A stretch of 64,000 nt of DNA from assembly GCA_002205965.3 (NCBI GenBank), contig NADL03000673.1:1984001-2048000 (forward strand). The letters are read 5' to 3'. Position numbers and translations under genes: made by a program. The notes beneath the pieces were generated by a model, which was given only the letters and a program-made list of their open reading frames with translations, ran no database searches and was not told the DNA's origin. Source of the DNA: Kappaphycus alvarezii. Its lineage: Eukaryota; Rhodophyta; Florideophyceae; Gigartinales; Solieriaceae. Shown here in pieces: positions 1 to 64,000 of the stretch (the first letter of the stretch is position 1; each line of letters starts with the position of its first letter).

Positions 1-58
1 ACTGTACCGTGCTGTACCGTACTGTACCGTACTGTACAGCACGGTACAGTATGTAGAG
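1..58. repeat. ACTGTACCGT decamer repeat with inverted end
   Basis: Three tandem copies of a decamer close to ACTGTACCGT are followed by a partly inverted version ending in CGGTACAGT, so the stretch can fold on itself. Related ACTGTAC words recur near 16.45-16.57, 27.74-27.83, 34.93 and 39.11 kb. No gene is seen here. The function is unknown; it may be the end of a miniature element cut by the window edge. Confidence 0.6.
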
Positions 59-199
59 CATAATAACGCAAGATTAGACATTGTGTGGGGGTTAGACTCG
101 TAATTACTACACTGTTAGACCTTCATTCGTACTTGTCCAGTACACGTGTACTGTCGGTTGAGTGCAGTGACACATACAGTAGTTTACTGACAGTTTTGT

Positions 200-1391
200 C
201 AGCACCCATCTTACAGCGCATTATGTGCCCTCAATGGTTCTTTGGTACAGTATGTCAAGTCGAAGAGCACTACCTACGTTCAGTAACCCGCCGCACTTAA
301 CCGCTGCCCTTGCCAAGTCCTTTGATGAGGGAATGCGAAGGGTATTCGAAAGCATACATCGCCGGCAAACAAAAACAGGCTGGACCCAAGCCACACTCCC
401 CTTTCGCTCCGGCGGACTTGGGCTTACTCAGACCCATGGCGTTCACATTATTGCCTACACCGTTTCTCTCCTTACTAACTCCGCACTCATCCAGCAAGTT
501 CTCGGCCCTACCCGACTCTACCCCGCCCGCCTCCTCGCTCCCGCCCATGACCCCCTTGCCACCGCCCTCGACCTCCCCCCGGATCTCCGACTCGAGAACC
601 TCATCTCTCGTGCGCCCAGACCGGTCGACTCCCACCCCTGGCAGCTACAGGAAGAAATCACCACACACTTTCATACTGACACTCTCCGTCGTCTACAAAA
701 TCAAACCCCCTCCACCCCCCATCACCGTGCCCGCCTGGCGGCCGTCGCCTCCACTGCTGCTTCTTCCCCATTCTACACCCTACCGATCTCCAGCAACGAC
801 CTCTACGTCGAGGCCGTCGAGGCTGAAGTCTGGCGCACTATGGTGGATGTCCGCCCCGGTAACCCCCTCTTCGATGGCTCTCGTCTCTGTCCGATGTGCT
901 CGACAAGTTCAGCCCAGCCCATCCCCATACTGGACGCTCCCGGTCACCACGCATCCGTCTGCAAGGGCGCAGTGGGCGCGGTGAGACGACATAACCGCCT
1001 ACGCGATCATCTCTTCCGTCACCTAACCCACCCTGCTATCGCCCTGTCCGTCTCGCGTGAACGACCCCTGGCGGCTGACCTCCACAAAAGCCCGGCCGAA
1101 CAACGGAAGCTCGACCTGGTCATTGACGATCCACTCTTCGCTCCCTCCCCTCAAGGCATCGACTTCACCATCGTCAGCCCCCACTCTCGTCCCTACCGCG
1201 ACCTCGCCGACGGCGGTGCATCCACGCTCGAGCGGGCAACCCTCAAGAAGCGCAATTATTATGGCCCCCCATGCCGGTCTGAAGGCATCGACTTGCGCCC
1301 CCTGGCCTTCGATGTTTATGGCCAGATTGACATCACCGGCCTTCAACTCCTCCAAGACAGCGCAACTTGTTTCGCCGCTAGACGAGGCTAG
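200..1391 (+). pseudogene. Non-LTR retrotransposon, C-terminal RT/zinc-finger/endonuclease part (copy 1)
   Basis: This is the tail of a single-ORF non-LTR retrotransposon protein. The longest reading frame runs from 225 to the TAG at 1389-1391. It starts after the reverse transcriptase catalytic core, at the conserved post-RT motif LPFRSGGLGL, and continues into a CCHC-like cluster (CPMC...GHHASVCK followed by RRHNRLRD). It ends in a restriction-like endonuclease region with RKLDLVI and, about ten residues on, GIDFTIVSP. Zinc cluster plus C-terminal PD-(D/E)XK-like nuclease is the layout of the early-branching non-LTR clades (R2, CRE, NeSL types). The frame near 200-300 is disturbed, with the upstream part readable in another frame. 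The RT core is absent, as expected for a 5'-truncated copy. High GC and C-rich codons contrast with the AT-rich surroundings. Related copies lie at 22-24.7, 26.5 and 33.5 kb. Confidence 0.75.
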
Positions 1392-1534
1392 CCCGCATTC
1401 ACGGAATTTTGTGCACTTGGCACCACGTTGTCTGCCGTCGTGCAACGCTACACTGCCGTTATGATCAACCAGCGTCAATTCAGCGCCGTAGAGCCCCACT
1501 AGGTCCAGCTGGGACCGCTCGGTCCCCCCATGCA
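1392..1534. other. Junction between non-LTR copy 1 and Harbinger remnant
   Basis: A short stretch follows the endonuclease stop codon and precedes recognisable transposase sequence. No poly-A tail, inverted terminus or target duplication could be picked out by eye, so the exact boundary of either element is unresolved. Confidence 0.3.
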
Positions 1535-2360
1535 TTTGAAGAAAAGGTCACCTTTTCCCCCTACGTACAGTCTGCGTCCAGTATTCGGTATTACCGACAG
1601 CACTGTGGGGCATGGCTTGATTATGGACTTAAGGTTTTGCGAAAAATCGCTTTTAACAAGGAAAACAAAGAATTCGAGATAAGGTGGCCTACATTTCAAG
1701 ACATGAAGGCATCTGCCGATTTGTTGCGAGAGAACCACATAAACGGCTCATTCTTGGCTGGCGTGTTTGCTATAAAGGATAGAGGAAGAATGCCATGCGC
1801 TGAGTACACTGACCCAAATCTGCAGAATGCTTACTTTGAGGGCTTCACGCAAGGCTTGGAGGTTACAAAGTCGTTCGCGTTTAACTTTTTCGGGGAACTA
1901 ATCCATGCTGCCGTGAACTATCCCGGTAGCTGGCATGATACAAAGCTGGCTACGGTCTCTAGTCTGTGCTATCCTTAGCTTTCTGACGAGATGACACCGC
2001 CAGGTAAGGCGATCCTTGGAGATACAGCATTTGTTAAAAACTCTAGAACTACGAACGGAAAGATAATTCGCAGTCGAAAGTCCAATAAGACAGGGGGCAT
2101 TCCTGATTCTGTTGCTTTAGCAGCCATCGATCTTATTTTGCACTTCTTAATGCTCAGTGAGAGGCAAAGTGCTGAATAGGGAGTGAGAGCTATTAGTGTC
2201 CCTTTCTCTAGGCTTTAAGTGCCTCTTCCAGCAGACTCAGAAAAACGATTCCGCTTGCTGACAATCTGTTGCCACCTGTTCAACTACAGAATGCGCTTTG
2301 TTGGCTTGAATCAGATTCACACACCATATCAGAGAACACAAGAATTGTAAAGCTAAACTT
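1535..2360 (+). pseudogene. PIF/Harbinger DDE transposase remnant
   Basis: The longest open stretch ends at 1978 and a second frame covers 1991-2179. Together they resemble the DDE_Tnp_4 transposase of PIF/Harbinger elements. FAIKDRGRMP carries the first acidic position, NYPGSWHDTKL the second, PGKAILGDTAF lies between, and ERQSAE starts the block with the third. After 2178 the frame continues with Harbinger-like residues (VRAISVPFSRL, then FNYRMRFVGLNQIHTPYQ) but is cut by a TAG where a tryptophan is usual, near 2177, and by a TAA near 2216. There is also a frame change near 1980. The copy is inactive. It converges on a Myb-like reading frame on the other strand, the usual two-gene content of these elements. 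Terminal inverted repeats were not identified. Confidence 0.8.
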
Positions 2361-2369
2361 CCTTTACGA

Positions 2370-3136
2370 ATCGATTGTCGCGCTTCCTTTCGTTCGTCTT
2401 TCTTTGATAGCTCTCGCATCACTGAACTTCCTCTTTGACTACTTTCTTAATCTGTTCCTCACGCAATGTGTCCTCTGACCCGAACGCCCGAGATATCGCG
2501 CCAAAATGCTCAGTCATTTTTCCACATTCTCTACCAGCCTAGCGTCTACTGTGCTCGTCTTTGAGCATTTAAAAGGTTTACGAGCCACCCAAAGAGGGCT
2601 TCTGTTCCGCTGAGCACACATGGGTTGTCACTCTTCCATCTTTTACCACCTCCCTCCTGCAGCAAGACTTTTCCATTCATTTCTACCCCCTTCATCCTTA
2701 TATGTTCCCAGTACCCCAGCTGATTATTTGTTTTGAATGCAACGTGCGATTTGTTCGGCTCGACGAATGGCAGGCGGACAGCTTAGATCTCCAGTCTTTT
2801 TGCGGCGTTTGCAAGTTTATCAAACGTGTTTTTGAGGTAATCCTGATCGCGTCTCGGACGACTGTTTTCTACAGTCCACTTGTCGAACTTCGCAGCTACT
2901 TCCGCCCACATATTGGCCCTTAGTGGTTCGACGTAGGCCACGAAATCCAATAGAGCTTCGATTTCATCATGGGAATAGTTCGGTGCACCAGCGCGGCTTG
3001 TTTTCTTCTTCTGTTTGTTGTTGGCGGTTTCGTTATTTGGGATGGAAGAAGGCGGAGAGATGGTTTCGGTTGAATTTCGATCGGAGAGGGTTGCCCCCGG
3101 AGTAGGTTCAGATGGTTCCGGGGTGGAACCAATCAT
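2370..3136 (-). pseudogene. Harbinger-associated Myb/SANT-like DNA-binding protein
   Basis: The clearest open part is 2783-3136 (117 residues). It has a Ser/Pro/Asn-rich N-terminus and a basic KKKTSR patch. A trihelix/Myb-like segment follows (EIEALLDFVAYVEPL, then MWAEVAAKFDKW and RRDQDYLKNTFDKLANAAKRL), with the spaced tryptophans of SANT-like domains. The ORF starts with an ATG. Downstream on the minus strand, around 2510-2350, another frame holds charged coiled-coil-like sequence (REEQIKKVVKEEVQ), suggesting a broken C-terminal half that runs into the convergent transposase. PIF/Harbinger elements encode such a protein, which assists binding and nuclear entry of the transposase. Confidence is good for the domain and lower for gene extent. 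Confidence 0.6.
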
Positions 3137-3333
3137 TGCGGCCTGACCAGGTCCGGGAGGAGTTTCGCGCCGGTTTTGTTCTTATTTGATTAATACACTT
3201 TCGTGAACTGGCAGGCTGCTGTACTGATATCAGTCAACAAATATTTTTTATTTCAACCAAACAATACTCAGGCGATTTGGCGATATGTAATTTCTCTGAT
3301 GCACCCAGTATACTGCATAGAAAGGAGGTGTTC

Positions 3334-3574
3334 TGTAGTGTGTATAGTGTATCCTACCCTTCCACCGGCGGCCAGTACTGTTAATATGGCACTCGCGGGT
3401 GTGGCCGAATGTTCCATAGTCACACGCCGCGACGCTGACAATAATTAAAAATAACTAAACTACTGCAGAAAATAAAACAAAAAACTCTAGACTTCAGTAG
3501 CTGACAAAACGTAGAAAGCTTGCGAGAAAGCGTTATACAAGTAGTGATGAGGGTAGGTTGTTGGTGACCCTTCA
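3334..3574 (-). repeat. Direct repeat, candidate 3' LTR of Gypsy-1 (left copy)
   Basis: About 241 bp related to 8722-8964, roughly 75-80 percent identical by eye and in the same orientation. Both copies begin TGTAGTG and end CCCTTCA on the plus strand, so they have TG...CA ends. A Gypsy coding remnant on the minus strand lies between them, which makes an LTR pair plausible. Against this, no matching target duplication is visible and homology continues beyond the CA end into a hairpin arm (to about 3591). Confidence 0.45.
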
Positions 3575-3599
3575 GGAGCCACCAACAACACCCCGGCCC

Positions 3600-5640
3600 T
3601 AAATAGAAGCCCGGTGCACCATATAGCATTGACTTGGGGGGTGAGACAGGAACTTATTGTCCCCCTACCTTCATGGTCCCAGCTCCATACCCTCCGCTCC
3701 AAATACTTTTAACGCGTCACTTCGATCCTAGCACTGCCAAACAGCCACATCTAAACATCCCACATTCCCCGCACGCGGTGCCGTCCCGGCTCTTAACGCA
3801 CGTTCATTCAGGGTTTAAAAACGGTACTGCTACATCCGTGTCAGTACAAGCGTGGATTCATACGAATTCGGACCCATCCGAAAAATACCTCCGTAGACCA
3901 CTATGATTGAAAAGACGAACCAAACCGCGAAGAAGTCAAAGGGAGGGAGGCGCCAAATCTTGAGTTGATGGCGAAGGCTGCTCATAAAACTGCGGGCGAA
4001 CCTCTTCAGCGATAAAATACAGCCATCCACGCGAGAAGTATTTCTCCGTACCAACCGTACCGCACCCCGAATATTTCATATTTGATAAGCTCTATGTTAA
4101 GGTGAGTGTACGGAGGGTCGTTGGTTTTTCGAGTGGACCGGACACAATCAAGATATAGAAGTCTAGAGTGCGGGGCGAGTCCCTCCACGACATCCGTTTT
4201 CGAATTTCGTTCGGAGGGTACCAAGAAGGAGATCTCGCGTCGTAATAGGTATCGTACCGGGAGCTTGTTTTCTTTTATGGCTAGAATGTCGCAAATTTTG
4301 CGGCTTCGGAGTAATGTGACGATGGAATGGACAGGTATCTGGCCATTTGACTAAGCTTGACCAAAAGTCTTTCCGATCAGGATGTAATTATCGTAGTTTC
4401 CCTTTTGGGTAATCAACAAGGCAGTTTTGATGGCCCTACATTTTGTCCGTACAGTTCCGCGGGGGATATTACGGCCTTGATGAAGAAACCGATCAAGAAA
4501 ATCCCACCAATCTTTAAACTTTCTCATTCAACGAGATCCCTCCTGGATACGCTGACTATAGTCCGCCGGAGCGCAACTTGACAGAGTTTAAGGAAAATAG
4601 CCTCTTCACTTGTGAGGTCTTTGGTAGGAAACTCAGTTCGAGAGTAGGGTTTATCTTTCAAATCGACCGGTGGTGCCAAAAAACCCGAATCAACATTTCT
4701 GTATTCTATTCCTTATGTAGCGGGCGCCATCATCTTTGTCTTTCCCGCATTTTTTCAAGAGCCATCTCGTGCGTTTCTTAGATTCCGAGGTGCGAAACAT
4801 GCCAGCTACAGTGGCCAACGCGATATCCCTCATCTTCGGGCCCAGTTCGGCGGACCGCTTTTGGAAAACTAACTACGCCCGAGATCAGGATTCCCTGGAA
4901 CAACTTTGCTATCGTCCTAGGTGTCTCTCCTTCGCTGGCGTTCAGAATGGTATGTAGGAAGTCTATCCTGACCTTTTGGTCCTTGAACACATTAGGTCGG
5001 AACGGTGGTCTGCCGGAAGAACCAAAAGTAGCCTTTGCCGAGCAGTGGAATCTTCGATAGACGCTGCATGGGTGCGCAACTTGCCTAGTTCTTCTGCCCG
5101 CGGAATTTACTCTATGTCTGTTATCGGACGACTCGGATTGCAGCATTCAATTTTCCTTCTTGCCAGGGAAGACCCAATTCTTATTTACGACTGAGCCGAG
5201 AAGCACTCTATGCAATTCTCCGAAGCATCCCTCAAGATTTTTTGCGGTGTGGAGAACCCAGATCGTCGATGTGGGCCGTCTAGTTCCATTGAGTGTTCAA
5301 GAGGTCTCGCCTCGTAATATGAGTATTCCATACACGGCGTCGGATCCCGCGAAGAATAAACGTCACCGCTGTCGTTTATGGACCTCGGTAGCCTCTTATT
5401 CTGCATATATGCGGTAAAGGGCGGGTCCTTCCAGTCGTTTGCCGTTTCCTTTGGTGGAAAACCTTTTCTTCTGCTTTCGCGCAGCCTTCTACGTTGCAGC
5501 AAGTTTCACAGAGCTTGATAAAATACGGCGATGAATTCGAATTGTACTCAGATGAATAAATGAGAGAAAAAAACGGACCGGAATACATGGAGCAAATATA
5601 AGACAACTATGGACCATCGTCTATAGGACGGCTTAAGGAT
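3600..5640. other. 2 kb without a recognised gene
   Basis: Several open frames of 70-120 codons exist on both strands (for example minus 4778-5146 and minus 5185-5502), but none shows a motif I recognise. A short plus-strand string GIWPFD near 4338 resembles the C-terminal box of pogo/jerky-type transposases but is isolated. If the flanking repeats are LTRs, this is the decayed 3' interior of Gypsy-1. Confidence 0.4.
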
Positions 5641-6660
5641 TTAATTCTTTAGGAAAAAAGGGCGAAAAGAGTAACGCAACAGACGCCTCGCACGGATAAC
5701 TTGTTGGGAATGACTACCCCTGTGAGAGATTACCCAGTAACGGGGATGAGCTGCTTCCCAAATGCGACACAATTTGATGAATCTGGACTTTAAAGCCGGA
5801 AAATTAGCTGTAGACGTTAAGGCCTTTCCATTTGCGACCAAAACTAAGTCTCCAGTATTGAACATTCGTAGTTGTACCGCACTAACTTCCCTAACAATCC
5901 TCTGCATCTGAGTATCTGCCCTCCTCGCACTAACGCTAAGATAGCCAGCATCTCTAGCCGTAAATGCTCTTCTGAAGTTTTCTGTATCAACGAAGCGGGG
6001 TCGGACGGATCCATGCGCGGTACCACCCCGAAAATGAGTTATAACGTGGAGGCACTGTTCTAAGTAGTCAACAGCTGTAGTGATAAAGAACTTGGGGAAG
6101 CCACTGTTCCCAGTCCGATCCTTGTTCGATCACTATCCTCATAAAATCGACGAGTGTAGCGGCTATAAAACATCCAGCATTGTCAGATATAACTGTGTTC
6201 GGAGGACCAAAAATAAAAATGGTCTCCTTCTCGATAAATGCGGTCACGACTTCTGCGGATGCGGTCTTCATTGAGGTGGCAATTGGCCAGCCCTCAGATG
6301 CTCGACGGCGATAAGAAGGAATTTATGTCCCTCATTTTACCTTGATAAGGGTACAGTGAAGTCTATAGAGTAGGTCTAGAATATACTCTTGAGCAGATTG
6401 CTCCGCGTAGTTTGGTAAGGGATCAATTACTCGACCTTTTGACATCCCTTACTGCTTTTCACATAGTCTTGAACGTCTTGATGTACTTGAGGCCACCAAT
6501 ATCGGTCGATAACGAATTTGTTCGTTTTCTCCCTATCCCAGTGCCCTAATTCGTCGTGGAATGTCTCCAGAATCTCTGGCCTGCCCTTGATTGTCTGTAT
6601 CGCGCGGTGGCAATTCTTTGTACGCCTCATCAGTTTTCCTTCCCATACCATGAAGTATTA
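5641..6660 (-). pseudogene. Gypsy-1 integrase remnant
   Basis: Three minus-strand pieces give integrase in order. At 6651-6427 is the H2C2 zinc-binding domain (FHDELGHWDREKT, then RYWWPQ and a degraded C-C pair where the first Cys is Ser: KSSKGCQ). At 6271-6068 is the catalytic core, with FGPPNTVISDNAGCF holding the second acidic residue, followed by DWEQWLPQVLYHY. At 5907-5641 is the C-terminal region, with FNTGDLVLV and PALKSRF. Each is in a different frame with stops between, so the enzyme is dead. The gene lies downstream of gag and RNase H on the same strand, the Ty3/Gypsy order. Confidence 0.8.
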
Positions 6661-6699
6661 TGCACGCGTTTTATCGAGCGGCGCTTAGACAAATCTTGT

Positions 6700-7420
6700 T
6701 CTTGAATATTTTACCCTTCGATGTAGCGAGTGATATCAACCAAATATGGTTGTATAGCGGGGGTCTCGGACGAGCTCAAAGATTTTACCGCGCCAACAGG
6801 GTCTCCTTCGTCTAAGTTTGGGGACCTCTGAGCTCTTCGTGCACTACGGGTGAAAAAAGTCTGCAGATCCATTCCTTGTGCCCGGACGATATCCCACCTC
6901 AAAATGCTATTTAGCAAGAAAGTCTAGCCATCAGGCCAATCTTCCGTGGACTTCTCTCTTCTTAAAGACTTATTGAGGGGCCTGATTGTAAGTTAGGAGT
7001 TTGAAGGGCTTCGCTGAAAGAAAATACAATCAGAAATTTCTAAGTGCGAAGATGACTGATGAGCTTCCCTTTCGGACGCATAATAGTCCAGCTTGACCGC
7101 TTGATTCCAAAATGTGGTGGGAACCTTGACCAAGGAGCCAACACAGGGGGCGTTATCTCCATTAGCGACGGTTCTTCTCTTCGATGTGTAGCTCGGCTAC
7201 ATGTAGAGGGTTCTATATAACTCAGTAGGGATTACGTCCGGTATGGCTTCATAGTCCCAAGACGCCCACATTTCCGTGATATTAATCTTGATCTGCACTA
7301 ATCACAGCAAGCGTGATCATTTATCAGCCACGACGGCAATTCTTGCATATTATTATTTCCTAAAAACCTTCGCATTACCTTCGCGGCTTCTTCAGTATCC
7401 ACTCTAAGAAGCTGGCTGTA
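6700..7420 (-). pseudogene. Gypsy-1 RNase H and protease-region remnants, RT missing
   Basis: Minus-strand translation around 6990-6850 reads as Gypsy RNase H (EVHGRLA, WLDFLAK and YRPGTRNGSADFF), with stops at positions normally occupied by conserved residues. Around 7460-7310 the sequence reads KYDVVFELGNANCGLKYSQL and continues LLRVDTEEAAKVMRRFLG. That type of segment precedes the protease in related elements. Only about 200 bases separate these two blocks, too few for a reverse transcriptase, so the RT has been deleted. Confidence 0.6.
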
Positions 7421-7732
7421 CTTGAGCCCGCAGTTGGCATTCCCGAGCTCAAAGACAACGTCGTACTTTCCGACGTATTCTTGAAGCTTGTTTGAACCCT
7501 TCGTTCCTCTTCTTTAGTTCTTCCGGTTCATCCTTCGGCCCGAAACACAGGTTATTCTGTCGGTGGAACGGGAAGTATTATCCTTACTTTATTCGTACCA
7601 TGCACTAGACGAGATACCGGGATTCAACCGTAATCTTCTCGACGAGGATATTACGGCAAAGCTTCTTCTTCAGCTGTTCTCTTCATCGCGTTGAAAATCT
7701 CCTCGAATTCTTGATCGGTATCCTAGTTACTT

Positions 7733-8615
7733 TCACGAAAACCTTTGACCTGATCCGCTACTCGAAGTTTTTTTCCTTTCTTGATCTTCCGAAGCACCGG
7801 AAGCCTTGTTTTTCGCCGCAATCCATCCGGTAGCCTCAGAATGCCCCAATCGGCCGTAAAGGGTGCAGCGATGATCGCGTTGTAGGTTCTTCTCATCCAC
7901 ATGCTCCATGACTATGTTTAAGAAAATAGGAGCACAATATAGGAGCATTTCTTCTCTGAGCTGACGAAGTTGGTCCTGCGAATGTATCGGAATTTGCCTT
8001 CTTCTGCTTTACGAGAAGGATAAGGCGAGACAGATCTTCACCAATGACATCCATATTATCCTCAATGTTTTTAAAGCGGGCGTTGGGACGAACTAATAGT
8101 CTTGCTGGAGTCATTTCATTAACTTGAGACGAGGATCCGGAAAACGTAATTCGATTCACGTAAACGTCCTTCAAAGCCTTCACTAGATCGGCGTAATTCT
8201 TCGGCCCTCGGAATAAAGTAAACTGCTGCAACTTCTCATGTCGACATGCGGCAGTCCTAAGTAACCCGAATCTGGCAACAATGTCGAAACCATACTTCTT
8301 GTACAACCGCTCCGATGTCTTCAAGAATTTCGCTATGTCTGAAATCTCGAGGCCGATTTCGAATGCTTGGCGGAGGATGTCTTGAATCTCTTCTTCCTTG
8401 GCGAAATGTTGGAAGAACTTCTCCTTAAAAAGGACGTATTTTCTGGCATCTTCGATCAGCTTTCCCTGAGTTGCGAAGTAATCGTAGTAGAAGCTGAACG
8501 CGGTGCTTTCTACGTTTCCGAGGAGGGATACTGCCTTCTCCTCACTGAACTTCTGGGCCATCAAAACATTTTCGTAGAAGAAGAAGAGCTTCTTCACATA
8601 GCTTTTCCCATTTAA
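7733..8615 (-). pseudogene. Gypsy-1 Gag
   Basis: A 234-residue frame (8597-7893) begins at a GTG, but the coding sequence reads in frame from further upstream (NGKSYVKKL), and an internal ATG occurs at the MAQKF position. It has the all-helical look of a Ty3/Gypsy capsid (FSEEKAVSLLGNVESTAFSF, then VLFKEKFFQHF). After a frame change it meets a degraded zinc knuckle at 7860-7800 (HRCTLYGRLGHSEATGW), in which the CCHC pattern has lost cysteines. It is the 5' gene of the minus-strand element and starts about 100 bp inside the right-hand candidate LTR. Gag packages the element RNA. Confidence 0.7.
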
Positions 8616-8721
8616 AGCTAAATGCTTCGCTCCGGAGAAAGAGGTCCTCCATAAAAGTAACCTAATAGGGTCGGAAATTGAAAAATTGAAAGGTTAGTGA
8701 CTCTAGGAGAGGGAAGGGTTC

Positions 8722-8964
8722 TGTAGTGCGTGCTTTGTGTCCTCCGCCCGCCACCGATGGCCAGCGCTGTTTCTATGGCACTCGAGGGAGTGGCTGAAAG
8801 TTCCAGAGCCACACGCCGCGAGGCCGATAATAATTGAAAAATAACTAAAATACTGTACAATATAATACAAAGTAAGTATATATTACAGCAGCTGACAAAC
8901 GTATAAAGCTTGAGAAAAGGCGTTATACAAGTAGCGAAAAGGGTAGATTTTTGGTGACCCTTCA
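8722..8964 (-). repeat. Direct repeat, candidate 5' LTR of Gypsy-1 (right copy)
   Basis: About 243 bp matching 3334-3574 with TG...CA ends, placed just upstream of gag for a minus-strand element. The two copies are diverged, which would make this an old insertion. No standard tRNA primer site is apparent next to the inner end. Confidence 0.45.
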
Positions 8965-8995
8965 AGGGGCACCCAAAATCTACCCTTTTCGTTAC
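8931..8995. repeat. Near-perfect 31 bp inverted repeat with 3-base loop
   Basis: Bases 8931-8961 are almost the reverse complement of 8965-8995 (core GGGTAGATTTT against AAAATCTACCC), separated by TCA. A shorter, partly conserved version of the hairpin occurs at about 3552-3591 beside the related repeat. Confidence 0.8.
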
Positions 8996-9226
8996 AACTG
9001 AAGTACGTAAGACACCGCCCATTACAATAAAAATTTTTAAAAGTACTGTAATTACAATTGAAAGGTACAGTACATTACTGTAACTTTCAAATGAAAAGTC
9101 TACAAGTGGGAATATTAATGATTGTAGATTTAAGCCTAAGCATAGTTGCACATGCAGCCATGTTCATTAACACGTTGATTGTGTATTTTAATGGGCAGTG
9201 TCTTACGTACTTCATTTGTAGCGAAA
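8987..9226. repeat. Inverted repeat pair (8987-9024 and 9189-9226)
   Basis: A 38 bp sequence containing GAAGTACGTAAGACACCGCC is repeated in inverse orientation 165 bp away as GGGCAGTGTCTTACGTACTTC. Together with the adjacent hairpin this suggests two element ends in opposite orientation. Confidence 0.7.
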
Positions 9227-9239
9227 ATCCAAGAGATTA

Positions 9240-9475
9240 AAGCCAGACTGGCGACGTTAGAGGAGAGACTGAAAAATGGAGGACGTTTTTGCTCGTGTAG
9301 AACGGTTGAATACGTCGAGAATATAATTGTTGATGTTCGTGTTTACTTTGATTCCCAAGGCGGTGAGGTCTTTTATAGGCATTTGATGCCGTCTACTATC
9401 TCTTTCACATCTACTAGCTACTGCCTAAAATACCTCGTGGGTCCAGTGGACGGTCCTAGTGACCCTGACACTAAA
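9240..9475 (-). pseudogene. Copia-type 5' coding fragment (second copy)
   Basis: The minus-strand translation around 9420-9310 (RDSRRHQMPIKDLTALGIKV) matches the minus-strand frame at 12480-12415 (RDSRRHLLPMKYLTELGIKV), so this is a stray copy of the same 5' region of the Copia family. The plus-strand ORF over it (9179-9484) is a shadow. Confidence 0.45.
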
Positions 9476-9719
9476 CGGTCCTGACATGAAGCACTAAAAG
9501 TACGATAGGATATATCAAAAATATAGACAACGTACAATAGAAATAATGGTAAGGGCAAAATAGCTACACTACAAAACTTTAAATAGTACATAAGTAGAGT
9601 TTATGTATCCTGATAGTTTCGACAATCCATTTCTTTGTACTGACCTGTTGTTTCCTCTACCCTAAGTCACAAATTATCCAACTTTGAACATATAGACCAC
9701 AATTAATTTTTGTGAGGAC

Positions 9720-10240
9720 TTAAGTTAGCACATCGCACTTGGAAATCTTCGCAAAGGCGTCTGCAGGGTTGTCCGCAGTGCGTGTAAATATAACATTGTA
9801 TATTTCCTCTTTTGTATGTAAATCTCTTACAGAACTAATAGCAATCATTAGACACTTTTCCAGAGTGTAGGAAAACTTGATGGTAACATCAAATAGACTC
9901 TTTGAGTTCGTAAATATTGAGAGTGGAGTTCTAATTAAAAGAAAGGATTCAAGGTTGTGTTTGATCATATAACCAAAATCGAAGGCTTCAACGAAGGCAT
10001 AAACTTTGCCGCCTAGTACATATCTTGTTACTCTGCGGCCTTTTCGACTGGAATTTCTCAGCACATTACAAGTCCCGGTCTTTTCAATGAGCAAAAAAAT
10101 ACATCTAAGTTGACAATTATTGCCGTCGTCATGTTTTAATGGAGATTCAGAATATACTTTCAACCTTATTGAGTTTTTGTCCAATAATTTATGCTTAAGC
10201 GAAGAACTAGGGTTTTTCTGCACATAATTTAAATATTTTT
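9720..10240 (-). pseudogene. Copia-1 RNase H
   Basis: A 167-residue frame strongly resembles Ty1/Copia RNase H: RKGRRVTRYVLGGKVYAFVE, then AFDFGYMIKHNLE, PLSIFTNSKSLFDV and a C-terminus NPADAFAKISKCDVL. The catalytic Asp of the usual TDSKSLFD motif is Asn here (TNSKSLFD). The initiating ATG at 10223 is internal to the polyprotein. It is the 3' end of the pol region of the minus-strand Copia-1 remnant. Confidence 0.85.
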
Positions 10241-10539
10241 AAACTGGTATATTGTATCTACTGGGATTTTGGTTGCAGTCACTTGCGCGACCATATTTAC
10301 GGCACAGCATAGTTCAGTATTTGTATGTGTTAACTAAGCCATTATATGCCTTAAAGATCTTAATATAGAAAAAAAAGCGTGCATCGACATATTGCGTGAT
10401 TACTAAACATAATTTTCCCCACTTAACTAAATCCATGATCAGTTTTCTTTACTCTGACGCCTGCAAATACAGTTTCATCGAACACCCTCTCTGCACATTC
10501 AATTTTATCAAGTACTTTTTGAGAAAACTTAACAAATTA

Positions 10540-11090
10540 TTAATTCCCAAAAAGCAGAAAATCTTCCACATATGTTTCCACTAATAGCTTAAATTCTGCG
10601 TCTGAATCCTTTGCGGAGAGTGCGAGATCTCCATCGGTTGCCGGCATACTGAGATATCTCTTCACGGGTAAATTCATAGGGGGTTCCAAATATCTCCTGA
10701 AGTAACCCCAGTAACTAGTTCTCTGGTAATCCAAAATTTTTGGCTGGACTAAAGACCTGACTATAACTACGCCTGTTTAACATCTTGAGACAAAACCTTG
10801 AAATCTAATGTTGCTACAGTTGCAAATAATAAGCGGGTGAAAAGATGGCACACGGTCGTAGTTTCATGTAAAATATAGCTCTTTCTCTTTGTCCTTACTA
10901 ACTTTTATTACAAACCGTGCTTTGTATATCCCTTTGTCAGTGTTCTTATTTTTGATGGAGAGATCGAATCGTCCGGAAAGGAAATTGGCATTTTTGGATA
11001 TGTCTTCTCTTTCGACTACTTTCCAGGTGTTTCTCTCAACATGTCCCTCCTTTTATTTCTTTTTTTGCTTTCCGAAATTCGGTTGATTTT
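10540..11090 (-). pseudogene. Copia-1 reverse transcriptase
   Basis: The N-terminal RT part reads around 11070-10900: TWKVVEREDISKNANFLSGR, then KGIYKARFVIKVSKDKEKE. The frame then breaks. The C-terminal part (10734-10540) ends in LLVETYVEDFLLFGN, where Copia enzymes have YVDD. The first catalytic aspartate of the box is therefore glutamate. Stops, frame changes and this substitution make the RT inactive. Sequence after the box is replaced by a stop. Confidence 0.8.
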
Positions 11091-11314
11091 GATCTGAGAT
11101 CTCGTAGATGTAAACTTTTATTGAGGTTGGCGTCGATTAGTTGAATATTTTTAGATTATATTCTATTAATTGATGAATGTAAGGATTTGACCAGTTTTTC
11201 AACTGGATCATCGAAATACGGCTTTACTTGAGAGCATCAGCGCTACACTTCCTCGCAATTTCTGTCAACGAAAACTTATACGTCATTAATTTTCATGACC
11301 TTATAGTGTCCTGT

Positions 11315-11705
11315 TCACTTGGGGTTGGACGTTTCACGATAGACTAAACTTTTACTTACGATGTTGAGTTCATTGTGAACGGCAATTGAGAGCTGCGAAA
11401 TCAGAGCTGTTCTGGGTCTGCCTTGTGAAAAGATAGCTTTCATCTTAGCTCTCTCGATTTGATTCACTCTCATTAGTTCAATTTGATTCAGAAGCTCGCT
11501 TTTCATGGCCGCCAACCTCGGCAGAACTCCAAAGAGGGATAACGATGGAACCAGTTCTTCTGGGTTCATATTATCCTTCATAGCCTTAACAGCGAGACAT
11601 CGAGCGAGTGATATTTCAACATTAGGCTCTGAATGGAGAAAATTGTGGTAAACAATGCGTAAGAGATCGTGGTAACGTTCACTGAAACCAATAGAATTAT
11701 GAATT
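11315..11705 (-). pseudogene. Copia-1 integrase C-terminal region
   Basis: The frame is open from about 11705 and reads GFSERYHDLLRIVYHNFL, then LARCLAVKAMKDNMNPEELV and PSLSLFGVLPRLAAM, which match the post-core region of Ty1/Copia integrases. It ends near 11315, about 220 bases before recognisable RT. The ATG at 11581 is internal. Confidence 0.8.
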
Positions 11706-12547
11706 TCAACTCCAGATAGACTGAGTTTGATTCCATTCGATTATATCAAGTATTTCAAACGTAGAACGATATGTAAAATAGATTACTGCAATTCGACAAC
11801 GTGACACACTTGGAAGTTCTAAGTGCCTGAATCTGAACTGCAAACCATAGGAAAACCTGTCGTTATTTGAATGGCCGAAGTTAAAGTACTCAGATGGGTC
11901 TGGGACAGCGATTTTTGTTTTCCACGTAGAGAGTCCTAATTGGTCGGCGAATCTGCGATATCTGGCAAAACTTGAGTGATTAAAGTATTTGCGGTGCTTA
12001 CAGTCGGAATTGGGGTGATGCTGACAAATACTAACAGCTTCCACAAGGTTGATCGGGATTCCGATCTTGTTCTGAATTTGCTCTAGCCAAGTGGGCTACG
12101 TGGCACTACAATCGGAACGTTGCCCTTATTAGCCACTGGATAGTGTTTAAAGAAATCGAAGAATAAACTTATTTGGAAGTATTTACTTGCTTACATGTGG
12201 CTTGAAACAACATATAAATACGAAAAATAGATAAATTTTCACTATCGAATATCGGACAGACTTGCTTCTTAAATTCTCCTAAAAACGGGAAATTCGGATT
12301 GCCGCTAACACTCATAGGGAAAAAAGCGGACTGGCGGCTTTAGCGGATAGTCTAAAAATATCTTTCGACGCTTTGTTATTGCAGAACTGTTGAGTAGGTT
12401 GAAATAAAATTGCTGATGTTCGTTCTTAACTTTGATGCCCAACTCGGTGAGGTATTTCATAGGCAGTAGATGCCTTCGACTATCTCTGTTGGGTACGGAT
12501 GATTTTCTAGAGATTATTTTATCTTCAAATTTATCTATAAATTTCAT
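11706..12547 (-). pseudogene. Copia-1 upstream pol/gag remnants
   Basis: Two frames (12044-11706 and 12547-12305) precede the integrase block. The second shares RDSRRHLLPMKYLTELGIKV with the fragment at 9.3-9.4 kb and so belongs to the element. The first has scattered His/Cys (CQHHPNSDCKH) but no clear domain. Integrase core and protease could not be delimited. Confidence 0.45.
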
Positions 12548-12549
12548 CT

Positions 12550-15500
12550 GAACTAATGTTTATAGTTACAGCTATTTTGAATCTAATTTAAACCTTGCTC
12601 GATTATGAAATATCAAATCGTGATGCACGTCGGTTAGATTCTTACTCTGAGATGAAAAAAAGGAAATAACTGTCCTAACACCTCTTGTATGATCTGATTT
12701 GCGTCATTTGAAATGGTAGAATACAATTTTATATTATTTCACCCGGTCAGTCCTCCTAACTTGTTCAAGACGATGCCACAACAGACTAAAAACAAAGTCA
12801 CTGCTCAATTTTCGATCCCTAACACGGTTTCGTATATCGAGCTCCAGAATTAAAATCAGCGAGTATTTGAAACTATGGCCGATACGTTGTGATATCTGTA
12901 CAGGAACTACAGTCAACTACTTCACATTTTTCATGCCAGTTAGGATTCTATTGAATTTATTTACAGCTATAATTCTCTGCAGGGAAGTTTTATTGCTCAT
13001 AGACGTACTCAAGTGTGCTTAGGAGAGTTAAAATGTCAGATCCATCCTGTATAAACGTTTTCAAAAGTAATTTACTCTTATTTAACTTTAATGATTCTTG
13101 AAAACAAAAAGAAGTCAATTAGTAATAAAAATTTGCTCAATTGATTACATTTTCTTTGCTTTGTTGAATATAAATAACCAGTTCGTTCTCTCTATATATG
13201 TGGATATGATAATACTCCTATTATACTCATCCTCCCAGAGGTGATTCTGGTTGCTAATTGACTAAATCTGTTGAAAGACTGAAATTATGTAAGAATACCT
13301 ATCGACGGTATCTGTCGCACTGGCAGACCATTACCATGACTCCATTTAATCTTCCAAAGTTTTCAATTTGTCCTCATATTCACTAACCTGTTTCAATAGT
13401 CACTTATCATGATTAATATAGGCCTTTTGTAGCAGATGTATCAAAACTTTTCAGAAAGTTTTTTCCGTAATAAATATATTCTCACAAAAAAAATCTAAAA
13501 GGCTTTATTAATATCAGTGCTAGTGTCTCTGGTTGAAAAAAATCAATTGACAAACAGCAAAAGTAAATCAAGGGAACCCAGCTATCATAACATAAAAAGA
13601 TGATGAAGCACTGAGTTAAAACTAGTTTTGACTGTATCCAGTCTAGGACTAACGGTTTCTGCTCTTCTGCTGAATTTCAATTGCAATTTCATAGGCTTCA
13701 TCCGGATTTGACTGCTCTTTTTCAGTAATTATTTTTAACATTGAGAAATTCAGCATCAAGAAGTAGTCGATAAATGAATTAAATATTCTTTAAATTAAAT
13801 ATTCGCCTGTTTAAACTTGTTAGATACTGCCAGTGCTTCCGAAGACTTTCATGTCGGAGAAATAATAAGAAGTGAGACTTGATAAAACTATTTCTGCAAA
13901 TTTTGTTCTTTTTGTCCAGCTTTGGAAGGGATGCTATTTCAATATTTGTAAAAATGCAAAATAGAGGGAAGGAAAAATACAAGTGACGTAGATGCAAAGA
14001 ATTCAAAGATATGTCGGAGCGGTGAAGTTATTTTGGATTGCGCTCGCTAATCCCTTCATACAGGCTTTCATGATATATGACATGACAGTTTTGTGCTACA
14101 TTTTTTCCTGGCAATTACCTGTAACAAAATTAATTCATTCTCTGACTCAGTCTGCTGTTCAATAATCATCTATAATTTCAATATCTTTCGAATGTATCAA
14201 TTGTGGTGAATAAATATTCATAGTTAAGATCTTCTCATTTTTATTCCGTCTGGGGTAGCACCCATCTATCGGCTTTTATTTTTGCTTCAAAGAATGATAG
14301 CCCACACAAAAAAGGAATCACTAATGCTTTTTGGTTTCAATTATGACGAAGAATGATGATGAAATTGATGCAGGAGTAAGGATCTGGGGATAAAACTAAA
14401 TACCTGTTTCCCGAAGAGCAATTTTATTGTGAAAAAGCGGTATTTGATGATCTCTGCGGTAGATTTGTGTGTTTGCCTTCATCTTTAAAACGCTCTACGT
14501 TGCAAATGATGCATAGCAGAGCGTATCTCCTCAATATTCCAAGCTAAATTCCAATGTCATCAAGAGATCGATTGATATTCTTCTGCCTTCTTTCTTTCAA
14601 ATGAATCTGTCGAGCCTAGTCTATAACGAAATTATTCATTCTTTTCTTCATCATCTGTATTATTTCCTTTAATGATACGCCTTCCGCCCTTATGGCGACT
14701 TTTTCTCGCGAAATATCAGGATTAGTAATTTTCTGAAACCAATTGCTCCAGAAACTTCTACTTAGCCTAATTATAGTTCTACTTTTCTTCTTTGAGCTCT
14801 CCATTAACTTCAAAGGCGCCTTAGTAGAAGTAGAAAGTGGAACCATTCGAATGCGGAAAGAGAGTGAGCGCTTTCTCCTCTTTGTCTCTAGAGACCATTC
14901 CAACGTTTAAATAAGTGAAAAATTATTTTCTTATATTATTTGTGCTGAAAACACTACTGCATTATCATAATGTATTTCTTTCGTGGGTTATAGTTCCCTA
15001 ATAGGCTGTTACCGGGATGTAAAGAGATTTTAGGTAAGGAGAGGGTCCTTTTTACTGATGAAACGCTCTTGGTTTAGTCTTGACCCTGCTGTCCCTCGAA
15101 TGTCTTTTTTTAAATCCTATATGGGGCTATCTGTCGTTTAGGTTGCACACACTTCTACAGTAACCATTAAAACCATCAAAAACAACATTTCTCGAGATTG
15201 CAGTCCAGTCGCGTGCACTGCTTGCAGTCCAGTCGCGGCAGCAGAGAAAACCAAAGAAATCACCATAAATATGCCTCAGCACTCATAATTCTAGCCCAAT
15301 ATTATCTCATAGCTTTTTGAGGGGTTCTGTCTTGCTTGTTCCGTTCGCTGCAATTCTTATTCTTCTTTTTGATTTATTTGGTTATTCTGTTAATCAGGGG
15401 TGACATTGTTTGATCAGTCTTATAATGATTCTCAATGAGGGCTCTGATTTTTGGTTTGACATCTTACTGTACGGTACATGGGTGGGGGAGCAGGTGGATG

Positions 15501-15660
15501 ATGTTTGAGCAATGTTGTTCTGTTTTGATTCTCCTTGGAGGTTTGTAAATTATATCTGCGAACTTGATTTTAGTTTTAACTTGATGGATGGCGATTTTGT
15601 ACTTTCGAACATGGTCGGCTGGGAGGTGATGTGGTATACCTATGATATTCAGGCGTTCGG
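12550..15660. other. 3.1 kb with no supported gene
   Basis: AT-rich sequence with only short open frames on both strands, none with a recognisable motif. The longest, minus 14616-14903 (95 codons, Lys/Arg/Ser-rich), has no family signature. Probably old, fully decayed repeats. Confidence 0.5.
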
Positions 15661-15669
15661 TGGAGATTA

Positions 15670-16101
15670 GTGTTGTTGTCAATTTTTATAGTTCATTTGC
15701 AGTCGATGATGAGTTTGGTGGGGAATGAGGTGCAGATGCCGTTCCACCCATCGATTTTCCATCAACCTCCGCTCCCAATCCGTCTCTCCAAGCTCATCCG
15801 TCCAAGAACAATTGTTCCCACCATTTTCGGCCCCTCCAGGAGACCGACCCTCCGGACATACCCTGCTCCCTCACAGCCACACGCCACATCGCCTCCCCAA
15901 CCCCATAAAATTCCTCCCCGACCGCCAACTCTTTTACCCAAAGCTCATCGCATCTTTCCCATGCCACTGTCCTACCCTTCCTCCCTGAAAGGCTCAGTGC
16001 TACTCTATACCACGCCTAGAATTCGCGTGTTCCAAAAAAGAACTGCAAAACGTATCGTTGTACTGTCTTCTGAGTTGATGGTATTAATTACAATCAACTG
16101 A
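15670..16101. other. C-rich patch, not supported as coding
   Basis: Between about 15740 and 15990 the plus strand is very C-rich, giving overlapping proline-rich frames in two phases. The composition explains the openness and nothing indicates a real protein. Confidence 0.4.
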
Positions 16102-16104
16102 AAT

Positions 16105-17465
16105 TCTTAGAGGATTCTAATCCACACAAGCGAGATATGCAGCGACATTTCGAGCTGCGAGCCTTACAGCGCCGGACGTGTGCCCTTTGGTTTCCAAGAA
16201 AGCACGACCTTAAGAACCACGAAAACTGAAAAACCAATCGTCGCCGAATTCTCTATTTACCGAATCCGACGTTAGTTTTTCTGTTATTTTGTAGTACAGA
16301 AAACAAAACAAGACGCAAAAGCCAAAAAAAAGAAAAGAAATTCAAAAAAATCAAAACACCCAAAACACGCAAAACACACAAAGGAACATATTCTCCAAAA
16401 AGGCTCGATTGCACAAATTACAGATTATCGAATTGTCTACCTCCCCTACTGTACCATTAACTTGCTGTGCTGTCGCTGTACAAACGAATTACAGTACAGT
16501 AAAGTACAACAGCACCCTTCTTACGTGAACGAGTCAATTTATACAGTACTAATTGTCTCTACTGTACTAAGAGTTGTAAGGATGCTTTCTTCCTCCGTAC
16601 TGCGCCATGTGGGACCTTCATTGCAATTTGAACGTACCCTTTGGAAGACCGCGCAAAAAAAATAAATGGCCATAACGGAAAAGGCTGTATCGTGAATCTC
16701 TAAAATTACTGGGGGCGAGATAACTCCTACCCAGTATAGAATATTATTTCGCTTCGACGACAGAAATTTTGCTGTCATTTGGATCCCTCCAGTTCGCATG
16801 CCCTTTCCTGACTTTTCCCTCATAGAAATCATTTTTGATGTCGTTGCTGCGAAAATTCCTATGTTTCTAGATCTCGATGGCCTGAATAAGGAAAAATTAG
16901 TCTCCAATAACGTCCAAAATGTCATCTTCAGCAATCATTCTCGTTTTTCACTTTCCGTCGCTCTAAAATATGGACATTGATCCATGTAATGGTACTACGC
17001 CTCCTCCCTTTTCTCCAAAATTCAGTTGCACGGTCTCTATTACCACTTCTTTCATCCCTCCACCCAAAACCTTTATAATCTCATAGCTAGGGTACAACTC
17101 GAACAGACAAAACCCTGACACGAAACGACTTCTAAAACGAGTTACGGATTCGTGAGACCCTTATCTTCATTTATCCCGACAGCATCAAACATTCAAAGTT
17201 TCCTCTCTATATGAAATAGTATTCAGTTTTCAAATATATGTCTTTAATTCATTTTTCTTTGTGCCAAAAATTCTCTCAGACCCTCCCTTGACGTTTTGGG
17301 CCTCTTTACAAATTTTTTAGCAGTCCGCTATGTACAAAGGGAATCAATTGAAGATATTTGGCCCACTTTCCATAAATATTGGGCGAAAATTTACGCTGGC
17401 TACCCTGACATTATTAGCTCTGATTAAGGCTCTGTCTTCACTTCGTTTTGCCCCCAAGAAATTGC
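16105..17465. other. No gene seen; A-rich tract and ACTGTAC cluster
   Basis: An A-rich tract at about 16310-16380 is followed by several ACTGTAC/AGTACAGT words at about 16447-16570. The remaining sequence may be the decayed upstream part of Copia-2. Confidence 0.4.
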
Positions 17466-17469
17466 TTCA

Positions 17470-18150
17470 ATGGCAGGTAGCAAACTTGATCTATCAGTTT
17501 TTGAAAGCCATAAATCTCCTGGCGCAGGAGAAAAATATAACCCGCTGTGCAGAGTATACCTCAAATTATCCCTAGAATACCCACTACTAGGGTCTCGTAT
17601 CTTTCTTTCCCTTTCCGTCAAAGCCATGGACGATACTATCAACGCAGATGGTCTCGTCCCCTTACTCTCTGTCTTCTGCACCTTCTCTTTCTTCCCTTCC
17701 GGCAATACTCCCTCTTCCAATCAAGCAGAACTAATTCTCTCTTCATCACTTGTTAGAGCAGAAATAAAAATCACTATCTCCTAGCTTTTCATTCAAAAGT
17801 TCCTTCCGGTCAACAATCCTTTCTCCCATACTATCAACTTCGAACCATGTCAATATTAATTTATTTATCGTGAAAAGTAGCATATATCATGTCTTTTACC
17901 TTACAAACTCGTACATATTGAAGTAAAAAAGCTTTCATCGGTGAGGGTAGAAATGAAACTCAGTTTTCGATATCTTTTTGACGCCAAACGTACAGAAATA
18001 CAACGCCCCCTGAACCGTAAAGTTTGTATTACAATTTCTAAATATGATCCTTCAAAGAACGCTAACATTTCAAATGGCCTATTCCTCCTGATAAAAAAAT
18101 TACCACACTTAGGTCTTCAAAGTTCGATTCGTGGCAAAATGGTGTCTTGA
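17470..18150 (+). pseudogene. Copia-2 integrase C-terminus and RT start
   Basis: The frame 17470-17784 reads NPLCRVYLKLSLEYP, then KAMDDTINADGLVPLLSVF, matching the same integrase block as Copia-1 (KAMKDNMNPEELVPSLSLF). A second frame, 17941-18150, reads AKRTEIQRPLNRK followed by NANISNGLFLLIKK, which aligns with the beginning of Copia RT (compare NANFLSGRF in Copia-1). The ORF starts are arbitrary, and stops and frame changes separate the blocks. The copy lies on the opposite strand from Copia-1. Confidence 0.65.
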
Positions 18151-18639
18151 AAAGGATGAAACCCTTTTTGTTCATAACTATACAAATTACTGACAAAACA
18201 TGACCCAAGTTATCTCTTCACTCGCTTCAATTCACAAATTTCGCCTTTGGAGCAACAATTTGATCCAGTTCTACCCTCATTAAGTTCTCTGGCGAAATTT
18301 CCACTAACAACCCTCCTCAATTGTGACTTCTAGATGATAAGACACTCAAATTACTTAAGCCTCTCTTTGGTCTACTGGGTGTTGTGTATTACTGGAATCG
18401 CACGTGGCTGTACACTTTAAAGAGGATCTCCCAATTTTCCGTCCTTGCAGTATGTCGCTCTCTTTCCCTGAAGTAATTATGATAGATTTCAATTATTAGT
18501 ATTTGTGAACTTTGATGATTCCATTCTCTGTGGAAAGGACGCGGTTCTTAGTCTTTGACATCAAATACACGAGAAATCTGATTCTAAGGAGCAATTTTCG
18601 ACAATATTATGTTTGTTCTTATTTGTGTCTCTCCCAGTT

Positions 18640-18780
18640 CCGGTGGTATCGTCCTCCCGATACCCTCACCAAGGTAAATCGCTGCCCCACCTTGGCTTCA
18701 GTTCTGTAGAATCACACTTAACCGCTTCCAATTGAACAATGTATCATCCGTCGAACTCAAATCTCAGTATCTCGTCAGTC
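18640..18780 (+). pseudogene. Copia-2 RNase H C-terminus
   Basis: Around 18655-18770 the plus strand reads DTLTKVNRCPTLASVL and, after stops, IEQCIIRR. This resembles the last block of Copia RNase H (NPADALTK... followed by EQWVIR). It lies at the expected distance after the RT fragment and marks the 3' end of the remnant. Confidence 0.55.
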
Positions 18781-18949
18781 TCACGACCAGAATTCCGGGC
18801 AGTGTTACTCGTATTCTGGATGACCTAGTGTCGATTCGTCTCATGTGCAGTGAATTATAAAAGTACTGCGTGTGTGTGACATGGCCATTAATGCTACTGT
18901 ATACACATCCAAAGAAGTCAATGGTTCAATTTCCTCTTAAGATCTCTGT

Positions 18950-19208
18950 TGAAACAACAGAGGAAAATGGTCTTTACTCCATCTGAAAACCGATCCCTCC
19001 AATCCTCTATTCATGCCATCTCCTTCATCCATTCAAGCCATAAATGCTGCAATGACCTATCACCTCACGCCCCTTCATCCGTTCAAGTACTGTCGACAGT
19101 GACATTAGAAACAGATAAATTCACAATCATCTGGATGTGGGGCGTCCGAACCCAGTGGCTGCAACCTGCTAGCATTAGACGAGGTCAATGGTCACTAAAC
19201 CTGTTTCA
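18950..19208 (-). repeat. 3' LTR of the NTPase element
   Basis: 259 bp, begins TGAAACAACAGAGG and ends CCTGTTTCA on the plus strand. It is identical to 21711-21969 except for three substitutions. The sequence just inside it shows only a weak purine bias on the minus strand, so the polypurine tract is not convincing. Confidence 0.9.
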
Positions 19209-19380
19209 CCATAGGCACCTCACATCAATTGACGTCCGCGTCAATTCATTCTCACACCAAAAAAAGGCACAGTCTCATTTCTACTCGAGGGCATCACATT
19301 CCCACATCCTGTCGAGACCGAGTGCAAATCCAAAACGTCGTTAACATATCCTTGTTCGTTACTACACCACCGGGGAGCGC

Positions 19381-21214
19381 TCAACGCAGGCCTCCTGCAA
19401 CCTGTTTCTCCAATTCACTAAGGAGTACCTGCGTTCGATCAATGCGATCCAACAGCTCTCCAATTGCAGACATCTCAGAGACGTTCACCACCCTCAGAAT
19501 CACTCGCGCACCCAAAAGGTTTAACGCGGCTGTCGGGTCGCGTAACGTTGGCTCTGTGTTACCATTGGTTAGGATGGTAAGCACAGGGTTGCTGTGCCTT
19601 ACAATGCTTTGGATGTCACCAGAAGAATTGTTCGCCACTAATACCCTTTCCAGATTATCAAGGAATCTTCTCGCTCCGTCTTCGTCAACTTTCACTGTTT
19701 TGACGCCCTTCCCAATGGACTTAGCGTTGTACCAAGTTGTGCAACCTGTGGCAAAATCAATAAACGGAAAGTTGCCCGCAGCTGGGCGATACACTCGAAG
19801 CTCGTTCCGGTCCATTGAAGCGATTCTTTGGTACGCAGTGTCATGATTACCCTCTGAAACGTACTGAACTTCTGCTTTTCTCCCCTCAGTCTCACAAAGC
19901 CAGTCAAAAGCAAAGTCCTCAAAGCTTTCCGTCCTCAATGCAATAATGCTTTTCTCCAGACGGTCACGAAGAACCAGAGTCGCAATGGGTGTCAGCTGGA
20001 ATGTGGGACGCTGCATCCTTCGTTCTTTCCATGTGTGGTGGTTCACTGTCTTTGGATTCAAAAGTAAAAGTCTTGACGAAGCGGAAGCAGGATGCTTCGC
20101 GAGGAATGTTGAGTACTTTCCACGCAATGCCTTGTACAGATCGAAATCAGAAACTTTTTCTCCCGCCTCAGCAGCGCCTTGTACGTGCTCACCGACTGCA
20201 TCTAAAAACAGTCCCGAGTCAAATACAAGACGAGGAATAGCTCCAACGAGCTCAATTCTTTTCTCGACTTCGCTCATCTTCTGTTCCATCGTATTTAGTT
20301 CACCGATCTGCCATGGGTGCGGAAACTTCTCATCGTCCCACAGAACTCTCGTCATAGCTAGGACCTCTTCTTCCGTAGGCATCGACGTCACTAGTAGAGT
20401 GCCGTCTTTTTCCCAGTTCCGAAAATGCTTTTCCGCATTGTTTGAAACAAACTTGAGAACTCGGCACTAGCACGGCACTCTTGCGGTAAAGAAGAGCCTG
20501 CATGGCATACATCATGGAGCCTCTGGTCTTGCCGATGCCTGGTTGACCCGTAACTGCAACCCTAAAACGATTCTGCAATGCGTCCAGTGCATTGCGCGCG
20601 CAACTCCGACTTTCTTCACGAGTGATGGTAGCTGTCTTACCTTCTAGCCCATCAATATCAAGTGCTTGTACACCGTATTGCACGTAAACACCATGTCCAA
20701 GATGTTCTACGCGGACGTTTTCCCTTTGAGCGACGTATACTTCATATTTGGCGGCCAAAGTATCTTGAAGTTCAGTATGCAGTTCCACGAGCTCTTCCGC
20801 AAGCAAATCCAGTTCTTTTTGCCTATCCCACTCCACTTTGTCCAAGACTTCTTCGTCTCTCAAAAACTTGCGGGAAACGTCCACCCCAGCGCCCTCGAAA
20901 GCTGGGAGTTTTCCCACGGTTACCCGTGATTCACGAAGAGTCTCATTCGTGTGATGTAATTCTCGGCACAACCACGCGCGATATGAGCACGGCATTTCAA
21001 TAGTGGGCGATGCAGGGAATATGCGGCGTAGCCCATCGCGATGAAAGGGCGAGCGCGACGACGTTAGGAAGACCGCGGACGCCCGTGCAATGAAGGCGAC
21101 CAGCATGATGGAGATAACGTTCACCTTGGTGGTTTGGGCCGTTTCCATGGCGCAGATAAAAAAAATCTCGAAGTCATCGCATTGCAATGTGCACAAAACA
21201 ATTTTTGCATCCAT
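19381..21214 (-). pseudogene. P-loop NTPase of the Crinkler-RHS (CR) type, one frameshift
   Basis: Transcribed right to left from an ATG at 21212-21214. The first frame (294 codons, to 20330) has a helical, charged middle section and a Walker A motif TGQPGIGKTRG at about residues 221-231. The second frame (stop at 19381-19383) overlaps it by over 60 bases and continues the protein. It contains WQIGELNTMEQ and VGAIPRLVFDS, the latter resembling the conserved G-G-x-PR-hydrophobic box after the ATPase core in Crinkler and trypanosome RHS proteins. The C-terminal part has FPFIDFATGC then YNAKS, possibly a divergent nuclease-like D...xxK arrangement. A single-base indel near 20455-20470 links the frames, so this copy is broken or the sequence has an error. 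The frame at 21614-21270 may be leader. CR proteins are NTPase-plus-effector proteins spread by transposons; the role here is unknown. Confidence 0.7.
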
Positions 21215-21700
21215 TCCAAGCCGGTCACAGGCTTGGCCAATACGATTTCAAATGGTATCTCGGAGCAAATCAAAGTTCTCCGCCATTCTTCTCAACAGCC
21301 CTGCCACTGCTATTCGGCAGTTCATCTCTTGCTGGGCTTATGCGCCCCTGTCTGGTCCTTGCAAACCACAGACAGCGTTTAACCGTAGCTTCCACGTTCT
21401 CCGAGCCTCTTACCCGGAGCCGAGCTTTCAACGTAGCCCTCACGTCTATGCGAACTTGAGCCTCCCGCTCAGCGCAAGGCTTTGCAAGGTAGCCTCCACT
21501 TGTGTTGTGCGCCCGAGCAGCGAGAGATAACCCTTCAATACGAGCGCTATCACAGACGCCGAAATACAATCTAAATTGGCACTCAAGTTTCGGCAGACCA
21601 TACTCGTTTTGCATGCCGCGCGTCCCATATCACGCAGCACGGACCGGTCCTGGACTTTTCCTCCCAATCGACAACCTCTCATTCCCCGAGACTTGTTGCG

Positions 21701-21709
21701 ATGCTACCA
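21701..21709 (-). promoter_or_regulatory. Candidate primer-binding site
   Basis: On the minus strand, one base inside the 5' LTR, the sequence TGGTAGCAT appears. Many LTR elements start their primer site with TGG, complementary to tRNA CCA ends, and TGGTAGC is shared with initiator-Met-type sites. The match is short, so the tRNA is not assigned. Confidence 0.5.
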
Positions 21710-21710
21710 G

Positions 21711-21969
21711 TGAAACAACAGAGGAACATGGTCTTTACTCCATCTGAAAACCGATCCCTCCAATCCTCTATTCATGCCATCTCCTTCATCCATTCAAGCC
21801 TTAAATGCTGCAATGACCTATCACCTCACGCCCCTTCATCCGTTCAAGTACTGTCGACAGTGACATTAGAAACAGATAAATTCACAATCATCTGGATGTG
21901 GGGCGTCCGAACCCAGTGGCTGCAACCTGCTAGCATTAGACGAGGTCAATGGTCACTGAACCTGTTTCA
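21711..21969 (-). repeat. 5' LTR of the NTPase element
   Basis: 259 bp copy with TG...CA ends, followed on the plus strand by the TCTGT target duplication. For a minus-strand element it would hold the promoter. No clear TATA element was singled out. Confidence 0.9.
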
Positions 21970-22052
21970 TCTGTAGAATTACTTTACCACAGCCATATGC
22001 AGGTACAACATGCAAAGTCTTGAATACCCCACTGTAACAAACCTAAAAACAA

Positions 22053-22983
22053 TTAGGTCTGAATAGGGTGCCTAAACTCTGCATGTTGTGGGGCGCGACA
22101 AAATACAGACGCGGCACACGTGGACCAATTCGCAGAACTACGCTGCTGATAAAGCCGAGTCTTCACTCCTCCCGCAGAATATTCGCTGCGGGTTGCGACA
22201 GCGGCCGCGTATTCGTCGATTACCTTCGGCGTCGTCGCAGACGGCGATCCAAGTGGGTCGAAGGCTGGCGGCACAAACTTCCATCTCAGTTTTGATCGTC
22301 CTGGGAGGGTTTCACCGGGATGGCTGCTACTTTGCTGGCAAGCACCCTATTTTTCCTTCTTTCAGCTGCATTGGCAGCGGCGCGCGCCTCACGCGCTTCA
22401 ATGGACATGAACCCTCTTGGAATGGCGATGTTACAGTGACGTCGTACGCCACCGGGAGGGGCGGCAGGGTGTTGATCTCCTCCGACCTCGGGTGCACTAG
22501 AATGTCGCAAGGCCGTGCATTCAGTCCAGGAAGTAAGCATTTCACCTCATATTGGACGCCGACTCCTGCTGCTTTGAACATTTGTCGGCCAAATACCTTC
22601 ACCACGGCATTGTGCCGGTTAGTCTATCCCAGGCCTTTTTTGCAAAAATCCGCGGCATGGTTACCTTGGTCCATGGGCCTGTTGCACTCCGCGCATTGCA
22701 GCGGCACGGTGTCGTCAAACACGTGAACTCCCAGGTGGCGGCGTAGCATCACTGACCACATCTTATTATAGGTCCGGCTGACCGCAGAAGGATGTGCAGT
22801 GAGAAAGGCTGCAGCAGGCGTCTCTAAGTATGCCTTGCGGCGGATCCTTCGCCGAATATCAGCTTCCGTATGCAGCGTAGTACTTGGGAACCTCTCCCAT
22901 TCGTCTTCTTTCCAGAATACCTTTGCTGCCGACTTGCACCAGGCTCGATAAAATACTGTGTGTAATATCGGGCTTGTTTGCAA
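22053..22983 (-). pseudogene. Non-LTR retrotransposon copy 2: zinc cluster and restriction-like endonuclease
   Basis: The minus strand from about 22983 reads HPSAVSRTYNKMWSVMLRRH, then QCAECNRPMDQGNHAADFCK, a CCHC-like cluster. After a frame change comes RPCDILVHP with, about ten residues on, VAYDVTVTSPF, equivalent to RKLDLVI...GIDFTIVSP in copy 1. ARAAANAAERRKNRVLASK follows in a third frame, then FDPLGSPS and KTRLYQQ up to the stop at 22053. The order zinc cluster, PD-(D/E)XK-like nuclease and tail box matches copy 1. Such an endonuclease nicks target DNA to prime reverse transcription. At least two frame changes make it inactive. Confidence 0.7.
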
Positions 22984-24738
22984 GATTGGCCGCTGTCAGC
23001 GTTTCTGGGAGACCACCATGTCCGTCAGAGAAGATTGGGTGGAGTCGTCGGACAAACTCGAGAAGGTGGGTATCAGCATGTGCATAGCTTTGTGCACGGT
23101 GGTGGGCTACGCTAGGATCATCGGGGCATGTCACTTGTTCGGAGTCGATGACGCTGGCCGCAAACGACGCTAGATTCAGCGTTGCCACGGGTGTGAATCC
23201 GTGGTCTCCGAGGCGCAACGGAAGAGCCACTTGCTGACGGACCGCACTTGTCATCGGCACGTTGTTTGACCGCGAGTAATATTCCATCTGTTCTTGATAA
23301 AATCTCACTGCCAGGACGCTTGTTGCACTCGGCGGTGTTTGCTTCATCACATGGCAGCCTGCATGCCGAGGCACAAACGCGGTGGAGGTGGAACTGGATG
23401 CGAGCATCCCCAATCCCATCGATCAGCGATAACGTGTTTTTGCATCCTGCAGCGATAACGTGTTTTTGCATCCTGCAATTTTTTCATTGAGAAAGTTCCC
23501 CATGAATTGCGGCGAACCGATCGGAGCGCCGAGGAAGTCAATGCCGTGATTTGAGAAGTTCTCATTTGGAAAGCGGTGCAGTAGGGGTGTCTCAGTGGCA
23601 GGGTGGCGCGGCCAGAATAGGCGTGTCTTCGCCGGGTTTAGATGCAGGCCATGATCAGGTCCCTTAGACCTCAGGATCTCGACAGCCTTGTCGAGCTCAC
23701 TGTGATTGCCTACCAGGGTGCAGTCATCCGCATACCATCTGTGTAAATGGAGTTGGGTCTGATCGGAAATTTCTCTTGCCAATGGGTGTATGACAAGGGA
23801 GAACATCAACATACTTGCTGGGTCCCCTTGTTGCATCCCTTCTTGGCTGGGGATGTCTTGTGTCGATGCCGCAGGCAAGATTAGGGACGGCATTTGACGG
23901 GCATACACCATGTTCAGGAAACGGCATAACGACGGCACTTTGGTCGGCAGGAGGTCGATCATTTTCTGTCTCGAAAAGCGGTTGAACGCATTATGTGCAT
24001 CCACTGAAATCAGCGCGTAGTCCTCATCTTCACCTTTGGTGGAGACCAGTCTTCGGGCATCGTGTACGATAGAATCCAGTCCGCAGTGCACTCCGTTGGC
24101 CACCTGTAGTGGAGCGAGGTATTCCCTCGTGTCTTCCAATGCCTGGGGTAAGAGCACTTTCGTCACCAGTCGCCGCAAGGCTGTCCCAATTGCAATGGGG
24201 CGGATCTTGTCTGGGCGGGGTTGGATCGGCAACAGTGTCACAGAGGAGAAGGGGGATTGTCTTATTTGGGAGGTCTCCATGAGCTAGTCTCGACACAACA
24301 GCTGTTAGTACCGAGATACCCGTCACCGCAGCTTCAGGGCTAACCCGTGTGTTGGCCAGCAGGTGCAGGAGTCGCGGTGACATTCTGTCAGGGCCAGGTG
24401 CGGAGTTAGAGTTCAGGCGTCGGACCGCGCTTAGAACCGTTTCCTCCGAAATGTCCACCGGGAGCGGCAAGTCTCTCGCCTCTATGGCTCTCACCGGAGA
24501 CTGCGGTGCTGGGTGCAGTTTTCGCAGGCTTTCGATGACTTGCGGGTCACGCACGTTAGCAATGTGCGACTGGTGCAGGGTGCGCATTGCACGCCCATAT
24601 TGCGCATCTGCAGCAAGATGGGCTGCCCTGCGGAATTTTGCTCCGCGCATTGCGTCGTTCTGTTAAGGACGGGGTCGGACTACTCGTTCTTCTTTGACGT
24701 GGTGTGCTTGAATCGCCTCTGTCCACAAATCGGGCCAT
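22984..24738 (-). pseudogene. Non-LTR retrotransposon copy 2: reverse transcriptase
   Basis: The best-preserved RT in the window. The 24650-24030 frame has NSNSAPGPDRMSPRLLHLL, the fingers entry motif. After a frame change near 24260, the 24280-23423 frame has RPDKIRPIAIGTALRRLVTK, ALISVDAHNAFNRF (first catalytic Asp), QEGMQQGDPASMLMFSLV and the YADD active site in HRWYADDCTLVGN. Then a 26 bp tandem duplication shifts the frame, and another frame change falls near 23345. The 23419-22859 frame resumes with LPLRLGDHGFTP, the counterpart of LPFRSGGLGLTQ in copy 1. All RT catalytic residues are present but the protein cannot be read through. An N-terminal Arg/Ser-rich frame reaches 24738. Confidence 0.8.
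23425..23476. repeat. 26 bp perfect tandem duplication inside RT gene
   Basis: Bases 23425-23450 and 23451-23476 are identical. Because 26 is not a multiple of three the duplication shifts the frame just after NEKIAGCKNTLSL and causes a stop 8 codons later. It looks like a recent slippage or repair event. Confidence 0.9.
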
Positions 24739-24749
24739 TCACCTGCAGA

Positions 24750-25640
24750 AGCGCGGCGTTTTCGCTCGCGGAGTACTTGGCTTTGTCTTGTCTTGGATTG
24801 CCACCCGGCTTCCTCCCGCACTAACCGTCGTAAGACTGCAGTGGGAAGTAGGTGAATCCGGAGGAAGGCAGAGTGTCCCAGATATGGTCAGGAAGCTTCA
24901 GTGTGCATCGACACGCATCAGCTTTGTTTTGCATTGGATGACTCCGGGTCGAGAGCAGCAGTCTCGATCGTAGGACAAATTTGATTACTTTATGAGTTGA
25001 AGGGATGCGTGACCATGGTGCTCGCACTTCGCCTAATGTAGAGCAGACAGTGTGCCGGCGTGCAGCGCAACTGTTGCATGAGCCATGGAAGTAGTCGGTG
25101 GTGACGGACCATGTTCTTGTGCACATGTTCAGCCAATTATTTGACAGTGAACATGATATCAGGTCTTGTGATGTCTCTGCACGTGGCCGACGTGGACCAC
25201 CCGGTTAGCACTTAGCTAGCAGTATAGTCGGATCCTGCAGCGGACACCCGTTTTACGGATGCCATAAAGTTACTCTCTGTCTGCCAGATATCTTAAGTCA
25301 CCGATAACCCTTTGAAAATGTTTCCCTTGGAGTTTCTGGAGGGTTAGGTATGTTGGTGCTGCGTTCCAATCTCTATTTTCAGAAGAAGGGGTGTGACGCG
25401 GTTTGGATTGGTGGGTTCTGGTTGTGTGGAGTAGGAATAGTATGACGTGGGGTGGAGTTGATGCGCCACTTGAGGTATACGATTGGCTTTCGTAAATCTT
25501 ACATCTTGTACTGGATCGTGATTATTCAGTAGAAGTCATCGCTGAGGGCGTTGCGCGGAATTAATGGTATAAACTCTTCAATGCTGACTGCCACGAGAAT
25601 GAGAATGCCGTCCACTTGTTTAATGAGGAGGCAGGGATCA
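24750..25640. other. No supported gene
   Basis: Probable 5' flank or 5' untranslated part of non-LTR copy 2, then mixed sequence. A stretch CTGCACGTGGCCGACGTGG near 25178 recurs in diverged form near 46043. No motif-bearing frame was found. Confidence 0.35.
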
Positions 25641-25643
25641 GCG

Positions 25644-26120
25644 TCACTCTACTTGCGGCCGTGCTTTGTAGGTTGTTTTAAGAAGGCCTTGAAATGCATA
25701 TTGATGCCGCAGGTATACCGTTGAGGTTTCGAAGTGGGATTTCAGTGCAGCGAGAATGACTGAGTCTGCCACCGAATCTCGTTGGTCTCGGATAAAGACG
25801 TGATTTTGGTCCGGGTAAGGGTCGTGCGGACAAGCCGAACTGACGGCGAAGTGGTTTATGGGGCAGAAATGGTGCGTTGCTAGTGTGACTAGTAGCCGCA
25901 CAGTTGAATTTTCTGCCGTGTGCACAGGTGTGTAGCCCGAAAAATAGTAGATGTATTGTTGCATACGGTCTCCAAGTACGGAGCATCGAGACTTCCGGTC
26001 GAAATGGAGGAATAGCAAGCACTTATAGCAGGAGGATATCTTTAGTGGTATAAATTTCAGGGAGGTTCGTGGCGTTGCATGGTTGAGTATGAGGTGCCAT
26101 TTAATTGTGTCTGTGCCCAA
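25644..26120 (-). CDS. Unidentified 158-codon open frame
   Basis: Open from 26120 to 25644, with overlapping frames on the same strand. The translation has several Cys and His (SSCYKC, HHFCPINHF) but no family I can name. It lies upstream of a fragment of the non-LTR family and may be decayed element sequence. The apparent start is not supported by any signal. Confidence 0.2.
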   Translation of the reverse strand: MGTDTIKWHLILNHATPRTSLKFIPLKISSCYKCLLFLHFDRKSRCSVLGDRMQQYIYYFSGYTPVHTAENSTVRLLVTLATHHFCPINHFAVSSACPHDPYPDQNHVFIRDQRDSVADSVILAALKSHFETSTVYLRHQYAFQGLLKTTYKARPQVE

Positions 26121-26247
26121 TCGGGTGTGTAGCTAGGGGATAAATGGGATTGCTCGGGTTGTCGTTTCTGAATTATGCTGCTAAGGCGGAGCAGAGAAGA
26201 GCGCTGCTGTGGAGTTACAGTGGTGTTCTGAGGAGTACGTTGTTAAA

Positions 26248-26535
26248 ATGGCTGGGGTGTTGCGTGATTGTTTTATATGTGGACGAACTCGCGGGTCTAA
26301 CAGTCCTGGATTTGCGTTTATGTCAGATGAATGCATCAACTGTGCGGGGTCCGCAGTGGTCCTAGGGGGTGATCGAGGTCTGGTATTTAGCCCCAATGTC
26401 GTCACCTCAATTTTCCTATTGGTAATACCTTTGGCTGTCCTTTCTAGTAGGTGTACTATTCCTTTATCACTGGTGTACAGTACAAATGTGCAACGTTGCA
26501 GAGTACTTAAAATGAAGTTGGAGTTGGGTGACTAA
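26248..26535 (+). CDS. Small open frame with Cys-pair motif
   Basis: From the ATG at 26248 the frame reads MAGVLRDCFICGRTRG and then SDECINCAG, two CxxC pairs spaced like a zinc ribbon, followed by a hydrophobic segment near its end. It stops at 26535. It overlaps the antisense end of a non-LTR fragment only at its 3' side. No family recognised; could be chance or an element-encoded fragment. Confidence 0.2.
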   Translation: MAGVLRDCFICGRTRGSNSPGFAFMSDECINCAGSAVVLGGDRGLVFSPNVVTSIFLLVIPLAVLSSRCTIPLSLVYSTNVQRCRVLKMKLELGD

Positions 26536-26640
26536 GCTCTGCGTGTTGCGGTGCGCGGCAAATTACGGATGCTGCACAAGTTGAACAGATTGAGTAGCTA
26601 AGCTTCTGATACAGGCGAGTCTTCACTCCTCCAGTTAGAG
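26515..26640 (-). pseudogene. Non-LTR retrotransposon copy 3, C-terminal tail
   Basis: The minus strand reads GGVKTRLYQKLSYSICSTCA, continuing ASVICRAPQHAELSHP. Copy 2 (22190-22060) reads GGVKTRLYQQRSSANWSTCA, then ASVFCRAPQHAEFRHP. Nucleotide similarity between 26525-26640 and 22069-22180 is also clear. The rest of this copy upstream is not confidently readable. Confidence 0.65.
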
Positions 26641-26926
26641 TCAGTTAGTATGATGCCGTGAAGTGTGAAAAGTACGGATGGCGAGGGTGCGTAGGTAAAG
26701 GAGGCTGTTTTTCGAGAACGAGTTGGCCAGGTCATGTAGGTGAAGGTGCTAGTCTTCATTAAGTGCATGATGAGGATATCGGCGGTGATGGTAAAAGCGG
26801 GGAAAGGAGCGAGGGGTATCTGGATTCCCTTTGCAGTTTTACGATGGAGGGTTGAGTAGGTTTCTGAGTAAAAAAAAATATTTTTGATGCTGTTTTCCAA
26901 GGAATTTTCGTTCTGCATGTGGTTTT

Positions 26927-27172
26927 CTACCCTAGGAAGTGGAGTTTTGCAGCGAGTTGGGAATAGTCAATCTCGACTTCCTCAGCAGCGGCCTTGGAAT
27001 TCCGGTTGCTAGAATGGCTGGGGTACCTGCACTTTTCATTGAGTAGCGGGGACTGCACACACCTCTTGAGATGTGTTGGTGACGGCGTTTGAATGCCCGC
27101 GTGGCATACAACGTTGTTGGCGCACTGCTGATAGGATCTTTCGTGGAACTGCGGAGGTTGTGTACGGCCCAA
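26927..27172 (-). CDS. Unidentified open frame with Cys/His cluster
   Basis: The 81-codon frame contains CANNVVCHAGIQTPSPTHLK followed by RC, a C-C-H-C arrangement faintly like a BED or knuckle finger, then an acidic helix-like tail (AAAEEVEIDYSQLAAKL). It lies on the same strand upstream of non-LTR copy 3 and may be its degraded zinc-cluster region. No firm assignment. Confidence 0.25.
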   Translation of the reverse strand: MGRTQPPQFHERSYQQCANNVVCHAGIQTPSPTHLKRCVQSPLLNEKCRYPSHSSNRNSKAAAEEVEIDYSQLAAKLHFLG

Positions 27173-27734
27173 TTGGGTGAGTAGATAAGCTAACTGCTCT
27201 GCAGTGGTGAAGGTGATTGATTTTTTTATCTGTGGAAGCGATTTCCAAGATCTTTTGATGTTCTAAGCAGCATTTTCCCCGATTTTCTTACACGCTGCTG
27301 CTTCTCCGTCCGAGGCCTTTAATCACAGAATCTAGTTCATTCTCTCTGTATTCGATATCTGGATACTAGTTGGAAAGCACTCGTGCCCGTATGGACTGTT
27401 GCTGCGAGGATATTCAGTGACTGGCAAGTCGGCGGCCAGGAAAATGGTTTCAGCGAGCCACTTGATGTATTCGTGATCGTCTATATGGGTTGAATCCAGA
27501 TGCGCTTGAACAGTTGGATGATCTTGAATGGAGTGGGCTGCTCGCTTGTCTGGACTATGTGGTAACAGATTTCTTTTAGAGCGCTTTATTTGAGCGCCCT
27601 GGGCAGGAGGTGGTGTTTGTACAAGTACAGCATGGGTTGTGCAGGATCCTCGAGTGCGGGCGGCTCAGTAGTTACAAATGGCTTTTTGCTAGGACAGTCT
27701 GTCTTGGTTGTCCCGTGAGGTACTAGTCCCAATA

Positions 27735-27832
27735 CTACTGTACTGTACTGTACAGGACAGTGCAATGGCACAAGACAATGCCGTACTGTGTTGCGGTATA
27801 CAGGACACTGTACAGTACAGTACAGTAATGGG
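27735..27832. repeat. Imperfect palindrome of TACTGTAC repeats
   Basis: Four overlapping TACTGTAC words at 27737-27753 are mirrored as inverted CTGTACAGTACAGTACAGTA at 27807-27826. This gives arms of about 22 bp with a 50-60 bp loop that also carries the outer words GGACAGTG and GGACACTG. Confidence 0.75.
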
Positions 27833-27899
27833 TCTCCTGGTGGCATTGGGAGAAAAGTGTGACCAAATTTATTTTTAAATCATAAGAATGCATTGTACT

Positions 27900-27956
27900 G
27901 TTCTGTAGGTACAGAACCGTTCTGTAGGTACAGAACCGTTCTGTAGGTACAGAACC
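27900..27956. repeat. Three tandem copies of a 19 bp palindrome
   Basis: The unit GTTCTGTAGGTACAGAACC is present three times without mismatch, followed by a partial GTTC. Each unit is a dyad of 8 bp arms (GTTCTGTA/TACAGAAC) around GG. It lies about 310 bp upstream of the HERC-like start codon and could be a protein-binding array or a slippage-prone hairpin. Confidence 0.9.
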
Positions 27957-28265
27957 GTTCAGAAGAGTAGTATTGGACAGTATTTGCAGCACTGTACAGT
28001 GCAATACATGCACCAGTGTAACTTTTCATATCTCAGAAATAGTTGCCATTCGAGAAATCCTGCAAAAACCCTCCAACATGCCTGAACAAATTGATCGTTC
28101 CACATAGATGATTTAGCCACGATTTCGTCCGTCCTCTGACCCACCCGTCGCTAGTCCCAGACGCCTCCATCGACGTCTACATATCCGTAACCCTTCCGTC
28201 TGTGATCACTCTGCACTCCATCAATACACCTCATCGCTAACTATTCCTTCCCCTCCACGATCCAA

Positions 28266-31200
28266 ATGCCTACCCGCCTTCTCGTCGGCTGGGGTAGCGC
28301 CACCGATGGCCAACTCGGTCCTACGGACACAGACCTCATCCCAACCCCACGTCCATTTCCAGGACTTCCTTCGTCAAACTCCGTGACATTTTGTGCTGGC
28401 CTCTGGACATCTCTTATCGTAACTCATAACGGTGCTGCCGTACATTCTACCGCCTCCTTCTCAAACCATATTTCCACTCCCGCCCAAGCACTCGCTCTCA
28501 TCCCTGGTACAGGCCCCCGCCGGATCCCTCCTCCCTCCCTGCTGTCACTTCCGTCGCTGTTGGTCGAGACTTTGCACTGCTTCTTACCGTTCATGGCACC
28601 ATCTATTCTATCGGTGGCGGCAGCTTTGGCCAGCTTGGCCTCGGTAAGGGAGTCAAGAACCTTACATTTCCGGAGCGAGTTCATGCCTTGAACAGCTTTC
28701 GCATCGTCCAAATTGTCGCAGCAGAATTTCATTGGCTTGCCTTGGATTCTTTAGGTCGTGTCTTTGCTTGTGGAAAAAACGGTGCGGGCCAGCTTGGTTT
28801 GGCTAATGTCAAGTCCGTGAATGTCCCTACCTGTATCACCACCCTTTGGCCACATGCTGTGGTCGCCATCTCTACAGGGGACATGCATTCTGTTGTACTC
28901 ACCGCTGGTGGTGAGCTTTTGGCATTTGGCAGCAACAAGAGCGGCCAACTTGGTAACTCTGATTACCGCGTACAAGTCCGTTCCATGACACCAGTCATTG
29001 TACCAATGCCGTCAAAGGCCAGGGATCCTGACGGTGATGTGCACATGGATGAAACGGGCTCTTCAAGTGAAGAGCCTGGGCCCTGGGGTTATCATGATGT
29101 GGCGTGTGGCTCGGCACATACCGTTGCCCTACGGAGTGACGGCGCCCTAGTGTGTTGGGGAAAGGGAGAAAACGGTCAGCTGGGGACCAGGGCCACTCAG
29201 ACTTTGTACACGCCCACAATTGCTGTCACTACTGAGCAGTTTGTTTGTGTGGACGCCGGCGAGCAGCATTCTGCGGCTTTGACTGAGCAAGGAGTCGTAT
29301 ATCTTTGGGGAGATGGCAGTCAGGGACAAATTGGGGACGGGGATGTCTCAGATAAGTTCTTGCCAGTGGCAGTCCCTGCTATTAGAATTAATTCTCGCTA
29401 CTTTGCAAGCCAGGGGCAAGCCGGTACAGGGACAGACGGGAACGCTGCAAGGGAATTCCGGGTCCTCAAAGTTGCTTGTGGTGGATACCACAACTTAGCA
29501 CTTGTGAGTGACGATCCCCACGACCGCGTATATCGAGCAAGGGATGTTTACAGCAATCGTATTCCCAAATGTCTTGTAGATGAAATGCTGCAAGCAAAGT
29601 CAGGCCTCTCGCGGTTCGGGTCTGCGCAGGTAATGTTGAGAACATTTGTCCGACCGCATTTACCTTTGCGAAGAAACGGGAAAGTGGACTACCGAGAGGC
29701 AGAGAAAGCCTACGATGCATTTGTGCGACTTTTTGGAGATGAAGGGAAACGAGTCCTGGGGTTAGCTGCAGCGCGTATAAGACACGAAGCTCAAGTTGCT
29801 TTTGGCTTAGTTGTCTCTCGAGATGGTCCGTTTCCATTCAAGACAGATTTTACCGCAGATGACCAGAAGCAGCTTGTGACACCGAGAGCAGATTTTCTCA
29901 ACGATGACAATTTCTTCCGTTCCTCAGTTGCAAACTTTTCCGAATGCGGATACCTTTTTTTCTTGTCTATTCTAAACCCCGTGTATACTGAGAAAGAGCG
30001 GATACCACAGCTTGCAGAGCTGGCTAATGTTTTGCTCCGCTGCGAAGAGCAAGGCAGAGAAGCGTTTATCGATTCGGTTTCTCACTGTCCGGCAGATTTG
30101 CTGATTGAGCGGCTTATCCGACCGCTCCAAGTTGTCTTGGCAGAGGAGCTGAGGGGATACCAACGGGTAAGAAAGAATGCAAAAGATGCAACGATGGCAT
30201 TAGCGTTATGTTACCACGGCGTGTATCGAGCATCCCGACGCGAAAAAGTCAAGGGACTTATTATTCCACACACCGAGTTTTACAATGAGACTGTTAGCGA
30301 GCGTATGGATCTGGGACAAGACTATAAGCGGTGGTCAACATCGACGGGAGGTGGACTATCAACCGTACTCTCAGCCCTACCGCCGCTACCCTCGGCAGAC
30401 CAAGATGAAGAGCTTTTTTCCTTTTGCACGTACAGCTTTCTTTTGACGGAAGCTGCGAAATTCCAAATATTGGAGGTTGAGTCCACCCTAACAATGAATG
30501 AGGAGAGCATGCGATCGGTGCTATCATTTGGCTCTCTTTCTCTAAGCTTCGGGCCACTGGGACGTCTACCGCAATTGCGAGTGCCACCAGAACAATTGGC
30601 GACCTTACAATATCTTGTTTTAAATGTTCGGAGGGACAATATTGTGTCGGATGCATTCCTACATATTGCGGAACTGGCTCAAAACCACCCGCGCGAACTT
30701 CACAAGCCTCTGAAGGTTATATTCGACGGAGAAGATGGTGTAGATGAGGGAGGAGTACGCAAGGAATTTTACCAAGTTTTGATGGAGCAAATTTTATCTC
30801 CAGATTACGGTATGTTTGAGTATGATGAGGAAACAAGGTATCACTGGTTCCGTCGAGATTCTTTAGAGACAGAGAACTCGTGGGTCCTTGTGGGCATAAT
30901 GTTTGGGCTAGCTGCATTCAATTCCATCCTTCTCGATGTTCAATTTCCATCAGTATTCTATAGGAAGCTGCTCGTGGCTTTACGAAACAACCTAAAGAAG
31001 ACACACGCACCGGAGGGTGTGGTCCCTAGTGTCGAGAGGTACGAGGCCGATTTAGATGATGTCACTGAAACATTCCCACAGCATGGCAATAGTCTGGCAC
31101 ACCTAATGGCATACGAGAATGACGATATCGAGGAAATCTTTTCCTTATCTTTTGAAGTTTCATACACAGGCTTATTCGGCAAGGCACAAACAGAGGAGTT

Positions 31201-31735
31201 AATACCAAACGGTTCGAAAATGCCGGTCACGAACAGGAACCGTGAAGAGTTTAAGGACCTTTATGTTGAATATATGATCAATAAGTCCATCGAAAAGCCC
31301 TTTAATCACTTCGCACTAGGGTTTTCTCTTATGTTGAATGGACCATTCGTCCATCGTTTCAATGCTGAGGAGCTCGAGACATTGCTAGTAGGAGAGAAGG
31401 AACTTGACTTTGAGGCAATGCGTCATGTTGCCAAATATGAGGGTTACACGCCAAACAGTCCCGTAGTGCGGCACCTGTGGCAAGTTCTGTCCGAGTTTGA
31501 CGCTGAGTTGAAACGACTCTTTCTGTCTTTTGTGACAGGAACAGATAGGGCTCCAATAGGCGGGCTGCGCAGACTTGTTTTACTAATTCAAAGGGCTGAA
31601 GGTGACAGCAATCGTCTTCCAACAAGCCACACATGTTTCAACGTCCTCCTATTGCCGGAGTACGCTACACGTGCAAAACTCCGGGATCGGCTTTGCACTG
31701 CAATCCGAAATTCAAAAGGCTTCGGATTGAGGTAG
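28266..31735 (+). CDS. HERC-like E3 ubiquitin ligase (RCC1 repeats plus HECT), one probable frameshift
   Basis: The ATG at 28266 opens a frame starting MPTRLLVGWGSATDGQLG, an RCC1 blade. Near 28510-28525, at a run of five C, the reading must move by one base. The main frame then runs open to the TAG at 31733-31735. RCC1-type blades follow (SIGGGSFGQLGLG, VFACGKNGAGQLG, LLAFGSNKSGQLGN, LVCWGKGENGQLG, VYLWGDGSQGQIG), about six or seven in all. The C-terminal 350 residues are a HECT domain: FDGEDGVDEGGVRKEFYQVL, then NHFALGFSLMLNGPFVHRFN, and the catalytic loop LPTSHTCFNVLLLPEY with the active cysteine at 31634-31636. Length, about 1,156 residues if the shift is bridged, is close to animal HERC3/HERC4. 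The protein would transfer ubiquitin from an E2 through the cysteine. No introns are visible. The best-preserved host gene here; the frameshift may be a sequence error, since the rest is intact. Confidence 0.9.
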
Positions 31736-33465
31736 AACCCTCCTGCAGTCAGTAAGTTTCGAAACATTTCAATCTAACCCTCTGTTGGCGAGAACTCATC
31801 GACCTTAGGTACATTCCATTGTTATACTGTAGGAGAGCATTGTAAATACAATGAAGTCCCTGGTACGGATCTAGGATTCATGTTGGTGGATTTGCGGCGA
31901 AGAGTTCGGTACCGGCTTCACTACCAGTGTCTGTAGTAAATGTGTACTGTCACATTGTTTGTAGCAAGCGCTTAAGTCTCATGTTGCTCGAATTTTCTGT
32001 ATTAGCTCACCATCCAGTAACCCGCACCCTTCTATCGCTATAGATATACGCCATTTGCAGCACGATCTTCAACTTCCTACCTTCGCCAGCGTACTGCTTA
32101 CCATCAGCCACACTTCGCTCGATCTGCATGTCTGGCCTAACGAGACCGAGCACAACGTTCCTCAACATGTTCTCAACTGAGGGGGCCACGACTTCCGGGA
32201 TCACCGCATTGATTTTCAACTACATGCTCAGACTAGTGAGTTTACACATTCAAAGGATTATGAAGTGGTCATTACGCGTTAAGTGAAAATGAAAACGGGA
32301 TACCAATGGAGACGCAATCGCGATTTAAGTTTCGAAGCCACCGAATCGCCTCCATGTTGGCGGGTGAGGAATACAGGATGTGGAGTAATCTTCGTTCTAC
32401 GCTGGTAAAAACCGAGCGATTGAATATGGGGCATCCCGTATTCAGGCCTCATAAAAGGGAGAACTTACTCACGACGGTCGTAATGAGAGATGAGGAGGTG
32501 GATGGCTTTAATGCTAATGCTGAGGGAGGCCCGTGAATGCTCAAGGATAAAGCGGTGGAGAACGAGACTATGAGGATGGAGACACCCGTCTAGCATTAGG
32601 ATAGCAGGAGGTAATGCGGGCAAGAAGGGCAGAGTAGTGGGTAGGGTCATGTGCAAAAAATGGCCAAAAAGGACAAGCTCCGTGTCGCTCATAGATCATG
32701 ATTGGTGTGAAATGCAAATACCAAAAACAAAGAGCGCTGTGTTCTCAACATTAGGAACAGAGGAAGTGACGCCATGGTTAGAAACGCAAGGAAAATGAGC
32801 GTGGCAAGTTTAGGGCTTGACTGGGGGACTCAGGGAGGAGTGAATATGATTAAGTCATTAGCAAAGCAAATACGAGGCCTCAACTACTGAAGGCCCGACT
32901 CACAAGCGTCGTTTCGTTCTCCAGAAGTAAAAGCACGACTGCTACACGCCATATAGGCAGAGACAGGAGAGGATTCCACGCGTGTAGACTTAATATTGAA
33001 GTCACCCTCCGGAATAGAGAAGGAATTGGAAGCCCAAGATGGCACGCGGAGGAGTGACGCTGAAAAGGAGAACCGAGTGTTTTCATGAAAAAGTTGAGCA
33101 GTAAACGAAACTCGTTTCTGCTAACTGGTCATGTGTGAAGTACCGTAAGCACACTCGTTTTCATAAACTAAGCGAGGATTGTAAGCAAGACAAGCACCAG
33201 TTTCAAATAAACGTTTCGCCGTCGCAATCGACGAACGCTAGCCAAGATTATCTGAATAGAGTACGAATAAATATCCTCACTGCCTTCCTCTGGGTACTAA
33301 AATGCCTGCTTCTTATGGGCACAGAGAAGGGAGGCATTACAGCCCAGTTTATGGGCCTTCAAGAGACCACACCGCCGCCGCCAGATTCGTAACTGCGATT
33401 AACGACTCACATATCATATCCCGCTGGATCTGACATCGGCGACAAACCACCAAAGGACATAATCT
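31736..33465. other. 3' flank of the HERC-like gene, no clear gene
   Basis: Only short frames. Minus 32219-32007 (70 codons, TTG start, containing VENMLRNVVLGLVRPDMQIE) has protein-like composition but no ATG near its beginning and no recognised family. The remainder is unremarkable. Confidence 0.35.
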
Positions 33466-33469
33466 CAAG

Positions 33470-33850
33470 GCTTGCGGATAATGTACGTACTGATCCACCG
33501 GATAAGTATATCCGCGAGCTTTGAGGTTTTCAGCCTTCCCACCGCTGACCCGCTCCGCTCTATCACCTTCGACATCACGGTGGCCTCGCCATTGTGGGTC
33601 ACAGCCACTACGAAAAACCGCAGACTGCCCGTGGCGCCGCCGGTCTCGTCCTCCGTTATACCTTTATACGTAAACTCAGGGACCTGGAACATAAGCTCAC
33701 ACGTTGTCTACATCCCGCTCCGGTTACCCAGACAGTGACCCTGACTTTGATTTCCGCCCTATCGCATTCGACTCTCAGAGTGTAGCTCTCTGGCAACACA
33801 CTACAATGGTGTGATTCGTCCAAGCGTATGCCAGCGCCTCAGTAGCGTCA
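33470..33850 (+). pseudogene. Non-LTR retrotransposon copy 4, endonuclease fragment
   Basis: The plus strand reads LRSITFDITVASPL around 33560-33595, equivalent to GIDFTIVSP of copy 1 and VAYDVTVTSP of copy 2. It then reads LVLRYTFIRKLRDLEHK in another frame, and DFCPIAFDSQSVALWQ near 33750, matching LRPLAFDVYGQIDITG of copy 1. At least two frame changes separate these blocks. Confidence 0.6.
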
Positions 33851-33854
33851 TTTT

Positions 33855-34320
33855 TTCCTCCATCGATCCACTCTGTTCCGCACCAACCTGAGTGAGGCTG
33901 TGGTGGTTAATCTGGTTAGCTTCTGTGCCGAATGTTCGGTCACTCCAATTTGCGGTGATGGCAACAAAGACCGTAAGGATTATCCACAGTTGAGCTTATG
34001 CATTTTCTTCGTCTTCAAAATGTCTGATGGGGACCAATGATTGGTCCATCAGTTTTTCCGGCTCAACAGCCTTTGCAGTTCCGTAGCGCCTATCGAAGGT
34101 TTGGGAAAAGTGGGCAAAAATTTTCCTTTTTTTGAAAAAATTGCCTCTGCCCACAGTGGGTTCCTGAAACTTGACACAAGCATCTGTCCACTACCAGTGA
34201 GAACTTATTTCAAGTTTCAGAACCAATAGACAATGAGAACAGGATCAACGAATGATTTTGTGATGACCCCATTGTCCTTCAACTAGCCTCACATCAGACC
34301 AATTCGGGGCCACGGTAAGG
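33855..34320. other. No gene seen
   Basis: Mixed sequence between non-LTR copy 4 and the coiled-coil fragment; nothing recognisable. Confidence 0.35.
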
Positions 34321-34326
34321 AAAACA

Positions 34327-34607
34327 TCATACAAAAATAAAACTCTGTATTGCGTCTGAAGTAGCCCGCCAGCCCTGGCTCAGGTATGGGCCCTCCCGAA
34401 TACCGAGTTCCTTCCAGAAACTCAATCGACTGCGAAGTTCATTCCGCAGATTTGAACACTCCGCTTCCTCGCGGAGCTTCTCTTGCCTTTCGGCATCCCT
34501 CTTAGACTGACGTTCATTCGCTTCCCGCTCCCTTGCAAGCCTTCTCTCCTCCAGCGCCACCACCCTTAACGCCCTCTGCAGGGCTTCATCTGCACGGCGC
34601 TGTTGGC
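34327..34607 (-). pseudogene. Coiled-coil protein fragment, possibly element-encoded
   Basis: The frame is open from about 34607 and contains LEERRLAREREANERQSKRD and further E/R/K heptads, then SRLSFWKELGIREGPYLSQG. It has the look of the C-terminal coil of Myb/trihelix-like proteins that accompany Harbinger elements, but no DNA-binding domain is left. A stop precedes it, so it is a fragment. Confidence 0.4.
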
Positions 34608-34819
34608 GTTATCGAAATGCAGTTAAATCGTCATCGCTAGTCAACATGGCCACAAATCTTGTGTTAAAATTAGTCTTATCCAGTTCTATTTTTGAAAAAT
34701 TATAGTTACTGGTAATAGATTTTGGATAGATCAAATTACCAGGCAATAATAGTGCTACCTTGGTAATGGAGAATATGTATAATGGCACTAGTTGGTAATA
34801 TATTGCCATTGCCTCGCCA

Positions 34820-34930
34820 TTGCTTCGCCAGTGCCCCTGGCCGAAGCACTAGTCCCCAGTGCCGCTGGCAAGGCACTAGTCCCCGGTGCCGCTGGCAAGG
34901 CATTAATCCCGAGTGCTCCTGGGTAGGCAC
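34820..34930. repeat. 27 bp tandem repeat, about four copies
   Basis: A unit built on GCACTAGTCCCCAGTGCCGC recurs with a 27 bp period (starts of GCACT/GCATT words at 34846, 34873 and 34900). On the minus strand it would encode a nine-residue repeat, GLVPCQRHR-like. A second array with shared CCAGTGCC words lies at 39.24-39.40 kb beyond the hAT remnant. Confidence 0.8.
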
Positions 34931-35059
34931 TACTGTACAGTACAGTTTAGAAGAGAAACTTTACTTGATTCGAGTAACTTTATGGCATCAGTAGAACGGG
35001 TGTCCGCTTTTCCCGCAACACAGACAACTATCAATAAGTAGAGTCTAGAATAGCGCTAT

Positions 35060-35358
35060 CACACATGACCTGTATAGTGTAGTGGCTCAGAAGGTTTCCC
35101 TCTAAGCCACTGCACCACACAGGCCAGGGTTCAGTTCCTTGCTGAGTTCCGATGGCGAACTCGAAAACCTCCAATCCAGTTGGAGGCTCGACAAATCTGT
35201 GCAGAGATTTGGGTTTCAGGATTCTTCGGCGCCCACTTGAACATGAGACAGGACAAGGTGACATCCCAGAAAGGGGTATTCCGCCATAAAACCGAGTATA
35301 TCTAGCAAGTCGAAAGGAGCAGACAAAATTTGTAGGGGCTACAGGAAGAACCTTTTTT
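35060..35358 (+). mobile_element. Candidate tRNA-derived SINE
   Basis: TAGTGGCTCAGAAGG (35080-35094) resembles a pol III box A and GGTTCAGTTCC (35129-35139) a box B, at tRNA-like spacing. A tRNA-unrelated body of about 210 bp follows and ends in a run of six T (35353-35358), a pol III terminator. The tRNA-like part does not fold cleanly as a working tRNA. A single copy in the window limits certainty. Confidence 0.4.
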
Positions 35359-35359
35359 C

Positions 35360-35800
35360 TCTTTACATTATTTAATGAAGCCCACTGACACAATTTGCTA
35401 TAATGAGGGATAATTATATTCACTTGTCACAGTTTGTGCAGATTTAAATGCTATTATATTTGGTAAATAGATACTCAATAGAACTGTTACTTGAACAGTG
35501 AAACATATTGATTAATTCCAATTTATACAACTCTATCCTTCCGACGTGCCATAGTCGAACCAATAGTAAAAGTAGTTTTTCAAGAAATGCGTCTTAGCTA
35601 TTCAATAGAATGTTTGATTACAGTTCTTTAATAGTTATTTTTGAATAACTTAGAGATAACTTGTAAGCCATTTAACTAAGTTCGTATGTTTGAAAAAGAG
35701 AGAATAGTTTTAATTTATCTCAGAGGTCTGCATTTGATGACTAAAGAGTCTTGCTATGAAAAAGAGAGGAAGAGACATTAAACTGAGATCAATGCACAAT
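35360..35800. other. 3' flank of hAT remnant, no gene
   Basis: AT-rich sequence. No convincing terminal inverted repeat of the hAT element was found. Confidence 0.35.
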
Positions 35801-35803
35801 ATA

Positions 35804-38170
35804 CTAGCAATTATCATTAGTAGGAAGATACTTGTATTTCTTCAGATAGTTCCCCACTTTGACAAGACAATCTGTCATATCCGAATGTAGACGCGATCTA
35901 TTCTTAGATCTAACAGTTCCAGCGACGCTGAAAACACGTTCAGAAACAGTAGATGCTGCAGTGGGCGTGAATAACAAGCGTGCCACGCGAGAAAGAAGAG
36001 GGAACGATTGGCAGTTCTTTTCCCAAAACTCGAGAGGACACGAATCACTTTGGTACTTTGTAGTAGCCATATAAATACGAAATTCATCCTCAATGCTTGT
36101 GTAGCTATCATTTGCGCTATACAAATATTTGTCAGCGAAAAATGAAAGACAGCCCTTTCCTGGAACCTTGCATGGCTCCACATCTTGTGAAACTTGGCAA
36201 GGTAGTTCTTCATTCGCTTCTTCCGGAAAATATTCTTTGCTCATCGCACGCATCAATTTCACCACATTGATGTCAGAAGGCTTGTATGTAGAAATGATAC
36301 CAAGATAGGCCTTGTGCTTTACTTTTTTGAACTGTGGTGTGAGAAGAGATGCCACATGAGCACAATTTGCAGCCATCGGGCTGCAAATTCATTCCAAATT
36401 GTTCTTTGCCCCCCTTTCAAGAGACAAATTTGACAAACTGGATGCTAAATCATGAATACAGGAATTGCGGCTCGGTTGATTCCGAATTTCATTGATTTTC
36501 CGTAAAATTTGGGCTATGCAGACATCTCTTATGTGCATATTCGGACCGGACTGCTGACCAAGAATCGTGGTGCTTACTTCAATTGAAGTGACCAAATCAA
36601 GAAGAGCTCTCAAAGTAAGGGTTTCAAGATGGTTGCTCATCGGGCCCGCCACCAGACCATTCAACGTTATCTGCATCCATCTTTTCAGCAGCCGCTGTAA
36701 GGCATGTTTCCAACTTCGGAAACCTCTTAATCATAGCTGCGGTGGATCCCCACCGTGTTGGTACATCCACTATAGGTCTCAACAATTTCTGCTTACGCTC
36801 TTTTAATTCCTTCAGAAGATAGGTTCCAGCCACTGAGGACTTCTTAAAGAATTTCATGGTTTGGCGTATATTTGATACAGCTGTAGAAAGTTCTGCCCTT
36901 TCAAACGCCTTCTTGACTGACAACTGATAACAATGACACAAGAAATGAGATTAAAAAGATTGGAATAGGCTGATTATTTGGATACGGGCGATTGGTTGAT
37001 TCTGTCGTGTCAGCAAAGAGTAGCAAACAGCCTTGTATTAGAGTAGGAATATATAGATCATCTTTTGATAGAAGGTCGGAAATTTATCTCTCGAATATGG
37101 TTTCATCGTTTTCATTGGATTTTTCTTGAGAAGGTGAGTGGAATATTGATTCAGAACTTGAATTAATTGTCCCTCTGGATGAAATCAGCGAAAGTTCTTC
37201 CTCCTATTGTAATGATTCAATATCATGTATAAGTTTACCGGCAGATCTACCTTCTTGCATTAGCTCTTTCTCGATAAGATCTGACTCAAAAATATCATTT
37301 GAAATCCCAACTTTTTCGGCTGTCAGTCTCACCTGCTTCCTATAACTCGATGCATTTTGAGTTGTGACGAAAGAAACCTTCTTCAGAATGTCGACCCTCT
37401 TGGAAATATCTACCAAGAACGCCGAAAACTCCTTTTCAGTACGTGTTCCCTTCAGCTTTGAGCAAGCAATCAATCATGTTGTTTTGGAAATCCCAATTTC
37501 CATCTATTTATGAAACTTTCAAGGATGATTAGGACTCGTTATTCTCAGATGTCCAAAAGTCTGTGGTTGAAGCAAGCACTCTGAACATTTCAAGATCTTT
37601 TATATTTTAGCATCCAAATCTTTCTCAGCATTGCGTAAACGCCTCATGACGGACTGAAGACTGACCATATATAACTTTGGAGCAAATTATTTCATGATAT
37701 TTCGAAACCCAACATATTTGATAATTGATAGAGGTATCTGGTTTAATGTAACCCATTCAGGGCAGAACTTTATAAAACTAGACTGAACTGAACCCCTCCT
37801 ACGTACCTTCGCGTGGAGAATTCGAGAGAGACCTCTTTGCATTTTATGTCCAATAAGAGCTGAATTGCGAGTTAATTGCACGAATGGTTTGCTGAAATCC
37901 ACTGTCTTCTCTCTCTAGGATAAGTGAAGCTTGACATTGGGTGGCCCTCTTCCGATAGCTCCAACAGTTTTACAGATTCTGCACCTGTATTTATTATTAA
38001 GAATAGGACCATTAGAGCATTCCAATTCGATATAGGTAAATATCGGATTGTTTGATTTCTCTTTGTAACTCCCGAAATGACGCTTTCCAGTCGTGTCAGC
38101 TTAAGTAGAGGATTTAGGTGCAGGCATCGACGCTGACGGCGGAGTATGCTTGTCAGAAGCATCATTTGAA
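35804..38170 (-). pseudogene. hAT-superfamily transposase remnant
   Basis: Reading right to left, a BED-like finger region near 38060-37930 has YRCRICKTVG then NVKLHLS. DFSKPFVQLTRNSALIGHK follows at about 37900. At 37473-37204 is a helical block, and at 36941-36624 a central part with CHCYQLSVKKAFERA and LLRPIVDVPTRWGSTAAMIK, the typical hAT catalytic-region motif. At 36676-36389 is a linker. At 36376-35804 is the C-terminal dimerisation domain, with PLEFWEKN, FPLLSRVARLLF and STVSERVFSVAGTVRSKNRS, ending LVKVGNYLKK. Length and order match an Ac/hobo-type transposase of about 700 residues. The pieces lie in different frames with stops, so it is inactive, though the last domain is intact over 190 codons. 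Confidence 0.85.
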
Positions 38171-38234
38171 TTGATATTAGGAATAGAACTCATTTGGATA
38201 AAAAGATAGGAATTAGAGGGATACGGGATATAGA

Positions 38235-38377
38235 AATAGAATTACTATGGAATTGGTGGTATTAAAGGGAATAGAATTACTGTGGAATTGGTAGTGTTAA
38301 AGGGAATGGTATTACCTGAGGGAATAGTAGTACGTGAGGGAATGATAGTACGTGAGGGAATGGTACCCCATATGGGA
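38235..38377. repeat. Compound tandem repeat (35 bp and 18 bp units)
   Basis: Two 35 bp copies containing GAATTACTNTGGAATTGG are followed by about four 18 bp copies of the form AATAGTAGTACGTGAGGG. The array lies just upstream of the hAT coding region and could be a subterminal repeat of that element. Confidence 0.7.
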
Positions 38378-38409
38378 AAGGTTGTAATTGAGGGAATGGT
38401 ATTACCGAC

Positions 38410-39235
38410 GGAACATTTAATTAATAATTGAAATTCCAGGGGCCAGGCCCTTGGAGGAAGACTGTGATTTCGAACCTAAAATAGCATATGGAAACTACTG
38501 TAGATAGAATTAATGTTGATTTTACGGTGTCTGACTGGCCAATATATAAGACTTGAAAAAATGTCTTTAAATGCTCTGCTTCTGTGTATACAGTTGTTGA
38601 TGGACACGTGCATAAGCGGCTAGATCTAGATTAAGAAATGAACGAATCCATATTCGATGAGGATACTGAAAAGGCCGCATATATGACAACGTACAAGTTG
38701 ATGACTACGAAAGAGCGAGCAAGCTGGAATGAATGCGTTCAGAGATGGAAAAGATGCGACGATAGTACCATGGAGCGGGAGTGCGAAGCGTTGCACAGAG
38801 CAGACACATATCAATGAACGAACGCGGAAATGGACACGCACAGAGGCGCCCAGAGAACAGTGGAAACGCAGTTGAAAGACAAATGCACAAATGCGAATGA
38901 GCAGAACGAAGCTGCAATGGTAGAGAAGAAGCGATCACGTAGGGCTATATAAACGTAGAATAGCGGCTGTGCGGATGCGAAAGCGGAAGGCAGCACGCCG
39001 GCATCTTGTGCCGAATCTTCTCGCCCCGCGCAACCCGCGACGACTCTGCCCTCAAGCTCAACGCCCAGTAGCCTTACAGTCAACACATCCTTTTAGCGGC
39101 CCAATCAAGAACAGTACAGTACTGTATTTGAGAAAAACGTAACGTGGAGTAGGTCTTAGAGGGCCCCAATCATGTGAGCAGAGGCACTATAAACTCACAG
39201 GTGCATTAGTGGTGAAAAATTGTCACCAGGGCCCC
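38410..39235. other. No gene seen
   Basis: Mixed sequence with overlapping short frames on the minus strand (38626-39086) that lack motifs, and an ACTGTAC palindrome at about 39112-39126. Confidence 0.35.
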
Positions 39236-39239
39236 ATGG

Positions 39240-39400
39240 CATGCCCTAACTGACCAGTGTCTCGCCAGTACCCTCTGAAATGCCCTGGCTGACCAGTGCC
39301 TCGCCAGTGCCCCCTGGCATACCATGGTTGACCAGTGCCTGGCCAATGCCCCCTGGCATGCCCTGGTTGACTGGTGCCTTACCAGTACCCTACCAGTGGC
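39240..39400. repeat. 39 bp tandem repeat, about four copies
   Basis: The word TGACCAGTG (last copy TGACTGGTG) recurs at 39251, 39290, 39329 and 39368, an exact 39 bp period. The unit also contains CTCGCCAGTGCCCCCTGGCA-like sequence shared with the 27 bp array at 34.82-34.93 kb. Confidence 0.8.
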
Positions 39401-39702
39401 ACTATATTTTGCGCAATTTTAGTTACTAGCAATTGCCAAAATTGCCATTATATTGCCACTACCATGCAATTGCTTACTAGTACTGGCCATCACTAGTTAA
39501 AAATTTCCTGACTCTATCACCGACTAATCAGATTGCAGAGATATTATGTTGATTTTACAATGTGTACAGAGCCATTTGAAGTCATTCAACGCCTCCTCCC
39601 GCGATTCGTACCCAATGTTACTAGTCATGTCTGCTAACTTGATGACCACAGGCAAAAACGACCTGGAAATGTTACAAAACACAACACAGGCTCAAAATCT
39701 GT

Positions 39703-40689
39703 TCACGATGTTATTTTAGCTAAGAGAGGTCCTATATACATATAATATATATCGTGCAACATTTCGCAAATAGTGTAAAAATTGTTTTTCTGGATTGTGG
39801 ACAATGATTCGCTTGTTAATTCCATTCCGCACGTACGTATTATAAGGAGAAGAAATATTGTAGTCCAGAAACTGCGTACGGTTGCCTGTGTGAGCAAAAA
39901 GGCCAACGGCGACGATTTTTTTCGTTAGTTAATTGTGTTTCTTGCGGAGTTCTTTGGTCTACTCCACAAAATGTCCGGCCTATTCGGTAAACAACTCGAA
40001 ACTACTCCCGCTTGATCTCGATATGAAACCAGAGCATTGTGTGGAAAGAAAAAAGCAGGAGTTTCAACGGTTTCATCCGATTTATGACGCCATTTTACCT
40101 GTTTCCTCTGAACAATGACAAAGGTGGACCAAGTTGAGCCGTCCGCCGACAAAACAGACTTGATAGTTACGTGTTTGGCATTGGACGAACGTTTTAATTT
40201 AATAGAATTACTTCTCCTTTTTCGTTCCGTGACTGCTTTGACGCATGCTCTTGAAGATTTCTTCGTTGAAAATCAGCTATCATCGATATTGAAGATTTGT
40301 TCCGGACTCTTTACTTTAGAATCCGTTTAAACCTGTATTAGTCAGGATTAATTTCTTGAGAGATTCTACAGGGACATTGTAGATGTCCTGGCATTCTCCA
40401 AAGCCGCACTTATTTTTAACATCAGTTCAGGATGCCTTCTTAATAAGTTGCTGAGATAAAAATGACCTAGTCTGTTTTCCCGAAAGGGCAGTCCATCCCG
40501 CCTTGCAGAAGGGAGCTTGGAACAAAATAATTTGATGAACTTCTGGAGTCCTTCTTTCGACAACGGAGTGAAATTACGCGCAGATTCCAAACATGTGTTG
40601 ACAACGATGCTCTCCTCTTCCTCTGTGAGAGCAGGGTTTCGTCCTAACTTGACTGTTTCTGTGCCGTGACCTTGCGATAAATCTTTCAA
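39703..40689 (-). pseudogene. pogo/Tigger-like DDE transposase remnant
   Basis: The frame 40689-40366 has LGRNPALTEEEESIVVNTCL and LGHFYLSNLLRRHPEL, the CENP-B-type helix-turn-helix pair of Tc5/pogo transposases. Near 40300 the sequence reads PEQIFNIDDS followed by a stop, the first DDE aspartate block. At 40190-39930 it continues AKHVTIKSVLSADGSTWSTF, then QVKWRHKSDETVETPAFFFP. Near 39900 is AHTGNRTQFLDYN, like the AHTxxxTQPLD block. Stops and frame changes make it inactive. Confidence 0.7.
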
Positions 40690-41465
40690 AAAAAGCTGGA
40701 GCGCTGTGCTAGATACACTTTATCCCTTTGAAGCCTAGCGAATGCTCAAGTTTTCGTTTTTGACGGCTCACAGTCCATTCGCAAGACGAATACAGGGGTT
40801 TGTTGATGTTGATGAGTAAGGGTCGGAGATACCCATTTTGGGTACCAACTATGAATTTACTCTCCTTTGGTCTTTGAGAGGGTCCCTTTCTCTCTAGATG
40901 ATACTGGTTATCTTAGAAAGTAAGTTGTTGGGTAGAAAATGGCGCGAAGGAGCGATTGGTGGCATCTATTTTGCTGAAAAATAAATGATTTAGAAGATGG
41001 ATGAATACTTGTAATGTACTCGGGGTGTTTTTTAGAAAACGTTGGAAAAATAATGAAAAATGTGACCCACTTTACCCTTGTGAACCATAATCAACCTACT
41101 CTGCGATATTTATGGCAATGTTTTGATGGAAAATAACTGGCTATTGAAATGCTTCTACGTTTACTTCCCACCTGGGCCAAGCGTAACCACTGCCTTTCTC
41201 TAACTAAACTCTAAGCGTACCCCTTGCCGCCAAGGTATTTGCGTCATACAGTAGCGAAGCAGCCTGTGCCTCTCGACGGGATATCAATCCCGAAGACATG
41301 TCCCCGGCCTCACTGTATGTCACGCTCTGGCATACAGCTTCACAGCCCCCTTTCTCTTTTTTCCCTTTAGAACACTGCACAGTTCTTACTCCACTGGGCT
41401 CTGCCCCTTCCAACACTTTGGCCTCCACAAAATTTGAGCTCCCACACCCTGATATTTACCAGTGT
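40690..41465. other. No gene seen
   Basis: Nothing recognisable in either strand; short frames only. Confidence 0.35.
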
Positions 41466-41469
41466 TCCA

Positions 41470-41640
41470 GCCTCTCCAAGTGCTCCAGCACATACAGCGC
41501 TCTTGCCCTGACAACTTCCTGCCTCCCCAGAAGCTCCGACAAACATAGCGCTCCTGACTACACAATATACTGCATCCTCAAGCGCTCCGGCACGCACAGC
41601 GCTCCTGGCTCCACAAACTCCTACCATTTCAAGCGCTCAG
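41470..41640. repeat. 51 bp tandem repeat, about 3.3 copies
   Basis: The word AGCGCTC recurs at 41496, 41547 and 41598, and AAG(CG)CTC-type words at 41530, 41580 and 41631, giving a 51 bp period. On the minus strand it reads as a 17-residue Ala/Gly-rich repeat (SAVRAGALEDA-like). It lies just beyond the 3' end of Gypsy-2 and could be part of its tail or LTR. Confidence 0.75.
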
Positions 41641-41644
41641 ACAG

Positions 41645-43950
41645 CCTCATTCTCTGCTGCGCCCTTCTCCTCCGGCAACAGTTCCCTGTGCCCGCTCTTC
41701 GATCTTTGCACTCTCCTGCCTTCTACCGACACCAAAGAACGACTGAACTGTGGTCACAAACCACCGGCATATGCATGTTTCATCAGGCAACGTAGCAGTT
41801 TGCGTGGTCGAGGGGTGGTGCTCATGGTTACGTTTCGTCGAATATCGGATTGGGTTGCCAGGTATTGCAGCGGGGGATGGAGCCTTCACCGGTTTTTTCT
41901 TCTTCCTTTCCCGCATTTCATCTTCTTTCTTGGCTTCTGACAACCCCCGGATCCTGATAAACACTTTCCTCCTACTCGACATCTTCCCTGGCCTACATCT
42001 TCTCACACTAATGTTGAATGCGACGCTTCCAATATGGAACAAGTCTTCAAAACAGAATTCCCCGGCGCGTGACGCGACCAGTAGACGAAAACAATTCGTA
42101 CCCCAGGTGATCAGCTTTAGTCACACGGTACGGAACGTAGAATTACCATTCAAACGCGTCACATTTGTGGGCCTTATTGAACGCCGGACCATATGCCATA
42201 ACAATTCATCTCCTAGGTCGCACTTCTACTCCTTCACCGCAATCTTCCTTGCCTCGCAGGACTTAGCGGCCGCAGTAGCGCGCATTCCCGACTCGCCGAA
42301 CATCTCGAGTAGCCTGTGATGATGGCGTCCATCGGTCATGAACGCCACTGCGTCGCTCGGTACCATCCTTGGGTTGATGCGGTAAATCATACGGAACGGA
42401 GAGAGGGTGAGACCACGATCACGAAGAAGATAAACGTAAGGAACTTGCGGAAGTACCCCCGTCCAATCTCCCCTATTTTCCACAATTGACTTAATAGCAT
42501 GCCTGATCGTCCCTACAATCCTCTCCGCCATCCCGTTCTCCATCGGAGCGTAAACGATTGCTGCCTTTCAGCCTATGCCCTGAAATTACATGAAATACTG
42601 CACCGAAGTGTCAATGAAGGAGGGTTGCATTGTCTGAAAAATCCTCCTCGGCGGTCCGAACGAAATAATTGTCTCCTACTGGATGAAACGTACAACAGTA
42701 TTTGCTTTTGAATCCTCTGTTGCACTTGCAATCGGCCACTCCGTCAAATGTTCCACCGCGATCAGTTCGAACCTTTTCCCGGTCTCGGACGGGTTGAACA
42801 GGCCAGCGAATTCAATAGAGGAAGTATAGAATAAACCAGTGGCTGGCGCTACAGGGTTCGTGTGTAACGTCAGAAGCCCCTCGTGTGTTGGCAACCTTCG
42901 CATGAACTAACATAATCTGTCACGTCGCGACAGACTCCGGGCCACCAGAAGCGATCCCTTACTAACTTCCTCGTCGAGCCCACGTCCTAATGTACTCTGT
43001 ATTCATGAAACCTAGCCAAAATTTCAGCACGCTCGACAGGGGCGGCACGACGCGAAGGCCATCCATTTCCCTACGGAAAGAGGTGTCGTTCCACGGCATG
43101 AATTTCTTTGCGCTTCAACTTATTGCGACTATTTCCTTCTGTTTTTTCTCTTAAACCTGCTCCACAGCCAAGAAACGTGCCATGTCGATCAAATGTGATT
43201 CCAAATAGGATATCTTAAGGCTTGCCCATTGAATAGTGAAAACAAACCCCTCCGTCAAAATTGCATCTCCCTGTTTACCTACTTCCTCTATAGGCCGACG
43301 AAAGTGATAATCAGCAGTCCCATTAGAATACCCCGGGAGGTAATTAACGTCAAAGATGTATTCGTGCCATCAGATTTACAAAGTGCCAACCGCCCATGAA
43401 AATCTTTCTTCTTAGACATGGTTTTAAACACCTGGTTATCAGTGTAAATACCAAAAGGTTTCTCGAAGAGTGGGTTGATGCGGAACTTCTTCAAAGCGAA
43501 GAAGATAACGGGCGCGTCTCATTTGCTGGTGGATTAGCAGCGCCCTTGCTCGGCCATCGCACGGGACGCGAGTTTAATAGGGTGTACCTTTCTATCCTCC
43601 TTCCTCTAGCGCAAAAAGACCTCCAATGACACTGAAGACTAATTTGTTTCAACAACGAATGGGGAGTCAAAGTCGGCAAAGGAAAGAACCATCGGCATTG
43701 ATAGCTTCTTCTTGAGATCCTCGAAAGCCGTCTACATCTCTTCTGTCCATTTAAAGGACTCCTTTACGGATGCAAGGGCATGAAACACTGGCGAAATATA
43801 TTCGAAATTCCTTATAAACCGGAGATTGTATCCGGCCAGAACGACAAGACACCTGAGCTCGGTCACGTTCTTTGGAGCAAGAGTCTCCAGAATGTACTTG
43901 ATCTTATACTCGGGGTTTCATTTCGTTTCCCTCAATTTCGACGCCTTCGG
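41645..43950 (-). pseudogene. Gypsy-2: RT end, RNase H and integrase remnant
   Basis: In order on the minus strand, the RT end is near 43880-43650 (PKNVTELRCLVVLAGYNLRF, then FKWTEEM and FEDLKKKLSMPMVLSFADFD). RNase H is at 43600-43290 (FRINPLFEKPFGIYTDNQVF, then KKKDFHGRLA). Integrase is at 42903-42676 (IEFAGLF, then GKRFELIAVEHLTEWPIASA) and 42543-42226 (NGMAERIVGTIRHAIKSIVE, then DWTGVLPQVPY). A basic Lys/Arg-rich tail is at 42042-41647 (MRERKKKKPVKAPSPAAIPG). The gag and most of RT are missing upstream, so the copy is 5'-truncated in coding terms. Multiple stops and frame changes. No LTR pair identified. Confidence 0.8.
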
Positions 43951-43954
43951 CGGT

Positions 43955-45775
43955 CCGGCGTGAGCTGGGCCTGGCTATGGGGACCAGTATATATTACAGT
44001 ACCTGCTGACTGTGATGCACCGGAGATTGCAGATGTATTTCCTGTCTGGCTGAGGTGAGCGGAGCGGCATGGGGTCGCGCAGGGTTAGCAAAAAGGGAGG
44101 TCAAATTCTGGGTGGAGCACACCCCGAAGGCAGCATTCCAACATTTTTCTTCATCGTAGGATCGCTCGAGTCCTTAAATCTAAACATACTCTTACCTCCT
44201 TTGTGTTACTTCCTTTACGAAATTTCACGTTACTGACTTGTTTGAATTCACTAACAAACTTCTACATCATGACAGGTGATTCCAAATCGCTCAAGAAACT
44301 GCTAAGATTGACCGTTGCAAAAAATATCATGCACTGGCGTATATGGTTGAAGGCTTACATGCGAGGAGAGGACTTAAACTTCTTGGACTTTAGCCAAGGA
44401 CTGAGCGTGCCTTTTGGACTCAGATATACAAGTAGAATAGAGGAATAATTCATTCAAAAGGGGAAATAATTTTGACCCTCGCGGCAGGTCCCATGACACA
44501 GACCAGCGCAATCATGAATGATGATAAGAAGTCCGGAATAGAATTATGGGATGCTCTTGATCGATCCTCTGCCCAGAGAAAATTATTTTACTTTCTTAAA
44601 GTTAAGTTCCACTGAATTCTTCGGAGTAGCAGGCATTATGTGGATAGCCCTTGAAAATTTCGTATGCAAACTTGCGATACTGATTGATATCAACGGGTGC
44701 AACAGGGACTGCTGCGCCTATCAAAAGTTCCGACGACCGTCTCACAACTAAAGGAGTACTTACTGTGATCAGTAAAGCAAAGTAGGTTTTAGTTCTACCT
44801 TTTCCACGACCAGTCAGAAGAAAATAACATTTGAGTACATTTATTCAATTTTAAGATTATAATTTGTTCGTATAATAATTTTGAGGTTCATTAAAAACTA
44901 CAGAACATTCAGGTGATTCCGTAGGTTATTCTTGGCTTTTGTTTTGAATGCGAGGGCGGTAGCACAAAACGAATGTTACCAATAGCTTTATTTTGTTCTA
45001 AGGATGAATCTGATCAAATTTGGGTTGCATGTAGGTATAAGTCACGGTTCATAGCCTTTATTGATTGGTTTCATTAAGAAAGCCAACAAAGAAGCCGAAA
45101 TGAGCAGAGGTGGATTAAAGCGCGGGTCAGTTGGATCTAGGTTTATCGTAGGTCGAAGAGAAGGCAAATAACAAGGCAAACCGGTTGTAATAACCTAAAA
45201 TAGATGAAATTGAATTTGTTAGTCCTATTAGTGGTATGAATACTCGCAAAATATTATCTGCGGATATGAATAGTATGAATAGGAAACTATTTCATTTTGA
45301 GAAGAAGTTAATGCTTGGAAATGGAGATACAAAATATTCATGAAACCAGAGAGTATGGTTGTATTTGTGGCTAAAATATGTATGATTTACTCTTGATAGT
45401 TTATTTCGAGTCTTGTGCAAATTGACTTGTGAATACGTAGATTTTTGTAAGTTGCAGTAGATATTTTGGAGACAGGTGCCAATATCTTTCAGTATGACAT
45501 CCAGCTTACCAATACAGGACCATCTAAATCGAAACAGCTACTAATTAGATATTTGAATGGTAAATCAAAGAGTGTACAACTGAACGATTAGTATGGTCAT
45601 GAACAATGTTTTTTAAAAAACTATTCTTTCTTTCGTATATTGGATTAACTTCTGTCAATAACTAAATGGAGCATTGCTACTGTTCAAGTATATTCAACTT
45701 TCCAAAAATCTCAGTATAATCCATATCTGTAGTCAGTATTGAACAAACAGTAAATTTATTAGTGCATATGATTTA
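43955..45775. other. No gene seen; base composition turns AT-rich
   Basis: Two plus-strand frames (44203-44448 and 44551-44751) have no recognised motif. From about 44.76 kb the sequence becomes strongly AT-rich and stays so to about 54.7 kb. Confidence 0.4.
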
Positions 45776-45777
45776 CT

Positions 45778-45957
45778 TACAGTGCGGTGCAAAAGTATAG
45801 ACTCAAATGAATTGAGAAAAATATTAAAATAAGCCAGATATATTGTGTACCACAAAATATTCTTCAAAAGCTGGGTAGAACAGCAGCAAGAAAACAAAAG
45901 AAAGTACGTGTGGGAATAAAAAAAGTGATTTTACCAGTGCAAAAGTATTTAAAGACG
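45778..45957 (+). mobile_element. Possible Tc1/mariner left terminus with internal direct repeat
   Basis: TA is followed by CAGTGCGGTGCAAAAGTAT at 45780, the style of a Tc1/mariner inverted repeat end. A related CCAGTGCAAAAGTATTTAA sits about 155 bp inside (45934), as in IR/DR-type elements. No matching right end or transposase was found. Confidence 0.35.
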
Positions 45958-45959
45958 TT

Positions 45960-48900
45960 TTTTGTGGTGCGCACACGCCTACATCAACGCTTAAGCTGCA
46001 TCATATGGTCTTCGATAGCAATGGCCACATCTCGCGCGCCCCACTGCACGTGACCGATGTGGACCATCGATTAGATCTTAATCTTAATAGGCGGTCAGGC
46101 AGTGCGCAGTCGAAATGACAGACGAGTAGAAATTATTATTATTATTCACTCCCTACCAACACATTCCAAGAGCTATGGCATAATGGGATGGATAAAGGTT
46201 CATATGTACACGAACCATGTGTAAGATGCGCGCCAAATTTGGGAAACGTTGTACACGTATTACGGAATGATTGGTAAAAGGCCAAAATTCTTCAATATAG
46301 TTCACGCCATATTGCAGAATTCTGGAACAATTTTTTTACTGTATTTGAATTAGAGTTTCTTTACAGTTTCTTTGCTGTTTTTTCGTTATGTAATCTCTCA
46401 ATTGGGAAAAAGAAACCGGAAAGAATAAACAGATTTGTCTATTCGTGGTGCGAAGAATTTTCTCACAACTTCAGTACAAGAGTTTTTAATATTCTAGAGA
46501 ATATAGCTGTAGTATATTGCGCGTTCCGTATTTATATATATTTTTAGTAAATTACGAAAGTGGAATTTATGGTTGAAATTTTGGTGGTTCTGTATGGAAA
46601 AGATATTTGTAGTGCCGCAGATGTCGAGTTTAATGATAATTGATAGTAACAGATTTTACGAAGAGCTGTTCTTGAAAATGAAAAAAGAAACGCTTTCTTT
46701 CTTACTTACCTTCGGAAAACGGGTTACGAAATCGAAGCGTTAGTCGATATTTATCAGTTTCTAATTTTGAAGAAAATTTTTTTGATGCGAAAAGTGAAAT
46801 ATCAGGAAAAAGATTTCCGGGAAAACACAAATAGGGCAACGCAGGGATGATTTTGCAAGATTTATTGGAAAATATAACTGTTAAATCCGGTAGTGTATTA
46901 TATCATGGTCTACATTACAGCAAGGAAATATGCTATTGATCCAAGAAAAAATACTTGGACAGCCCCTTCGATACAGATATGATTTACATTTCTGAAAAAA
47001 TACGGATTTTATACATTAATGAAAGTTGCGACAGTCATATTCATCTACGGTACTTAGTTTTAAGTTTTAATATCTGAACATTTACAGAGGCAGTGTGTTC
47101 TACGAATAATTGGATGGAAACGAAAATTTAGTAATTGAAATGATCGAAATTTTTTATTTCGCACATATAGTAACAGTATTTGTATTGCCTTGCCAGATTT
47201 AAAACTAAAAAGAGGGTTTAACTCATAAGAGTAAGTAAAGTTTTCGCTTTAAATAATTCAAAGATTATATTTTGTTTCAACGAATAAACATATTTGTTTT
47301 TCGTAACATTTATCGGCTCCGAGCAAGTCTGAATATTTTAAATCAAGTTACCCGCCATTTTTTCTTATAAAATCAGAACATATGTTGAGTTGCTGCACAA
47401 ACAATAGGGGATGACGCAAACGATGTAGAAAAGCATTAGTTCTCACATAATAATGAAAATGTCATACTTCGTAGATATGAAAGAAGTTTTTAAACTTAGC
47501 AATGACGAAGAATATTATTTATAATTACTATTCATTTTTTAAGTACCGAGTTACGAAGATGGACTTATTAAATTATTATCATAGTTTTAAATTTAATTTT
47601 GTTCGAATGATGTCAATTATTTTATTCAAAACTTATTCGCTTCGTATAAGTTTTTCTTGACTATTTTTTGGAATTCTATTTTCTGGCTTTACTGACGGAA
47701 ATGAGGATAGTCAAAGAAACAAAAATTCGAAGTGAAAATTTGTACTTAAGTTGTGAATACATGAAATCATAAGTAATATGAATTTAGTAAAAATTGCATA
47801 AAAAGAAATGTTCTGTGAGCCTGCACATAAAAAAATTTCGGTAATATTTTAATTTTTATTTATTGAATTTAACGCATATTTATGGATCTGTACTTTTTAA
47901 TGTAGGCCAAACCGGACCATGTTTTTCAAATATTAAATCAACCCTTATTTTCCCTCCTTTTTATTTACATGCTGAAGAATTCAGATATGAAGGAAATGTC
48001 TAAAAAATATTACTATACACAGATGATACACATTAAATATTTACAAAAAATCCTTCTACTATGAAGAGATTACAATTGAATTGAACAATTCAATCTTGAC
48101 AGATATGAAGAAAATGAAATGAATAAAAATAAAATGTTTTACAAAATATAAGTTTTCTGAGGACAAATACAAACAGATACTGATTAAATAAACAAATTGC
48201 ACAAATTTAAATAATTTGAAAATACTACTTTATCTATTCAATAAATATTTTCAAATGTTTTCATACAAATTTCAGAATCCGATCTACTAAATGTAGATTA
48301 CTTGAAAGATATCATTGGTAAAATTTGAGTTAATATGGCCTTAGTTATTTATGTGTACCTTCAATGATGGAAAAATATTTTCTGCATGATCTATGGGATG
48401 TTTCCCCAGGCATCGTCACATTGAATTTCTCCAACAGGGATGGAAAACTTAGTGATATATTTTACTATCTCTTTCTTTACCTGCGAAAAAATTTACATTT
48501 TACGAAACTGGAAAAAAGCTCTATGCACACTAGATTCTCGAATATTTCATCTTGGAGTGTACATCGAATTAGTGAAATTTATAAAAGCACTGAAAAGTTT
48601 CCGTTCGAAGGACACCCTACTTGCCTATATACAAAGATGTGTCATCTGGAGGAATTAAGAATATTCAAATATATACCGTACTTAATTTAGAATTTTTTTT
48701 CTAAATTTTTTCTACTAATATATCCTAAAAATACGTTTATAAAACACAGCTTATATTTTCATTCGGAAATAATGATGTTTACTATTTGTGCGACATAGAG
48801 AAAAGATCCCCATTACGGAAGTGATCTTCAAGCCTTGAATTTATCAAAATTACCTAGCTACCAAGTATTTCTTCCTCCATGTTCAATTTAAGACCCAGTA

Positions 48901-49300
48901 AAAATTATATATATTTGGACTCTAAAAAGATAGCGAAATTGAGACAATTCTAGCATTTTTGTGTCCTCTTGCACTCATATGAAGAAAAGCCAATTAGTAT
49001 GAATTTTTATAAAACATGAAGCAAAGATGATTACACAGTTAATGTGAATGAATTTTAAATTAAACCGGAAGGCTAAATTTATTAGAAAAACACCCCTAAC
49101 ATTATTTTCCGGATTTTTACTTGAATATTTTTGATTTCCAGTAACTAATTTTGATATTTGTTGCGGTGATATTGAAATCTTGTGAATATCTTTTTGAGGA
49201 AAAATTTGATATTTATGTGCGGAGAGTTCTCTGAGGAAGAAGAAAGTTTTCAAAACAAAAAATACTGCAAAAGCGCCTCTCTTGATCTTAGGAGGCACTG
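45960..49300. other. AT-rich, no supported gene
   Basis: Short frames only. Plus 48364-48690 and an overlapping frame 48440-48658 are open in an AT-rich context but show no motif. The sequence 46010-46130 shares the CTGCACGTG...GTGGACCA words with about 25178. Confidence 0.4.
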
Positions 49301-49328
49301 TCGTTGTTCAGTTTCTTTTCCAGTCGTG

Positions 49329-49341
49329 AAGGAGGTGTGAT
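49329..49341 (+). promoter_or_regulatory. Shine-Dalgarno-like sequence before the patatin gene
   Basis: AAGGAGGTG (49329-49337) with GGAGG six bases before the ATG at 49342 is a near-ideal bacterial ribosome-binding site in content and spacing. Eukaryotic initiation would not need it. It may be chance, but it agrees with a bacterial origin of the adjacent gene. Confidence 0.5.
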
Positions 49342-51047
49342 ATGTTTAGACCACTCAAAAGAATGGAAGAGCCGTATAGAGTAGGTCTGTGTCTCGCAGG
49401 AGCTGCAACTGGAGGAGCTTATTCTGCTGGAGTAATGGACTTCTTCCTCGAAGCAATGGATAGCTGGCAGCGAGAAAAAGACTCTGGAAACGAAAATGTG
49501 CCAGGATGGTCTGTTGAGATAACGGAAATGATTGGAACTTCAGCGGGTGGAATAACAGCAACCCTCGCTGCATCATCTCTAAACAAGAACCACAAACCAC
49601 TCCCTCGAAGCTATAGACTAGGTGATGATGACCCTAAAAATAACGCGTTGTTCTCAACATGGGTGAAAGAAATGAATTGCGAGAGGCTTCTGAGCAATGA
49701 TGACATACTTTCAATGCCATTGGGCGAAAGAGAAGTTCAATCATTCCTCAACGCCAATTTCATGGAAAATGTCTCATTGGAGGTCTTGGAAAGAGGAAAC
49801 ATTTGTGATAAGGCCCAGTATGGGCTAAGAATATCCACTTGGGTCTTACTGCAACAAATTTGAGAGGCATTCCTTACTCAATTGATGGTTTTCACTCCGC
49901 CAATAATGACACCTCTTTTTTCATGAGAAGATACAAAGATTACTCGGAATTTATTGTTACTGATGATATTGACTCCATTAATCCTTCTGAGAGACTTGAA
50001 GTAAATTTGATTGACATGCGCAAATCCAGGAAAAGTTCTGATTGGAAAAGAGCAATTGATTCATCAAGAGCAACGGCCGCATTTCCTATGGGATTTCCAA
50101 CGGTAAGTATTGAAACACCGAAAGAGCACTATGAAAATCGTTTAAATACTCCTCCGAGTTGGGATGGAAGCATAACAAACAAAAAATCGAAAGAAAGTGC
50201 AGAGAGTGAAAACTTGTATAGATACTCCGCAGTTGATGGCGGTGCTCTTGACAATGAGCCTTTTGAACTTTTGGAAAAGAACATGCAGAGTCGCAGTGGA
50301 AAAGAACTACGTTCATCAGGCTCACAAACTTGGGGCTCTATTATTCTTATAGATCCTTTTCCTGACAAATATCAGGACTCGAAGATTGAGGAAGGTAATC
50401 TTCCAATCCAAGAAATGGTACCAGCATTACTGAATGCTGTTATGGGACAAGCTAAATTTAAAGAAGATGAACTTCGAAATGCGGTATCACCGAACAACAT
50501 GGAGAAGTTTATAATTAAACCCCAGAGAGAGAACAAAAAGCCGAATCAAAAATACACACTTGCGACGGGAAATCTGCAATCGTTTGGTGGAATAATTGAC
50601 GAGAAAATAAGACTACATGACTTCCTTTTGGGAAGAAAAAACTGCAAACATTTTCTAGAGAATGCATTTGTACTGAAAAGAGAAGATGCATTGAGAAATC
50701 CAATTTTCAATGCGCATGAAGAACATTTAAAAGGAGAAATTATCCCAATTATCCCTGTAGTTGGCAGTGCAGCAGAGGAAATTGAGGACCCGAAATGGCC
50801 ATCTTACACGAATTCCGAAAGTATGAAAGTCGTAGACCATCTAATGGGGTATATGGATGAAAGAGTTCCTCTTATCATAGAAACAGCAATGTATGGTATG
50901 AAGCTCATAAAGCCGGTTAAAATTTTCGAAAATCCCCTCCAGTGGCCAATGAATCATATGATGGAAGTGTTTAAAAATATTTTGAGCAAACGAGCCAGTG
51001 AAAAATTAAGGAAGGTTATTGAAGAGTCTATGAAAGTGTACAAGTGA
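49342..51047 (+). CDS. Patatin-like phospholipase, bacterial type, one frameshift
   Basis: The first frame (49342-49863) begins with the oxyanion region GLCLAGAATGGAYSAGVMDF and the nucleophile motif MIGTSAGGI, the catalytic Ser at codon 49540-49542. A change of frame near 49815-49840 leads into the second frame (to 51047), which reads GLTATNLRGIPYSID. It then has SSRATAAFPMGFP and the dyad motif YSAVDGGALDNEP, with the catalytic Asp at 50235-50237. Together about 565 residues, the length of a bacterial patatin subfamily with a long C-terminal extension. Family members hydrolyse acyl chains from lipids with a Ser-Asp dyad. All catalytic residues are present, but the single frame change means a pseudogene, a sequence error or, less likely, an intron. 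No neighbours in operon-like array. The sole coding gene in a very AT-rich tract. Confidence 0.75.
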
Positions 51048-54000
51048 AAACAATCCAGATAAGAACTTTTCAGATATTCACAGGTTTTACTAACACAAAA
51101 AGCTCAAAATTAGTATTTAATTTAGAAAATTAGAAATGTTTTACTTAGTTTAAAAAACTTTTCAATACTAGAGAAATTCTTTTTCAAGATTATAATAATT
51201 CCAGATTTTGTAATAAACAAATTTCATTAATTTACCCTTCATATTTTTAGATTCCGTTGAGTTAAACTAACCAATGTGGCAGGTATAGCAATCGCAGGCA
51301 CCAATAATTTCTTGCAAGCATACTCTGTCTTGTCTCTGTCTTTCTGATTTTTTTGGAAAAAATTGAAAAAGATGATCATTGAGAAAGTTCACTCGATAAT
51401 ATAGTAACCTGGGTACATTTTTGCTTGTTGAGAATTTAAAATTGGTCCTTTGCAAACCGCTCCTTATTTTCCTTTTTCGAATTTATTTATACAAAACTAT
51501 AAGATGTTTGACAGCAACGGCAAGATGTATCATATTGATGTCAAACTTGTAGTTTTCTAAGATCACTTCAGTTTATATCGAATCACCATAGAGATCTTTT
51601 TTTTTTCAAAAATATGATTATTCCGTTAAAAACATTTTAAAAGTTCTAAAAAGGTGTAAAGCTTAGAAGCAATGAAATGGAAAAATGTATGAAAAAAGAC
51701 TAAACAGAGTCCAAAATCTCAGAACCAAATCAGGCTATTCAGAAACTCAAATGACACCTTCAAAAATCATAAAAGTTTTACAACATTTAGAAGCAAGTCA
51801 CAATGCAGGACTTTTCTTTGTAAGTATAATTTCATGTAAGCAGGTTTATTTTCTAGATCGGTTTAAGTATCTTTTAGAGAAAAAAAAAGAACTTTTCTAT
51901 CCAAGACGATCCAAGCTGTAAGATGAGAAAGTATTATTCGATACGTTTCATCCCTAAAATGACTCCGATATGTTAAATATCCCATAGGGAACAGCAGTAA
52001 TACATTAATACCGCCAAAACATTTAGCGAAAAACTTTATTAAACATTATCTCTGAGTTAAAATTTTAATAGGAAAGCATATTCAATCAATCACAGAGCTA
52101 TATAGATAGAGTTTCTACGGAATCGTGCATGATTTTTAAAACTTGAATATGTCAGAGAAGTATATACTATGGCGAGATAATGAAATGATATGTTACAGAA
52201 CTCGAAACTCAGTTCCGTTTGGAGGATTGAATGCATAGTTTCTTTTTAGTAGTAATACTGAAGAGGTTTATTATAGTTTTATAGATTGTAATACAAAAAA
52301 CAAACAAAAATTAATAAATATTTTACTATTTACTCGCTGCGAACTATGTGCTTATAACCTCGGCTTTTCAGTTTGTGAATGAAATGAAATTAATGCGATA
52401 AATCCAGAGCGATAGGTCGAAATGAATATTTATTCTATACGACATTCAATGTCTGAGTATTTTACTGTAGTTTTTCAATTGAACTTTGAACGAATATTTA
52501 TTTTTTTAACTTTGTAGAAAGGCTAATTGAAAAAAGTATTGGTTAGTTATTAGTTTTATACATAAATCAAATAATGTTTGGGCATATAAAATTATTTCTT
52601 GACACATCATGATAATCATTCTAAATATCCTGATTTGACGATAAGAAGTATATTCTTTGGTGAATGTAAGGATACTAAATATTATTAAAGGTAGCTGGGT
52701 CCTTTCAAAAGTTGAAATTGTAATAATTAGTCGAAAATAATAGAAAAAAGAAATGTCACATGGAGAGAAACCCAAAAATATTTCCTGATGTCAGCAAAAA
52801 TTTAAAAAATGGCTCAAACAATTTAAATATTTATTCTCGCGATTTGTTTAATCTAGTTTTCTAACTACCGTAGCTATGGAATTTTTAAGTTTAAAATACT
52901 ATGGAATTTAGCCTGATGTATAGCGGAAATACCATATTTCAAAATAGGTTAGAGAACAGATTCAATCGAATATGCCATTGGAATTCCGTTTGAATTTTTA
53001 AAAAATTATTGTAGATATCCCTCGCAGCTTTTGTGGACCATACCACCAAAAAAAAAATGAACTAAAAAAACCCCTAAAAAACTGAAACATTGATTCATAA
53101 TGCGTCATACCTGGAGAAAAATTTGTAAATGAAAAGTTAAAATGTTTGGCCACATATCATATTTTTGAACAACAGGAAATTCTAACATATATCCTCTTGC
53201 TCAGTTAGTGCTGTGTCAGGATTAAAATAATCCCTCTACGCTTTTCTGGATATTAATTTTGTGAACTTGACAAGAGATAAGAAAATTTCATCGTCCAAAA
53301 TGTAATGCCAATGTGCAAGTTTGACCCATCCATTTAAATACCCCCAATACGAATAAAATGAGAGTTATGTCTTCCCCAAATATAACAGTTATATAACATG
53401 AACTAATACTTGAGAGCCTACTGCCTACCATAGAATTATAGATTCCGATAAGTTCACTTTTATAATATAAACTATTTGCCGGTTACTGCAAGAGAATATC
53501 TACAAGAAAAACTTTACAAATCCTTATATGCCATTTCGTCCCTTTAACAAAAAAATACTGTTTCATAATATACAACAGAAAAAAAAATTTTCACTTTAAA
53601 CTGGATATTCTACAAACCAAATACCTGGAAGTATATTTCATTAGAAATTATAAGATATATGAAACATAAACATAGGTACCCTATGATGAAAAATAGATGT
53701 TTAATAATAAAAATAGTTGTAAGCCGTTTTTAGTCAACTTGAGAAATATTTTCAAGCATTTTCTCCATTGTCATCATTGCAAACGAGAAATTTCCAGATT
53801 CTGCTATCGCCGATTATCTACGGCTACATATTTAGGTTCCAAATCACTGTTTAAGGATACTTATCTTCAAACATAGTGTAAACTATCGTATATTTTAGCT
53901 TTTGAACGATTTTCAGAAATGCGATGACCGTAACAAAATTCTTTTCTTCAAATCTTCTGTCAGCTATAGTTTCATTGTTACATTCCTCTTCGTTCATAGT

Positions 54001-54685
54001 ACTATGTCAAACTCTGTCAAATGTCAACAAACTCGATGTCAAATTTACTTTACCCAACATCCGTACGAGGTACGTTGGGCCCTATGAAACTAGAAAAACT
54101 TGTAACGATAACAAATATCATAATGGAGATGCTAAAGTAGAAGTTGCCGTTTCAGGAACAGCGGAATAACATACCGAAAACCTAGACCATCTGAGAGCAC
54201 TATTGATGTACTGCAAAGCCAGTATGCTGCTTTTTGGGGATCTTCTCGACAATGTAAATTGATAATTGTGTTATTCCATGAAAAATAGCAACTTTTAAAT
54301 CGCAAGTTGACTCTGTGAATTTCCTCCCAAGTATTCCTAAGGATTCAGGTGACAAGATCAAAAAGAATGAAAATAGAGATTTGGGAATTCTAAACAAAAA
54401 AAATGCTGATTATGAGACCTTTAATGAATTAAACACTAACTGAAATACTGAGAATCACTCAAAATCAAACGATTAGGTCTAAGTTGGTGGTAGAGAGGGA
54501 GCTGAAGAAAATTATGCCCCGCTAAACTTCACGGGCTCTACAAATTGTGTCATTGTTTCCCTAAATTGGTATGATGAATAGCCGCCTGGCAACTATTGAA
54601 GTTTAAAAGATCTTAAACGTACCGGATATAGAAATATTCGAATGATTTATCGCAGATGCTTTGTTATATGATTTTTCGATACTAT
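51048..54685. other. AT-rich, no supported gene
   Basis: Short frames only on both strands (for example plus 51685-51921, minus 52506-52775, plus 53902-54169), none with recognisable motifs. Confidence 0.45.
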
Positions 54686-54687
54686 AG

Positions 54688-55270
54688 ACCTATAGCTATT
54701 CAGAGGCCGGGGATAAGTCTTACATCAGAAATAAATAATCAGAAAAGCCAATTCAGAGAGGGGAAGTATCATTGGCGCTCAGTAAAATATAACTACATTC
54801 TACCGAATCTGAACCTTTTTATTTTACTGTACAAATATTTTCCTGCAATTTGGGAGCAGGGATTTTCGTGAGCATTTCCCCGTCCAATAATGTTTCTGGA
54901 TCAATTCGGTAAAAAATATTATGATACACCTGCGTTTGTACGCGGTTCTACCGGGACACAATTATGAGCGCTCGAAAAGTGTCGAGATGTGGGGGGGAAT
55001 GCTGATTGGACGGGGACAGCACCACGAGCTAAGGGGTGAATGCTTATTCTAGGTGGCCAGGAACTCACATTTTGGCATAATTACGGCCTATATCGGGGGT
55101 AATTCCGGGAACATCGGTGGCAATTACGGGTACATTGGGGGGTAAATTCGAAGAGCACTTGAACTTGTGCGAATATGCACAGCACGTAGATAGGTCTACC
55201 AGTTTATGCATAGGAGAAATGTTTTACTCGCATATCTGCGTGGCAGATTCTTGGGGACATTATTAGGTTA
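54688..55270 (+). repeat. Dispersed repeat R-A, copy 1
   Basis: About 580 bp clearly similar to 62170-62715 in the same orientation. Shared landmarks in order are GAGGCCGGGG(G)TAAGTC, a TGGCGCTCAG block, TACTGTACAAATATTTTCCT, ATGATACACCTGCGTTT, GGGGGAATGCTGATTGGACG, several TCGGGGGTAA words, a small GC hairpin near 55160-55180 and a final CGTGGCAG block. No coding content. The copy is more degraded than copy 2. Confidence 0.85.
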
Positions 55271-55274
55271 TTTT

Positions 55275-57925
55275 AATGCATGAAAGATGTGGTCGGTTAT
55301 ATCCACGCCGCTAATGCGTTATGCGGGATATATATAGTCACTGATGGGTAACACTACATGATCTTCCTTACAGGACCTCCTCAATGCCAGCGAGCAGGCA
55401 TGTCGCGTTAGGCAGGTTCTTGAGGTGTTGTTGGATAGCGCATAGGATGTGAAACATATTAGAGGATTAGTGGAGTTGAGGTATAAAAAATAGGATAAAA
55501 GCAACAAGAGAAGATGCGGTGGAGGTTTAATAGATGAAAGGGCATAGTTTATAAATAATTGAGCAATTCGAGGTTTTCCATTTTACTAAGATGGTGGCGG
55601 GTAGAAATAAGGGATATTTTGTAGACCAAAGCGAAGCGAAAAATTGGTTCAAGGGACTGGGTGGATATAGGTATTGAGGATAACAAGAGGCCGAGTCAGG
55701 GGATTCTGAAAGGGGTAGTGTGAGGGAAAGGGGTGATGGGATGCAAGGGACTTTTTAGAGTTTTAGGGAATAGGGATTATGGGGTGAATAAATTTTAGGG
55801 GGGGAATTGGTATAAGAGACCTGCGTCATTAGGTGTTTAGCAGGTTATGGGATACACGGAGATAGCTTCAGGATATATTTGAAATGCTGATAGCTAGATG
55901 AAATTGTTTATTTGGAGCTAAGTATTCTTAGAGGAAAAGTTTAAAGATGAAAATCAATTAAAGTGGATTACGGGAACAGGTGTTGGGGAGGAATTCAGTA
56001 AGGGAATATGGGGATGATAGAATATCTAGGCTTTTTAGGGTGTTTAGGGGTTTTTGGAACAATAGGAGATAAAAGAAAGCTATTTAAGGGACTATAGAAT
56101 TGGGCGACTCGGATTTAGGGAGAAAGGATGTAAGGGACTATTAGGAAGACATCTGTTCGAGTTTTCGAGTGGTTAAATGGTTTTAAGGATTAGAGAGAAA
56201 TGAGAAGCTATGTTAAGCAATATGAGAAGTCCAGAGGCTAGGGATAAATGCTGTAAGTGAATATGAGAATGATATTTCCAAGGTCATATGTGGATACTTA
56301 GTTTTATAGGAATAAAGGATAAATTAGAGCTAGTTTAAGAAATTCTAGGGCCCTATTAATATTGCTCTTGATCTGAATGTCCAATCTTCATAAAAATAAT
56401 AAAACATAAACAAAGTTGGAACTCTAGGGTCAACAATTCTGAACCGGAATCGCGACATATGATTTATTATTATTTTTCGCTGGACGTGGAGATTACAGGT
56501 ATTTTTTATAACATTCCTTGTTCTTGCAGATCATTGCATTACTCAAACTCAGTCGTTCCTTTTCCCATTGTATTTTTCCGTCCAAAAACTTAAACGACTT
56601 CATATTTTGATAGCAGAATTTCATATGTATTGTTGCAGCTTTTCAAAATTCCTTGAATGTACAAATAGATTCATCACTTATCTTGTTGCACATTTTTAAC
56701 GTCCTGTATAATACGAGCAAAGGCAAGTGATATTTATATTCGCAGAAAACTTTTCAGGGAGAAAAACTGAAAACTCTGTACGTTCTTTCCTGGTTTCATG
56801 TGTTCCATGAGGCACAGTCAGCACCAGACTAGTCTAAGTAATGTCAGCACTGAACTTTTCAAATGACCAATGGGGCTATATTGGCATTCGAAAGTAGAAA
56901 ATTTTTGATATTGTTCAAATTCACAGTTAGAAGCTTGCGCAGATCAAATATAAACAAGGTATAAAGCAAATAAATCTGAGATGATGGTTTTTTTAAAAGT
57001 GAATGTATCCTTACACATTGCATTCTTCGTTCTCACTTTCTTGTGTGACATTCTTCTTCAGTTATATAGTAGCTATCGAAATTGCATCTTCAAGTATTTT
57101 GAATTGGCAGGTAAGCGAAATTTCCTTGCTCTTTTCTGTGTAGAACATGTAGCATGAAATATTTGTAACCATAACGTTGTCATTAAAAATTGCGAACGGA
57201 TGGAAAACAAGTCGTACCGAAAATTCACAAAATATTCGCAGAGAGAACAACACTACGCAGCTATTGGAGATAAAGGAATCAGATTGACTGAAGTTTTCTA
57301 GAAAAAAAGAACTCTTCCAGTGGTAAATAAACAGATTAATGTTGAATAGGGAAGAGAAAAGTACATATAAAAGCAACTTTCGTTGATTTTCGTAGTCGAT
57401 AACTGTAAAATATTTGTGAAGCGACACTAAATAAAGGTATCTTGACGCAAATCGGCGACATCTTGTACCATTTAAGTCAAACAAATTATCTTAAATGGAA
57501 AATCTTTGGTCATTTACATGACTTAGTCAGCGATATGGGTGGTAGTTCTTGAGCTCGATCGAGATTAAACCCTTAACCCATTACATCGACATCACACGGA
57601 AAATCTTAATCCGAACAAAAAAAAGTAACACTTACTTCTTTGACCTTTCTTCCAGAAATGTGACTGTCATAGATATATACCACTCCGATTGGCATGGCAT
57701 GCGAGTACATTCACGCCGTCAGTTGGAATGAGTTTGTTTTCATCTATATTCTTGTACCTCATCATCCTTAAACCTTGTTTCCTTTCAATGTACTTCAGGA
57801 TATTTCTGCTTATTCCCTTCTGGTGTTTAAACTGGTAGAGGCACAAGATCTGCCCCTTAACAAGATTGTGATACCATATTTAAATTCCATAGATCGAAAA
57901 GGAGTTAAACACCTAAAATTTTATC
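55275..57925. other. G/A-rich degenerate region, no gene
   Basis: From about 55.56 to 56.35 kb the plus strand is rich in AGGGAATA, TTTAGGG and GGATTA-type words, resembling a worn form of the array beside copy 2. The rest is AT-rich. Minus 57062-57484 (140 codons) is open but hydrophobic and AT-biased with no motif. Confidence 0.4.
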
Positions 57926-57929
57926 GATA

Positions 57930-58950
57930 TTGGAGATTATTGATCGAAATCGTCGAAGGAATATTTGGGTGATTCTTGTTCCACGAGGAACAGTTTGCAC
58001 CAACTTGCTTTTTATTGTCAAATCACAGGATATTATCCCGTTGATTTCTAGAACCCACGCATTTGTGAGGAAAAAAATTAAGAATCAATGGAGAAAGCTT
58101 GGAAAACCCTCACCGAGAAAATTGGCAATGCTCGTACTCATGGATTGGATATTAGCCATACCCTTGCTGGTATGCCGAATGGTACTTTTGCAAAACGGCT
58201 ACACGACTAAGGGAATTTGGCTCGCGATGCGATGGATTTTTTCAAAGGACGGCACCAAATCATCGCTTGTCAATTTTCCTTGAAGGTACCCTCCTTGTTT
58301 TCGTTTTCTGTACGGTGTACAGCATGTCTTGTTAAGGCCCTTTTGGACGTGCCAACCTCAATGAGTATTTTTGATATCCGTACGCACACGGTTACTAAAT
58401 GGTTTTGGTCTAGCATCCACTGAGGTGGTTTGCAGTTTATTTTAATCCGTTCAAATTTTTGGATATCATCTGTTGGATGTCTTGGGTGACAAAACTCGCT
58501 GCTACGAACAGGGGTTTTCCGCGCTCCACCTTCTGAAGAGGTTGACCGTTGTCGATCGAACCGATTTCTGATACTCTTTGAGTGCATGTAGATGATCCAC
58601 TTTGCGGCTTTCACTAACATAAATGGTTCTTTAAACCTTCAAATTGCAATGATACTTTGCATTTTGGTTACAAAAGATGCGTTGTAACGCCTGTGAATCT
58701 GAATGCTCTTATAAGAGTCATTGAAAATCTTGGAGACTATTGGTCCCTCATTTAACCCGGTAATGCCGTGTAAGTCTGCGCTGTCAACGGCAGCATTTCC
58801 GATGATGGTACTACAGTACTTTAGATCTGGGAAACCAAAAATGGGCTCCTATCAGGCATTTTCCTTTGGAAAAGCATACCTATGTACTTTGTACAACGTT
58901 TCGCCCTCTTCGGCTTCCGCATGCTCTATTAGAGCTTCAATGACATACTG
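57930..58950. other. Unidentified decayed coding sequence
   Basis: The plus strand near 58085-58280 reads EKAWKTLTEKIGNARTHGLD, then HTLAGMPNGTFAKRL and NLARDAMDFFKGRHQIIACQ, interrupted by one stop. The minus strand 58620-58270 has a competing 116-codon frame (PPQWMLDQNHLVTV). Both look protein-like but I recognise neither. It lies beyond the 3' end of Gypsy-3. Confidence 0.3.
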
Positions 58951-58956
58951 ACTATT

Positions 58957-61900
58957 TTACTCATGACATTTTTGAAGATGATTGCGTAGCGACTCTTTTA
59001 CATGAACCTCTTGATACTTTAGTTTGGTTTGATTTCGAGTTACTCTTCGCGTTGACTTCTTTGAAATCTTTTTCTTTTTGCAATGTACTTCTGTTTCTTC
59101 AAACTCTTTTGAAGTTGTGTTATCTCGTCGAAATATTCCAACTTCCACAACATCCTTGTCTTCTTCCCCTGAGTATTCATCTGATTCTTGATTCATTGAA
59201 TCTTTGGGTTGAATATAGGATCTTTGAACTTTGTTTAGACTGGGACGGCATCCCCTTGGATATTGGTTTGTTACAAATGGCAACTTGAAGTGGAAACTCC
59301 TCGGTCTATTCGACCGCTTTCTATTGTAGTTTTTTTATCCCTGTATTGACCATCAAGTTCAATTGAAAGATCTGCAAGGCCTCTCGATGTTTGTTGTCCC
59401 ATAAGGACTTGAGTAACTATAGTACAACCATCGTTCGCTTGAATACCTTGTGCCACGGAAGTGACAGGTGTAATATCACGGTCCATTGGACTAAGGGCGA
59501 GTTACACTCGGTCTCGAGAGACTCTCCCTTGTTCATCTTTGTGGGAGATCACTACTTTGTCCTTCTGGTACCCTCTAAATTCCCTGTAAGGGCCTGATAC
59601 AACAGGAGCAAGTTTTTGTTTGCTTTCTTGTCTTCCAAGATGTTCCTTACAAAGTTATAGATAGGATATCACTGGGATATTGAACTTTGACTTGCGCAGC
59701 CTTGCATCAAAATTAATCTTGTAGCGTGACCATTACTTCTTCAAAGAGGCATTTTCTGCTTCCATGGGGCTTGCTGGCCATTTTTGCCACTTCAAATGGT
59801 TCTGTCTTTCCGCTGCAAATTTCTCCACCGACGGTTGCCTTTGAACGGCCAAAGTCTTCGGCAATCTTGACAAAAACAAGCTAGAACGGAGCAAGGTTCG
59901 CAGTCCTATGGACTTGTTTATTATACTCAGAGGTGAGAGCAATTGTGAACAGGTCCCAATACTTTTGATGGCCTGCTACATAATAACGTAACGCCGTTAG
60001 AATTTTTCTGTTGAAAATTTCAGCATAGCAATTGGCTGGTAGGTGATACTTTGTCGTAAAAATTGATGAATTCACAGGAATCTTGTGACGTTCTGAAAGA
60101 ACTTGGCTTTGAACTTTCTTCTGTGTCGGGAAGCAGCTTGACCGTTGGTCCGTATATGAACACCCAATGGTGTACGAATGCAAAGGCGATTGTCGCCACG
60201 GATATTTTTCTCAAAGGTACGCTTCTTACTAAATTCTTATAGCAATCAGTGATCACCAGAATGTAACGGTTCACGCGTTTCATTCTCAACAACTAGGCAG
60301 GTATATAAATTGCGACAAACAATAGAGCATCCGATGTGAAGACCTTCAGCTCCTTGCGGTTCTTTCGTGACCTAACCCGATTACGGGCGCCACTTAGCAA
60401 TGCAGTGACATGGAATAACAATAAACTGCCATAGATGGACAGTAATAATCCCTTACAAGAGAATTATACATCTTTCTTCCTCCTGGATGTCCTGATGCCT
60501 TGACGTAATGTCAAATCCTTAAAAACTTGTCGCGAAGCAACTCTAGTATCAAAACCTGAATATACTGCGTTGCAGTTCTACATAGGTATCCTGTGTAGGG
60601 ATGGGAATCCATGCTGAACGTATTTTTATCCCCTTGGTCAATCTTGTCCCGTAGGGACCTAAAGTATGCGTCGGTACTTTGTTCCGTTACTATCTCCTGT
60701 GTAATTACAGCTACGAACGAATCGAGTTCTTGTTGACAGTCCTCAATGCTCCTTAAAGCTAATACTTGACCGTTGAAAACGTCGTAAAGAGGAACGTCTT
60801 GCACAGAAGTTCCTCTTTCTTTCTTTCAAATGAAACATAACATTTATTCCTCGAAGAGGAAGCAAGAAATCTGTTCGTCGATGTCGACCGCTGTTCCTCC
60901 TGATGTCTCGAGCCTAGACAAGGCGTCTACCTGAGTGTTTGCTTTGCATTTCTTGTATTTGAGTTCAAATTCATATGCGCTGAGGCGAAGCCCCGATCTA
61001 ATAAGTCAACCCGATGGCTCACTTGCATTCATGAGCCATCGTAACGATGCATAATCCGAGTTCACGATGAACTTTCCACCATGTAGGTATGGTAGCAAGA
61101 GTTAGAGGGTCCACTCAACGGCGGGAAACTCTAGCTCCGAAACATATTACTTTCTGCTTTGAGTAGTGTCCTCGAAAGAAGCCCAATGGGTATTCGTTCC
61201 CCATCGGGGTAAGCCTGTAACAGCATGACTCCCAGCTGCTTCACACTTGCGTTAGTTTCAATGTGATAAGGTAGCCCCGGCTTGGGCTTGCCAAGACTGG
61301 TGGCGAAAAGATGCGTCCTTAAGTTTGTAGAAGGCTTCCTTCTTTTCCGGCTGAAAGGGCCTAAGCTTAAATGGTTCTCCTTCGCGGAGGAGTTTGTTCA
61401 ATGGGAGTGCTGTCCGCGTGAAGTTTCTGATATAACAACAGTAAAATTGAATAACCAGAGGAAGCTCCTCAATTCCGTTTGATCCTGGGATATCCTGCTT
61501 CTTTGAGAGCCGCGATGTGGGCTTTTTCGATTTGCAGGGTTCTTGGCTTGATGATGTGCCTAAGGTAATACATCGTGGTTGTAAACATTTAACATTTCCT
61601 TAACTTAAATGTTATTCCAGCCCTTGCGAGGGTATGTAAAATATTATCCACATTGTCGATATTTTCCTCCCATTTTTGGGAAAAGATAATCACGTCGCTT
61701 AAATATGACAAGCATGAATTACATTTGTATGGAGATAGCAGAATGTCCAGAGCCCTTTGAAAGGTGGTTTGTGCATTCGTAAGCCCGAAGGGCATTTGCG
61801 TGAACTGGAACATTGTGATATGACACGAAAAAGCTGTTTTCTATTTATCCTCAACTGCCAATGGCACTTGCCAAATACTGCTGTTGCAGTCTAAAGCTGG

Positions 61901-62150
61901 GAACACTTTTGATGTTAGTAAGAAATCAATATATTTATCTATCCGAGGATGGGTTATGTGTCGTTCACTGTAACGGCGCTCAAACGTCTGTCGTCTATAT
62001 AGAACCTCAATGAACCGCCATGTTTCTGTACCAACAATACGAGCGCCGCCCCTCCCACCGCGTGGGTTCGATGACCCCTGGCTTGAGCATCTTTTGAGCT
62101 TCAAGTTCTTCAATTTCTGTGGCCTTCGGCCCTGCTCAATTTGGCGCTTG
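58957..62150 (-). pseudogene. Gypsy-3: RT, RNase H and integrase remnant
   Basis: The RT begins near 62130 (ATEIEELEAQKMLKPGVIEP), followed by PRIDKYIDFLLTSKVFPALD. At 61813-61589 it reads MPFGLTNAQTTFQRALDILL, then SCLSYLSDVIIFS, where YLDD has become YLSD. RNase H follows at about 61380-61050 (EPFKLRPFQPEKKEAFYKLK, then PGLPYHIETNASVKQLGVML). The linker is at 60804-60511. The integrase core is at 60292-59733: NRYILVITDCYKNLVRSVPL, then HHWVFIYGPT, and in another frame NRKILTALRYYVAGHQKYWD. A charged tail runs to 58957 (KKKKISKKSTRRVTRNQTKL). The 5' side is cut by repeat R-A copy 2 at about 62160. Inactive through the active-site change and many frame breaks. Confidence 0.8.
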
Positions 62151-62169
62151 TGTGATTGGTCATTTCCCT

Positions 62170-62715
62170 ATACCTATTCTGAGGCCGGGGGTAAGTCCGA
62201 CATCAAAAAAATTAATCAAAAGAGCACATACAGAGGGGGACGTTTCATTGGCGCTCAGCAAAATATGCCCGGATTCTATTGAATTTTAACCTTTTTTCGT
62301 TACTGTACAAATATTTTCCTGCAATTTGGGGCAGGGATTTCCGTAAGCATTGCCCCCGTCCAATAATATTTGTGGATCAATTTCGTCAAAAAATGTTATG
62401 ATACACCTGCGTTTGCACGCGGTTGTACCGGGCCACACTTATGATCGGTCAAAAAATGGCGAGGAGTGAGGGGGAATGCTGATTGGACGGGGCCGGGACC
62501 GCGAGGGAAGGGGCGAATGCTGATTGGAGGTGGTCAGGAGGTCCTATTTGGGCATAATAATTGCCTTCATCGGGGTAAGTCCAGGTACATCGGGGGTAAG
62601 TCCGCAGTGAGAATTAGGCTGTGCGAACGTGCACAGCCTGTAAGTCAGCCTATTACGTTGTGCAAAAGTTCAATGCTTGTCCCACAATATCCGCGTGGCA
62701 GGCTCTAGGATATTG
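62170..62715 (+). repeat. Dispersed repeat R-A, copy 2
   Basis: Second copy of the repeat at 54688-55270, separated by about 7.5 kb. It begins with GAGGCCGGGGGTAAGTCC, and GGGGTAAGTCC recurs near 62572 and 62596. GGCTGTGCGAACGTGCACAGCC-type sequence at 62621-62642 forms an 8 bp stem, and AATGCTGATTGGA occurs twice (62476 and 62517). It abuts the Gypsy-3 RT and appears to have truncated it. Confidence 0.85.
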
Positions 62716-62919
62716 TTGAATAGCAGATAGAAATTGAAAAAGAATTTAAAGAATAGTGAAGTTGAGGTGGAGAAAAAACGAGGATACAAGGAACGGGAAA
62801 GTATGGATAAGACGCGAAATGAAAATATAGGCCAAACTGTCGGATCAGCTTAGTGAATAAACAAACAATTTGTCTGGGTCTTAGGGGAAGGAGGGAGGGA
62901 ACTAGAGGATCTATATGGG

Positions 62920-63175
62920 ACTAGGGGGGAAGTGCAATTTGGATTTAGGGGATTTAGGGGATTTATGAGAATAAGTTAGTTCTTTGGGCTTAGTGGTTAT
63001 TTGGGAATAAGAAACTAGGGGATTTGTAAGAATAGGTCGTATTTGGGGTTTCAGGGGATGTAGATGATTAGGGATTAAGGGGATTTATAAGGGGATTTAG
63101 GGGTTTTAGGGGTTTTTAGGGGATTTAGGGGATTTAGGGGATTTAGGGGTTTTTTAGGGGATTAGTTACCGGCCT
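62920..63175 (+). repeat. Telomere-like G-rich array (GATTTAGGGG)
   Basis: Repeats of GATTTAGGGG and variants (TTTTAGGGG, GGGATTAAGG) become regular at 62940-62965 and 63060-63165. They resemble TTTAGGG-type telomeric units but are internal, irregular and of mostly ten-base period. They follow repeat R-A copy 2, as the looser G-rich tract follows copy 1. Confidence 0.75.
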
Positions 63176-63179
63176 GGTG

Positions 63180-64000
63180 GGGATTTGGGTGGCCGAGGGG
63201 ATTTGTTGCACATGTTATTTATATGTTGCGATAAGGCTTGTATAGTCCTTGGAAGTATTCAGGAGTGCTTCATTGTCTTTCTAACAACAGTTGAAGGCAT
63301 AGAAGTAAAAATATTTTGGGTTATGACAATTTTTCGAAAATGTCGATTTTGCCTATTTTTGATGCGGTTGTACCGTTTTTTCTAGGAAATGGATTACAGA
63401 CCTATATTAACCCGTTATTATTTAAGAAATGGATGGAGTAGGCAGTGTATCACAACAATTTTATGAAAAAGTGTGCAAAGATAGCGTCATGCAGACTCGT
63501 GGTGTTGCCATGTTTTAAGGCGGTTTTGACGGTAAACTCGATTTTGTGGAGTGTTTGTTCAACTAAAGCATGAATCTTGTGCTGAGGTGGTCCCTTGATA
63601 GTGGTATTCGCGTCTATATTATATTTGTGTGCTGCGATCATGGCCTATGCAGTGATATGGGTCGGGGCTACCTGATTTTCCCTACTATATCCATTTTTTG
63701 TGATTGCAGTGAAAATCGATGAAATGAACAGTTGATATTAGTAAGGTTTATGTTGGATACGCTGCAAGTCAAACTCTGCATAAAAGTGGCCAATGCAAAA
63801 AAACTTGCTCTTTAAGCGGAATTGATGACGGCTCTGTTTGCGAACAAGTGATCCAATGTGCTCTTAGTGTGTTCTTGGGACCTTGTAAAGTGAGCTGGAT
63901 ACAAATTCGCTTTTATCCGAAAAACTCCGCAAGGAATCGTTAGTAGTAAGAAATTGGGTAAGGTTTCCTGAACACGAGGATCTGCTGAATATACATAGGT
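63180..64000. other. Right edge, no firm gene
   Basis: Minus 63641-63450 (63 codons, GPPQHKIHALVEQTLHKIEF) has protein-like composition without a recognised family and may belong to a decayed gene. Nothing else is supported. Confidence 0.3.

Follow-up and report, generated by a model that had tools for sequence, protein, structure and literature searches.

Non-autonomous LTR retrotransposons of the LARD and TRIM type are well known, as are gene-carrying forms such as maize Bs1, and LTR elements typically end in TG...CA and are flanked by 5-bp target duplications. In trypanosomes, the RHS (retrotransposon hot spot) genes are insertion targets of non-LTR elements. For the Crinkler (CR) proteins of oomycetes and fungi, parts of a published account (PMC5289972) deal with their naming, their links to transposons, the insertion of a gypsy element in one CRN gene and a helitron hypothesis, and section 11 of that account makes no mention of a CR gene carried by an LTR element. 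Parts of a second study (PMC5664825) describe how LTR retrotransposons copied NLR genes in pepper, for the most part separately in each lineage, and as far as those parts go this LTR-driven copying is the nearest analog that we found. Among the literature matches listed, judged by their titles and the openings of their abstracts, there was no published LTR-borne RHS or Crinkler element.

Here we describe such a unit in a window of 64,000 nucleotides from the red alga Kappaphycus alvarezii (Table 1). By its ends, target-site duplications (TSDs), solo LTRs and absence of gag-pol, the red algal unit is a member of the non-autonomous LTR retrotransposons. It resembles LARD, TRIM and Bs1 elements in its LTRs, TSDs and primer-site-like sequence, in having no gag-pol of its own and in a presumed dependence on help in trans, and it differs from them in that one gene family, in sense orientation, stays constant across three LTR subfamilies instead of being a one-off capture, and in that the cargo has signs of purifying selection. 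With trypanosome RHS genes it shares the P-loop family assigned by Pfam (five relatives score over the cut-off) and a multigene, mosaic character, whereas the red algal gene is cargo inside the LTR unit. The likeness to Crinklers lies in the domain order, an NTPase and then a possible REase-like domain, and in transposon linkage; unlike them, this family is found in a red alga, has the LxLFLAK motif in 0 of 25 homologs (several of which are fragments without the N-terminus) and is carried directly between LTRs rather than lying in their neighborhood. As in the parts of the pepper NLR study that describe it (PMC5664825), LTR elements multiply a family of genes for NTPase-bearing proteins, and the red algal case differs in that the gene belongs to an element lineage that persists. 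We consider it very likely that in this florideophyte red alga the unit is a non-autonomous LTR retrotransposon with one RHS/Crinkler-type gene, in sense orientation, in the place of gag-pol.

Table 1. Parts of the LTR unit in the window, in ascending position; LTRs are named in the sense of the gene.
Feature	Positions	Strand	Details
Target-site duplication TCTGT	left copy 18945..18949, right copy 21970..21974		basis: sequence
3' LTR	18950..19208	-	259 bp, TGAAACA...TGTTTCA
Stretch directly 5' of the 3' LTR (in sense)	19209..19244	-	weakly G-rich GATGTGAGGTGCCTATGG; motif TTGACGCGGACGTCAA at 19229-19244
Second open frame of the broken RHS-like gene	19381..20466	-	distal NTPase part with VGAIPRLVF
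C-terminal domain in the second open frame	within 19381..20466, after the distal NTPase part	-	FED...FPFIDF...WYNAK
First open frame of the RHS-like gene	20330..21247	-	N-terminal part and Walker A GQPGIGKT
Leader, primer site to first open frame	21248..21697	-	
Primer-binding-site-like TGGTAGCATCGC	21698..21709	-	one base inside the right-hand repeat
5' LTR	21711..21969	-	259 bp

The sequence-only reading of this DNA had described a 5-bp target duplication, a pair of 259-bp TG...CA LTRs with 3 mismatches between them, and a TGG-type primer site, and our analysis finds all of these at the positions given in Table 1. Since the NTPase reads on the minus strand, this is also the sense strand of the element. 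At up to 1 mismatch, the primer site has a single match in the window, where 0.09 would be expected, and the polypurine tract beside the 3' LTR is short and only weakly G-rich. The same reading took an NTPase to be the sole cargo, and this stands in part: GQPGIGKT and VGAIPRLVF are present, and the six other inter-LTR frames (85-215 aa), examined for gag-pol, had no Pfam match, but the RHS-like gene copy is broken, not intact. It consists of two overlapping stop-to-stop frames, with the frame lost at about 20470 and about 173 bp absent in comparison with its relatives.

The window copy is also a mosaic. Its LTRs are of the type that we call A; the stretch from 21669 to about 20670 resembles C588, that from 20669 to 20470 is nearest to a unit of the C312 array, and that from 20469 to 19209 resembles C474 (relatives are named here by contig). 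Judged by these matches, it is a chimeric, frame-broken member of the element lineage. The idea that it had moved recently had the 3 differences in 259 LTR positions as its only basis; because the window copy is recombinant, the divergence of its LTRs does not date it cleanly.

When the genome (336 Mb, 884 contigs) was searched with the window LTR, 40 of 128 candidates scored as matches, a number that includes partial ones and the window's own two. This rules out a chance repeat pair and bears out the prediction that copies of the LTR would be found elsewhere. We fetched 25 sequence stretches around LTR matches and four around RHS genes or junctions (L035-L038), plus others. A script bounded 11 insertions, and after L025 (on C21) was left out as mis-bounded, the set comprised seven full units (window, C474, C446, C455, C588, C585 and C500) and three solo LTRs (C64, C678 and C695). 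In this script-bounded set, the 5-bp flanks match at 5/5 positions in 7 of 10 insertions and at 4/5 in the other 3, so that 47 of 50 TSD bases agree, against 13 of 50 in a control with both flanks shifted by 10 bp. Four solo LTRs were read in all: C64 and C695 have perfect TSDs, C678 matches at 4/5, and the one on C21 has GTCTC on both sides when bounded by eye, and a TA end. The TSD count did not take in the LTRs on C665, C595 and C635 (82-87% alike), whose ends are unclear or partial, or those on C697, C63, C589, C860 and C11 and the array LTRs, which are partial or lie within arrays. The 10 bounded insertions are independent, each having different flanks and its own duplication, and these separate TSDs rule out segmental duplication, the alternative that the sequence-only reading had named against itself.

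Searching with the relative P0004 gave at least 79 genome matches (71 of 349 candidates scored), which merged to 57 loci, and many of these matches are broken by in-frame stops. The junction of LTR end and primer site occurs upstream on the same strand at 29 of the 57 RHS-like loci, counted from 51 places with up to 1 mismatch; the remaining 28 loci have no junction among the places listed at that threshold, and their junctions may have diverged or been lost. Open stop-to-stop frames of 673 aa (C474), 653 aa (C588) and 567 aa (C500) are present in full units, and the gene copies in C446, C455, C585 and the window are interrupted. At C598, an open frame of 638 aa is accompanied by a 3' LTR, but the sequence retrieved there has no 5' LTR. 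As for gag-pol, the two other frames of C474 had no Pfam match, and for the remaining units the judgment comes from the list of frames only.

Three LTR subfamilies flank the RHS-like gene at the same place. In comparison with the window type, the LTRs of C588 differ by 17-19% and those of C585 and C500 by 37-40%, gaps not counted. Within single elements, the two LTRs differ at 3/259 positions in the window, 3/259 in C474, 1/258 in C446, 2/259 in C455, 3/246 in C588, 17/271 in C585 and 2/271 in C500. The C500 pair is thus closer than C500 is to C585 (22-26/271), whereas in the A-type LTRs (window, C474, C446 and C455) the within-element differences (1-3) and the between-element differences (2-6) are not separated; only C588, and C500 when set against C585, show a clear contrast of within against between.

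Short sites just internal to the LTRs are nonetheless common to the units. All three subfamilies have the primer site (C588 with a single base altered), and the motif TTGACGnGGACGTCAA precedes the 3' LTR at all 16 of the 16 RHS-unit loci scanned, the window included. A 22-mer spanning the junction (LTR end, one base and primer site; TGTTTCACTGGTAGCATCGCAA) has 427 genome matches at up to 3 mismatches, and the control, the same pattern read backwards, has 2. A primer tRNA was not found: none of the 33 tRNA genes read (63 scored of 11601 candidates) has an end that fits the primer site TGGTAGCATCGC, and in those 33 the longest tRNA-end run matching it is 5 bases, CCA included. Several tRNA genes have an encoded CCA, and some contigs may be bacterial contaminants.

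Four places with the 22-mer that were not assigned to RHS loci were fetched (C77, C642, C721 and C784). C721 proved to be a truncated RHS unit, C500-like at 90%, and C784 was left unassigned. C77 matches 20 of 22 junction bases and has a Ty3_capsid match (E 1.9e-10), and C642 matches all 22 and has a reverse transcriptase (RT) piece that matches the solved RTs 4ol8 (E 4e-11) and 7q5b (E 1.9e-10); 7q5b is named Ty3 Gag-Pol. Pfam searches on the RT pieces of C642 and C77 gave no match. The LTRs of C642 are 95.3% alike, its 5' LTR ending in TGTTTCA and its 3' LTR in CGTTTCG. Both elements share with the RHS units the LTR end TGTTTCA, the primer site and the motif before the 3' LTR (exact in C642, 1 mismatch in C77), and differ from them in having gag or RT remnants, in the LTR start (TGTAACA), in the LTR body and in the leader. 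The C77 LTR body has no likeness to the RHS units beyond chance, none was noted for the LTR body and leader of C642 beyond the short sites, and the leaders of both are unlike those of the RHS units. The sequence-only reading had proposed to look for an autonomous relative with the same LTR. C77 and C642, with their gag or RT remnants, match this in part, by the common LTR end and primer site, but not in the LTR bodies. That the RHS units are probably mobilized in trans by a Ty3-type lineage is something that we infer, because the link consists of short sites common to two decayed elements.

RHS-like units also occur in head-to-tail arrays with LTRs in common (C312, C523, C467, C204, C588, C589 and C860). 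Pairwise comparison indicates that the genes are modular and recombinant: for example, C588 and C598 are 98.6% alike in the C-terminus and 48% in the N-terminus, and C312 and C204 are 98-99% alike in the NTPase and C-terminus and 55% in the N-terminus. Within arrays, the gene stretch at and after Walker A is variable, with many indels, between otherwise near-identical units, and the small indels of this stretch are possibly consensus errors of a collapsed repeat assembly, for which reason we do not read them as diversifying selection. Between C474 and the array unit C312, dS is also raised in the variable middle segment, which points to imported segments rather than to point selection.

By its profile matches, the encoded protein is an RHS-type (PF07999) P-loop NTPase, in line with the family proposed by the sequence-only reading. 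With Pfam hmmscan, the window piece scores 22.4 bits (E 9.4e-5) for RHSP, under the cut-off of 25 bits, and 5 of 10 proteins score over it (P0001, 31.2; P0004, 27.6; P0013, 35.2; P0014, 30.1; and the C588 protein, L018, 26.2). Among more distant homologs, P0018 (16.1) and P0020 (21.6) are under the cut-off, and P0017, P0019 and P0021 have no RHSP match. CR features present in the homologs are the NTPase with Walker A, Walker B and the GxxPR box. In 10 long aligned homologs, G180, G183, G185, K186 and T187 (Walker A) and IDPPE are invariant, as are R334, G339, R343, F346, E447 and D501, with N511 and A512 nearly so. A pattern FE...D..NA(K/N) is present in 14 of 25 homologs. In two of these, P0007 and P0018, one end of the match is out of register, and the 11 homologs without the pattern include several fragments. 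This pattern, together with E447, D501 and N511-A512, fits a PD-(D/E)xK nuclease, and a REase-like C-terminus is possible and a Crinkler-type nuclease domain plausible; Pfam searches on three C-terminal pieces gave no match, and comparison of the RHS-like protein with solved structures gave no convincing match. Homologs are found in Gracilariopsis chorda (Florideophyceae) and in two transcript-derived EukProt proteins with TRINITY names (P0003 and P0009), and the more distant ones include a protein of Chrysophaeum taylorii, a pelagophyte. Searches for P0004 homologs in the viral_contigs and genome_contigs sets, begun from exact peptide patterns, confirmed none.

If the unit is taken as an LTR retrotransposon, gag-pol proteins of Ty3-type elements would package its RNA, reverse-transcribe it and integrate the product, the arrays would come from LTR-LTR recombination, and the chimeric genes would come from template switching or gene conversion. 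What we observe directly are units of three LTR subfamilies in which two LTRs enclose the gene, inserted at different sites and each flanked by a 5-bp duplication; solo LTRs; arrays of head-to-tail units with common LTRs; and short cis sites common to the units and Ty3/Gypsy-type elements. The copies could instead be a tandem host gene family with LTR-looking spacers, from which single units were scattered at the DNA level, e.g., by re-insertion of circular array units. Many copies do lie in head-to-tail arrays with near-identical spacers, and the weak polypurine tract and the failure to find a primer tRNA among the 33 genes read are in keeping with this; however, the single units and solo copies have exact TG...CA ends with 5-bp duplications, and the combination of LTR end and primer site is found 427 times, compared with 2 for the control, including the two loci with gag or RT remnants, so that we regard such an origin as improbable. 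Still less credible is a composite DNA transposon, in which the 259-bp repeat would be a small element with inverted termini (TGAAACA/TGTTTCA) and two copies of it would bracket the gene. The 7-bp terminal inverted repeat and the solo copies with their own duplications would suit it, but complete units have the same internal junctions, with the primer-site-like sequence one base inside the LTR, and the 22-mer is common to RHS units and Ty3-type elements.

A separate matter is what the protein does, and under the LTR retrotransposon reading it would be an ATP-dependent nuclease acting on nucleic acids within the algal cell. Across the whole frame, dN/dS is 0.19-0.45 (Nei-Gojobori; 15 pairs from six open frames), in a set that includes two array units and C598, which lacks a 5' LTR, and in which all frames are recombinant, the pairs are not independent and C-terminal dS is saturated in some pairs. 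Since a cargo without function should decay, the protein has probably benefited either the alga or the element. It is conceivable, though we hold it only tentatively, that the alga benefits, the LTR vehicle spreading an intracellular defense gene (an anti-transposon or anti-virus nuclease) that the host retains. This reading concerns function, is compatible with the LTR retrotransposon as we describe it, and can be likened to the retroduplicated NLR genes of plants. It draws on the purifying selection, on the modular recombination and on the relatives in transcript-derived sets (P0003 and P0009); against it, many copies are broken, and selection could equally act on behalf of the element. We give about the same limited credence to the proposal that the protein serves the retroelement lineage that encodes it, as a selfish ATP-dependent nuclease kept by selection for the spread of the element or for its rivalry with other elements.

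RHS and Crinkler genes form large families with transposon links, and helitrons are one vehicle proposed for them in the parts of PMC5289972 that treat the question. A unit that is both gene and LTR element shows one direct route for the dispersal, multiplication and recombination of these genes, and the occurrence of insertions, solo LTRs, arrays and chimeras in one genome makes this route directly testable. The unit lies in an alga, for which a role in host infection is not the default. If the protein is indeed a selfish nuclease of the element, RHS/Crinkler genes would here be a transposon's own gene, beyond mere nearness to transposons, and LTR-driven copying, arrays and recombination would account for the multiplication and diversification of this effector class.

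Beside the RHS unit of the window lies a distinct reverse-transcriptase element, with a Pfam match to RVT_1 (E = 1.4e-17) and a pair of 107-bp repeats of 77.6% identity that may be its ends. RT-like pieces resembling this element were seen by eye in other stretches of the same genome (L014, L016, L020, L022 and L025), where they lie close to RHS units, to solo LTRs and to the ends of arrays.

Direct repeats also occur elsewhere in the window, and one pair (260 bp, 79%, starts approximately 5.4 kb apart) encloses a 266-aa frame, which looks like gag by eye and has no Pfam match; this region is perhaps an old LTR element. A further pair (approximately 435 bp) shows 82% identity. Of the other open frames, one of 1101 aa combines a HECT domain (E = 4.1e-83) with RCC1 repeats and encodes a HERC-type ubiquitin ligase, and one of 411 aa has a weak, sub-threshold match to patatin-like phospholipases (E = 0.0092).

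Window positions of the features described
Feature	Positions	Strand
Region of 260-bp repeat pair	3324-8973	
TTGACGnGGACGTCAA	19229-19244	minus
Reverse-transcriptase element	22066-26632	minus
RVT_1 match	23423-24283	minus
1101-aa frame	28430-31735	
411-aa frame	49812-51047	
Region of ~435-bp repeat pair	54689-62599	

The head-to-tail array units in L009-L019 are mostly 99-100% identical outside a sharp variable segment with many indels (unit positions ~1415-1884), which may reflect gene conversion or collapsed assembly.

The motif just upstream of the 3′ LTR, TTGACGnGGACGTCAA, could form a hairpin (6-bp stem, 4-base loop). It also occurs in other stretches of the genome (L036, position 3754; L018, position 5002) and in C642, a decayed Ty3/Gypsy-type element, and is conserved between this element and the RHS-carrying units.
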